This document shows, one piece after another, positions 1-64,000 of a stretch of DNA of 64,000 nt. Source of the DNA: Rosa chinensis (lineage: Eukaryota > Streptophyta > Magnoliopsida > Rosales > Rosaceae); contig NC_037090.1 in the NCBI RefSeq assembly GCF_002994745.2, forward strand, positions 41,068,001 through 41,132,000, in the 5' to 3' direction. A program made the translations under genes and the position numbers. Within the stretch, counting starts at the first letter, position 1, and the number at the start of each line of letters is the position of its first letter. A model generated the notes under the pieces. The model saw nothing but the letters and a program-made list of their open reading frames with translations. It was not told the DNA's origin and searched no databases.

Positions 1-1173
1 GATTTCTTCTCTTTCCTACCCAAAGCCTTCTCTTGATACACCGCTTGTGGAAAAGGAAGTGGCACTTCTTCTTGCACATCCTCAAAACTTGGCTTGGACC
101 CACTTGCTCCCACATCATTATTCATGGTCTTGGTCTTGTCTTTGATCACTCAATCATCTTTCAAATTCTCCCTCAAGCCCTTAGACTACTCTTCAAGTCC
201 GGGAGGTACTCTTGGCACTTTAGGAGTCAACAAAGGTTCCCTTGCTACATCCATTTCCACATTATCATCATTAGGAGTAACCTTATTGTCATATTCCTTC
301 CCACTTCTCAAAGTTGTGATTGCCTTGGCTTGGTTGACTCGTGGGTTCTTCTCGGCCATGGAAGGTAACTCTCCTTGCTTCCTTTCTCTTATCTCACTAG
401 CCAATTGCCCCATTTGTGTTTCAAGCTTGCGCAAACCTTGGGTAGTGGATGCCACCTCATTTCAAAGGCTTTGAATGATCTTATTTTGATTTGATAGCAC
501 TTTGGAAAGCATCTCCTCTAGGCTAGAGTTTGGTGCTTCCCCTTGAGGTGGAAGAATAGGTGCTTGTACTTGAGGAATAGGAGCTTGAAAGGGAGGCCTT
601 GCTTAATAAGGTGGCTTAGGATAAGCACCACCACCAAGTACACCCTTATTTCCTTGAAACCCTTGGCTTCCACTAGCCCCTCCATGATTACTGCCACCAT
701 AACCTACTCCTTGTGTGCCTCCTTGATTGCCACCTTGATTTCCACCCCATGAAAAGTTAGGGTGGTTTCTCCACCCGACGTTATATGTGTTGGAGTATGG
801 ATCATTCGTAGGCCTTTGGTACCCCATTTGTTTGCACTCTTCGATAATCTCCGGGAAACAATCTCCATGTGGATAAGAGACAGTATCATGGTTCACCCCC
901 TCACAAATCAAGCATACTTGTGGCCCTTGAACCTCATTGACTTGATCACGGACCCCTTGCTTGCCTTGCTTCAAAAGCATATCAAACTTCTTGTTAAGAC
1001 TATCTTCCAACCTCTTGAACTCATGATGTACATCCAAGTTTGATGCTTTGATTTCATACATGCCATCGGTTTTTGGTTGACTCGCTTCCCTTAGAGACAC
1101 ATGTGAGGTAGAAGGCTTGTGACCTTGTGGGTTATTGTCCCACAATTGAGATCTCTCGGCTAGTTTCTCTAAC
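1..1173 (-). pseudogene. Athila-like gypsy gag, C-terminal part (broken, runs off left edge)
   Basis: This is the nucleocapsid half of a Ty3/gypsy Gag, read on the minus strand. Seen: a degenerate zinc-knuckle-like stretch CLICEGVNHDT near 880-915, then YNVGWRNHPNFSW, a Gly/Gln/Asn-rich tract, and after in-frame stops near 603 and 470 a second open piece (186-455) with TLRSGKEYDNKV. In Athila/Tat-type elements the TLRSGK motif lies shortly before protease, so the protease part should lie left of the window. The frame carries stops and is split from its N-terminal half (11473-12365) by a solo LTR inserted at the duplicated ACTTG. I infer an inactive copy. Family assignment rests on motif memory. 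Confidence 0.85.
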
Positions 1174-1397
1174 ACTTGTGATACGCTTTGAGTAAACATA
1201 TAATTTAACCCTGTAAATATCATTAGTAGTATAAGCAAGTAGGGATCGTTCTATTCCGGGGATTGAGGGTACACCTGTCATTGTAAGACAAATAAAGAAT
1301 TAAAATTAAAACAAAGTATAATATTTACAAAGATATTTACAAGTATAAACAAATTTACAAAATTAAGGGGGGTATAATCAAAATTATACAAAGATCA

Positions 1398-1735
1398 CAC
1401 TACTAAAAACAATTGCTTTTGCGACGCCTATTTTGTGACGGCAAATTGAGCTTTTGCGACGGCAAAAACTTTTCGCGACGGCAAATTGACCTTTTTGCGA
1501 CGGAAAAGTTAGCGTTGCAATAGGTGGCGTCACAAGATCCATTTGCGACGGTAAATTTCCATTGCAAAAGGTATTTGCGACGGAAAACTGTTGCCGTTGC
1601 AATGATTTAACTATTTGCGACGGGTACTTTGCCGTCGCAAAAAGATATTTCATTTTTAAAAAAAAATGGGGTGAATTGGTTGCGACGGATACTTTGCCGT
1701 CGCAAAAGAATATTTCATTTATAAAAAAAAATGGT
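1398..1735. repeat. CACTA-1 left terminal and subterminal repeats
   Basis: The terminal inverted repeat is followed by many direct and inverted copies of the TTTGCGACGGCAA motif, with degenerate versions. In known CACTA elements such arrays bind the transposase. The right-hand counterpart is 9230-9416. Confidence 0.8.
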
Positions 1736-3279
1736 GTGAATTGCACACCAAAGCTAATAACATCTGCAGCAAATATCATAAAGAATATTTCATTTATAAA
1801 AAAATATATCGCAAGCATTCTTAAAAGCGCGGAAAGGAATATATTAGTCACCAAAGTACACTATTACAATATGTATAAAAACTAATATCCGATCAAAGGA
1901 GAATCAACTACAAAATGAAATTAAAAATGTAACGTAACTACTATACTTGTCATTAGGTATGTTCTATCAACCTTAAATAGATGCAGAGCTGCATGAACTC
2001 CAATGATTTGTCCTTGCCAAAATAAGAACCTAAACCTTAGTACCTAAACAAGCCAATAGACAGAAATTTAGATTATTGATACAATGTATCTGCTATAAGG
2101 TTGGTGTTATAACCTAGCAGCCAAAACTAAAACCATATGCAATTCAGTTACTAAGGTTTGTGTCAAATACATTTGCAGCTTTTCTACAATAGTAATAGAG
2201 ATATGTCATGCATGCATATTAGGTAGGAAAAAGTAGGTAGGAGGTGCAGATTACAGATTTTCCTAGATTAAAACAATGATCAAAACTTAGCTTATATAAA
2301 GCTAATAGTAACTAGTATCCTAAATCATGCAAAATCAGCCTAGTCTTTAGCTTGGAGCAAAGTCATAATTTCCCTAAATCAAGTTCAGGACAGTGAATAT
2401 ATATCAAGCAAAGTAAGCATCAACTTATACATCTTCTAGGTTAGGTGCAAATTTAAGAAGTTAAACAAATTTCTAAATTAAAACAAGAATCAAAGTAGTG
2501 CAAAATGAGGCCTTAAATTGAAAGCAAAATCATGAGTTTCATACCTTTTGGGAGTTGTGGAGTCTTGACTCTTGAGCTTGCTTAGTATGGTGGACAATGG
2601 AGAGGAAAAAGACTGCACCTCCCAGTAGTGAGATAGGACAATGAGTGTCTTGATATGCTTCTCCATTTGCTGATAAGGGAAGACAAAAACAAAGGAGGGG
2701 ATTAGTTGATCAAAACTCTCAAACTTTTGGTGAACTCAATCGACCAAATATAACAACAAACAATCAGTGCACTAAGATCTGGAATAAAAGGTTTTGGGAT
2801 TACCTTTGTACACAATAAACTTTAGAAGTGTATTAACCTTTCCATATACATCATCTTCAAAGGATTATTCTCTAAAATTTCCACTCCTTCCGTACGATTC
2901 ATGTTCTGTTGCTGCATCTTTGTGACCATATATGCCTTGAGCAACTTGATACTGCAATCCACATCATTTAAAGCACTCCATAAGTTTTTGATAAGTGAAG
3001 TTCAACATTGCAATGAAACTAAGGAATCTACAAAATTCAAATCATAATTTCACAGCTACATTTAACTGTTCCAGAAAATAATAACAATTATATAGAGTAT
3101 AGAAGAGCATATTTCTTTTCTTTCATAAAGCATATAGAAGAGCATATAGAAGAGTATATAGAAGAGTATAGAAGAGCATATAGAAGAGTATAGAGTATAA
3201 AGCAAACAAAACCCAGTAAGCAAGACATCGCTGATTTCTGGAGTGAGAGTCACTCTGAACGGCCTGAATGGAAGCATAC
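1736..3279. other. CACTA-1 interior, AT-rich, no gene recognised
   Basis: This stretch is AT-rich and looks intron- or UTR-like for the captured minus-strand DNA to its right. Short simple repeats of AGAAGAGTATA type lie at 3130-3200. I see no convincing reading frame here. Confidence 0.4.
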
Positions 3280-3480
3280 CTGATTGAAACCACAAATATT
3301 TGACCATCGTTTGACCAAGCTTTACCGATCACAACTACATTACTTGTGAAATTACTTAACACTTTACTTGAAATTGGAATATCGACAGATTTCCATGCCC
3401 TTAAGGTACCATTTCTAATTTCCTTCACAATTATGTCGAATGGCGAATTACTATGGACACAGCACAATTCCAATTCCATT
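3280..3480 (-). pseudogene. Exon-like captured fragment in CACTA-1, unidentified
   Basis: An open frame of about 67 codons on the minus strand begins after an AG near 3481 with a Met and is followed by a consensus donor CAG|GTATGC at 3279-3274. The visible peptide includes IVKEIRNGTLRAWKSVDIP and SNDGQIFVVSIR. It looks like real protein-coding sequence bounded by splice sites, but I cannot name the family. Minus-strand DNA at 4200-4380 and 7204-7330 may belong to the same captured gene. A chance open frame remains possible. Confidence 0.45.
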
Positions 3481-4380
3481 CTTTTCTGGTATCAAGTAAT
3501 GTAATCAATTAACCAGTGAAACGTATAAAAGCATTTAACCAAACTTATCTTAGATTTCACTCAAATAACCAAAGAACCAAAACTCATTTATTTTACTGCA
3601 ACAAAACTCAAGTTACCATTCAACAAGTCTCAATTCACAGTGAGTATAAACAAACACGAGCAACCCTTTCCAAACCATTTTCACAACTGCACTAACCACC
3701 ACAATCATATCAACATGATAAAATCAAATTTACAACCAGGATATTTCAATTTCAATTCCAACACCACAATTCATCTAAACTGTCGAAAAGTACCATAGAG
3801 CAGAATTTCAATTCAAGAATAAGAAGTTACCCTCGAGCGTATGATTAGTAAGTTTTCGACTTAACGATCAGCCACTAGCACGCACAGTCCTCAAATCCGA
3901 CGAACGACGAACCAAGGACTCGGTGCACTCCAAACTGGTACTTCAGGAATTTAGCTCCAGTGTAAGTCAACATGCATCAACAGGCGGTGGCATGGCGGAA
4001 GGAGAACAAAAAAAAAGCCAGAAGTCACCGGCGTCAATGACCGCGACGGAGCCGAAACTACCCCAGAAAATCAGTCAAAATCGATTGAATTGAAAAACTA
4101 ATTATACTAACGTGTAGAGCATGACGAGGGGATCGATTTCATACCACATGTAGCTCAAGTGGTGGCCGGAGTCGCCGGAGAAACTCAGAGCTTCTAGCGT
4201 ACGATTCTTCCTCCATGGCGGACGATTGGTCCTACAGGGCATAAACCAAACTAAACGAAGGCCTGCACATCAAGAGAAAAACACAAAACAAGCAAAGTCA
4301 GGATCTTTTCACTGAAATTTCAAACCTTTCATCAATCTCATAGTGGATCTGCATAAGCGCAGCCTCTTGGACCTCTTCTC
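3481..4380 (-). other. CACTA-1 interior, probable captured gene DNA
   Basis: Position 3481-4120 is AT-rich and intron-like. Position 4120-4290 is GC-richer, and on the minus strand shows short open frames around GDSGHHLSYMWYEIDP with a possible acceptor before it. No family was recognised. The solo LTR at 4386 interrupts this segment. Confidence 0.35.
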
Positions 4381-5986
4381 GACAGTGTGATGCCCCGGAA
4401 ATTCGTATTTATTTTCCGAGGATTTTCCGGAATTAATTTTATGTTTATTGGATGGTTTCGTGGCTCGTGGATGGAGCGGAAGTGTTTCGGACGAATTTCT
4501 ATTCAGAAAGTGTGACTTTAGGGATGGCGTAAAGGTTGACTTTTTATTCGTTGGGATTCTCCGAAAACTTCCTTCACGAAAGTTGTAGAGCGCGTCGATA
4601 CGAGTTCGTGGATATGTGGAACGCGAGAATCGGAGTTCGTATGAGGAAGTTATGGCTATTGGAAAAAGTTTCCGTTTTAGTATAAATATGGAAAATCAGT
4701 TTTTTTTTTTCATTATTCCCCTTTCCTTTCCCGGAAGATATTTTCCTCTCTCTCTTCTCTCTCGTCCGCGCCCTCAGAGTCGAAGTTTTTCGACTGACCC
4801 GACCCGGACCCGGTCGATCCGACCCGACATTTCCGGCGAGCTCCGGCCATCTCCGGCGACGAAATTTTCCAGACGGGATCGTCTCCGCCTTCTGGTGGTC
4901 CCTGTGGTGTTCTCTAGCACCGATTCTCGGTGGTAGCGGCGGTAGAAGGCGGTGCAGGTTGGTGTTTTCGGACCCGGCCGGAAAACACAACTCCGGCGAC
5001 TTCATGGCTTCAACGATTCCTTGGTTGAGCTCAGAATAGCCTCGTCGATCGATCCTTGGTGGTTGTTTGGATCGATTCACGTGAAACTTCGATCAACTCA
5101 GTTGGGATCACTGTTCACGGCTTGTGAGGTAGTTTTCGATCCCTTAAGCTTGTTTTCTGACTTCGAGCTAGTTATGAGAATTCACAAGCATGCTTAGATG
5201 AAGCTTTTTGATGTTGGGAGTTTTGTGAAATAATGAGTTTTTGGCCGGCGGCGGTGCACCACCGTCTGTGGTGGCGTTCCGGCGGTGTTCCGGCCACTTA
5301 AGGAACTGTTTCTGTTATTATATATGTTTTACTCGTTGATACGAGCGTTTCAATATATAATATGCAAGTTTTGGAGTTCGTTTGGAATTGTTATGATTTT
5401 TGCAGTTTCATACCGATCGATTTATGCTATCCGTGAGGATTTGAGCGTCCGATCGACTTGTGGTTTGGTCACATCGATCGTGGACGTATTCCGGAGACTT
5501 TGGGAGGTCTCGGATGTGGTTTCGCCTCGATTGGCGCCACTTTGGGGATTTTAGTTCAAAACAAGGGTTTCGGACTTAAATCATTTGTGAATCGTTACTA
5601 ATTTGAGATCATTGGTGATTAGGTGCTTCTAAAGGTGAATTGGACGAGTTGTTGGTGATAGTGTTAGTTCGGTTCTGTATTGAAGATGCAGCGGGATTCT
5701 GAGGTGAGTAATCTCACGAAGTTCATTCACGAACGGGAATACCTTATTGTTTTGAGAGTTAATTGGTTAACTGCAAACTGTAGATGGTATTAGTGACATT
5801 TCTAAGTAGATGACTATGTGTGTATATATATATATTATGGGATGTATATATATACATACGTATTCATGTATTAGTTGTGGATTTGTGAAACAATATGCAT
5901 GAAACGATGCTTTTTATTGTTTTGGGTTGTGGCTTTTGGAAAACAATTGGTGGGAAATGGTATTTCTATTGTTTTGAAAAGTGTTT

Positions 5987-6208
5987 GAGGATTTGAGAGT
6001 CACAGGTTGTGATTTCTCCTTTTGGGTTGATTTAACGTTTTGATCTGACGACCGGTGGTCTGAGGATTTGAGAGTCACAGGTTGTGATTTCTCCTTTTGA
6101 ATTGATTTAACGTTTTGATCTGACGACCGGTGGTCTGAGGATTTGAGAGTCACAGGTTGTGATTTCTCCTTTTGATTTGATTTGACGTTTTGATCTGAGG
6201 GTCAGGTT
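5987..6208 (+). repeat. 75-bp tandem repeat inside F2 LTR copy 1
   Basis: GAGGATTTGAGAGTCACAGG recurs at 5987, 6062 and 6137, an exact 75-bp spacing, giving nearly three copies. In the third F2 LTR the corresponding region holds roughly one copy (about 54190-54260). Confidence 0.9.
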
Positions 6209-6367
6209 GGCCTAAGGATCCGGGGTTGCAGGTTGCATCCTCATGGCAATATTATATCGTAAGATTGAACCTTGGCCGGGTGACAGGTTACGATTCAGTT
6301 AGAGCTCTAGTCTGTCTGCCATCGTACTTTAGGGATCTAAGTAGGTTACTTAAGACTCCTGGGTACA

Positions 6368-6606
6368 TATTTTGTCCAGGTTGGACCGATTTGTTGTTTT
6401 GTCCAGGTTGGACCGATTTGTTGTTTTGTCTAGGTTGGACCGATTTGTTGCTTTATCCAGGTTGGATCGATTTATCATATTCTACTTGTTAGGTTAACAA
6501 TAGGTATGATTTATTTGTGTTGATGTTTTGTCCAGGTTGGACCTATTTGCTGTTTTGTCCAGGTTGGACCTAATTATTGTTTTATCCAGGTTGGATCGAT
6601 TTATCA
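6368..6606 (+). repeat. 27-bp minisatellite inside F2 LTR copy 1
   Basis: Repeats of TTTTGTCCAGGTTGGACC plus about nine bases form two short blocks (about 6368-6478 and 6524-6606). The unit is nine codons long, so it keeps reading frames open without coding meaning. It is strongly expanded at 54512-55047. Confidence 0.88.
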
Positions 6607-7203
6607 TATTTGAATTGTTAGGTTAACGATTTATATGATTTTGTCACGGTGTGACTTTCGTTGTTTCTTTTGGGAAAAGAGTATTGATTTTGGAAGCATG
6701 GTATGTTTTCTTTATTCGCGAGTTGAAAGGTTTTCCTCGTTTCTGGCGTGAGTTGTGCATGTGTGGTTTTGAGTTACTCATACGGGCTTGCAAAAGCTTA
6801 CCGGGTTTGTTGTGTGGCAACCCGGTACACTATTCAAACGGTGTAGGGGTTAATCCTGCAGGTTAGGATAATCGGGGCTGAAGCTGACGTAGCGCCTTCG
6901 CAGCTTTACGGTAGGAAGCTATCTTTGTGACTTTACCTTGATAAGGACTTCCGTTGTATAGTTACTCTGAGCAGCCTTTACGTGTTATTTTGTTGTTGAC
7001 AATTTAATTCGTAAGCTTGTGTAATATATAACTCTTTGGAGCGAGTGTATATTAACTTTGAGGGTTCAGGGCATCAATATGTGTGTAAGTTTAAGGGAAA
7101 AAGATTTCAGGTATTTTGTATTGATGACTGGACGTTCACGCATATATAATTATGGGGTTATATATATATCGATTTTCATGTGTGTAAAATCAGGGGCGTG
7201 ACA

Positions 7204-7652
7204 GACAGCAGGTTTTCCGAGAGCGGAGCCGGGGCTGGTGCCTCTGGGCGGTGGGGGTAGAGTTACTGCCAATCATAAATACGAATCTGCACTCAGAACT
7301 TGATAAAATAGAAGATTAGAAGGCATAGCTAGCTAGATCTGGGTGTTTGGTATTTTAGGAGGGGCACTTTGGATAAAGAGGATTTCGATTTCGCTGAAGA
7401 GAAAGAGGATTTGGATAAAGAATACAAGCAAGGAGCTGGGAGCTTGGGACTGAGATAGGTTTTGACGAGAGAGACAGAGAGAGAGAGCGGTGAGGTTCTG
7501 GGCAAGAGAGACAGAGAGAGAGCGCGCGGTGATGTTTGGGACTTCGGGAAAAAAGAGGGAAAAAATTAGGGTTGTTTTGTTAGTAAGAAATTTGGACAAA
7601 AGAAAACCAAAAACAAAAAAGAGGGGAATTTTTTTGGGCTAGTGCGAAGATT
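7204..7652 (-). other. CACTA-1 interior right of the solo LTR
   Basis: It continues the DNA interrupted at 4385. On the minus strand a GC-rich stretch at 7204-7260 could encode a Pro-rich segment and is followed leftward, across the LTR, by KRSKRLRL-like codons. The 7330-7620 part looks like 5' UTR or promoter DNA with GAGA-rich tracts. No family was recognised. Confidence 0.35.
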
Positions 7653-9120
7653 ACGATTGACCAATTCGATCAGATTCAAAAATATCGTGAAATTGGCTAA
7701 ATTTTTTACCACACTCATAATTTATTGTAATAATCTCAACCAACGGTCAGTTTTCCCATTTTCTTTAAATTGATAGAGGTTACCCTTTGGAGTGTATGAT
7801 ATATAAATATAGATTTAAAAAAGTAACTAAGTTTGACATAATTGATCGAATTCGAAACGAGAACCAAATTGGCTGGATTTTTTACAACCACCATAAAACA
7901 TTACAATCTCTCCATCGAGCGGTTGATTTCTCCAAATTCATTTTCCACTTCATGGTTGCTTTAGAATGAACATCAACAATTTAAATGCAATGTATAAGTC
8001 ATACAATTTTAGGAGACAAATTGGTATAAGCTAACATATTTGTAATTAAAATTGAAATTTTTATCTTATGTCCATGCACATCCATCGATGAAATATTTAC
8101 AAACGTGATGTGAAAAAATAAACACGTTTCGCGGTCATCACGTCATCGGTCAACCAAAAAGACATATATGTGACGACGATTGACCAATTCGATCGGATTC
8201 GAAAATATGGTAAAATTGGCTAAATTTTTTACCACACTCATAATTTGTTGTAATAATCTCATCCAATGGTCGGTTTTCCCATTTTCTTTGAATTGATAGA
8301 AGTTGCCCTTTGGAGTGTATGAAAGATAAATATAAGTTTATAAAAATAACTAAGTTTGACCTAGTTGATTGAGTTCGAAACGTGAACCAAATTGGCTGGA
8401 TTTTTTAAAACCACCATAAAACATTACAATCTCTCCATCGAGCGGTTGGTTTCTCTAAATTCATTTTCCACTTCATGGTTGCTTTAGAATTAACACCAAC
8501 AATTTAAATGCAATGTATAAGTCATACAACTTTAGGAGGCAAATTGGTATAAGCTAACATATTTGTAATTAAAATTGAAATTTTTATCTTATGTCCATGC
8601 ACATCCATCGATGAAATATTTACAAACGTGATGTGAAAAAATAAGCACGTTTCGCGGTCATCACGTCATCGGTCATCCAAAAAGACATACATGTGACGAC
8701 GGTTGACCAATTCGATCGGATTCGAAAATATGGTAAAATTGGCTAAATTTTTTACCACACTCATAATTTGTTGTAATAATCTCATCCAATGGTCGGTTTT
8801 CCCATTTTCTTTGAATTGATAGAAGTTGCCCTTTGGAGTGTATGATATATAAATATAGGTTTATAAAAATAACTAAGTTTGACCTAGTTGATCGAGTTCG
8901 AAACGTGAACCAAATTGGCTGGATTTTTTAAAACCACCATAAAACATTACAATATCTCCATCGAGCGGTTGGTTTCTCCAAATACATTTTCCACTTCATG
9001 GTTACTTTAGAATGAACATCAACAATTTAAATGCAATGTATAAGTCATACAACTTTAGGAGGCAAATTGGTATAAGCTAACATATTTGTAATTAAAATTG
9101 AAATTTTTATCTTATGTCCA
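7653..9120. repeat. 523-bp tandem repeat, about 2.8 copies, in CACTA-1
   Basis: ACGATTGACCAATTCGATC-type starts occur at 7653, 8176 and 8699, both spacings being 523 bp. Copies two and three are closer to each other than to copy one. The third is cut after about 420 bp and runs into the right subterminal region. No reading frame is kept across the units, so this is non-coding structure. Confidence 0.93.
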
Positions 9121-9229
9121 CACACACCATACCAATATTACAAAAGAGTAATACAGTGACATTTATGTGTTGCCACGGCTTCTTTCCGTAGTGTTTTTTT
9201 TTTTTTTTTGGTAAAGTACATATACATAT

Positions 9230-9416
9230 AAGTTTTGCGACGGCAAGAGGTAAAACCGTCGCAATTGAGCACAAAATTACTACGGCAAAGATTTTCCGTC
9301 GCAAATGATAAAGGTTAATCGCGATGGAACATTTTCCGTAGCAATAGAGAGTCAATTGCGACGGCAACTGTTGCCGAAGTAAAAAGGTGAAACAATTGCA
9401 ATTGTTTTTAGTAGTG
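9230..9416. repeat. CACTA-1 right subterminal and terminal repeats
   Basis: Multiple TTGCGACGGC-type motifs in both directions end in the inverted terminal repeat TTTTTAGTAGTG, followed by TSD TCA. They match the left end at 1398-1735. Confidence 0.82.
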
Positions 9417-11472
9417 TCAAAACCAAATTTACAAAGATCAAAACCAAAATTATAATCAAATTCGATTCAACCCTAATGTTGTTCATCTAAGTCATGCGAA
9501 AGGAGTTGATCATGTGAAATATTCAAAGCAAATAATTTCCCATATTTTACTTTTCAATGCTAATTAACCTAAGTGAAAGCATAAAGACTAATCCTATCAA
9601 ACATGCATTCAAGCTCTAGAAAGCTAGACAATCATAACATGTTTAACGCATGAAACACATAGAAAGGCTATCAACTCAAGTGTGCAACTTAGTATGAAAA
9701 AGTCCACCTAATTGCAATCCTTTTCAATTGAATTCGATTTTTGTCTAAAACCTTTACTACTTTTGATTCAAGTTCACAAGACAATACGTTGAATCATGTT
9801 CTTAAACCTAGCACCACTCATACATAAACCCTAAAAGTTTCGAACCAATTAAAATTAACATACAAGAGATATCAATTAAGCAAATTCAATTGAACAATCA
9901 CACAAAAGCAACTAAGAATCACAACATATGAATCGAAAATTCTCATTCAATCATAAAAATTTCAGATTTAATAACTTTGTTCAAACATAAATGTCAACTA
10001 GAACAAGGTTACAAAGTAGAGGTCGAATTACACCGTGGATGAAAGATGTAGATGGGTGATTGACGTTGGGATCCTTGAAGCTTTAAAGCAAGTCTTCAAT
10101 GGTGGTTGATGGATGAATGGCTCACGGCTCCTTCTTCTCCCTTCGGCCTTACTTGAATTTCGTGGATGAACTAGAGGATGGAGAGAGGATGGGAGAGGCT
10201 CACGGCAACAAGGTGATTTTTCTGAATTTTTCTAAGGTTTGGAACCCTTCTCAACGTCAAAGAGGGGAGTATATATAGGAGCACGGCTAGGGTTCACAAA
10301 GCAATCAGAGATTTCCACATAGCTCCACCAATGAGAATTAGCCAAGTTAGCTTTGTGATGAGGTCCAACCAATCATAGAATGCCAAGTAAGCCTTGTAAA
10401 ACAATTCCCTAATATTTGTGCCGAAATAAATAAGATTTATCCTTATTTCCTTCACCAATTTCGGCCAAGAAGAAGTTACCGAAATATCATGAATAAATGC
10501 TGATTTGCTTCACCAATTTCGGCCAAAATGGATTTAGAGATTTTAGGGATGAATCTAGATGCTTTTGAGAGGTTCTCTTGGTGTCCACACTTTTCCCTTC
10601 CTTAAAAGTCTCCCTAAGAATTCTCCACCGAAATATTGCTTGAATTTCACGTTGCTTCCTCCTTTATCTCTTTGCTTTTCAAGGCAATCACACCAAATTA
10701 CTCCTCTAACAATATTTCTTTCCATAAAAATCTCCCAAGAAAATCTCTCCTTGAAATCCTCAATCAATCATCTTTACTTTCACGTTGATTCCTTGATTTC
10801 CTCTTAGCTTTCACGCTATTCTCTCTCTTTGAACGGCAACAATAGGGTTTCACTCCAACTTTGACTCTTTGACGTCACAAAAACCTAGCTCACATGGGCC
10901 TTCCCCCATTTTTGCCGAAAATCCAAGTCTCTTGATAATCCTTGGGCTTCTTGCGTCACCATCTTGCCATGTCATCTTCTAAAGTCTTCAAGAAGCTTCT
11001 CTCATGCCATGTCACCTCATTATTTCGATTTCCATTCTCGGTTGGCTCAAGAGTCTTGTTTTGGCAGGGTTTCCTTTTCTGGACAGGGTTTCCTGGTTGA
11101 AACAGGAAAGCTTCATTTCTGCTCATTTATGCTGCCCTTTGTATCTCATCTTGTCTCCCTCCAACGTTGGCTAGCTCCTCTTTTCATTTATGAGCTAAAT
11201 TCAGCTCATTTATTCCAAGGACCTGAAAATAGCAACTGTTATCAAAAATAGAAACTTTCCTAAAATGAAAAAGGGAAACTTTCCTAAACTGAAATGGAAA
11301 ACTTTCTAAAAATGAAAAATAGAAACTGCAAAACAAGAAACTTTCTACAATTAGGAACTTTCCCAATCAAAGAATAGAAACTTTCCTAAACAGAGTTTTA
11401 TTAAGGAAATAACGCAGAAAATATAGGGAAATAACAGTTAAAACGTCGCATTAAAATGCTCCTATCAACTTG

Positions 11473-12365
11473 ATATGCTTCTCTTGAGGTCATATTCATG
11501 AAGTCACCGCCACTTGCATTATCAACCTTCCTTCTAGTTTCCGAAGACAATCCTTGATAGAAAAGGCTCATCAACATGTCTTGACTTTGCCCATGGTTAG
11601 GGCACCCAAGCTCAAGGTCCTTGAACCTCTCCCATGCTTCGTGAAATAAGTCATCAAAGCGGTCCTCCTCTCATTTGCTTTTCCGAGTGGAAAGTACTTA
11701 GTGATAAACTTCCTTTGCATTTCTTTCCAAGAGTGGATACTATTAGAAGGCAACTTGTTGAGCCACATCTTTGCTTTCTCCTTCAAGGAACATGGAAACA
11801 ACCGAAGATTCAAAGCATCCTCCGTCATTCCGTTGAGCTTAATGTTTGCACAAGCCTCCTCAAACTCTAGTAGATGGTGGTATGGATCATTGTTTGGCAA
11901 TCCATAAAAGGTTGGAAGTGTTTGCAAGAAACTTGGCTTTATCTCAAATGAGGAGGCACACGGTGGTAAGACAGTGCATCTTGAATGTGTAGACAATGAT
12001 GGTAAGGCACAATCCCTTATTGGCCTTTGCTCTCCCCTTTCCTCTCTTTCCTCTTCGCCGGCCATCACAATATGGTACTTTCTCGGTCCAAGACTTGGAT
12101 TTGGAACCCTTGCTTCTTGGTCTAGCTTGAATAATCTATTCAAGGTGGCTAGATTATTAACAACTAGAATTGGACTTCCTTTCTCCGAATTATCACTTGA
12201 ACTACTTGAAACTTCCTCGGATGATTGAACCAACGGATTAGAATAGATAGTAGATGAAGAAGGGGTTGTGAGCTTAAGTGATTTCCCTTGTGGTGTCTCT
12301 TGATCGTTACGCTCTAGAACGGTGTGTAAACCACTTCCAAATTGAGGGGACAAAGTCATATACAC
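11473..12365 (-). pseudogene. Athila-like gypsy gag, N-terminal part (frameshifted)
   Basis: The capsid half of Gag on the minus strand. Seen: a Ser-rich N-terminus, then LPTFYGLPNNDPYHHLLEFE and LFPCSLKEKAKMWLNKLP followed by a WKEMQRKFITKYFP block, the usual plant retrotransposon gag order. Near 11640-11690 the frame shifts. The continuation (AWERFKDLELG, then LFYQGLSSETRRKVDNASGG) is in another frame up to 11473. The protein then resumes at 1173 beyond the nested solo LTR. The frameshift, internal stops and insertion make it non-functional. The PBS and 5' LTR lie upstream at 13571-15709. Confidence 0.9.
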
Positions 12366-13570
12366 CTATGAATCACACAAGTCAAAAGCGTTAGTAAATA
12401 AGAATACAAGAAACTATATAAATTAACATACTTAAAAAGAGTAATCGCACAAATCTTTCTGACTTTTGCAAATTGCAATTGTTAGAGCTTGCTTTACTAT
12501 TTACGCTTTTTACCCAAATATGTGCAATTTGCTCAAAGACTTGTTTATTTTCAACCTCCATTCCTTTATCAATAGAACTTTAATAGCACTTCTAAGAGGA
12601 TAAGAATTTAGCAAGAACTTGTAAGTAGAAAAGCAAATGGAAGAAGGATTTCAAATTTGGCGTAGTTCCAAATTAGGTGTAACAAGCTTGGCGTAGTTCC
12701 AAGCTAAGTGCAACGCTTGGCGTAGTTCCAAACTTTAGCGCAAAGTTCGACACTTCAACCTTCGGTAACACTTATTGAAGTACGACCAGGTAAGAGTAGG
12801 TGCGGCTTTGGTAGAGCGAGGCTCACTTAGTACACGGCACAACACCCGGGATAAATCACTAGCCTCTTACCTAGACATCGCCTTCTTAAGGTGAGCTGAG
12901 TGGTGAAAAGTGATGAACCAATCAGTTACTATGGTGAAATCCTGATCCAATTTACTTAAAAGGGGAATAGGAATCCATCTTTGGGTGTTGTCTAACACTC
13001 AACTTTTTGGTAACTCCTCATGAAATAATTCAAACGGATGCGCCTACTTGTGAAGAGTGAATAAACTTGACGGTACAAAGATAAAATCCTACTCCATAAG
13101 TTCTAATTAAATTCAAACCTTAAATAAGTGAAACTAAAATACGTTGACAAATTCAAAGAAATTTTAAACTTACAAGCTAAAAGCAAAATTGGTATAAGTC
13201 TTAAGTAAATAGAATGAGTAATTACGGCTAACTTTCACAAGTACTATGCTCCAATTAGTCCAATTTTACTTCAATTACAACTTTTTACTTTCAACAACCA
13301 ATTTAAACATACTAAAAGGGGAACTTGTAATAAGTAATAAGCAAATAGTAAATAAGCAAGACTATAGATATATACATATATTTTTTTTTTTCAATTTGAC
13401 ATGCTCAATTTAGTCTTTCTTACCACAATTTACCATCTACTTACCCAAAGTACTCACACAAATTCGAAAATAAGAAAACTACCACAAAACCTAACAAAAT
13501 AAAGTAAAGATAAACTACACAGATTCTCTAGTCCCACGACAACCAATTAGCTAGGGATTGAGTTTTACCT
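12366..13570 (-). other. 5' leader of the Athila-like element
   Basis: Non-coding DNA between the primer site and gag. It contains three hairpins with an identical loop (12654-12733) and other short inverted repeats such as ACTTCAA...TTGAAGT near 12752-12781. An AT-rich tract lies around 13380. No reading frame was seen. Confidence 0.75.
12654..12733 (-). promoter_or_regulatory. Three leader hairpins with identical 7-nt loop
   Basis: Plus-strand arms and loops: AATTTGG-CGTAGTT-CCAAATT (12654-12674), AGCTTGG-CGTAGTT-CCAAGCT (12685-12705) and GCTTGG-CGTAGTT-CCAAAC (12715-12733). The loop is constant. The outer base pairs differ between hairpins 1 and 2 but remain paired; hairpin 3 is weaker at its base. 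In the element's RNA the loop reads AACTACG. Its position between PBS and gag suggests a packaging or dimerisation signal, which is inference. Confidence 0.65.
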
Positions 13571-13591
13571 CAATCCCCGGCAACGGCGCCA
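13571..13591 (-). other. Primer binding site, Asp-tRNA type
   Basis: On the minus strand it starts TGGCGCCGTTGCCGGGGA, the primer site typical of Athila/Tat-group elements and complementary to a tRNA-Asp 3' end. It lies six bases inside the LTR edge at 13598. Confidence 0.88.
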
Positions 13592-13597
13592 AAAACT

Positions 13598-15709
13598 TGT
13601 TGGAGACATCATTGAGTATGAAAGTGTGTGCAAATTTGTGTATGATGTTCCTTACTTCCAAGTGTAGAAGGTCAAGTTTTAGTAAAGGAAAGTGTAGAGT
13701 ATCGTACCCAAGGGATTGGGGGAAACTCCACCCTAGCTAGATCACCGCGAAAATAAACCTATAAAACACATGCAAAGTCTACCTTTCTACAAGTTCAATA
13801 GTTTTGCCCCTTTGGAAGCCTAACTACCAAAAGTGATATTAACAATGGATAGTAGTGAATCGGCTTTTGACTTAATTTTAACTATATTAAAATTAAAGTG
13901 CAAATAAAGCAAAATATACTAACAAAGTGTAAGAGATTTGATCAAATGAGATAAAAGGGGTTGTAAGGCATCACACCTAACCTCCTTTGTGCAAATTCTA
14001 AATAATGAAATCTAACATGCTCATGCCAAGATGGAATCCCCCTCGGTTCTCTTGATTATCGAGTAACCAAGAAACTATTACACTAGAGAATGTATCAAAG
14101 CTACCCCTTAATTATCGGACATAACTCTCCTACAATCCTTTTAGTATCTACCCATTCCTTGATTATGGGACACAAGTAGACCTATGTAAATGCAAGCTAA
14201 GATCCCTTGATTATCAGACACCTAAGCCACAACCACATGATAAGCTCAATTGTAAGGACCCAAGCAACCTTATTCGATTATCACAAGATTACCATTTCTA
14301 CATCTGCAACATGCTTTAGTTTACTAAGTTTGTCAAGCCTAGCATACTTCCATGAAATTATCAACATTTACCAACCTTAGGTGACGAATCTAAGAAGCAT
14401 AAATGATGAACAATTAAACTAGCAAAGTAAAAATTCATGACATGATCCATATTAAATTTAACTACATAGTTTGTACACAAATTCGGCTAGGGCTAAACCC
14501 TAGCCCCAAAATTATTCTACTCACAACTCATAGTTCCATAAATTAAAGCCATAAACTTGTAAAGCATTAAGTTAAGAGAGAAAATAGTAGATAAAGGAAG
14601 GAATACCCACGGGTTTGGTTCCAAAAAGAACCAAACCGTACCTATAAGAACACTTTCTACACTTTCTACCTCTAAGAACACCTATCTCTACACAAAACTA
14701 AGAAACTATGAACTAAAGGTATGAAACTAAGAGAAATGTGTGAAGAGATGTGTGAGAAAGTGAGAGAAGAAATGAAAAACATCCACCTGAGGGGAGGGTG
14801 TTTTTATAGGCCAAGAGTGATGAATGGAGGGTGGAGATCAAATGAAATGAAGGGCTAGATGTAAAGAACAAATGTGTAAGCACAAAATTTGGATCTAATC
14901 TTTAACTCCACATGAAAATGACTTAGGAAACCCATAGATATTTTGGTGGAGGAGATGAAATAAGGGTAGAAGGGTCATTGGGAGACAAAGGTGTAAGATG
15001 TAAGAGGAGGACCATTTGTCATCCTTCAAATTTTGAATTTCAAAATAACCTACACCTAAAGTCATTCCATCTAAACTCTTTAACCCTAGTCAACAGCTGT
15101 TCCATGCCCTCCACACATGTCCTTGGCTGGAAATGGTTGGAAATTCGGCATTGACCTCCATTGACCCATTTTTTTGTCTGTTTGCTCACTTTCTTCTCCT
15201 TTATTCCTTCAATTGAATCTCCACAGAGACTTCGGAATTGGCCTTTGGTTTCTTCATACCAAATGTTCCTCCATGAGTGTAGATAATCCTGGTAAAATTT
15301 CTGAGCTTATTTCACGGTGGTGTGGCCGAAAATGCTGTCGAAATCCGTACAGGTCAGTTTTGCAGTTTTCGTCTTTTAGGCAGAAACTTGGATCGCTCTT
15401 TTGACGGTCTTCCACTCAGAACTAGCTCTTAAAATATTCATAAGAAATGATCCTTAGGATGTATATAATGGATTTAGAAAGTTTCAACTCATTTGGAGTT
15501 CGTTTCGTCAGGCTGCTGCCCCTCCTTCCTTGTCTAGCTTGCTTTCTCCTAGCCAGAGTAGGAAAACATGGTAAGGTTGACTTTTTAGTGCATTTCCATG
15601 CTTCTCCATTGTTTCCTAGCATGATAAGGAAAACATAATAAATAAACACAAAGGTTAAGCAAAAGTGCAAGATTAGGGAAATAATTACTAAGTAATTATG
15701 GACCTAACA
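13598..15709 (-). mobile_element. 5' LTR of the Athila-like element (2112 bp)
   Basis: On the plus strand it runs TGTTGGAGAC to CCTAACA and abuts the PBS. No nested insertion was seen. The expected TSD on this side would be CAAAG at 15710-15714; the partner lies outside the window. It contains several ATTATCGG/ATTATCAGAC-like short repeats near 14050-14280. Confidence 0.88.
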
Positions 15710-16039
15710 CAAAGCCTATGAGTTTAATGGGGGACCTTTGTCTTTATTTTTGATGGGCCTATCTATGACGCATTGCTCTTTGGACACTATATATTTCTCA
15801 ATGGAGTTGATCTTTACATGAGCACCTAGAGCTATTATGGAGCATACGTAAAGGAAGTCAAGGCCTTGTGCCTTGAGGTTGGTGTCTTATTTTAGTCTTC
15901 TCCGAAGGTCGTGAGCAATGGAGGGTCGACAAAGGGCTAACCTTTCTCCACATTTAGATTTTCACTTTCATAGTTAAATCTTGTGCCTTCTCCCAGACTT
16001 CACTCTCATGCCTAATTCCAACGTGGAATTAGCTTTCAA
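15710..16039. other. Retroelement remnant flanking two insertions
   Basis: This is target DNA between the Athila-like element and the chromovirus-like element. Its continuation resumes at 36503 after the TTCAA duplication, where a typical gypsy 3' region follows. No clear reading frame was found. Confidence 0.5.
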
Positions 16040-17130
16040 TGACAGAACCCGCCCCAAATTTCACCCTGAAATCTGAGGTGGCCCTGCTTGGCCCAACTTT
16101 GGAATAACTCTACCAAAATTTTGGCAAAGTCACCCCTAAAAATGGACTTCCCAAAACCTATAGAAACACATTCACACTTCTAAACCATCCTTATTCTTCT
16201 GGAGTTGCCTTGCTCCCAAAATCACAACAACTCTACAATTAACAACTGAAATCCAAACAATACAACATAACCCAAATACACAAATGTAACTCCCAAACTT
16301 TACACCATTTGTCCCACAGGTTATCAGAGCAATCTAAAAGAGAAAAAGAAATCAAGATACAAGTAGGTTCAATAAATAACCTACAATAAGGAAAACAGCG
16401 GCAGCAGATGCTATGCCCCGAATCCTACTATGCCGAAACAGCTACTTTGCAGACTAGGTGAATGAAACCGAAGGGTCCAGAAGGAAAGTACATAAAAACA
16501 TTAGCGTGCGTAGAAAAAAATATGTAATTGTAAAGAAAAAGGAGTTTTAACTTTCCCACATTTATTCCTTAAAAAAAACCCCGATTGCTACAATAACCTT
16601 CTTGACTCAAATTCTCTCTTTTCTAGCCAAATCACGATGACCCACTACTATGGGCGTGTGGAGGAGGAAGAGACGGCTCCAAAAAGTCCAGTGGCACGCC
16701 GATTGGTGGCTAGACGACAACGAATCGAAGGAAAGAGTGAAGGAGGCCAATGCGGGGGAGAGGGGGAGAGAGGGAGAGAGAGAGAGGAAGAGAGAGAAGG
16801 TGGTGGTGGTGGGCGGGGGTAGGTTTCCTGAAATGGAAACTTACCTCGGTAAAAATCCTATATATATAGAAAGTTACCACGGACAGTAACTTTCACATTT
16901 TAGGCTATAACTTTGGCATACGAACTCCAATTTTTATGTACCACATATGCACGCGCTCGGTTTAATGTCCTCTATGACTTTCATTAAGGAAATTTTCTAA
17001 AAATCAGATTCAAACAAAAAGTCAACTTTTAGGGCCACTAAACGTGTCGAACAAAGTAAAAGGTGAACGTAATTGTCGTTTAATGTCCAAATGATTAGTA
17101 AACCGGTAAATTTAGGTTCGGGATGTGACA
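16040..17130 (-). mobile_element. 3' LTR of the chromovirus-like element, internally deleted
   Basis: It ends GGGATGTGACA at 17130. Relative to the family-F3 LTRs (about 2.7 kb at 30848 and 49520) it jumps from TTCCTTAAAAAAAACC (near 16580) to CCGATTGCTACA, omitting the middle that the 5' LTR retains. A GA- and GGT-rich tract sits at 16740-16815. Open frames here are low-complexity artefacts. Confidence 0.8.
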
Positions 17131-17145
17131 ATCTCCCCTCCTTAT
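17131..17145 (-). other. Polypurine tract
   Basis: On the minus strand TATAAGGAGGGGAGAT directly precedes the LTR start TGTCACATCCC, as expected for the plus-strand primer of an LTR retrotransposon. It fixes the orientation of the element. Confidence 0.78.
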
Positions 17146-17280
17146 AAAAATTCCATCCTTGAAATTCACGCAAACAACTAAAGACTTAACTAAACCAACT
17201 CTATTGGATACGCGTCCCCTAGTGAAACTTAATAAGAAATAATTCAAAGGAAAAGAATATCGTACCGTCGAGAGCATCTG

Positions 17281-18209
17281 GAGGAACGTGATCCTCTCAC
17301 TAAATCATGGCATGAAGTCTCGTTTGAGTAGCTGGACGTCCACGGCGGCCACTACCTCGTTGAGTGCCTCCCCTGCCAGAACTAGTGTGAGTGCTGCTGG
17401 ATGAACCTCCTGATGCGTGACTAGAACCCTGACTGACGTCTAAAGTAACACCCTGAGTCAACGTAGGGCAATCTCTCCTATCATGACTTTGCTGTCCACA
17501 CTGATAGCATGTCACATCCCTCGTCTAACGCTGGGGACAATCTCTCCAAGTATGAAATCTCTCTGGGGTACCATTACGCTGACTAGTGCCGTGATTGAAC
17601 TGCCACTCCTCTGACTAACTACTTCCCATATGAAGTCCTCCCTCGAATCTGAACTGACACGTCTCCTACCTCATAAAGATCCTGAACTAGAAGTGGAAGC
17701 AGCTTTCTTGGATGGACCATGACTGGGGCCGCCCGCATCCCAATGTCGAATACCAGACAAAAACATAGTCTCGAGTCTCTAAGCAGCATTAACCACCTCA
17801 TGATAAGTGTAGAATGGTACAGCCGTCAACTGCAGATCCTTTCACACCCTAATCCATGAATAAACCTAAAAATCCTTTCCTCCTCAGTGCTTACCAAGTC
17901 TGGTACAAAATGGGATAGCTGAGTGAAACGCTGCTCAAATTCTGACACTGTCTTGTCTCCTTTCTCTAGATTCAAGAACTCATTCTTCATCCTGTCACGA
18001 ATGGCTGTGCCAAAATACCACCTATTGAAGTGTACTTTGAACTGATCCCAAGTCATTAGGCCAGCATTCCCTAGTTCCTGGCTGGTCCACACTACAATTC
18101 ATCCTGTCACGAATGGCTGTGCCAAAATACCACCTATTGAAGTGTACTTTGAACTGATCCCAAGTCATTAGGCCAGCATTCCCTAGTTCCTGGCTGGTCC
18201 ACACTACAA
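17281..18209 (-). pseudogene. Chromovirus-like gag remnant with CCHC knuckle
   Basis: A minus-strand Gag fragment. Seen: TWDQFKVHFNRWYFGTAIRD, then EFEQRFTQLSHFVPDL and RIFRFIHGLG (17826-18092), which is the retrotransposon gag fold, followed after frame breaks by a zinc knuckle CYQCGQQSHDRRDCP (C-x2-C-x4-H-x4-C) at 17470-17515 and a Ser/Gly/Arg-rich tail. The reading frame is broken between 17515 and 17826 and its 5' part is disturbed by a 112-bp duplication. No protease, reverse transcriptase or integrase follows; the purine tract and LTR come almost at once. Confidence 0.87.
17986..18209. repeat. Perfect 112-bp tandem duplication within gag
   Basis: TTCATCCTGTCACGAATGGC starts at 17986 and 18098, and both units end CCACACTACAA. 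I see no difference between the copies, so the duplication is recent relative to the decayed gag around it. Confidence 0.93.
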
Positions 18210-18540
18210 CAATAGTGGGCTATAGTGACCAAATCCACAGTGACCTAATTATAATGGTCACAAATAATATAGATTTAGTGACCAAGTAGAGCTCCTGGTC
18301 ATTAAATCACTTGGCGGTAATAAAAATTGTTGCCCGCCACTTGTATAACTTTTAGTGACCAGTATATGACAAGTAGTGACCTAGTCCGCTTGGTAAGTAA
18401 AATTTTTTTGGTTAGTGACCAAATTGAATCGCTTTCAGGGACTCTAGAAACCCCTTGTGTAATTAGTGACCGAACAAAATTAAAAATCAATTTCATAGAC
18501 TCGAGATTGTTAGCGCCTTAGCGGTTTCTAATAAAAGAAA
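18202..18540 (+). mobile_element. Truncated CACTA-like end with TAGTGACC motifs
   Basis: Starts CACTACAACAATAGTGGG and is followed by repeated TAGTGACC/GGTCACTA motifs (about eight), like a CACTA subterminal region. No matching right end was found in the window, so only one terminus is supported. Confidence 0.5.
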
Positions 18541-19635
18541 AAAAAAACTGAAGAGTTAAGCCATATCTGGACTCCCTCCACGGAAAAAGATTGTTATGCT
18601 TGCTTTCTAGCATTCGTAACTTGTCTTGGTTGTTCTCCCTCTTCTATACCTTTTCCTCTTTTATTTATATGAAATGGATGGAATTGATGATGTATATATT
18701 TATGGGTAGTGAGTAGAAATTTTGTTGGGGACTAGGGTTGTATGCCCTAGCCCAAATTTGATGTAATGGATGCTTAATTTAATTTATATATGGAATTTGT
18801 TAATTATTGGATGCTTGTGTTTTGTGGTAATTGATTAGAATGCATGCTTAGGAATTGTCAACTCTTGGGTATGTGTTTTAATAAGTCTAGATTAAAATTT
18901 AGGGGATGACATCCTTAGATTTTAGAGCTAGAACCCCAATTTAATATTTGTGGAAAGTACAAGCATGGTTCACTACATGATTAGCTTGATCGCAATTATA
19001 GTGAGCTTGGTTGCCTAATTCATTGAACTCTAGGCCTCTTGATGTGAATTACTGACCCTTGAACTGACTCTAATTCATGTCAAGTGAGTTCCTACGGCCC
19101 TTGAACCAGAGTAGTAATAGCATGGAAGGGAATTTCGGTCCTTGAGCCTTGAAAAGCCTTGGGTACAGCTTCTACCATCTTTAATAAATTGCACGTAAAT
19201 CAAATTAGTATCTAAAGCATTGAATTAGGGTTTGGAATCATCCCTAGTTACCAACCCTCAATTTATCTCAATTTCTTACTTTGCATTTCTTTTTTTAATT
19301 TAGTTGTTAGTTAAAGCTTTCATTTAAATTCTTGCAACCTAGCTTTTAGAAATGCAAATTATGTTTTCGGTGACACATTCTACTTCATTGTAAATAGTCA
19401 TCACTAGGCTCATAGCTTTGATTAGGCTTCGGAGCGAACCAAAGCCGAGCATTGCTAAGGCTTTGTGCCTTAGAATAGCATTTTTATTTATTTTCTTTTT
19501 CTTTTTCTTTATTTGCTAAGTGTCTTGTCTTTATTTCCGATTACCGAAGGATTGTGGGTTAACCACTAATCCCCGTGGTACGATAACTTTAAGCATAATA
19601 TTTTCCTATCTTGACAATGATACATACGCTTACGT
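18541..19635 (+). mobile_element. Degenerate LTR-like fragment
   Basis: It resembles an LTR read on the plus strand, ending in CACTAATCCCCGTGGTACGA near 19565-19585, which recalls the end region of the Athila-like LTR at 13598-15709. No clean TG/CA border or TSD was found and no gene was seen. Confidence 0.4.
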
Positions 19636-20835
19636 AAATGTGTATCAAAGTCAAATAAAGAATTAATAAAAGTATAAAGTATAAATTTACAAAAATATAT
19701 ACAAATAACAAAAAGGGGGGTTTAAGAATTAGGGTTTTGAAAATTAAAATAAATAAAAGAAAGAAAATGTAAGAACACAATTCGATCCTATAATTGATCA
19801 TCTAAGTCATGAGAAAGAAGTTGATGATGTGAAACATTTGAAGCAAATGATTTCCCATATTTTACTTTCCTTTACTAATTAATCTAAATGAAAGCACCTA
19901 GATTAATCCTATTAAACATGCAATCAAAGTCTAGAAAGCTAGCTAATCAATACATGTCCAACGCAATAAGCATAAAGAAAGGTTATCAACTTAAGTGCAC
20001 AACCTAGTATGAATAAGTTCATCTATTTGCAATCCTCTTCAATTGAATTCGACCTTTGTCCAAAGCCTTTACTACTTACGAAATAGGTTCACAAAACTAT
20101 TAGGTGAATCGTTTACCTAATAGTTTTGTGTATCTGAATCACAAGTAGTCAAGGCTTTGGACACGTAAGTTGGACTATAATTTTATACTAGGTTGTGCAC
20201 GTAAGTTGGACTATAATTTTATAGTCACATATACAAGGTATATCCACTCTATTTCATCAGAAATTTCTTTGTTAAATTTTTAGCGTATCAATAAAAGCAC
20301 TTTGTGAATATAATTTTTTCCTCTTCCTTGCTTAAAACGCAGAACTTGCAACTAGAGAATGGAGAGAGGGAGAGAGCTTTCTGATGTTATGGAAGTATTT
20401 TATGAGGGGAGAATGTGTAGAATGTCAAGCCTAAGGGGGAGTATATATAGGGGATGTGAACTTGGTCTCCAAGCTTCATGAATCTTCTTTTATTTTCCCA
20501 AAGATTTATTTAATAATTCCACACAGCTTCGACCAATCACGTAGCGCCATGTCAGCTTTGTTGTGTCACCCAACCAATCAAAAGGCTCCAAAATAAGTCC
20601 ATAATCCTTTAATATATATATATATATATATATAATTGCTGAATTTCCCAGGAATGTTTTTGATTTAATTCATCATTTTCGGCCAAATATCTAGGGATGT
20701 ACCTAGACAACGTATCTGGACGCATTTTGAACCTTTTCTCCCTTAAAACTCTCCATGACCTTATCTTTAACGTCTCCCCTTGATTTTCATGACAAAATGC
20801 AGATTTTATTCCTTATTTTCGTCCAAAACAAAAAT
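19636..20835 (-). mobile_element. Rearranged LARD-family LTR fragment with palindromic junction
   Basis: It matches the minus orientation of the LTR at 23680-25867, but contains an inverted junction at 20058-20162, a short tandem copy of ACGTAAGTTGGACTATAATT (near 20163 and 20200) and a scrambled piece of element-internal DNA at 20215-20330. A TA microsatellite lies at 20608-20636. Confidence 0.7.
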
Positions 20836-21515
20836 TGATATGCTAAAAGCAAGCATATAATTTAACCCTAGAAATGTCATCGTTAGTATATAGTAAATAA
20901 GGATCATTCTATTCTGGGGATTGAGAGTACACCTGTCATTGTAAAACAATTAAAGAATTAAAATAAAAACAAAGTATAATATTTACAAGAATATATACTA
21001 ATTACAAAATTAAGGGGGTTTAGGTTTTAGGTTTCGAAAATTAAAAGAAATAAAATTAAGAAATTACAAAAACAAATATACAAAAGTGAAACGCAAGAAA
21101 CAAAGATCAAACCAATTCCCTACAATCAAATTCGATTCAATCCTACAATTGTTCATCTAAGTCATGAGAAAGAAGTTGATCATGTAAAACATTTGAAGCA
21201 AATGATTTTCCATATTTTACTTTCCTTTACTAATTAATCTAAGTGAAAGCACATAGATCAATCCTATTAAACATGCAATCAAAGTCTAGAAAGCTAGCTA
21301 ATCAAAACATGTTCAACGCAATAGACATAGAGAAAGGTTATCAACTTAAGTGCACAACCTAGTATGAATAAGTTCATCTATTTGCAATCCTTCTCAATTA
21401 AATTTAAATTTTGTCCAAAACCTTTACTACTTTTGATTCAAGTTCATAAAACTATTAGGTGAATCATAAACTTAAATCTAGCATCAATTATATGCAAATC
21501 CTAAAAGTTTCGAAG
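20836..21515 (-). mobile_element. Partial LARD-family LTR, minus strand
   Basis: Starts TGATATGCTAAAAGC, the reverse of the family 3' end, and breaks off near 21515 into element-internal DNA. It lies inside the preceding LTR fragment. Seven leader bases (ATTTTTG on the minus strand) separate it from that host DNA. Confidence 0.7.
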
Positions 21516-23679
21516 ATTATAGTCACTACTTGTTAATTATACTTGTAATTCATAGTTACTTGTTTATATACTTTGTAATTCTTTGTTAATTATAGTCACT
21601 AACTTTATTTAATGGAGGTACCGTCCGGCTGAAAGACGTTAAACTCAAGCGCTGCTTAGAAGGCAACCCGATTCAGAAGTAGCTGTGAAGGAGTCTACAA
21701 ACATAGATTTGCTTTCTCTTTCCCTTTTTTTTTTTCTTTTCCAATTTTTCTCTTTTGTTTTAGGATTTGTTTTCGTAAATACCTTCTATCTATGCTTATT
21801 TGTTTCATTGCATGCTTTTGATTGATTACATTGAGGACAATGCAATATTTAAGTGTGGGGGAAGGGATTTATATTTTTGTCTTTTATTGTGAGTCCTATA
21901 TATTGAAAAATAAAAAAAAAATTTGAAAATGTCAAAAAAAACAAAAAAAATATGGAAAAATGTCAACAACAAAAAAAAATTGTTTTTGTTTTTGGTTTTT
22001 GAGTCATAGGATGTCATTTCAACTGTCTAGGATGATTCTATATCTCTAAAATTATGAGAGGATCACAATATTGAGATGATTTTAAATGGTATTCTTTGGT
22101 TAATTGAGATATATGAAAAGTGTATGCATGTGTAGTGGATATGGATTCGTGACCTTGGTACAGAATATGAGCATGTTAAGGTGAGTGTTGATTCATAAAA
22201 GCCCATGTGAGATTTTTGAGCCCATGTCCCTTTTTTGGAGTGATAAATGAAAAATATATTCTTATTTTCTTGGCGATGTTTTGATGATCTCATTATTCTT
22301 TCATTTGATTGATTGCTTGCCATAGATTAAGTTTGATGGACTAGAGAATGCTAGAATTCACTCTTGTGCTTGTTGAGACTTTTATCGACACATGTCCCTG
22401 ATTCTGGAAAGGATAGAGGCACCCTAAGAATTATCATCATTGCCAAATAAGCCTGTTACCCCATTTTTGCCCGTCGTGGGACTCCCTTAGATAAATCCCT
22501 TTGAGCCTACATTAAGCCTTTTCTCTCATCACCCTTAAAATCCTTAACCTTGAACCTTAGTATAGTTACAATCCTACCCACTGTTCTAAGAACTTAGTGG
22601 AGCTATCACTACATGGATTCGGCACAAGGATGAAGAGTGAGAAGAGCTGAAAGTTCAAAGTGTGGGGGTAGACTTGTCCATGAAAGAAAAAAATATTTGA
22701 AAGCCGTGAAAAAGAAAATGAAAAAGAAAGAATTGTGTATGGCTAGAAAAGAAAAAAAAATATGTATATATATATATATATATATGTTTATGGATTTTAG
22801 TCCCCCATACTTGGTGGATTTGGAGTTTACTTTGAATTGAAGGCGCACTATTGGAAAATTTGGTCTTTGTCCAGTTCACTAGTTTAAGGTAAGTTTAAAG
22901 TGAAGGTTAGGACCCAACATGAAGACATTAGGCCCTTTTATTTTGCCTCTATGGGTGTGATGTTATGCCTTGGTGGATTTCTAGAAGTTTCTACATCTAC
23001 GTGAGCTCTACTAGGTTTTTAGGATCCTTTGTTAAATTCCTTACCTTTCAATTCTTAAAACCTTGAGCCTTGGCCCCATTACAACCCTTGTAAGACCTTC
23101 TTGATCCTTAAGATGAGACAGTCTTTGATCAGTGGAGATGAGTTATGAGAGTTGAACCTATGGCTTGGGTCCATTCGTGCAAGTAGTTGGTATCTTTCAT
23201 GAGATCTTTCGGAAAAAAAAAATTATATTCACAAAGAGCTTTTTGTTCTTATATATGTGAGCTATTTGATTGCCTTAAAATATTTTCTCTCACATATAAT
23301 TGAGTGATAATAAGCTTTTAAGCATTGCCTTGAATTATGAGAGAAGAAAGAGTGGATATACCTTGTGAGAATATAGATCATACTTGTCTGAAACATGCTG
23401 AGCTCCACCCCATCACCATTGTTACAACCAAGTCCTACTTGTGTATGTGTGGATTATGTGTTTTAATTAACTCTCGAATGCCTAAACATTGATTCTTGGT
23501 TGAGTGCTAATCTTGGTGTTGTGAAAGTAAGAGATTTCTGAGACAAAATGTTGAAGGGCAATAGAGTCTTTGTATGTTGTAACGTTTGAGTCTTTCTGTC
23601 TTTGTGTTTCGTTGAGTCTTAGTTGTGTCTGTGTTTTGATTTTGCTAAGGGACTAGCAAAAGCTAAGTGTGGGGAAATT
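21516..23679 (+). mobile_element. LARD-type internal region, non-coding
   Basis: Contains GGCTGAAAGACGTTAAACTC and CAAGCGCTGCTTAGAAGGCA near 21625-21665, then an AT-rich tract, then TTTAAGTGTGGGGGAAGGG, and ends in the purine-rich AGTGTGGGGAAATT just before the LTR at 23680. These blocks recur at 49440-57296. No gag or pol reading frame is present. A TA microsatellite is at 22762-22784. Confidence 0.8.
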
Positions 23680-25867
23680 TGATAGGAGCATTTTAATGCG
23701 ATGTTTTAATTGTTATTTCCTCATATTTACTTAGTTATTTCCTTAATTGAATCCTTCTTGTTTAGGAAAGTTACTATTTTTAGGAAGTTTCTATTTTTAG
23801 TAATAGTTTCTATTTTCAGGTCCATGGAGCAAACAAAGTTGAAATGAGCTCAAAAAGAGAAAGAAAAGCTAGGGAACATTGGAGAGAGCTGAGACAAGGC
23901 ACAAGGACAGCATAAATGAGCTGAAACGAAGATATGAAGTTTTCCTGGTCCAGCCAGGAAATCCTTATTCAACCAAGAAATCCTGTTCAGAAGAGGAAAC
24001 TTTGTCAAGCAAGACTCCTGAGCCAACCAGGAAGCATGATCGAAGAAATGAAGAGAAATGGTGGAATTTGAAGAGTCCTGGAGGCACTAGGAGACCTCAT
24101 GCCTTGAAGATGACACATGAAGGCCCAAGAATCTTTAAGATTAATTATGGATTTCGGCAAAAAAGAGACAAGCCCAACTAATTTGGGTTGTTGGACGTAA
24201 GGAAGATATTTTTGGGAATTAAATCTGATTTTGCCGTGGGAAATCATGAAGATAATGTGAAAAATCAAGAAGAAATCAAGGAAAAATGTTGGAGATATTC
24301 TAGGGAGAGTTTCATGGGATTGTGCAACAAGAAAAAGCTCAAAACAAGTCCACATTCATTCCTAAATCCCCTCAATATATTTTGGACAAAAATAAGGAAT
24401 AAAATCTATATTTTGTCACGAAAATCAACAGAAAATAAAGGGTGGATGTTAAAGATAAGGCCATGGAGAGATTTAAGGGAGAAAAAGTTCAAAATGTGTC
24501 CAAAATGAAGAAGAAAATCAGATTAAATCCATATGTATTTCAGTAAAAATATATTTTAAAGGATTATGGACTTATTTTGAAGGCTTTCAATTGGTTGGGT
24601 GACACAACAATGCAGACATAGCGCTATGTGATTGGTTGAAGCTATGTGGAATTATTAAACAATTCTTTGGAAAAATAAAAGAAGATTCATGAAGCTTGGA
24701 GAACAAGTTCACGTCCCCTATATATACTCCCCCTAGCTTGATGTTTTAAACACCATTTAATTCAAAAAATCACTCCATAACGTCAAGTCTCCCTCTTTCC
24801 ATTCTCTAGTTGCAAAGTTTTGCGTTTTCGAGCAAGGAGAGGAAGATGAGGAAGGAGCCATGAAGATCATATCCTCCATCATCCACCTTGAAGGCTTGCT
24901 TCCAAGATTCAAGATCCAACCATCAAGATCTCCATCTCCATCTCCACTCACGGTGTAATTCATTCTTTTTCCTTGTAATCTTTTGATTTCCTTGTTTGAT
25001 TTCATATGAATTTGTTTCTAGTTAACAATAACGTTTAGGGCAAAGTTTAAGCCTAATTTCTATGTTTAAATAAAGTTTTCGAATTCTATGATTGCGATTC
25101 TAAGTTGCTTATGTGAGTTTGTTCGATTGAATTTGCTTTACAGAAAACTTTTATATGTTTATCTTATTTGGGTCGACACTTATAGGATTTCCATGTAATT
25201 GGTGCTAGATTTAGGTAAACGATTCACCTAATAGTTTTGTGAATCTAAATCACAAGTAGTAAAGGCTTTGGACAAAGGTCGAATTCAATTGAAGAGGATT
25301 GCAAATAGGTGAACTTATTCATAACTAGGTTGTGCACTTAAGTTGATAACCTTTCTCTATGCTTCATGCATTGAACATGTTTTGATTAGCTAGCTTTCTA
25401 GACTATGATTGCATGGTTAATAGGATTGATCTAGGTGCTTTCACTTAGGTTAATTAGTAAAGGAAAGTAAAATATGGGAAATCATTTGCGTCAAATGTTT
25501 CACATGATCAACTTCTTTCTCATGACTTAGATGATCAATTATAGGATCAAATTTGATTACATGGAGTTGGCTTTGATCTTTGTTTCTTACGTTTCATTCT
25601 TGTACATGTGTTTTTACATTTTGTTTCTTTTATTTATTTCAATTTTCGAAACCCTAATGTTAAAAACCCCCTTATTTTGTTATTTTGTATATATCCTTTA
25701 ATTTATTTATTTTTGTAAATATTATACTTTGTATTTTTATTAATTCTTTATTTATTTTTGCAATTACAAGTGTACCCTCAATCCCCAGCTAGAACGATCT
25801 CTACTTATTCTATATTGACAACTACATTTTTGCAGGGTTAAATTGCGCGCTTCTTTTTAGCGTATCA
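23680..25867 (+). mobile_element. LARD-family LTR, complete (2188 bp)
   Basis: Runs from TGATAGGAGCATTTTAATGC to CTTTTTAGCGTATCA. It is preceded by a purine tract (as a 3' LTR) but followed by ATTTTTG, the first bases of the leader/primer site (as a 5' LTR). It therefore sits between two internal regions. No TSD was recognised. Confidence 0.88.
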
Positions 25868-26640
25868 ATTTTTGCTATAGGTTCAACTCTTATAACTCAT
25901 CTCCACAGATCAAAGGCTGTCCCATCTTAAGGATCAAGAAGGTCTTACTAAGGGTTGTAATGGGGCTAAGGCTCAAGGTTTTAAGAATTGAAAGGTAAGA
26001 AATTTAACAAAGTGTCCTAAAAACCTAGCAGAGCTCATGTTGATGTAGAGACTTCTAGAAAGCCACCAAGGCAAAACGTCACTCTCATGAGGCTTTATAA
26101 AAAGGGCCTAATGTCTTCATTCTAAACTCCCTTTGACTCTAGTGAATTGGACAACGACCAAATTTTTCAATAGTGGCCTTCAATTCAAAACAATCTCCAA
26201 ACTCACCAAGTATGGGGGACTAAAATCCATAGACATATATATATTTTTTTCTTTTCTTTTGCCGCAGACAGTATTTTTTTATCTTTTTTTTTTCAGCATT
26301 TCTTTTTTCACGGCTTTCACATAATTTTCTTTCATAGACAAGTCTACCCCCACACTTGAACTTTCATCTCTTCTCAATCTTCATCGCTAACGCCAAAACC
26401 ATGTAGTAAGTCTCAAAAGATAGCTCCACTAAGTTTTTAGAACAATGGGTAGGATTGTAACTATACTAAGGTTTAGGGTTCAGGATTTTAAGGGTGATGA
26501 AAGAAAAGGTTTAACGTAGGCTCGAAGGGGTTTATCTAGGGGAGTCCCACGAGGGTACAAATAGGGACACATGCTATATTTGGCAATGGTGGTAATTCCT
26601 ATGGTGCCACTTTGTGACAAACAAGGGATTTATATTTTTG
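25868..26640 (-). mobile_element. Inverted LARD-type internal fragment
   Basis: Reverse-complement match to the region about 22400-23190, including the TTGGACAACGACCAAATTTT and CAAGTATGGGGGACTAAAAT blocks. It joins the LTR at 25867 after seven leader bases and breaks near 26640-26665 where a plus-strand LTR piece begins. Confidence 0.72.
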
Positions 26641-27740
26641 TGTTTTATTGTGAGTCATAAAATTCACAATAAACGTCAAAACTCTCTCCATCCTCTAGTG
26701 CAAGCTCCACGGTTTTCAAGCAAGGAAGAAGAAGAGAAGAAGGAGCCGTGAGCATCATCATCCATTGTCCACCTTGAAGACTTGCTTCCAAGATTCAAGC
26801 TTCCAACGTCAACACCTTCATCCCCATCTCCATCTCACAGTGTAATTCGCCCTCTTTCTTTGTAACCTTGTTTGATTTTCGTTGGAATTGTTTCTAGTTG
26901 ACAACAATGTATAAATAAAGTTTAAATCCAAATTCTTATGATTGAATGAAATTTTTGATTCCTATGATTGTGATTCTATAGTTGCTTATGTGAGACTGTT
27001 CAATTAAATTTTCTTGATTGATAACTTTTACGTGTTTATCTTATTTGGGTCGACACTTATAGGATTTGCATGTAATTGGTGCTAGATTTAGGTAAACAAT
27101 TCACCTAATAGTTTTGTGAACCTATTTCAAAAGTAGTAAAGGCTTTGGACAAAGGTCGAATTCAATTGAAGAGGATTGCAAATAGATTAACTTATTCATA
27201 CTAGGTTGTGCACTTAAGTTGATAACCTTTCTCTATGCTTCTTGCGTTGAACATGTCTTGATTAGCTAGCTTTCTAGACTTTGATTGCATGTTTAATAGG
27301 ATTAATCTAGGTGCTTTCACTTAGATTAATTAGTAAAGGAAAGTAAAATATGGAAAATCATTTGCTTTGAATGTTTCACATGATCAACTTCTTTCTCATG
27401 ACTTAGACGATCAATTGTAGGATTTGAATTGAGTTTGATTATATGGAATTGGTTTTGATCTTTGTTTCTTACGTTTCATTCTTGTACATGTGTTTTTGTA
27501 TTTTCTTTCTTTTATTTATTTTAATTTTTGAAACCCTAATTCTTAAATCCCTCTTTTATTTAGTTATTTGTATATATTTTTGTAAGTATTACACTTTTTA
27601 TTTATTTTAATTCTTTATTTGTTTTACAATGACAGGTGTACCCTCAATCCTCGGTTAGAACGATCCCTATTTACCATATACTAACGATGACATTTTTCAG
27701 GGTTAAATTATACGCTTGCTTTTAAGCGTATCAATTTTTG
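26641..27740 (+). mobile_element. 3' half of a LARD-family LTR, plus strand
   Basis: Corresponds to the distal half of the LTR at 23680-25867, ending AGCGTATCA at 27733 and followed by ATTTTTG, then abruptly by the 5' LTR of the chromovirus-like element. The left border near 26665 is a break, not an LTR end. Confidence 0.78.
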
Positions 27741-27875
27741 CCCCGAATCCTACTATGCCGAAACAGTTACTCTGCATACTAGGCGAATGAAATTGAAGGG
27801 CCCAGGGGAAAAGTACATAAAAACGTTAGCGTGAGTGGACAAAAATAAGTAATTGTAAAGAAAAACGAGTTTTAT

Positions 27876-29952
27876 TGTGATGCCCCGGAAATTCGTATTT
27901 ATTTTTCGAGGATTTTCCGGAATTTAAATTGTGGGTATCGGACGGTTTCGTGGCTCATGCATGGAGCAGAAGTGTTTCGGGCGAGTAATTATTCAGGAAG
28001 CGTCGTTTTAGGGGGCGCAAGGGTTGACTTTTTATTCATTAGGATTCTCCAAAGACTTCCTTCACAAAAGTTGTAGAGCACGTCGATACGAGTGCGTGGA
28101 CATGCGGAACACGAGAATCGGAGTTCGTATGAAGAAGTTATGGGCTTCGGAAAAACTTTCCATTTTGGTATAGAAGGATGAAATTTTCCGGAAATTGCAA
28201 AGAAGGCCAGATTTCCAATACGGAAACCCAGCTCTAACTCTTCTCTCCCGAGCCCGGTTTCTCCTCTCCACTTCTCCGGCGTCATTCACGCTCCTCTGGC
28301 CACCGTTTGCTTCGATTCAAAAGTGGGTTTTGCTCGCCTCAATCCCCTCTAGAGGTCTGTGGAAGGATTGAAGAGAGATTTGAGCTGTGGGGGGAGCTAC
28401 ATCGACTGGAAGTGGCCGCTTCGGGGATGAAATCACCTTGATCGGAGTCGGAGATTCCGGCCACCTTTGCCGGTGATTCTTGAGGGCTTTTGAAGCTCAT
28501 AGGACGTTGATGTTTCTCCCAAAGCGGCTTGGGACGATTTCACTTGTGGAGGACGAATCGAAGCTTTGAAATTCTAGGGTTCATCGAATTTCAGATGTTG
28601 CGAGGTACTTGACGAGGTATCCTTGGACGGTTGTTTTGTGGTGTGGCTGCCTTGTTCTGTATTAAAGACGCAGCAGGAGTTTCGAGGTGAGTAATCTCAC
28701 GATGTTCATTCATGAACGGGTTCACCATATTGTTTTGAGAGTTATTTAGTTAACTGCAAACTATAGTTGGTATTAGTAGGCATTCCTGAGCGGATGACTA
28801 CGTATATATATAATTACGTGAAATGTATATGTATTGGTGGGTTTGTGGATTGTGAATACAATATGCATGAGATGATGTTTTTTATTGTTTTGGGTTGTGG
28901 CTTTTGGAAAACAAATGATTGTGGAAATGTTGATTTCGATTTGTTTCGAAAAGCATTGAGATTTGTGTATTTGTGGAACATTTCAGTTCGCGGGTGGTTT
29001 ATTTAAATGTGGGTCTTGTACCGGGAGTAATTGATAGGGATCAATTACGGGGAATCTTTTATTTTAGATTCGTGTAACATTTTGGGTCCAGTGCGACTCC
29101 TTTAATGTTTTGGTATTTATACCGTGGATCCAAAGACTTACGAGTTGAGGATCGCGGATCACAAAATGTGATCATGGGTGGAAAATTGGGACTTCACGCC
29201 TTTGGCCGGGTTTGTGGATATGATCAGTTAGAGCTCTAGTCTGTCCACCGTGCTTTGTTTCTTGATTGAAACGTGAATCGTGTGAGTTTATCTCGTGATT
29301 TGTGTGGGTTTATCCCGTGCTTTGTTTCTTGATTGAAACGTGAATCGTGTGAGTTTATCTCGTGATTTGTGTGGGTTTATCCCGTGCTTTGTTTATTGAT
29401 TTAAACGTGATTTGGGTGAGTTTATCTCGTGATTTGTGTGGGTTTATCCTGTGATTTGTTTATTGATTTAAACGTGATGCGTGTGAGTTATTCTCGTGAT
29501 TGGTGTGAGTTGTGTGTGCTTTGAGTTACTCATATAGGCTTGCAAAAGCTTACCGGATTTGTTGTGTGGCAACCCAGTGCACCATTCAAACGGTGTAAGG
29601 GTTAATCCTGCAGGTCAGGATAATCGTGGCTGAAGTTGGGGTTGCATACTTGCAGCTAAACTGTAGGAAGCAAATCTTGTGACTTTACCGTTATTTGGAC
29701 TTCCGTTGTAGTGAGCTCTGAGGAGCATTTACGTTTTATCTTTTTGTTGACAATTTAATTCGTAAGCTTGTGTAATATATAACTCTATGGAGCGAGTGTA
29801 TATTAATTTTGAGGGATCAGGGCATCAGTATGTACTTGGTTTAAAGGGAAAAAGATTCCAGGTATTTTGTATTGATGACTGAACGTTCATGCATGTATAA
29901 TTATTGGATTATATATATCGATTTTCATGTGTGTAAAATCAGGGGCGTGACA
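27876..29952 (+). mobile_element. Solo LTR, family F2, copy 2 (2077 bp)
   Basis: TGTGATGCCCC to GGGGCGTGACA with perfect TSDs TTTAT at 27871-27875 and 29953-29957. It lacks the 27-bp minisatellite of the other two copies and has a 67-bp repeat at the equivalent place. Confidence 0.95.
29249..29510 (+). repeat. 67-bp tandem repeat inside F2 LTR copy 2
   Basis: CGTGCTTTGTTTCTTGATTG-type units start at 29249, 29316, 29383 and about 29450, an exact 67-bp period. It lies between the same flanking LTR sequences (GAGCTCTAGTCTGTC and GGCTTGCAAAAGCTTACCG) that bracket the 27-bp repeat in the other copies. Confidence 0.9.
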
Positions 29953-30847
29953 TTTATACTTTCCTACATTTATTCCTTAAAAAAAAAAAAAAAACCGATG
30001 CATACAACAATTAAAGAAAATAATCCGAATGATATTCAGCTCAAGAAAACCAACTAGCCCCACTAGTCATAAACAACCAAGTAAAAAGATTGAAACTCCG
30101 ATGCTCAAGAAAATAAGACCAGCCCCGTTGGTTAAACAAAATCATACTAGCCCCACTAGTCAACTAACAGTAGTGTATGGGGAAGAAGTTATCAGTTACC
30201 ACCAAACGAGTAAGGCAGCCTCCTAGGCTCGGGTCGGAGCATCCCCTGCTCTGCTCAACTCACCCACAAACACAGAGTAAGCGGGGAGGAGTACTAATAG
30301 GCTAGCTAGCAATAATATAAATAAGATCACCCAGGTATGGTGGATTAAAATCGAGCGAAAATCGAAAATCAGTAAGGCTTTTCCAATATCTCGCAATGAA
30401 AACACGAGTACAATCCCAACCATACTCGGAAAATCTCATGAGAAAAAAATGAATCAACGACGTGTCCCACACACTCAGATATTCTCGAATCCATAAACCA
30501 ATAAACAAGAAATGATAGATAGATATAATTTCATCGAGAAATAATTATATTTTCCGAAATCCTCCAGAAATCACAAAATCGAAGAATAAATATATATTTA
30601 ATTCCGGAAATCAAATCGGAAAAATAACTCGTCGAAAATCATCATAAATCAAAAATCCAAGTCCGAGCAACGCAAACTCAGATCCAAAAATCATGATGGA
30701 AAACCAATCAATAAACCAAATTATAATCCGAAACCAATTCATTTCTGAAATCAATTTATAACCTGAGATCAAAATATATGCTCGATAATTGAAACGATAA
30801 ATGAGTAAATCAATAATTCAGAAAATATTTGCATGCATCATTTAAAT

Positions 30848-33561
30848 TGTTACACCCCACATCCGATTTACTCCTTTTACTGTGTTACAAGAATTACTGT
30901 ATGTTTTACCATTCGCGGTTATAGTTTTACCTTTTAGGGGGGTGGCTAGAAGTTGACTTTTTATGGGTTAACAATTTGAGAAAATTTGCTTTACGTAAGT
31001 TGTAGGGGACGTTAAACCGAGTCCGTGGACATGTGGTACACTTAAATCGGAGTTCGTATGTGAAAGTTATAGCTTAAATTATGGAAGTTACTGTTCATGG
31101 TAATAAAAATATATATATGGAAAGTTACCACTGTAGGTTTCCATTTTCGGAAACCCACGGTAACTCTCCCTTTGCTCTCCCCCGATCTCTTCCTCCCTCA
31201 TTTTCGCCGGTTTCTTCTTCCCCTAAATTCTCCGCCATCCGGCCATCAATCGGTGGACAACCGGCCACCACAAGGTCGCCTCTTCTCCCTTCCCACGCTG
31301 GTGCCCTTGGATTTCAACGATTTGGCTGAGAAACCTCAAATCTAAGCAAGAACCATTACAGCTGCAGTTTGGCTTCTTCCGGCAATTCCTTCATTTCCGG
31401 CCATCTCCGACCACCAAACCTAGTCTAATAGGGGCGCCTCGAGTCGGTGATCGTTTGCCCTCAAGTTTCTAGCTCCAATTTACCGTGTGGAGGACGAATT
31501 GAAGGAAATTTCAAACCTAGGGTTTGAAATTTCTGGGTTTTTCTTCACCGGCCATTTTCGAGCGTTTAAAGGTAAAATTGGAATGTGTTGTAGTTGAGAA
31601 AATTATTGGGTCTGTTGTGATGTTGCTGTGGCTAGAATTTGGTGGCAATCAGAGGTAGTGGTCGCCGGCGCGTGGGCCCCACGCCCGGCCACTGTGGGTG
31701 GCGCGTGGTGGCGCGTAGAGCTGAGTTTTAATTACTGTTTTGGCTCCAAAAATCCTATAATGATTGTAGAATTTTATACATGAAGTTTGGTGGAAATTGG
31801 AGGAATTACGAATTGAGTACAAATGGTTAATTATCGATTTACGTGAATTCGATCGCCGAATTTCTTTCGAATTCACTTTAGAATTTATATATATCGATGA
31901 ACGAATATTATTGGAGTATTATGGATAGATTTAATTTGAATTAAGGAGTTGGATTTTGAAGGGGGGTGTTATGAATTTCAATTTCTAATTATCGTAAAGT
32001 TAATTTCCGTCCTGTAAATATATTTTTACGAGTGCTATTCGTACAGGACGAGAGCAATCTTTGTACGAGGAAAATTCTGAGCGACGTCAGGATTGACCAT
32101 ATACTGTGAGTGGACTTTTATTTTCAAAGAATGATGCATGCATTTATTTATTTGTTTCTGAGATGATAATTTGTTCATCGTATTACTTTCTCGAGCATAT
32201 GGTTATTTTCGGAAATGGTTTTGGATATTTGATTATTTGAAGATTTTATGGCGTGCGGGGTCACGTCATTGGATTATACTTATCTTCTCTTATTTATTTA
32301 TTTCCGATGTGATTTCCGGAATTATACTATTTATATTATATTTATATTCGTCGATTTAAGACTTTTAAGAGATTTTCGAAATGAGATTTCGATGGAGTTA
32401 GTCTTCATATTTATTTATCTCCTATTTATTTTTGAACTTGAGATTATCTTGGCGTGTGGGACACGTCGTTGGAAATCCATTTGCGAGAGTTGGGGAAGTT
32501 TTATGGATTTATATGGTTTTCGGATTTTCTTTTGCCATACTTTGGGTGACTTATCATTGCTAGCTTTGATCTTCCGCCTTTGTGGTGAGGTGATGGGATC
32601 ACAGAAGCCCTCCGCCTTTGTGGCGCTGGTTACTGTCTCTGTGACAGTAATTCTGAAGCCCAGTATCCTATCGCTACACTTAGTGGCGTAAGGGTATATT
32701 ACGGGAGTAATGGGAGTACTTTAGCCTGGGAGGCTATCACCCGAGCCTAGGAGTCTCACTCGTATGGCTATCGTCTTCCCCTGCTCACTTTACTATTTTT
32801 GACTAGCGGGGCTAGTTCGATTTCCGTTTAACCAGCGGGGCTGGTCTTATTTTTCTTGAGTACCGGAGTTTCAATCTATTCATTTAGTTTGTGACTAGCG
32901 GGGCTAGTCGGTTTTTCTTGTACAGAACTTCTCTTGTTTTGTTTTCCTTAAACATTGCATGCATCGGGAGTTTATAGAGAAATAATTAGGGAAAGTATAA
33001 ATTCCTTTGTTTAAAATTGTTTATTTTTGTCCACTCACGCTAACGTGTTTTTCAATACTTTTCCCCTGGGCTCTTCTGTTTCAAATGCCCAGTTTACAGT
33101 ATTGCTGCTCGGCGTTCAGGAGTGAGCCACAGTGACCGCATCCGCTTCCGTCATCATATTTCGTAGGTTACCTATTTAACCTACTGTACTCTATGTTAAT
33201 TTACGTTCTTAGAATTGCTCTGATTACTATGGGATTGGTGACCCAGATTTGTAATGAATTATATTTGAGGTCTACGACCTACTTTGTGAATTGTAGTATC
33301 TTAAATCTTGGAGTTTCTTAGACTTGAAGTACTTGATACACTATTCTTATTTTTGGGCTTGAGTTGGTTGAATGATGGGAGCAGGGTGGCTCCAGGAGTT
33401 TGTGGTTGGATTATTAGAAGTGAAATTTGTTTTCCATAGGTTTTTGGGTTGTCCATTTTTTTAAGGGAGGTTATGCCGAAATTTTTAGTAAACCTTCTTT
33501 AAAAGTGGGTCCCGCAGGGCCACTTCGGATTCCACCCTGGAATCCGGGGCGGATCTTGTCA
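30848..33561 (+). mobile_element. Solo LTR, family F3 (2714 bp)
   Basis: TGTTACACCCC to GATCTTGTCA with perfect TSDs TAAAT at 30843-30847 and 33562-33566. It is the same broad family as its host LTR but in opposite orientation. The stretch near 32248-32691 is open but matches the copy at 49520-52198 as LTR DNA. Confidence 0.94.
32802..32907 (+). promoter_or_regulatory. Three GGG-loop hairpins in F3 LTR
   Basis: ACTAGC-GGG-GCTAGT (32802-32816), ACCAGC-GGG-GCTGGT (32831-32845) and ACTAGC-GGG-GCTAGT (32893-32907). The second has a paired T-A to C-G change. The cluster recurs at 51492-51603 and, in reverse, near 30053-30170. Role unknown; an RNA structure in the LTR transcript is inference. Confidence 0.6.
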
Positions 33562-33967
33562 TAAATCAATGGTCCACTTATAGTATACAACTAACATGGC
33601 CAAGCGTAAGGATCCTCATCGAGCAATGGGTTGGTACTTCGTCCTGTACAAAATTATATTATGTAAACGACAAATTGACAATTAACTACGATTCTAAAAT
33701 GAAACCTGAAACCCCACGTAAACCCAACATCTCCATTTCTTTCCGGATTCAACCCAAACTTAACCACTAATATCAATCCATCGATTAAAGTATTCCATAG
33801 CGGGAACAAGGGAAATCCGAAGGTTGGATTCCCATAAATCGACATCCGAAACTCCAACTTCAGAAATTCACAATCTATATCAAACTTCTCCAATTTTCAC
33901 CAAAATCATATCTACAAAATCTACAACTCATAAATAATTTACCTAGCTAAAAACAGAAGCCAAAATC

Positions 33968-35657
33968 CGATGCGGCTAAAATAGCCTCACAATTTAACAC
34001 TGCAAAATGTAGTTGTCAGTATAGGATAAGCAGGGATCGTTCAGTCCAGGGATTGTAGGGTACACCTACACAAAAATGTCAATTAACAAATAAAAGAATA
34101 AAATGGGGGGTTGTGAATTTTGGTTCCTAATCTACTTAAAATAAAAACAAAACAAATAAACCTATATACAATGATCAACTTCCCAAACCTAGACCAATAT
34201 CACTCGGAAATTACTAAGTGTAAAAACAGAAAATCCATTTCAACATGCTACAAAAATGTGCCCATCTTAAATGCCTAGATAAGAGCTTAAATGAAAAGCC
34301 TCAGGGGATCAATCCATTTATCTGATTCGTTCTAATGTAGGCTTGGATCGGAAAAGTCCTTACCAAGCCTAATACTACTAATTTTCGAAAACACTCAGCG
34401 TAATTCTCTTAACTAGTAGTATTATCTAACCCTCGAATCAACTCACACGTGCAAATTAACCATTACACATAGAATTTAACACGTAATTTCCAGAATCATT
34501 TAATCATTAAAGCATGATTTTTACTACCCGTTAGAACTAATTACTACTTGTTTAACTCAGCGTCGTAACAAATAACAATTACTCTTGGCAAATTAAGCAA
34601 ACACACGAGAACTCTCACCGTTATTCTAGCATGCAAACTTATGAACCTAACTCTGAAAATTACCTAAACACGTAAAAGGGCACAAGATTGTAACATGCAT
34701 CATAAAAGAATTCTCAAAATTAACTCAATAATAAACTGAAAATCTCAAAAATATTAATAAAAATATTCTGAAAATTTCGTGTCTCCAATTACACAACTCG
34801 CAAATTAAAACACACAAAACCGAAACAAAAATTGTAAGTAGTGTCATAGTTACACTTTGAAGCTTTCCTCAGCGACTTAGCAACACGGTGATGAACTCGT
34901 CTCTGCTATGGTAGTGGAGCATCCTTGACTCAGCGCCTAAGAGCTTCGTAGATTGATGGATGGATGGTGGTCACGGTCTTGTAGGAGATGGAGGTTTGAG
35001 GAGTGAATTGGGCAGTCTTCGAATGGTTTTTGGCCAGGAAGTCATAGGCCAGGAAATGATCTTGGCTGGGAAGTGATGCAAATTATGTTCTGGACGTTGC
35101 CTATTTATAGGGGAGCATTGGTTGGCTTTTGTCGATCATACCCTTCATCATTGGACGGATGGGATTGCATCATAATTCCTTTAATTTCCAAGCTGAAACG
35201 TCTTTCTCTTATTTATTTTCCAGTTGAAACATCTTTCTCTTTTATTCCTCACTGAAAACATCTTTCTCCTTTATTCCCCAACTGAAAACATCTTTCTCCT
35301 TTATTTCCCTTCTTCATTGCTTGGTCAAATATCTTAATTGCTTTATTTTATGACTCCATCATTGCTGTTTCCAAGAGTTCCACCAGGCAAGGTTTCCTAC
35401 AACAAGCAGGAGAATATCAGAATTTTCCAAAGAAAATAAAGGGAATTAAAATGTAAAGACCGCAAAAATAGTTGACAGTTAGGAATCCTGATCCAACTAG
35501 GATTTTTCATGAATCTTACTTTTTCCACCTATTTCACTCCAAACACTCAACAAGACTCTCAAAATGACTTAATGACTCAAAATACTAAACTAAGGGAAAA
35601 TAAGGTTAAAATGAGGCACATAATCAATAATATCGTCACACTTTTTTGCTCCTATCA
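33968..35657 (-). mobile_element. Solo LTR (1690 bp), LARD-related
   Basis: Begins CGATGCGGC and ends TTGCTCCTATCA on the plus strand, with perfect TSDs AAATC at 33963-33967 and 35658-35662. The TSD places the border at C, so the expected TG/CA terminus has one T-to-C change. It interrupts the minus-strand F3 LTR. Confidence 0.88.
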
Positions 35658-36497
35658 AAATCCTGGTTTACGCACCTCCAAGCGCCACCCACAGTGGCAG
35701 CGCGTGGGCCGGCAACCACTACCTCACTCTACCAAATTTTTTGTACAACATCATCTTAACATTTCCAACTACTTTCTCAACTGTGACAAAGTCAGAAAAT
35801 ACCTTGAAGTGGCCGGAATTCAAGTTGACCGAAAGTACCCGATTTGAACAATGAAAAAGTCAAATTGCCGATTCGTCTTCCATACTTCGATTCACTGTAA
35901 GAGACTTGGAGGGCTTCAAGGGTGTCTCAAGATGCTTCCATCAAGCCTAGTTTTGTTGCCGGAGATGGCCGGATTTGGAAGAAATTGGTGAAAAACCCTG
36001 ATTGCTATAGTAACCTCCTCAGCTCAAATTCTCTCTTCTCCAGCCAAATCACAACGACCTACTGCTGTGGGCGTGTAGAGATGGAAGAGATGGTTCCAAA
36101 AAGTTTGGTGGCGCGCTGATTGGTGGCCGGACGACGACAAATCGTTGGAAGGAGTGAAGGAGGCCGACGTCGAGAGGGGGGGGGGGGTAGGTTTCCTGAA
36201 ATGGAAATTTACCTCGGTAAAAAATCTATATATATATTTTTATATATAAATAGTAACTTTCACATTTTAGGCCATAACTTTCGCATACGAAGTCCAATTT
36301 TTACGTGCCATATATGCACGCGCTCAGTTTAACCTCCTCTACGACTTTCAAGATAGAAATTTTCTCAAAATTTGTTCTGAACAAAAAGTCAACTTTTAGG
36401 GCCACGAAACGTGTCGAACAAAGTAAAAGGTGAAAGTAATTTTCGTTTACCATCCAAATGACTAGTGAATGGGTAAATTTAGATTCGAGACGTGACA

Positions 36498-37795
36498 TTC
36501 AAGCTCACTTAACAACATTGAGGACAATGTTGGTTTTAAGTGTGGGGGTGACGGCTCGGGTGCCCTATTTATTAATAAAAAAAATGATTTTTCATTTTTA
36601 GATTAGCTTTTTGTAATTATATTTTATTGTTTAATGCCTTTTTCCAATCCCAATGATGAGCCATGAACTTAGCTTGTTGTGATTGTGGATAGATTGGGCA
36701 TGATCTAGGATTTTGAATTTGTTTTGTGATTAAGTATATATGTGATCTATGCTTGACTATATGTGTGCACATAGCCTATGATTAGGTTGGTTCGTCATAA
36801 TTAGAGAAGCATATAGATGATTTGATCGACTTGCATGCCTTTATTTGTGAGCTTTTGTGCCTATAACTATAGTATACTCGTCATTCATTCACTTATTCTT
36901 TCATGTGTGTACAATTTCATGACATTGTGTATCTAGAACTTGCTTGAGACCTCTCGAGGCTACATGTTAGCTTACGATAGGATGGAAAGGATTGAGGCAT
37001 TGGGTTTAATTATCACCATGGCCAAAGAAGCATGTGCCCAAAAATATTTACCACTAGATTGCCACTTTGAGCCTATTTATATTTAGCCTTTTTGTTCATT
37101 TGCACCACAAATTCCTACCTAGCCAATACACTTTTATCCTACCCTTCCATGGCAGTTGAATAAGCGATTCGAGAGAATGACTTTATGTTTGAGTGCTTCA
37201 AAAGAAAAAGAAAAAGAATGCTTCCATTCAAACATCCAAAATTAGTATTTAGACCTCCATTCTTTTTAGACCTCTGATCTACTTTTCAAATACTTAATTT
37301 CTTTACCACACCTCCCTAATATTCTCCAAAATACCCATGTTCTAAAAATCTGAACTAAACTCACAATTTGTTCAAAAAAACATACTAAATCCTCCACCTT
37401 CTAATTCTTCATTTATCGCATCAAGTAGTAGTTCTAAAATGGTAGTCGCTTGGATCGAGTAGCACTGCACTCTCGCTTTAAAAACTTTATCCCTTCCCTT
37501 CTCACTATCAAGGACATTTGAACGTTTGTTAAATTTTTTATTTTTATTTTTTGAAAGACTTGTTTTGATTCTAATGAATTGTTGTAATTCAATGTTTCAC
37601 TGAAAATTTCACGATTTTTGCAATCTGGGTAAGTATCCAAGTCTGATAAGAGGTCTATATGATACAATCAAACTTGCTTTTTATATATTTTGTGTATAAC
37701 GATATCAAACTACACATGCCTGAAAGGTAGAATTTGATGATTCTCTTTTGCATTATTATCATCCTTGTTGATTTGTTTATCATTACCTGTATTAT
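36498..37795 (+). mobile_element. 3' region of an older gypsy-type element
   Basis: Starts with the TTCAA duplication and reads ACATTGAGGACAATGTTGG and TTTTAAGTGTGGGGGTGACG, typical of the non-coding 3' region of Athila/LARD elements. Further right the sequence loses recognisable structure. No gene was found. Confidence 0.55.
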
Positions 37796-37804
37796 TTATT
37801 GATA

Positions 37805-38228
37805 GCGCTAAATATTGGTTACTACCCTATGGTTTAGGTCCAAAATCAATTCAGTCCCTAGACTTCTAACTTTATCAAAAACACCCATGCAGTTTCAATT
37901 TTGATCTAATAGGTCCAATCTGTTAGTCTTCTGATAATTGAGTCATTTAACTTGTTGACGTGACTCATATATGGCCTATGTTTTATGATGTGGTGTTGAG
38001 GTGGCATGCATAGTCAATTTAGGAGTGGGTCTCACTACTAGAAATCTATCAAATAAAAAGTTTTTCATAAAATAATCCAACTATAAGTTGAACTCATAGC
38101 AAAATATTAACGAATTGGACCTATTAGATCAAAATTGAAAGTACAAGGTTGTTTTTGATGAAATTAGAAGTCCAGGCACTGAATTGATTTTGGACCTAAA
38201 CCACAGGGTAGTAACCAGTATTTAGCCC
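37805..38228. mobile_element. Mutator-type MITE (424 bp)
   Basis: Terminal inverted repeats longer than 100 bp: left GCGCTAAATATTGGTTACTA, right the inverse of GGGCTAAATACTGGTTACTA. Flanking 9-bp TSDs TTATTGATA lie at 37796-37804 and 38229-38237. Long inverted repeats with a 9-bp duplication indicate a MULE-derived MITE. It has no coding capacity. Confidence 0.93.
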
Positions 38229-38237
38229 TTATTGATA

Positions 38238-38545
38238 CTAGAACACGTCAAGTGTAGTGTTCAGTTCTTAGCCACATGGATGGATAACTTGAGATGTTAG
38301 AAACAAGTTTCTGTTCTATACATAATTTGATTTGCACACAAAAAGAAGATGAAAAGCAAACCATGAATTTAGGATTTGATTTGAACTTGATAAAAAAAAA
38401 AAACATCAAGAGTTTGGAAAAAAATAGTTTTTCTTATATATGTCATTATTGTAATATCACATGAGTTGATAAAGTCAACTATCACTTGAAAAAAATAGGA
38501 TGTCCAAATGCTGATTTTGGAGGTATGAATAGAAGCACTTATCAA
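38238..38545. other. AT-rich spacer, nothing recognised
   Basis: This lies between the MITE and the next LTR. There is a poly-A run near 38391-38403 and no reading frame or repeat that I can support. Confidence 0.4.
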
Positions 38546-39622
38546 TGATAGGAGCATAAAATGCGACGATTATAATGTTTAAACCCTATATTTTGCTGAG
38601 TTATTTCCTTTAACTTGATCAATTTAACTTAGTTAGTGTTTTGTAAGTAAAATGGAGTCTCAAAGTCCCAAAATGACTAAGGAAGGCACACGTGACGTGA
38701 AAATGGAGAAAAATGAAGAAATAGAAGTTTTCCCAGTTTGACTAGGAAAAGGAATCCCAGTTGGAGAAGGAGTCTGAAGCTGACTTGGACTAGGAGTTCT
38801 ACTTGAACAAGGAAACCCAATTATACTCAGATAAGGAAATCTAGTGTGACAAGGAGTCCCTGTTGAATAAGGATTACTCAAGAAGGTTCCAGAAGAGTGT
38901 AGAAGAATCTTGGAAAAGAAGAAGATTGTATTCAACTACAAAACTTGATTATATATGGAGTTCTACTTGCACTAGGACTCTTGTGGAAGCTAGGAGACAT
39001 CCTGGAAGACTCAAGAAGTATCTAGAAGCCATGTGGAGGATCACATGCCGTGCACACTTGAGAGAATACACAAAGAATTCAATTTTGTAAGGAACATGGA
39101 GTTGGAATTCGAATTGGATTTGGATTGCTTTATTCCGTGAACTTCATGAAGCTTCTACATTATTCTTGACGTCAAGACTTCTACAAAGGCAAAAAGGACA
39201 TCGATTAGAGATGGTGATGCGTTCTTGATGATGTGGAAATATTTTATTGGTCAAGAGACGTGTTAACCAATCAGAAAATTAGAAGGAAAGCCCGAATCAA
39301 CACAAACTAGGAGAATTCAATTGGGAACGGATTGGGAGAAGCTTTGGACGTCTTCCTATATATACTTTATGTATTTGACGTTTCAAGGTTACAATTTTTC
39401 TCCACAATTTCGGTTTCTCACTAGTTTTCTCTAGCTTTTAGGTTTTTCACAATCTTCAAGGAGCTTTGCGGTGACCATCCACTTTCCTTGCCGTGATCAT
39501 CACTTGTGCACCACCTTGGAGCTGCTTTGGATCTTTGGAATGTGATCAAGGGTTGTTCATACCACCTCTTCCATGTACTATTCATGGTTTAGTTAGAAAA
39601 TCTGCTTTGTAAAAAAAAACAG

Positions 39623-40377
39623 AATTCCTAAAAAACACATAACAAATCCCTAAAAACCACCAAAACAATTCCTAGAAAACACCAAAGTATATTTTCGGCC
39701 AACCTAATTGGCTAGTAATTAGGTTTTATGCTTTGTAAACCCTAATTAGAATAAGTAGTAAAGGCTTGTTTTGAGTCGAAATCAGATTATGCATGTAATG
39801 AATTGACTTGCTTTGAGTGTTTGGATTTGCATGTTTATCAACTCTTTCTTGAACATAATGATTTGAAAATTGATTTTCAACGTAGTTGCTTTGATTGCGT
39901 GATGCATGTTTTCAAAATAAATTGTCTTGGTACTTTGCTAACTCAATTGATTAAAGAAGAAAGTAAAAAGGGACATTGGTTGCTTTGATCATGGTTCTTG
40001 ATTGATAATTTTCCATGGTAACTAATAAAGATTAAGGGATGCATGAATGGATTGATCTTGAATTGTTCTTGATTAATTGTTTTCTGAAAATTCTTCTTTT
40101 CCCACCTTTGTATATAAAAACGTTTTCAATTACTTTATTATTTCTGAAACTTTCGAATTTTGATCTTCAAAACCCCCCTTGTTCTTATGTTTTCATGTTC
40201 TTGTACATATGTAAAATCGATTTAGGATTTTTAGAATGCATGTAAACGTAAATAATTGTTAATATATTCTGAAAATACTTAAAGAAATCGTAAATAATGT
40301 TGGCCGAAAATATACTTTGGTGTTTTCTAGGAATTGTTTTGATGGTTTTTAGGGATTTGTTATGTGTTTTTTAGGGA
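39623..40377. repeat. Inverted repeat, about 80-bp arms
   Basis: The left arm 39623-39703 (ending TATTTTCGGCCAAC) is the reverse complement of the right arm 40299-40377 (starting GTTGGCCGAAAATA) with very few mismatches, about 595 bp apart. Confidence 0.88.
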
Positions 40378-40655
40378 TTTTGTTTCCTACTTGTAATTGG
40401 TTTCCTAATTAGTGTATAACTAGTAATCCTTGTTGTATATGGATTCCTAATGTGACTATGACTTGTAAAATGTATACAAGTAGGAGTAGGATTCCCAAAT
40501 TAATTTGTGGTGGTGTTCTTTAGGGATTTTGTTTCCTACTTGTAATTGGTTTCCTAATTAGTGTATGAATAGTAATCCTTGTTGTATATGGATTCCTAAT
40601 GTGACTATGACTTGTAAAATGTATATAAGTAGGAGTAGGATCCCCAAATTAATTC
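40371..40655 (+). repeat. 149-bp tandem duplication
   Basis: TTAGGGATTTTGTTTCCTAC starts at 40371 and 40520. The two units differ at only a few positions. The first unit touches the end of the inverted-repeat arm. Confidence 0.9.
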
Positions 40656-41144
40656 TAACTTGTATTTCTTTCTTTGTTTCGACATTTTGCCTATATATAT
40701 GTGTGATTTTTGTTGCTTTCATGTTCTTGCTTTCTTATTTTCAAGTGCAATTGTTGTATGTTCTTGTGTTGCATGCCGGTTTGAACGATCCCTGCTTATT
40801 CTATACGAACAATGTTTCTTTTCAGGGTTTAAATTGGCACTCCTCTTGAGCGTATGATAGGAGCATTTTTATGCAACATTTTAATAATTATTTCCTCATA
40901 TTTTTCTTAGTTATTTCCTTTACTTAATCATTTTTAATTTAGTTTCTATTTTCTAGGTACATTGGAATAAATGACAAGGAAATAAGCTAAAATGAAGAAA
41001 TAGAGTTTTCCTGGTCCAACTAGGAATCCCAGTCAACGCAGGAATCCTAATGAGGCTAGGAAACCTGAAGGCATTAAGAGACCACATGGCTTGAAGATGA
41101 CGTGAGAGATATTATGAGAGATTAAATCTGATTTTTGCATGGGA

Positions 41145-41720
41145 CACTACTACAAAAAGTTAATCACACAACACCAATCAGATAACGGAACAAAAATTTA
41201 CTGTTGTGTGTTTAAGTGAACTCTATTGTACAACGGTATTAGTGATGTTCTGTTGTGTGAATGTCAATAAAGTGATAACCTTTTTCTCAGAACTACATTG
41301 CACAACACAATTAAGCAATGTCCGTTGTCTGAGTCTTAAAAAATTTAGCGGCAGATTTCCCTCCACTCTTGAGTCTTGGTTGCCTCTTGAAACACTAAAA
41401 TTTTGGTTACTAGGTACAACGGTTTAGCTATTTCCGTTGTATGATTAAAAACTGGGTGCCAAATTTTGAGGAAGCTTGCTTGAATGTCTTCTACTAGGTA
41501 CACCTAGTGCATGCTGCATAAATTGTACAACAGATTGTAGTCATTCTATTGTCTGAACGAGGAACATAGGCGGCAAAATTTTCATTTTGACTCAAATTTA
41601 TTTGATCTCTCCCACCAGACCTAGTCAGGCGGCAAAAACTCCCTCCCTATAATTTTTGTATGTTAACATTCATACAACATAATTTTATCTATCTGTTGTC
41701 TATCAGACTTATAAAAAAAA
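41145..41720. repeat. CACTA-2 left subterminal repeats
   Basis: Repeated CACACAAC, ACAACGG and CCGTTGT motifs in both orientations follow the terminal repeat. They mirror 45470-46059. Confidence 0.8.
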
Positions 41721-41745
41721 AAAAAGAGTTGTCTGCCCTTGTTGA

Positions 41746-42245
41746 ATGTGTCGAAACCTTCATCCTCACAAAACCTATTGTCTCTCTCTTTTCTCACAAA
41801 ACACGAAACCTCTCTCCTCTAAGCCAAAAGCTCAGAGCTATCTCTTAATCATCTCATCCAAAACCCTTAAATTCCAATCTCCTTATCTTCATCTCATCCA
41901 ATTGCTTCCCCAATTTGAATCCCAAACTTCAATTCAACTCTACCATCTCCAGTTCACAGTATTTTGCTACCAAAATGGCATTCCTTGGCTGCTGTTAGCC
42001 TTTTCTAGGTCGTCTTTCTTTGTCTCTGAGACCGCACTGTACCAAATCTTCACCTTCCTATTTCAATTTTCTCTTGTGGGGATCTACGTCACCCTAGGGT
42101 TTTCCAATTTTGTGGCCCAAAACCTAGCCTCTTCTGCCAGTGGCTACGTTGTCCACCAATGCTGGGTTAGGTCTCTCCTGTTCGATACCAACTAGAAGGC
42201 CAATCTCGACCCCTCCGGTGCCATAACTGCGGCAAGGTTCTCTGG
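41746..42245 (+). pseudogene. Unidentified captured segment in CACTA-2
   Basis: A long open stretch (41746-42195) ends at a stop after LLFDTN. It includes a hydrophobic piece IYVTLGFSNFVAQNL and a possible splice donor TCTG|GTAAGG near 42244. It looks like transcribed DNA (CT-rich leader, then GC-balanced sequence) but I do not recognise a family. It may be the 5' part of the ATP synthase gene copy or of another captured gene. Confidence 0.35.
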
Positions 42246-42389
42246 TAAGGTTTCACTCTCTTATCCTCCAAATTCCCCCATCTTTTTTTACCTTGGCCCC
42301 AATTTCAAGTCATTCTCTTAGCTGAGACTTCCTCTTTTTGAGATGGTTGGTAAGAAAGGAAGAAGAAGAAGAAGAAGAAGTCATCAAAG

Positions 42390-42632
42390 ATGGGAAAGTT
42401 CAATGCTTGGCCTGTGTTCTTCAAGCGCGAGTGGAATCGGAATTGGCCTTTCCTCGTCGGCTTCGCGTTCTCTCTCTATCTCACTGGGTACTCCACTCCA
42501 TTTCTCTTTCTCATTCTGTGAATATGAGTCCCTTTCAGTGAGGTAGGGTTTTGATTTGATTTGTTTATGGGTTCTAATTTTGCAAAGGAGGATGCGAAGA
42601 ACTCACCTTTTGTACAGAGTCACAAGAAGTAG
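42390..42632 (+). pseudogene. Captured fragment of mitochondrial ATP synthase 6-kDa subunit
   Basis: Exon 1 (42390-42487) starts at ATG and reads KFNAWPVFFKREWNRNWPF, then LVGFAF and a donor TGG|GTACTC. The last exon (42588-42632) reads EDAKNSPFVQSHKK and a stop, behind an acceptor GCAAAG. These match the start and end of the plant F1Fo ATP synthase small subunit of about 55 residues (family known from memory). The middle stretch between LVGFA and EEDAKN is missing, and direct splicing of the two exons would be out of frame. A GAA-repeat leader precedes the ATG. It is a defective gene copy carried by CACTA-2. Confidence 0.87.
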
Positions 42633-42771
42633 GTCTCTCGAACAACCCCAATCTATTATAAATTTCTGCATACAACAAGTCCTTGGGCTGAAATTATGCT
42701 TAGACGAAAGCGAATTAGAAATCATTAGCTCTTTTACATATTTATTTTACTCTTAATTGGAGAACAATTAT

Positions 42772-42894
42772 AGCTCTGGTGCTGGAAGTGGTGGTCAAGT
42801 TGCCAAAGATGCTCTAGGAAACGATGTAATTGCAGCACAATGGCTTAAGACTCATGGGCCTGGTGACAGGACTCTCTCACATATACCTAAATGA
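42772..42894 (+). pseudogene. petC: Captured fragment of chloroplast Rieske Fe-S protein (PetC)
   Basis: An open stretch reads [17 protein letters not shown], then [15 protein letters not shown], and runs into a stop after HIPK. This is the segment between the transmembrane/hinge Gly-rich region and the start of the soluble Rieske domain of the cytochrome b6f complex subunit. The cluster-binding motifs, which would follow downstream in the real protein, are absent. Only one partial exon was captured. The identification rests on the strongly conserved KDALGND and [11 protein letters not shown] blocks. Confidence 0.88.
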
Positions 42895-43733
42895 GGATAA
42901 ATCACGATTTGCTCTATATAAGGTAATGCAAGATATCTATCTATAAAGTTTTTTATTCCAAAGAAGTAAGAAAAGAATGGGGCATTGTAATCATGCTTGG
43001 AACCTTACTGTTCTTTCATTATTTGTTCATAAATTGTCCCTGCTATCCATTGCGAATTCATTGTTTTCCGTCAAGTTTTAGGTAACATGCCAATACCATG
43101 TGAGGAAATGACGATGTTGAAGTTGAATCCTTACTGTTCTTTCATTATTTGTTTGTATTTCCTGTGGATAAGCAGTGTCCACAACACTTTACTTAGTTTT
43201 GAGACATACTTATATTGCATTATGACCATGAATTTTTAACAGCTTTCTTATTATAACCCTATGGTAACAAATTTGTATTCGTTATTGTGGTTTGCATTGT
43301 TTCTCTGACTGATATATATCTAGCCTGCAACATTGTAATATGAGATGTTGCCTGCAACATTCTTAATGAAATTTGATGCGAGGGATATTATGTTGGAGAG
43401 AGAAATAGGTCTATTGGGACTTCGGATAATCGTGATAATAAATTCTTTGTAATATGAGTTGTTGTCGATCACATTCTTGATTGGATTCTCTCTCTCTCTA
43501 TCTCTCTCAACTCACATTTTTTACCGCATCTTGTTTTCCAAATTGAATATTCTTTAAGCTTAAAGGTTGAGTGGACCTCTTTTTATGTTCTTATGCTTTT
43601 GCTTTTATTTAACATCACATGCATTCCCGATTTATTGTCTTTCATGTACTTGGGATTTTACATCTTTATTTTGTTTGTTTTATCTATGCAAATTTATGTG
43701 TTGTTGAACTTACTGTTCTTGACCCTTTGGCAG

Positions 43734-43781
43734 GAGAAAGAGTTTAAAGTTGCAGTTCTCCTTGTTTTTGACAATAAGCAG
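43734..43781 (+). pseudogene. Captured exon resembling an ARF-type small GTPase
   Basis: A 48-bp exon between acceptor TTTGGCAG and donor CAG|GTAAAT reads EKEFKVAVLLVFDNKQ. ARF GTPases have the same pattern at their guanine-binding NKxD motif, with VLLVFANKQ followed by D at the next exon. The A-to-D change and the missing D (in the next, uncaptured exon) would spoil nucleotide binding. The match is short, so it is less sure than its neighbours. Confidence 0.6.
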
Positions 43782-44434
43782 GTAAATGCTACTGCCTGAG
43801 GGGGAGTTTTACTGTTTAATGTCATGTACAAATGTTATTCCACAGATGGGGACAGTGTAAACAGCCTTCTATTGAAGAAATAAATTTTAAATTGAGGATA
43901 GATTTTCCCTTGTATAGTCAAGTAGTCCTTCTGTTGCAATTTCATGTCTCTATCTATACACTTTCAATTATCATTTCAATAAATTGTGCAAGTTTTTGCA
44001 ATATGATATTCTCGTTAGCGATGATATTGGGTTTTCACAAGTTTGTTAACTTAGGTTTGGAATTCCCAGAATTCCCATTTAGTTAGGATATTGATTATTA
44101 TTTATCTTGTGTAGTGGCATAGTGCTTGAGGAATAAACCTTTAGTTTCCAATTGCAGTCAATCACTTTATTTAATAATAAATTGCAGTTTTGTTAGGTTT
44201 TCATTTTTAGGATTCTCATATGTATTTAAGTTGTGGCTTACCTTATAATGATTCAATCTACATATGCATGGTGGTTTTTGTCTCTTCTGGCAGGGTAGGG
44301 GATAGGCAATGCTAGGAATTAATGCTCAGAATTAGGAATTGAAGGGATTTTATTCCTTGTACAAAAATATATGAACTGGCTCTTCAATTTTATGTTGCTG
44401 GGGATTGCTAGGAAGTAAAAAATGTATGATAGGA

Positions 44435-44958
44435 GATTTGGAGTTCGCTAGAAAAGCTCTGCCCGCATGATCAAAGAACACGAATTCTGGAATTCAGGTA
44501 TTGACAGAAACTTTATACTTTGGAAGTTTCACATTCTCTTGTTTTCATTCATTTGGTGTTTACGGTAATGCATATCTATCCTGCTTTGGTTTATTATCTG
44601 TATTTGGTTTTGAATGTTGCTAGTTTCCGCCGTTGTTCTGTTATGTAGGTACTCATATGGTAGTTATTCAGGATTTGTAATCACACTTTAAGTAGATATT
44701 ATGCAATGTGGAACCAACCCAGGCCTGATTCTTCAACCACTGTGTGTCCTCTACAACTTAATGATCATTAGTTTTTTTTTTCTTCAATCAATCAATGGTT
44801 GGGGAAACAGAGTGATTGACTAATCTTGTTAACATATTATGCTTGTCAGGACAAGGAACTTGCTTCTATGATCGAGAGTGTTTCCGAGAAACAACATTTT
44901 ACCGCAAAATGACTTCAACTGCCGAGACTGGATGGGATTTTAGTACAAGATGGATGAG
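44435..44958 (+). pseudogene. TRE1: Captured three-exon fragment of plant trehalase
   Basis: Three exons in correct order with introns kept: 44435-44497 (DLEFARKALPA, then IKEHEFWNS after a 1-nt deletion near 44468, donor CAG|GTATTG); 44672 to about 44738 (NHTLSRYYAMWNQPRPDSST); 44850-44958 (DKELASMIESVSEKQHF, then in the next frame YRKMTSTAETGWDFSTRWMR, after loss of one T in a T-run near 44902; donor GAG|GTAGAT). Trehalase (GH37) splits trehalose into two glucoses; GWDFSTRW is a conserved block of the catalytic barrel. Two frameshifts make the fragment non-functional as an enzyme. Retained introns show capture at DNA level. Confidence 0.96.
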
Positions 44959-45469
44959 GTAGATTTTTGAAACAGGGAGAAGTAATTGATTTAGCATTTA
45001 TACTCCTACATTAACATTTTATTGAAAGCACAATAGAGTATGTTTTGAGTTTGTCTCTCATGTCACTGCACAAGATTATGAGAAGTAAACGAGGCAGTCA
45101 TTTAATTGAAGAGCTTGCTCTTGTTTCCATGCAGGAGCCATATATGTAGGAGTGGACTGAGCAATTGGAAAGTAGTGACCGATTTATGTAGGAGCCATAT
45201 ATGTAGCAGCTGCATATGTGCATATTTTTGGAACAAGTATATATTGTATCTGCTTTTGTTGTTTATCATTGTTAGTTAAAATAAAGCAGTCATCAAGCTG
45301 CTTTCTTCATTTTTTGTTTCATTGTATAGATACTTGAATGTATGGATGATTGACAAATGCTAGCTCTTTTGGTACATTAGATGCTTGAATTAGAGAACTT
45401 CAGTACATAATATATTTTGAATATTATATTGTGCAAATATTTCAGGTAAAAAATCGATAATAAACATAC

Positions 45470-46059
45470 AATAGTGAATTACATTACGTTAATCACACAA
45501 CAAATCATTTTAATCACACAACGGTACCAACTAAATTTTGTTGTCTCAGTAAAACTCACACAACAGAATGAATACATATCAGTTGTCCAATGTTAAATCA
45601 CATAACGGTATAGAAATAAGATGTTGTATGACTTGTGAAGAATTTAACATTGAGCCTCACACATACAACGGTTACTTATGATACCTGTTGTGTGAAGGAA
45701 CAACCAACAACAGTCGCCATATTTTTCTGTTGTATGATAAGTTAACCAACAACATCATGTACTTACTTCTGTTGTCTGAGTGTTTTTTTTTCTGTTGTAT
45801 GAGAAGTTAACCAACAACAGCATGTCTTACTTCTGTTGTCTGATCATCATCGAAAATGCGCCACATCCAATTTCTAGCGTTGGCATGCGCAGAATTGGTG
45901 CAACGGTTATAAGCAGTGCGTTGTGTCTATGACATTCACACAACGGTGTTTCACCGTTGTGTGAGTGTGCTCATCACACAACATCTAGATAGACGACAGA
46001 CATGGTCCACATCACACAACAGATTTCCACTGTTGTGTGATGCAATTTTTGTAGCAGTG
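45470..46059. repeat. CACTA-2 right subterminal repeats
   Basis: A dense array of ACACAACGG, CAACAAC and CTGTTGT(C/G)TGA motifs in both directions ends in the inverted terminal repeat GCAATTTTTGTAGCAGTG. The stretch 44960-45470 before it is AT-rich with one short direct repeat (GGAGCCATATATGTAG) and no gene. Confidence 0.8.
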
Positions 46060-46098
46060 GGAAATGATGGAGATAATGTGAAAATCAAGGAGAGAATC

Positions 46099-48216
46099 TG
46101 ATAGGAGCATTTTAATGCGACGTTTTGACAGTTATTTCCTCATATTTACTTAGTTATTTCCTTAAATGAATCCTTTTAGTTTAGGAAAATTTCTTTTTCT
46201 TGTTTTTAGCAAGTTTCCATTTTAATTTAGGAAAGTTTCCATTTCTCACTTTTAGGAAGTTTCTATTTTTCATTTTTGGAAAATTTCTATTTTCGTTTTA
46301 GGAAAATTTCTATTTTTAGTATTAGTTTCTATTTTCAGGTCCTTGGAGCAAACAAGTGGAAATGAACTCAAGAACGGAAAGAGGAGCTAGCCAACGTTGA
46401 GAGGAGTTAAGATAAGAGGCAAAGGGCTGCACAAATGAGCAGAAATGAAGAAATGATGCTTTCCTGTTCCAACCAGGAAACCCTATTCAAAAAAGGAAAG
46501 TGTATTATGCAAGATTCCGGAGCTAACCAAGAAACTTGATCGAAATATTGAAGGAAATGACGTTGGAGGCATAAGAGCCTGAAGATGACACAAGATGCAT
46601 GGCCCAAGAACTCTCTAGATTAACTTGGATTTTCGGCAAAATGGATAAAAACCCATTGGATTTTAGGGTTTGTGACGCAAAGAAACATGTATGGTGTGTT
46701 TGCCGTGAAAAACCAAGAGGAAAAGAAGGAGATGGCATGAAAATCAAGAAGAAAATAAAAAGATTACGCAAGAGATATTCAAGGGAGAGTTTTAAGGAAA
46801 AAAAGAAGTGTGTGCAACAAGAAAAGGTCCAAAAACAAGTCTTGATTCGTTCCCTATTTTATCTAAAAATATTTTGGTCGAAATTGAAGTATAAAATCAG
46901 AATATATTCATGGAATTTCGGCAACTAAATATTAGGGAATTATTTTGGAGTTTTGTGATTCGTTGGACAACACAATAGGGCTTACATGGCAATTTGTGAT
47001 TGGTTGGAGTTATGTGGCATTTTCTGACAATTCCTCAGAAAATAATAGAAGATTCATGAAGACTTGGAGACCAAGGTCAACGTCCCCTATATATACTCCC
47101 CTTCTTTGACGTTTTACACATCCTACAATTCAGAAATTTCTCTCTATAAACGTCAAGCTCTCTCCATCCTCTAGTGCAAGTTCAACGTTTCAAGCAAGGA
47201 AGAAGAAGAGAAGAACCAAGCCATGAGTATCATCATCCATCATCCACCTTGAAGACTTGCTTCCAAGATTCAAGACTCCATAACGTCAACTTCTTCATCC
47301 CCATCTCCATCTCACGGTGTAATTCGCCCACTTTCTTTGTAACCATGTTTGATTTCGTTGGAATTGTTTCTAGTTGACAACAATGTTTGAACAAAGTTTA
47401 ATTCTGAAATTTTATGATTGAATAAAGTTTTCGATTCCTATGATTATGATTCTAAGTTGCTTTTGTGAGATTGTTCAATTAAATTTGCTTGATTGATATC
47501 TTTTATATGTTTATTCTAAGTGGTTCGAAACATTTTAGGGTTTATGTATAATTGGTGCTAGGTTTAAGTTTATGATTCACCTAATAGTTTTATGAACTTG
47601 AATAAAAAGTAGTAAAGGTTTTGGACAAGAATCGAATTTAATTGAAAAGGATTGCAATTAGATGAACTTATTCATACTAAGTTGTGCACTTAAGTTGATA
47701 ACCTATCTCTTGTTTATTGCGTTGAACATGTCTTGATTTCCTAGCTTTCTAGACTTTGATTGCATGTTTGATAGGATTGATCTATGTGCTTTCACTTAGA
47801 TTAATTAGTAACGGAAAGTAAAATATGAGAAATCGTTTGCTTTAAATGTTTCACATGATCAACTTCTTTCTCATGACTTGGAAGAACAATTGTACGGTTG
47901 ATTCGAATTTGATTATGGAATTAGTTTTGATCTTTGTTTCTTATGTTTCATTCATGTATTCGTGTTTTTATGTTTTTTTGTATTTTCTTAATTTTATTTC
48001 TTTCTCTTAATTTTCGAAACCTAAAACCTAAATCCCCCTTAATTTCATAATTAGTATATATTCTTGTAAATATTATACTTTGTTTTTATTTTAATTATTT
48101 ACTTGTTGTACAATGACAGGTGTACCCTCAATCCCCATAATAGAACAATCCCTATATACTTTATACTAACGATGATATTTTCAGGGTTAAATTATATGCT
48201 TCCTTTGAGCGTATCA
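46099..48216 (+). mobile_element. LARD-family LTR inside the host LTR (2118 bp)
   Basis: TGATAGGAGCATTTTAATGC to CCTTTGAGCGTATCA. It interrupts the host LTR at GAGAGAATC, which resumes at GAGATTACG (48225) after eight bases ATTTCTGG that resemble the start of a primer site. No perfect TSD is visible, so it may be the remainder of a larger insertion. Confidence 0.85.
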
Positions 48217-48687
48217 ATTTCTGGGAGATTACGTTGAGAAAATCTTGGGAGAGTTCCATGGGTTAATTAGTAAAGGAAAGTAAAATATGGGAAATCATTT
48301 GCGTCAAATGTTTCACATAATCAACTTCTTTCTCATGACTTAGATGATTGATTATAGGGTTTGATTCGAATTTGATTACATGGAATTGGCTTTGATCTTT
48401 GTTTCTTATGTTCCATTCTTGTACATGTGTTTTTATATTTTCTTTCTTTTATTTATTTTAATTTTCAAAACTCTAATTGCTAAACCCCCCCCCCCCCCCC
48501 CCCTCTTTATTTCGTTATTTGTATATATTCTTTTTGTAAAATTTTTACTTTATACTTTAATTCTTTACTTGTTTTTGCAATTATAGGTGTACCCTCAATC
48601 CCCGGTTAGAACGATCCCTATTTACCATATATTAAATTTGACATTTTCAGGGTTAAATTGCGCGCTTGCTTTTAGCGTATCAATTTT

Positions 48688-48708
48688 TGGCACTGTTGCC
48701 GGGGATTG
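48688..48708 (+). other. Primer binding site of the LARD-like element, decayed
   Basis: TGGCACTGTTGCCGGGGATT differs from the Asp-tRNA site at 13571-13591 at two places (CG to CA, CC to CT), both transitions typical of cytosine methylation decay. Confidence 0.82.
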
Positions 48709-49519
48709 AAAAATCACTTGTTAAATTGTTTTATTATTGTATAATTGTATATAAACATTTGAAACTTAGTTTAAGTTAACTGGGAAGTTTTTTTTTTATA
48801 TTGTTGAACACGAGTTTTAATTGTAAGTTGTAAATTGAATGGAATAGGTGAAGTCTCTTTTGTTAATATTGGCCTAAACCCCTTATTGGTACCTAGTTCA
48901 GGTCCCTTAAGGTTGAGGGCGGCCTTTATTAACACTTGTTGAACTGTCTTCACACTTATGAACTTTTTCATCTTAGTAAGTATAACCTATGTGGGATGGT
49001 GTCTAGGAAGGGGACAACGTTCATGACGGGTTTTTGAATCCAAAAGTGCTTGCAAATGGGCCTAAACCACTATGTAGGAGTAGCTCATGCCAAAATGGAT
49101 TTTTTCCTCTCGTGTTCGTCCCCCCCCACCTGGCCATTTCAGTAAGGTTGCCCAAAGGATGTGAAAGGGAGTTTGTGTCTAAGCGACTATACTTGGGCCG
49201 CATGTCCACTCGATATCAACAATATTTATAACAAACAAAAATGTTGTGATACATTAAGGTAAAAAAAAATTAAATAAAAAAAAAACTCTTGTAAAAATAC
49301 TTTTCATGTTTACTCGCTTGTGTATTTAACTTGTGTCTTATGTACAATATACTTGTTAATTATACTTGTAGTTTGTAATTCATAGTTACTTGTTTTTATA
49401 CTTTGTATTTCTTTGTTAATTATAGTTACTAATTTTATTTAATGGAGGTACCGTCTGGCTGAAAGACGTTAAGCTCAAGCGCTGCTTGGGAGGCAACCCA
49501 ATTCAGAAGCAGCTGTGAA
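48709..49519 (+). other. LARD-like element leader and internal DNA
   Basis: Non-coding. It ends with the block GGCTGAAAGACGTTAAGCTC and CAAGCGCTGCTTGGGAGGCA shared with 21625-21665. No gag start was found where one is expected after the PBS. Confidence 0.75.
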
Positions 49520-52198
49520 TGTAACGTCCCGTATCTCAATTACCCGTTTACTAGTCATTTGGACAGTAAACGACCTTTATTTTCACTTTTACTATCGTTT
49601 CAGTACGTTTAGTGGCCCTAAAATTCGACTTTTTGTTCGGGTCAAAATTTGAGAAAATTTCCTTCATGAAAGTTGTAGAGGACGTTAAACCGAGCGCGTG
49701 CATATGTGGTACGTAAAAATCGGAGTTCGTATGCGAAAGTTATGAGAAAAATAAGGAAGTTACTGTTCATGGTAAATTTATATATATAGAAATTTTACTG
49801 TGGTAGGTTTCCAAAACCGGAAACCCACCCTTTCTCTCTCTTTCCCTCGATCTCTCCCTCTTTCCCTTTCGGCCTCTATCTTTCTCCTCTCAATTCCCGG
49901 CCGTCCGGCCACCTGGGGACGGGTCACCGATCATCACCGGCGCGCCTACTCCCCCTCTTCACGCTAGTACCCGTGAGTCACGCCAATTTGGCCGGAGAAA
50001 CGAGAATCGACGGCGAGAAGCAAACTGTAGCAGATTGGGGTTTTCCGGCAATTCTTTCGTTTCTGGCCGTCTCCGGTCACCAAACCGGCGTCGAAGGCTC
50101 GGTTTTCGACGGAGATCATTTCCCCTAAGGCCTTGCATTCCAATTTGCCTTGTAGAGGCAGAATCGACAACCTAGGGTTCTTGAATTTCTGGGTTTTCTT
50201 CACCGGTTGATTTCGACTGTTTCAAGGTAAAATTAGATTGTGTTGTAGTTGAGAAAAAGATAGGGCGTGTTGAGTAGTTGTTGCTGCCGAAATTTGGTGG
50301 CCATCGGAGGTGGTGGCCGTCGGCGCGTGGGCCCCACGCGCCGTCACTGTAGGTTGCTCGTGGAGGCGCGTAGGGGTTCTTTTTTATTTCAATTTTTAGG
50401 TTATTAAATTCTATAATTTTTGTAGAGGTTAAATATGTGATTTTGGTTAATTTTGGGAGAAGTTTGACATGGATTATGAATTTCCGAAGTTTGGGAGTTT
50501 CGGTTGTTGAATTGTGGGAATCCGACCTTCGGATTTCCCTTGTTTCCGATATGGAATACATTATTCGACGGATGGATATTAATGGTGAAATTTGATTGGG
50601 GGTGGAAGAGGATTGGAGAAGTTGAGGTTATGGGTTTTGAGATTAATTATTGATTATCGTAAATATTTATCAAATTGTTGTTTACGGATTATAATTGTGT
50701 ACAGGACGTGATACCGACCTATCGCTCGACGAGGATCCTTATGCTTGGATACCACGTTAGCCGTATATCGTGAGTGGACTTTTGTTTTTAAGTAAATGAT
50801 GCATGCATTTATTTCTTGATTATGCTCTATTTATTTATCAATTTACTTTTTCGAGCATATAGTTATTTTCGAAAATGGATTTGGATTTATGATTATTTGA
50901 AGATTTTATGGCGTGCGGGGTCACGTCATTGGAATGCTTATTTTCCCTCCTATTTATTTTATTAATGAGATTTTTTAGAAAGATTTTCGAAATGGGATTT
51001 CGATGAAGTTAATGCTTTTTTTTTTTATCGACTTCGGTTTTGGCATCGAGAATGCCTTGTTGATGATTTTGGAAATTGATTTTGTTCCGGTTTACTAGTA
51101 ATATTATTTCTTCCTATTTATTTTGATGATGAGATTATCTTGGCGTGTGGGACACGTCGTGGGAAATTCATTTACGAGAATTGGGGAAGTTTTATGGATT
51201 TATACAGTTTTCGGATTTTCTTTTGCCATACTTTGGGTGACTTATCATTGCTAGCTTTGATCTTCCGCCTTTGTGGCGAGGTGATGGGATCACCGAAGCC
51301 CTCCGCCTTTGTGGCGCTGGTTACTGTCTCTGTGATAGTAATTCTGAAGCCCAGTATCCTATCGCTACACATAGTGGCGTGAGGGTATATTATGGGAGTA
51401 ATGGGAGTATTTTAGCCTGGGAGGCTATCACCCGAGCCTAGGAGGCTCACTCGTATGGCTATCGCCTTCCCCTACTCACTTTACTACTTAGGCTAGCGGG
51501 GCTAGCTCGATTTTCGTTTAACCAGCGGGGCTGGTCTTATTTTTCCTTGAGCATCAGAGTTCCAACTTTTTCTTTTAAATCGTATGTGACTAGCGGGGCT
51601 AGTTAGTTTTCATGAGCGGAACTCCTCTTGTTTTATTTTCATTAATCATTGCATGCATCGAAAATTTTAAAGAAATAAATGTGGGAAAGTATAAAATTCC
51701 TTTTGGTTAAAATTGTTTATTTTTGTCCACTCACGCTAACGTTCGTTTTTTATGTACTTTCCCCTGGGCCCTTCGGTTTCAAATGCCCAGTTCGCAGTGT
51801 AGCTGTTCGGCTTTAGGAGTTGAGGCTTAGCACCACCGCTGTCATCTATCCCTCGTAGGTTACTTGCTAACGTACTATGTGTATCGTTGTTCTTTTGGTT
51901 CTAGATTGCGCTGATAACCTTGAGATTTTTTGTATTAATATTGTAACCTATGACTTGGTTGTAATTTGAGTTAATTGGATAATTTGGTCTTCTAAATTGT
52001 GGAGTTGTGCGGTTTTGGGAGCAGGGTGTCTCCAGGAGTTTTGGGAGGGTTGTTTAGAAGTGAAATTGAATTTCTACAGGTTTTGGGTTGCCCATTTTTA
52101 AGGGAGGTTATGCCGAAATTTTTGGTAAACCTTCTTTAAAGGTGGGTCCCGCCGGGCCACTTCGGATTCCAGGGTAGAATCCGGGGTGGACCCTGTCA
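49520..52198 (+). mobile_element. Solo LTR, family F3 (2679 bp)
   Basis: TGTAACGTCCC to GGACCCTGTCA with perfect TSDs GTGAA at 49515-49519 and 52199-52203. The flanks join into AGCTGTGAAGGAGTC, matching the uninterrupted copy near 21681. It contains the three GGG-loop hairpins at 51492-51603. Confidence 0.95.
51492..51603 (+). promoter_or_regulatory. Three GGG-loop hairpins in F3 LTR, second copy
   Basis: GCTAGC-GGG-GCTAGC (51492-51506), ACCAGC-GGG-GCTGGT (51521-51535) and ACTAGC-GGG-GCTAGT (51589-51603). Compared with 32802-32816 the first hairpin changed A to G and T to C at paired positions, keeping the stem. Confidence 0.6.
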
Positions 52199-52610
52199 GT
52201 GAAGGAGTCAACAACACAGATTTTCTTTCTCTTTCCCTATTTCTTTTTATCTTTTTCTCTTTTGTTTTAGGATTTGTTTTCATAAATGCCTTCTATCTAT
52301 GCTTATTTGTTCCATTGCATGTTTATGATTGATTACATTGAGGACAATGTAATATTTAATTGTGGGGGAAGGGATTTATATTTTTGTCTTTTATTTTGAG
52401 TACTTTATATTGGCAAATACAAAAAAAAAAAAAAAAGTCAAAAAATTAAAAAAAAAATTTCGTTGCTTTTATTTATTGAGTCAAAATGATTTTTGGGTAA
52501 AATACTTTCTTCATCGTAGGCGCATCTATTAAGGCGTGATGTCTAAGGTTTGGTTTGGATCCGAGAAGTACCAGCAAAGGGTCTCGTGCCCTGCTAAACA
52601 AGTGTGCTGA
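52199..52610 (+). other. LARD-like internal DNA between two solo LTRs
   Basis: Matches 21681-22020 in order, including TTAATTGTGGGGGAAGGG and an A-rich tract. Non-coding. Confidence 0.75.
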
Positions 52611-55600
52611 TGTGATGCCTTGGAAATTTATATTTATTTTCCGAGGATTTTCCGGAATCTAATTTGTGGTTATTGGACGATTTCGTGGCTCGTGGACGGA
52701 GCGGAAGTGTTTCAGACGAATAATTATTTGAAGAATACGGTTTTAGGGGGTTTGCAAAGGTTGACTTTTTATACATTGAGATTCTCCAAAAACTTCATTC
52801 ACGAAAGTGGTAGAGCGCGTCGATACGAGTTCGTGGACATGTGGAACGCGAAAATCGGAGTTTGTATGAAAAAGTTATGGCCTTCGGAAAAAGCTTCCAT
52901 TTTGGTATATATAGAGGATTTTTCCGGAAATTGCAGAAAAGGCCAGGTTTCCATTTTGGGAAATCCAGCTCTGTTTCTCTTCTCTCCTTAGCCCGCGTCA
53001 CACCTTCCACTTTTCCAGCTTTGTTCTTCCTCCTCCAGCCACCATAGGACTCGATCAAAGGTGGGTTGTGTTCGCCTTGCTGCCCTCTACACGTCTGTGG
53101 AAGCAATCGAGAGTGGGTCGAGCTGTAGCTCATGCTACAACCTCGAGAAAAACCCAAGAAGAGGTCAGAATAGCCTATATTTGCCTCTAGCCACCTTTGG
53201 CGGTTGTTCCAAAAGAGATTTTGCACTTAAGGGGACATAGATCATTTCCTCCAAGGTGGGTTGCATCGATTTCATCTGTGGAGATCGAATTGGAGTGAAT
53301 TCAAAACTAGGGTTCATCGGATCCGTCGGCTTCTAAGGTAAAATTTGATCGATTGGTTCATATTTGGACTTTGGTGTAGTTATGAAAGTTGAAATTGGGG
53401 TTGAGATGACGAACTTTGGTGTTGGGAGTTTTGTCAAATTCCGACTTTGGGCCGGCGGCAGCGCCACCACTATGGTGGTATTTTCAGGTGGTTTCCGGCC
53501 ACCTCAGTGATAGTTTATGTTCCTGAGTTCGATCTACTTGTCGATACGAGCATTTCGATATATAGTTTGTAATTTTTGGAGATCGTATGAGCATGTTAGG
53601 GTTTTTACAGTTTCGGACCGTTTGATGTTTCGATCCGTGAGGATCCAACTATCCGATCGACTTATGGTTTTGGCATATCGATCGTAGAAATATTCCAGAG
53701 ACATTGGGTGGTCTCAGATGTGGTTTCGCCTTGATTGGCATCACTTTGGGGATTTTAGTTCAAAACAGGGGTTTCGGACTTAAATCATTTGTGAATCGTT
53801 ACTGATTTGAGATCATTGGTCATTAGGTGCTTCTAAAGGTGAATTGGACGAGTTGTTGGTGAGAGTGTTAGTTCAGTTCTGTATAGAAGACGCAGTGAGA
53901 TTCTGAGGTAAGTAATCTCACAAGGTTCAAGGTTCATTAATGAACGAATTACTTTTATCGTTTTAAGAGTTATTGATTTAACTGCAAACTATAGTTGGTA
54001 TTAGTAGGCATTTCTGAGCTGATGACTATGTAATTATATATTTATGTGAAATATATATGTTTTGGTGGATTTGTGGATTTATGGAAACAATATGCTTGAA
54101 TGATGAGTTTTATTGTTTGTGATGTGACTTTTCGGAAAACAAATGGTGGGAAATGGTATTTCTACTTTTTTGAAAAGTGCTTGATGATTTGAGACCGGTG
54201 GTCTGAGGATTTGAGAGTCACAGATTATGATTTCTCCTTTTGATTTGATTTGATTTGACTTTTTGATCTGAGGGTCAGGTTGGCCTAAGGATCCGGGGTT
54301 GCAGGTTGCATCCTCATGGCAATGTTATATCGTAAGGTTGAACCTTGGCCGGGTGACAGGTTACGATTCAGTTAGAGCTCTAGTCTGTCTGCCAACGTAC
54401 CTCATGGATCTAAGTAGGTTACTTAAGACTCCTGGGTACATGTTTTGTCCCGGTTGGACTAAAGAATCATATTCTATTTGTTAGGTTAACGATAGGTATG
54501 ATTGATTTGTGTTGATACTTTGTCCAGGTTGGACCGATTTGATGTTTTGTCCAGGTTGGACCTATTTACTGTTTTGTCCAGGTTGGACCGATTTGCTGTT
54601 TTGTCCAGGTTGGACCTATGTACTGTTTTGTCCAGGTGGGACCGATTTGCTGTTTTGTCCAGGTTGGACCGATCTACTGCTTTGTCCAGGTTTGACCGAT
54701 TTACTAGTCCAGGTTGGACTAAAGAATCATATTCTATTTGTTAGGTTAACGATAGGTATGATTGATTTGTGTTGATACTTTGTCCAGGTTGGACCGATTT
54801 GTTGTTTTGTCTAGGTTGGACCGATTTGTTGTTTTGTCCAGGTTGGACCGATTTATTGTTTTGTCCAGGTTTGACCTATTTGCTATTTTGTCCAGGTTGG
54901 ACCTATTTACTGTTTTGTCCAGGTTGGACCTATTTACTGTTTTGTCCATGTTGGACTGATTTGCTGTTTTGTCCAGGTTGGACTGATTTACTGTTTTGTC
55001 TAGGTTGGACCTATTTGTTGTTTTATCTAGGTTGGATTGATTTATCATATTTGAATTGTTAGGTTAACGATTTATATGATTTTGTCACGGTGTGGCTTTC
55101 GTTGTTTTCTTTTGGGAAAAGAGTATTGTTTTGGGAAGCATGGTATGTTTTTTCTTTATTCGCGAGTTGAAAGGTTTTCCTCATTTTTGGCGTGAGTTGC
55201 GCGTGTGTTTTGAATTCCTCATACAGGCTTGCAAAAGCTTACCGAGTTTGTTGTGTGACAACCCGGTACACTATTCAAACAGTGTAGGGGTTAAATCCTA
55301 CAGGGTAGGATAATCGGGGCTGAAGCTGAGATAGCGCACTTGCAGCTTAACAGTAGGTTAAGCCATTTTTGTGACTTTACCATTGTTAAGGATTTCCGTT
55401 GTAGTTAAACTCTGAGAAGCATTTACTTTTTATCTTGTTGTTGACAATTTAGTTCGTAACCTTATGTAATATATGACTCTGTGGAGCGGGTCAATATTGA
55501 TATAGTAGGTTCAGGGCATCAATATCTGTATAGTTTAAAGATAAAAAATTTCCAGGTATTTGTTATTGATGACTGAACGTTCACGCATGTATAATTATGG

Positions 55601-55644
55601 GATTATATATCGGTTTTATTTGTTTAAAAATCAGGGGCGTGACA
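52611..55644 (+). mobile_element. Solo LTR, family F2, copy 3 (3034 bp)
   Basis: TGTGATGCCTTGG to GGGGCGTGACA with perfect TSDs GCTGA at 52606-52610 and 55645-55649. It is the longest of the three F2 LTRs, largely because of the 27-bp minisatellite expansion at 54512-55047. Confidence 0.95.
54512..55047 (+). repeat. Expanded 27-bp minisatellite with higher-order duplication
   Basis: TTTTGTCCAGGTTGGACC units recur every 27 bp in two blocks (about 54512-54710 and 54777-55047; about 7 and 10 units). Each block is introduced by the same stretch containing GGACTAAAGAATCATATTCT, so the array also carries a duplication of about 260 bp. Units alternate between GATTTGCTG and TATTTACTG endings. Confidence 0.93.
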
Positions 55645-57296
55645 GCTGAGCTCCTCCAAAATCGGTCCCCTCCTTACCTGGTCATGTCCCAAAGGAGTTA
55701 CCGAAAGGAGGAAGGAAATAGCCTTAGTCCAAAACCTTTTTGGTGTCTATCTTAGTCTTTTGTTTTTATTTTTTAGTCATAGGATGCCCTTTCAACTATC
55801 TAGGATGATTCTATATCTCTGAAATTATAGCTAACAGTGGATCACAATATTGAGATGATTTAAAATGGTATTCTTTGGTTAATTGAGATATATGAAAAGT
55901 ATATGCATGAGTAGTGAATATGGATTTCGTGACCTTGGTACAGAATATGAGTATGTTAAGATGAGTTTTGATTCATAAAAGCCCATGTGAGATATTTGAG
56001 CCGTGTCCCTTTTTCTTGGAGTGATAAATGAACAAAAATATTCTTATTTTCTTGGCGATGTTTTGATGATCTCATTATTCTTCATTTGATTGATTGCTTG
56101 CCATAGATTAAGTTTGATGGACTAGAGAATGCTAGAATTCATTCTTGTGCTTGTTGAGACTTTTATCAATACATGTCCCTGATTCTGGAAAGGATAGAGG
56201 CACCCTAGGAATTATCACCATTGCCAAATAAGCCTGTGTCCCCATTTGTGCCTGTCGTGGGACTACCTTAGATAAACCCCTTTGAGCCTACATTAAACCT
56301 TTTCTTTCATCACCCTTAAAATCCTTAACCCTGAACCTTAGTATAGTAACAATCTAACCCTTTGTTCTAAAAACTTAGTAGAGCTAATTGTGAGACTTTA
56401 CTTGAGGATTTGGCATTACGGATGAAGATTTAGAAGAGGTGTAAGTTCAAGTATGGGGGTAGACTTGTCCATGAGAAAAAGAAAAAAAAAAAAGTGTTTA
56501 TGGATTTTAGTCCCCCATACTTGGTGAGTGTGGAGATCGTTTTGAATTGAATGCCCATTATTGGAAAATTTGGTCTTTGTCCAGTTCATTAGTTTAAGGG
56601 AAGTTTGGGCCCAACATGAAGACATTAGGTCCTTTTATTTTGCCTCTATGGGTGTGACGTTTTTCTTTGGTAGATTTCTAGAAGTCTTTCTACATCTACA
56701 TGAGCTCTACTAGGTTTTTAGGACACTTTGTTAAATTTCTTACCCGTTCATTTCTTAAAACCTTGAGCCTTGGCCCCATTACAACCCTTAATAAGACCTT
56801 CTTAATCCTTAAGATATGACAACCTTTGATCTGTGGAGATGAGTTATAAGAGTTGAACCTATGGCTTGGGTCCATCCGTGCAAGTAGTTGATATCTTTCA
56901 TGAGATCGTTTGGAAAAATTATATTCACAAAGAGCTTTTCCTTTCTTATATATGTGAGCTTTTTGATTGCCATAAAATATTTGCTCTCACATATAATTGA
57001 GTGATTATAACCTTTTAAGCATTGCCTTGATATGAGAGAAGAAAGAGTGGATATACCTTGTGAGGATATGAATCATACTTGTCTGAAACATGCTGAGCTC
57101 CACCCCATCACCATTGTTACAACCAAGTCCTACTTGTTTATATGTGGATTATATGTTTGAATTAACTCCCGAATATCTAAATATTGATTCTTGGTTAAGT
57201 GCTAATCTTGATGTTGTGAAAGTAAGAGATTTTTTTTAGACAAAATGTTGAACGACAATAAAGTCTTTGTATATTGTAACGTTTGAGTCTTTGTCT
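55645..57296 (+). other. LARD-like internal DNA before CACTA-3
   Basis: Follows the same order as 22000-23600, with the block CAAGTATGGGGGTAGACTTG and TGAGCTCCACCCCATCACCA. Non-coding. The CACTA-3 insertion breaks it at TTTGTCT. Confidence 0.75.
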
Positions 57297-57960
57297 CACT
57301 ACTAGAATTTTGTTCATAGACATCGGTTCTGGACCGATGTTACACTAATTTTCGACCGATGTCTTAGTGGGTGTAGAGAAAAGTATAGACATCAGTATAA
57401 GCGCGTTTTCAACCGATGTCCCAGACAACAACCAACATCGATTCTAAAAAACAAATCGATGTATAATCGTTATAATCATCATATTTTGTATGTTAGGTAT
57501 GTCTAATTCTTCATATTTTCACATTTTATGCTTAATAAAGTATATGTCGAACAATACCTACGTGAACATTTGCATCGATTTCTATTGCAGAAGCGATGTC
57601 CAGTACACTTGTAGACATCAGTTGCCATGAGTATTGTTTGTTCGTGGGCATTTTTACATGTAGCTTGGCACATTATTTTCTTAGGAACGATGTCTGTATC
57701 TTTAGGCGTCATCGGTTTTTTTTTAAGGACTGATGTTTCATTTAACACAGCACATCGTTTTCATTTAAGCAAAACGATGTTCAATGGTTTTATGTACATC
57801 GCTTGCTTTTTCTAGAACCGATGTGTTGTTTTATTGTAGACATCGCTTTTGTTTTGTAAAATCGATGTGCACTGGTTTTGAGTACATCGATTCTGCGGAC
57901 ACAACTCAATACATTAATAATAATAAGACATCGATTTTCATTTTGATACTGATTTCTAAT
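57297..57960. repeat. CACTA-3 left subterminal repeats
   Basis: Many ACATCG, ATCGGTT and ACCGATGT motifs in both orientations, spaced about 20-40 bp. The right end (62950-63099) has the same motif. Open frames in this stretch are accidental. Confidence 0.8.
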
Positions 57961-58215
57961 CTCTCAAGTGACTTCGTTTTCCTTGGCATTACTGTTTTGT
58001 TATGCTTTTATATACTTCACTTCATTTTGACAAGTGTGATGAGCTAAGTTTGCATCTAGCTGCTGCTAGGAAAAGAAATGCATTTCATAATCATCCAAAA
58101 ATTGGGGCTTTCCATTAATTTTCTTTCCAAATTCATGATTGAACATGTCACAAAAGAGAACCCCAAAACCTACAAAGGCTAGCCTAGAAACATATGAGCA
58201 ACAATCTACAAAATT

Positions 58216-58576
58216 TCAACACCAAACTTCACACGCTAGCTCTTCATATTTGGCAGCCAAATATTTCACAACTTGTAATCCAAGGCCCTGCAAGAGAATG
58301 ACAAAGTCAGTTTCACAGTGCAACATAAACCTAATGACAGTGATTTTTGGTATTTCTTTTTGTTTGTATTACTAAACTAAACAAAAAGAAATACCGACAT
58401 GACTGAGCTTAAAAGGTACTAAAAAGGCAGTGAATCTCAATACACATAATTCACATCGGAATACCAAGTGAGAAAAAGCATGACCACTTTACCTTATCAC
58501 TATCATCTCTCATCACATTAGTGGTCAAAGCCATCAACTTTTTCTTGCTACGCTCTGGCATTTCTACCAAGCTAAT
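58216..58576 (-). pseudogene. Two unidentified captured exons at the 3' end of the chimeric unit
   Basis: On the minus strand exon one (58576-58493) lies between TTGTGCAG and AAG|GTAAAG and reads LVEMPERSKKKLMALTTNVM. Exon two (58287-58216), after CTCTTGCAG, reads GLGLQVVKYLAAKYEELACE and ends at a stop. Exon one is 84 bp, so the two would join in frame. Both look like real coding exons; I cannot name the source gene or prove they share one. Confidence 0.45.
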
Positions 58577-58831
58577 CTGCACAAAACCCAAGAGAACCAA
58601 ATGCAAATGCAAATGCACATCAACATTCAAATCAGTATTATGCAAAGATAGTCTCGATAATACTCAAACATTCTAAATCTGCACAGAAAATACTGAAAAT
58701 TTCCACTCCAATTACGATGCATGATGCCTCACCCCTCCAATTAAGGTAGCGAGGATACTGAAGAGGAAGGGTAAGATATAGAATCTAACTGAGAGTAGGA
58801 TGACCTCAATCCGGTATCCATCCTGCCATAC

Positions 58832-59093
58832 CTGCTTGGCATTCTTGAGAAACTGGAGCAGTGTACTGAAGATGCACCCATAGTCAATAAACAACAATGC
58901 GAAGAAATTAAATCACAGAAAACATCAGCAGAATTTAAGCTTACAGTTTTCTCAAAAAGAGGAAGAACACTATGATCAACCAAAAACTTCCTCAAGTGAG
59001 ACACTACTGCTTCTAGAGCTTTGAGCACCTTTAAGGTTTCTCCCTGCATTTCAATAATCCTCTCATCAGCGGCAACATTGAATGGAACCTCTT
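58832..59093 (-). pseudogene. Captured fragment of a KH-domain RNA-binding protein (FLK/PEPPER-like)
   Basis: The minus-strand exon 59093-58945 reads EEVPFNVAADERIIEM, then LKALEAVVSHLRKFLVDHSV and LPLFEK, with donor ACT|GTAAGC. The next exon 58865-58832 (acceptor TTCAG, donor CAG|GTATGG) reads YTAPVSQECQA. The HLRKFLVDxSVxPLFE block follows KH domains in plant FLK/PEPPER-type proteins, which regulate flowering-gene RNA. The core GxxG loop of the KH fold is not in the captured part. Exon order and strand agree with the other captured genes of CACTA-3. Confidence 0.68.
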
Positions 59094-59870
59094 CTGCCAG
59101 AACAAATATTAGGTATCAGATGCCTTGTTTAGAGAAGTAAGAATATCATTCATTCGAAGAGGCAAAAGAACTTGAGGACAAACGACAACTAAGGATAACA
59201 GGTATAGAAAATACTGGAATCTAGATCACCAATAGCAAATCTAAGCTTTAAATGTAAAGCACAAAAGAAAAGAATGGAAACTTAAATACAAGAATCATTT
59301 TAGTTCCAAACTAGGAATGAGAACCCGCACGATGCCGTGGGTTAGAATTTCTACTTCATGCTTTATACAATGGCATTGAGGGTGATTTTGATTCCATAGC
59401 AGAATTCTGTGCTGTGCTCGAATGCCTCAACTCCACTGCAGAGCGTCTGCAGCCTTAAACACTTCGACAGAAGTGGAAACTCTGTGACAATTGGAATCTG
59501 TGAGTTATGAGTGTACCTTGTGAAGCAAATATCTGCTTTCTTTCACTTGAATGATGAGATCACTTCAAACTTCAAAGGAAACTGACCTGAATAGAGCAGG
59601 ACAAAAAAAAAACATTTATTTTAGTAACAATCTTCAATTCATTAATGACACAGCATATTCATTAACTCCATTCGATTTCAGTGACTTGATAGAAAGCAAA
59701 TTTTACTCGTGAGAAATAAAATGAGAATCAATATACAATAAAGCAGAATAGGGAGCAAGAAGATTTCAAAGCTAGCCTTGATGCTGGTATCAAATCTATG
59801 TTAGAGCAACTGAGAAAAAATGCAAATGAACATAAATTATAGGAGATGTTCATAGTGCTTTCAGCCTTAC
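59094..59870. other. CACTA-3 interior between KH and VPS13 fragments
   Basis: Mostly intron-like. A minus-strand stretch near 59500-59370 is open for about 40 codons (including LLSKCLRLQTLCSG) but I cannot assign it. Confidence 0.3.
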
Positions 59871-59871
59871 C

Positions 59872-60635
59872 AAAATAGATTGAAGCATCCTTACTCAATT
59901 CACAAAATAATTCACACAGTTCCTTCATCAAGGAAATGGAAATACATTGCCTTCTTCATTTGGTCAGAAACAACTTTGTAAGCATACTTCAACCAAGACC
60001 TAGGATCAGATTTTACAGAGATTCATCAAGGAAATGGAATGAACCAAAGTTATCAGCTAACTTCAGTACATCCCCATATCCATCCTGAAAAAAAGAAACA
60101 AAAACAGAAAAAAAAAAAAAAACAATAAAAGATCAATTATACATGATTACAATTAAACATAACCTCCTAGAGCACTGATGAAGACTGATGAAGACAAAAT
60201 AAAATGAACCTCTGGCAAACAGATAGTCACATCATCTAGTTGCTCATGTAAAGGCTAACCGCAATCAGCAAATTCTTTGTTGTTGTAGATTTGAATACTT
60301 GGTATTTCCAAAAAAGGGTCCCAATGCATCAGTATGCTTCTTGGTCAATTTATTCACTGGTTTAACTTTAATACCAAATCTAAAAAACTTGAAGTAAAAA
60401 TATAACCGTTGTGTTTAGGGAAAATTAACAAAAAAAAAAAAAGGAGAGCCCTATGTATATAAACTCGAATATGTCTGTGCGCATGTTCCATGGATCAACC
60501 TAGTAAAGAGAATTGATTGGGCATACCTGAACCCACTCTGATGGAAGCAAATCCTTCCATTGCTTGTCAACATGCCATGGAGGATGAAGTAATATCACAA
60601 TCCAGATAAAGTGCAAGCCGATCAAGTTCAACAGA
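59872..60635 (-). pseudogene. VPS13: Captured fragment of VPS13 (chorein-family lipid transfer protein)
   Basis: Two minus-strand exons. Exon one (60635-60527; acceptor TTTTCCAG, donor CAG|GTATGC) reads VELDRLALYLDCD, then in a shifted frame PWHVDKQWKDLLPSEWVQ. Exon two (from 60084, acceptor TTTTTTCAG, to the donor near 59871) reads DVLKLADNFGSF and later RSWLKYAYKVVSDQMKKA. These are successive segments of the N-terminal chorein region of plant VPS13, which moves lipids at membrane contact sites. Frameshifts and a small duplication (CATTTCCTTGATGAA at 60025 and 59940) break both exons. Confidence 0.87.
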
Positions 60636-62091
60636 CTGGAAAATAAATGGGGAAATATTACATAGTAGGGAAGCAGGGACCGATATATTGAAGAAGTTAA
60701 GGTATCCACAAAGACACAAATTCTTATTTGTTTTAACTTTTGACATAACTACAGAGTTTTACTATAACAAAATCAACTGCACAAAAATACACACAAACAA
60801 TCAACACTTTTAAGGACCACATAATAAAATCCTTTCCTTTGTATAATACAGTAACAATAAGAAATCAAAAGTATCCCATAATATAGGGATTTAGCATAAA
60901 ATTAACTTACAGTTCCAAGGGATAAGTTTCTGAAAGTGGATTAGCCAATCAAGAAAATAGCACCCTTAGGCTCTCCAGTTTGCAAACAACTCTAGTACAC
61001 TCTCCCTGGAAAACAAAGCACGGATACGAAGTGGTTAGAGAGAAGCTTGTATTATGTGTATATAATTTCAGCTTCCTTAGGAATAACCATATTAAAATAA
61101 ACTGTAACAACACTGGAGCAACTGTGACCATAAACTCTAAATCTAAAATACATTCCTCAGTTATACTCTCTGATTACTATGTATTCTGCAAAAACATGTA
61201 AAATATTGATAGAGACGCAACTTGAAAAACGGTAGCTCATCTTGAAGCAAAATGAAGGTATACCAGAAAATAAAGTGGCTAATCTGTTGCTTAGAGTCTT
61301 TGTTTGTAGCTGCAAGATGAACATCATAAATAATTAATGAATGGATAACTATTAAAAAGTGTTAATAATCTCTCAAGCCCCTAGGTAAAGCAAAGATATC
61401 AGTACATACAACCAATTGAATCTCTCAGACGCAGAGCATGAAAAGCATTCAATACACACCCTTATTAGTTTTCTAAACTCTTGAAAAGTGCAACTAGAGA
61501 ATTGCAGACTTATCAAATCTACAACAGAACTGCGAACTGTAACTTTTGGAGGTCTTTCCTAAACTTACTAATATCTTGTTTTCAAGTAAAAAAGTAATAA
61601 TTTGATGATAACGCCAAAAGTAAATACATCATCAGTTAACTAAGCAACCTGCAAACCAACTAACCAAAAAATGAAATCACACATAATTGTATCTCAATTC
61701 CCACACAAGTGCAAAGAAGAACTACAGCTAGAGAAACAGTGATAGGACCACATCCATGGGAAAGGAAGTATAAAGCTAGAGATTAGCTCAAGTCTTTAAT
61801 CATGCACAGAAAGCAATCCTTTTTTTCCATTAGCTTAATTAACTACTGAACATTAGCTATCACAGTAGAAGCTTGAAAGATATCATCACTACCTAAATGT
61901 AGTGTATCAGATCCATAAAAATGAAAAAGTTTAGAATCTCCTTTAATTTTTTTCTATGTAAAGCATTCAAGTCATTTAGGGGATTAAAATAAAACCAGGT
62001 CAAGTCCCATGAAACTCAAGTACTTTTCATGACCAATTTGTTTCGAGCTAATTACTGAACAAATAAACTTCAAACATCAAGAGACTCATAC
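60636..62091. other. CACTA-3 interior, intron-like, nothing firm
   Basis: AT-rich DNA between the VPS13 and PBA1 exons. One exon-like piece near 61015-60950 (minus) follows TTTTCCAG and reads GECTRVVCKLESLRVL before a stop; its family is unknown. Confidence 0.35.
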
Positions 62092-62165
62092 CTCTGCTTC
62101 GTCCTTGGTCATTCCTTCTCTCCATGCTTGATCAAAGAATCCATACAAGTAACTGGAGCCAGAAC
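62092..62165 (-). pseudogene. PBA1: Captured exon of 20S proteasome beta-1 subunit (PBA1)
   Basis: A 74-bp minus-strand exon between acceptor GTTATAG and donor GAG|GTATGA reads [14 protein letters not shown] and then EGMTKDEAE. In plants this is the stretch of the proteasome beta-1 (caspase-like) subunit after the central GG motif. The N-terminal catalytic Thr is elsewhere in the real protein and absent here. The exon itself is intact, with no stop or frameshift. It is the most 5' identified exon of the minus-strand chimeric unit in CACTA-3. Confidence 0.9.
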
Positions 62166-62396
62166 CTATAACACAGAAAAATATGTCAGGTCAAACCACA
62201 GGCAAAAGTATCGCATTAATTGAACCTCCCTCATAAAGTGGAAATCATATCCAGTTAGAACCAAAGCATGCTATTGAAATCAGTTCTAATACAGTTTCGC
62301 TACAACCGAACGATTCCAAACAAATCTGAAATCGGAAATCGAAAAATCCAGTTCACGATAGAGCTTAAAAGAAAAGCGAAGTATCACGAAGCTTAC

Positions 62397-62800
62397 CCTT
62401 TCTACCGGCGAGCTTTCGCTTTTCCCTGCAGAAGATCCTATAAACCTTGTCCTTCAATGAGCTCGGTCAAAACGCTTTGGAGGGCGAACTGTGAAGAGTT
62501 GAAAAGGGTTTTGGAGGAAGCAAAATCAACTCGAATCCCTCAAGCAGAAGAAATCGAATTTGGGTTTGGCAGGGGGAGGGCAGCAGCGGGAGTTGATGAG
62601 GACGTCGTCACCGTCATAGTGGGAGGCGCGTAAGATGACGGACTGGACGGAGTCGATGCTGAAGAAGCTGAGGATGTAGAAGAAGGAAGCAATGAGGAGC
62701 TCTAGAATGGCAGCGATCGAGTTCGAGTAAGCTTAGGGTCCAGAATGGAGGTTGAGTTTGGGAGGAGATCCAGTTTGGGGTGAGTTTAGAATGAAGGAGT
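62397..62800 (-). pseudogene. GC-rich unidentified first segment of the CACTA-3 chimeric unit
   Basis: A GC-rich stretch read on the minus strand ends at a possible donor near 62397 (AAAG|GGTAAGC). One frame shows SIDSVQSVILRASHYDGDD with a hydrophobic stretch before it; another shows KDKVYRIFCREKRKLAGRKG just before the donor. It resembles a 5' UTR plus first exon captured with its promoter. I do not recognise the source gene. Confidence 0.4.
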
Positions 62801-63099
62801 CTCGCTAGGGTTTTCTGTTTCAGTTTTGGGGTCGGGCACAAATCTTTTTCTAAGTGTGAAAGTTTTGAGTTTTAGTACCCGCTTCCTCATTTCACTTAAA
62901 GACTTGGCGCTTTTTGCAAAAATAGGTTCCCGCAAATTTTCAAACAAAACTTTTAACACCGGTCATTTTAAGAACCGATGTTAATGATATACATTTAAAT
63001 CGGTATTTTCGTAAAACGATGTTAGATTACTTTTTTACATCGTGGGCAAGTCTGACCGATTTAAAACATGCGATGTCTATGAACAGATTTCTAGTAGTG

Positions 63100-63195
63100 T
63101 CTTTTCTTTAAATTTCGTTGAGTTTGAGTCTTTGTTTTTAGTTTCTTCGTTTTGATTTTGCTAAGGGACTAACAAAAGCTAAGTGTGGGGGAATT
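63100..63195 (+). other. End of LARD-like internal region with polypurine tract
   Basis: Continues the DNA broken at 57296 after TSD TCT. It ends AAGTGTGGGGGAATT immediately before the LTR start TGATAGG at 63196, a purine-rich plus-strand primer site. Confidence 0.82.
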
Positions 63196-64000
63196 TGATA
63201 GGAGCATTTTTATGCGACGTTTTAATAATTATTTCCTCATATTTTTCTTAGTTATTTCCTTTACTTAATCATTTTTAATTTAGTTTCTATTTTCTAGGTA
63301 CATTAGAATAAATGACAAAGAAATGAGCTAAAATGAAGAAATGGAGTTTTCCTGGTCCAACTAGGAATCCCAGTCAACGCAGGAATCCTAATGAGGCTAG
63401 GAAACCTGAAGGCATTAGGAGACCACATGGCTTGAAGATGATGTGTGAGATATTATGGGAGACTAAATTTGATTTTTGCATGGGAAATGATGGAGATAAT
63501 GTGAAAATCAAGGAGAGAATCAAGGAGATTACGTTGAGAAAATCTTGGGAGAGTTTCATGGGATTGTGCAACAAGAAAAGGCTAAAGACAAGTCCAAACT
63601 GATTCCTCAATTCCCTCAAGATATGTTGGCCGAAATTAAGGAATTAAAATCTGCAGTTTTAATGTGAAAATCAAGAGAAAATCAAGGGGAGAATGTTAAG
63701 GATAAAGCCATGGAGAGATTTAAGGGACAAAAGGTTCAAAATCCGTCCGGATACATTTTCTAGGTTGATGCCTAGATATTTGGCTTGAAATTGCGAATAA
63801 AATCAGATTAAATCATGGGAAAATCAGCAACAAAAGATTAGGGATTGATTTTGGAGCTTTTTAATTGATTGGATGACACAACAGAGCTGACGTGGCGCTA
63901 CGTGATTGGTTGAAGTTGTGTGGCATAATCAAATTAATTCCTTAGGAAATTAAAGGAAGGATCATGAAGCTTGGTCGTCCCCCTATATAAACCCTCCTAT
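63196..64000 (+). mobile_element. 3' LTR of the LARD-like element (truncated by window edge)
   Basis: Starts TGATAGGAGCATTTTTATGC and matches the 5' LTR from 40853. It lacks CACTA-2 and the LTR of 46099-48216 and so preserves the empty site of both. Open frames at 63333-63619 are shared LTR sequence, not genes. Confidence 0.9.

Follow-up and report, generated by a model that had tools for sequence, protein, structure and literature searches.

A Pack-CACTA element of Rosa chinensis that carries pieces of four host genes and joins parts of two groups of related elements

The window analysed here, a stretch of 64,000 nucleotides from Rosa chinensis (contig NC_037090.1, positions 41,068,001 to 41,132,000), contains at 41145-46059 one CACTA element holding pieces of four host genes. 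The features, in window positions, are:

41142..41144, no strand: left target-site duplication (TSD), GGA, from comparison of the element flanks
41145..46059, plus strand: hybrid Pack-CACTA element, 4915 bp, with terminal inverted repeats (TIRs) matching at 13/14 positions, TSD GGA and 7 further genome copies
41145..41158, plus strand: left TIR, CACTACTACAAAAA
41804..42218, plus strand: leader, with a 79-88% match, whole or in part, to 20 further loci among the matches listed
42364..42631, plus strand: ATP synthase 6-kDa subunit (ATP6) piece, with exon 1 from 42390 and exon 2 to 42632
42721..42881, plus strand: PetC (Rieske) piece, comprising an intron end and most of one exon (from 42774)
43003..44013, plus strand: ARL1-like piece, mostly intron, with its sole remaining exon at 43734-43781
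44014..44030, no strand: junction of the A-group and T-group parts, its right limit moving up to about 44060 if locus L029 is set aside
44061..46059, plus strand: stretch common, in pieces, to T-type elements without detected ATP6, PetC or ARL1
44350..44987, plus strand: trehalase piece, with two complete introns and portions of three exons (exon A ends at 44497; the other exons are 44649-44741 and 44850-44958)
46046..46059, minus strand: right TIR, CACTGCTACAAAAA (reverse strand), one base different from the left TIR
46060..46062, no strand: right TSD, GGA, from the same flank comparison
63196..63521, plus strand: empty target, an uninterrupted copy of the repeat entered by the element, with a single GGA

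The element displays the hallmarks of the CACTA superfamily, i.e., inverted terminal repeats, a 3-bp TSD and short subterminal repeats, with 7/7 plus-strand window occurrences of CACACAAC and 5/5 of ACAACGG lying near its ends. The left end reads CACTA; at the right end, the window copy reads CACTG and all six remaining copies with two ends read CACTA. The empty target matches the element flanks at 96.3% over 326 bp (290 bp to the left and 36 bp to the right of the site). No transposase domain was detected by Pfam in the longest stop-free frame (149 aa) or in nine other pieces. With no transposase gene found in the frames scanned, host-gene DNA carried within it and copies at independent sites, the element is a member of a new Pack-CACTA family, near soybean Tgm-Express1. 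Titles and abstract openings of the papers listed yielded no earlier report of this rose family, which is not proof of its being unreported.

Protein matches and alignments to host gene copies bear out the preliminary description of one element with ATP6, PetC, ARF-like and trehalase pieces, all on the plus strand. A spliced ATP6 query of 49 residues gave a best E of 2e-14 and matched 79 of 80 candidates, several of them named ATP synthase 6-kDa subunit; across 237 ungapped DNA positions, the piece and the C5 gene are 79.7% identical, and its intron is present but diverged and poorly conserved relative to that gene. Among the eight hybrids, a 24-bp deletion in ATP6 is confined to the window copy, and relatives carry the complete two-exon coding sequence. 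The PetC piece matches a solved Rieske protein (E 5e-15) and the C2 gene (92.7% DNA identity, including 53 bp of intron). The trehalase piece matches PDB trehalase 7e9u at 4e-9 and the C7 gene at 93.1% DNA identity over 553 ungapped positions, with Pfam scores of 5.5e-6 when the pieces are joined and 1.9e-4 when a single window frame is used; about 450 bp are deleted from its interior, three lesions disturb its frame, and an 82-bp upstream trehalase piece is joined by deletion at about 44428. The ARF-like exon queried alone had no database match at E 10, and tblastn with ARF1 gave 0.039; its identity was settled by the introns on either side, which are 83-87% alike in alignment with those of an ARL1-like gene on C4. 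The parent's neighbouring exon has been deleted from this piece and is missing at 43319-43371.

Since introns of three of the four pieces (PetC, ARL1 and trehalase) clearly match those of the gene copies, the pieces were in all likelihood taken up as DNA, as first proposed, and not by retroposition. The accompanying claim that splice sites and introns were kept stands for the most part, with two exceptions: the ATP6 acceptor, CAG in 3/3 A-type elements, is CAA in 8/8 hybrids, i.e., the original acceptor was lost, and the PetC piece stops within its exon and has no donor of its own.

Nothing was found in favour of an assembly error or of parent genes adjoining one another elsewhere. The gene copies lie on four separate contigs (ATP6 on C5, PetC on C2, ARL1 on C4 and trehalase on C7), and 7 hybrids besides the window element share the same gene order (n=8 in total). 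All seven two-ended hybrids (the window copy and six others) have perfect, mutually different TSDs, the eighth, L012, being right-truncated; the 14 flanks of 1.5 kb from these seven, with those of L012 left out, gave no mutual megablast match. Eight copies in one order, of which the seven two-ended ones sit at unrelated sites, contradict an assembly error, and the probability of either explanation is negligible. The hybrid has moved as a whole to no fewer than seven other sites, and in a tree of its left part with A-type outgroups, the window copy is the first branch among the eight hybrids (support 1.0).

The relatives of this element form an A group (ATP6-PetC-ARL1) and a T group (trehalase). 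Its left part matches the former and its right part the latter, the two being joined at about 44014-44030. Counting against a fusion of two elements, about 45 bp at the junction (element positions 2870-2916) are matched, among the outside sources examined, solely by 35 bp in L029; this locus resembles the other six two-ended hybrids (97.7-98.8%) more than it does the window copy (96.9%), so it may descend from a hybrid. We consider it highly probable that the hybrid is a non-autonomous Pack-CACTA element made by fusion of an A part and a T part, with the gene pieces as passengers. An A-type and a T-type element would have inserted near each other in the same direction, and the inner ends of these neighbours would have been lost. 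The outer pair of ends would then have been mobilised by transposase supplied from another element, the gene pieces riding along without a coding role.

Alternatively, all four pieces could have been gained serially in one lineage, with no fusion, and the A-type and T-type elements would then be deletion derivatives. Serial gain does occur in this family, since SHMT entered the ARL1 part of L017 and of L018/19, and the possible descent of L029 from a hybrid would also suit such a history. Against it, in each group some elements retain host sequence that the hybrid lacks: the ARL1 match runs to L020:2793 in A-type L016, L017 and L018, where the hybrid ends at 2765, and trehalase DNA runs to L021:3671 in T-type L030, L031 and L034, where the hybrid ends at 3514. 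Moreover, both fully TIR-bounded T-type elements (on C5, TSD AAT, and on C1, TSD TGA) differ from the hybrid at the left end (77-79% over 184 bp), T-type left ends being reached in a minority of T-type elements, and, apart from a CT-type simple repeat, neither matches the ATP6-PetC-ARL1 part. We therefore regard serial gain without fusion as quite improbable. Less favourable to fusion is the state of some A-type elements: the flanks of L017 are unequal (AGT/ATT), the ends of L018/19 are altered, and no ends were found for L016.

The passenger role assigned to the gene pieces by the fusion reading can be set against a working chimeric gene, for which GT/AG ends can be named at seven exons and a precedent exists in the chimeric transcripts described from soybean Tgm-Express1 (PMC1947982). 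Frame lesions, however, are common to 8/8 hybrids, variable sites overall are no rarer in exons (51/603) than in introns (105/1345; Fisher p 0.65), and none of 63 exon chains modelled from the ATP6 ATG onward gives a four-gene reading frame, the longest frame reaching three genes being 77 aa and departing from the parental frames. A chimeric protein is thus unlikely, the pieces are apparently non-working, and a working chimeric gene seems very improbable. Contrary to the pooled result, for trehalase taken alone the copies agree slightly better in exons (98.4-98.6%) than in introns (97.3%). Expression of the ATP6 piece is possible, since ATP6 stretches of family members L009, L017 and L019 are matched by three NCBI protein models.

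The shared orientation of the four pieces, from which the preliminary description suggested that they could be read as one chimeric transcript, has by itself a p of 0.125. Across family relatives, cargo of DNA-level origin is sense in 7/7 cases (ATP6, PetC, ARL1, SHMT, trehalase, PPR and a P450-reductase-like exon; p 0.016), a post hoc count that is suggestive of directional bias. The antisense WD40 stretch of the C1 T-type element was set aside as a counter-example, being an intronless copy: it consists of six exon matches (98-100%) to C7:8114523-8118096, and its flanks match C6:1077822-1077893 and overlap there by 13 bp, which points to arrival by retroposition. This element also holds a reversed C6 segment, resembling a sense nucleoporin exon, that had no Pfam match and was therefore not counted. 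That cargo is taken up or retained predominantly in the orientation of the element, beyond chance, is favoured by the seven sense pieces; the count, however, is post hoc and incomplete, it includes a P450-reductase-like match (FAD_binding_1, 1.7e-4) below the Pfam cut-off in an element whose left end was not reached, and it falls to 7/8 (p 0.07) with the WD40 retrocopy, all of which leaves such a bias a tentative and somewhat unlikely proposition. More doubtful still is the reading that the family takes up or keeps host DNA one way, perhaps with a promoter-like leader at the left end transcribing the cargo and antisense pieces selected against or never captured. L037, a leader-matching locus, also carries the left end of the family; four stop-free frames that touch the leader (window:41849-41995, window:42128-42223, L037:914-1333 and L038:4231-4536), tested as part of eight frames, contain no domain above the Pfam cut-off.

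Helitrons are rolling-circle elements without TIRs or TSDs, unlike the rose CACTA element. Those of maize are described as having gained several gene pieces stepwise, and in this multiple capture they resemble the rose element (Dong 2011, PMC3288121). Closer is Tgm-Express1 in the soybean wp allele, a 5.7-kb CACTA element likewise carrying exon and intron pieces of unrelated genes, five in the soybean element, inserted in an F3H intron (Zabala & Vodkin 2007, PMC1947982). Its pieces are described as being spliced into a single transcript as cassette exons, from which we infer that they must share one direction; transcripts were shown there, whereas the rose hybrid is known from DNA, with eight copies and both source groups visible (PMC1947982). 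Multi-locus cargo is also described for Pack-TYPE elements, in maize mostly in Pack-CACTAs, with the proposed origin that neighbouring elements fused and lost their inner ends, and the rose hybrid is alike in cargo and in its probable fusion-type origin (Gisby & Catoni 2022, PMC8903248; 2026 review, PMC13317346). In the rose family, by comparison, host gene copies have been placed for all four pieces, and the hybrid junction is narrowed down to about 17-45 bp.

The gathering of unlinked gene pieces by Pack-CACTA elements is still a proposed model. In the rose family, the direction of change can be read because the hybrid stands beside relatives from each of the two source groups, and host introns provide an external yardstick. 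The family also provides a defined set for testing bias in cargo direction, and some predicted rose proteins match transposon cargo, which is relevant to annotation.

The 4915-bp unit at 41145-46059, previously described as a CACTA element carrying pieces of four genes in one orientation, is confirmed as such. Three CACTA-type features lie in the window:

41145-46059, CACTA-type element, single unit of 4915 bp, with terminal inverted repeats (TIRs) and flanking GGA
1398-9416, second CACTA candidate, 8019 bp, TIR 14/14, target-site duplication (TSD) TCA
57297-63099, third CACTA candidate, 5803 bp, TIR 12/14, TSD TCT

The terminal repeats of the 41145-46059 element agree at 13/14 bases, with GGA on either flank. 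The strongest proof of insertion is found in the window itself: 63196-63521 is a second, element-free copy of the target repeat with one GGA only, to which the joined flanks are 96.3% identical over 326 bp (290 bp to the left and 36 bp to the right of the site). Neither of the other two candidates gives a blastn match to the element. Also in the window is an array with a 27-bp period (54393-55073), with one related stretch at 6455-6713.

All four gene pieces are in the sense direction on the plus strand, and their gene copies occupy four contigs of the same genome (C5, C2, C4, and C7), thus ruling out parent genes adjacent elsewhere in the order of the element. (i) For the ATP synthase 6-kDa gene (ATP6), the sole match that is both stop-free and at 90% to a peach protein is at C5:69.375 Mb; identity of the piece to this gene is low (79.7% over 237 ungapped positions), so the actual donor may have been another copy. 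(ii) The PetC copy at C2:77.248 Mb encodes Rosa chinensis protein P0100 exactly across most exons, and the piece matches it at 92.7%, including 53 bp of intron. (iii) The ARL1-like copy at C4:23.044 Mb aligns in two blocks (87% and 83%), largely intron, with the exon between them absent from the element. (iv) The trehalase copy at C7:6.309 Mb matches at 93.1% over 553 ungapped positions, spanning two whole introns and parts of three exons; an additional 82-bp upstream piece, joined via a ~450-bp deletion, extends into a further exon. As introns are retained (that of ATP6 in diverged form), the pieces were captured as DNA and not as mRNA, in agreement with the preliminary description.

A search with 42300-45000 against the 515-Mb assembly listed 49 matches, among which at least eight (a lower bound, as are all counts from this search) are near-full-length copies at 93-100%, including the window copy. 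Both ends are present in the fetched DNA of six other copies. Perfect 3-bp TSDs, every one different, flank 7/7 two-ended hybrids (window copy included), and the 1.5-kb flanks of these seven give no megablast match to one another; the eighth hybrid, L012, is truncated at element position 4294, and the flank comparison covered the other seven. Given these independent sites, distinct TSDs, and unmatched flanks, the order of the pieces is real and was moved as a unit. The other seven hybrids share 97.8-99.0% identity with one another and 96.1-96.8% with the window copy, which is the first branch among hybrids in a tree of the left part rooted with A-type outgroups. The leader (41804-42218) is matched in whole or in part at 79-88% by at least 20 further loci listed (40/178 candidates scored), L037 and L038 being leader loci; 12 of those listed have a left-end sequence match nearby.

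The element is composed of parts found separately in two groups of relatives. A-type loci (L016, L017, and L018/19) match the left part, with ATP6, PetC, and ARL1, at 89-92% and are without the trehalase part. T-type loci carry trehalase and right-end DNA (L028, L029, and L032-L035, with shorter matches in L030 and L031), and the left part was not found in the fetched DNA of any of these eight. Two T-type elements were traced to both ends, on C5 (TSD AAT) and C1 (TSD TGA); their left ends are 77-79% similar to that of the window element over 184 bp. The A-type elements are worn, with AGT/ATT flanking L017, altered ends in L018/19, and no element ends seen in L016, which makes the picture less neat. 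As to the direction of change, the ARL1 match in L016, L017, and L018 runs 28 bp beyond the point where that of the hybrid stops, and the trehalase match in L030, L031, and L034 reaches parent position 3671, versus 3514 in the hybrid; since both extend farther, neither group as a whole derives from the hybrid in this manner. L029 resembles the window copy less closely than it does the remaining hybrids and, as a possible hybrid derivative, is an exception among T-type loci. The A/T junction lies at 44014-44030 if the 35-bp match of L029 is T sequence, and otherwise at up to ~44060.

In the published model, as given in PMC8903248 (section 9) and PMC13317346, members of one family that lie side by side in the same direction come to move as a single element once their inner ends are lost. 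The A/T hybrid is consistent with this neighbour-fusion model, which is its most likely mode of origin: an A-type and a T-type element would have come to neighbour each other in the same direction, the inner ends would have been lost, and a presumed transposase would then have excised and mobilised the outer pair as one element.

The common direction of the 4/4 pieces in the window element has p 0.125. Among the further gene copies that bear on orientation across the relatives are these two:

L017:3760-5090, minus strand, serine hydroxymethyltransferase (SHMT), a fifth gene piece, inside the ARL1 part
L033:2944-3945, plus strand, WD40-repeat gene copy, intronless and nearly perfect (98-100%)

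The SHMT piece, also carried by L018/L019, is sense (Pfam, 1e-20), and its genome match at C7:44.24 Mb lies ~640 kb from L017. A PPR frame in the C5 element is likewise sense by Pfam; the scan covered the C5 frame, to which that of the C1 element is near-identical. So too is an exon of L029 matching FAD_binding_1 (1.7e-4, under Pfam's cut-off), which we take to be P450-reductase-like. The sole antisense piece is the WD40 copy in L033, with what looks like a 13-bp target duplication and an open frame of 334 residues; it is a retrocopy within a DNA transposon, namely a TIR-bounded T-type element. Sense pieces thus number 7/7 (p 0.016), or 7/8 (p 0.07) with this retrocopy counted. As the set was assembled post hoc, from frames visible to domain search, sense bias of the cargo is a lead and not a result.

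A protein built from all four genes is unlikely in light of frame lesions, exon/intron variation, splice changes, and modelled exon chains. Three frame lesions in the trehalase piece relative to its parent are common to 8/8 hybrids, with an additional stop codon in seven, the window copy being without it. With gapped columns left out, variable sites number 51/603 in exons and 105/1345 in introns (Fisher p 0.65). Taken segment by segment, the exons of trehalase (98.4-98.6%) are slightly more alike than its introns (97.3%), with no such consistent pattern in the other exons. At the ATP6 acceptor, 3/3 A-type copies read CAG and 8/8 hybrids CAA, with an AG two bases further on. The ATP6 donor has an extra G relative to the C5 gene in 10/11 aligned element copies, for which a frame shift is expected under canonical splicing; in the eleventh, L012, the donor GT is lost. 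A 24-bp ATP6 deletion is particular to the window copy among the eight hybrids. With one choice of splice sites, 63 chains were modelled from the ATP6 ATG: the best reach three genes (77 aa), and none (0/63) yields a four-gene frame.

Matches to the ATP6 stretches of family members occur in three protein models of Rosa chinensis, each in two blocks of residues:

P0033, at L009, the initial 40 and final 14 residues of 55
P0013, at L017, 40 and 15 residues
P0004, at L019, 34 and 21 residues

These models are likely annotated transposon cargo, and their matches count against dismissing the cargo as pure junk. A non-coding spliced transcript of the rose element is a possibility, by analogy with the soybean CACTA element Tgm-Express1, for which a spliced transcript is reported. 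Ultimately, the 41145-46059 element belongs to a new and well-documented Pack-CACTA family, of a kind that is already known.
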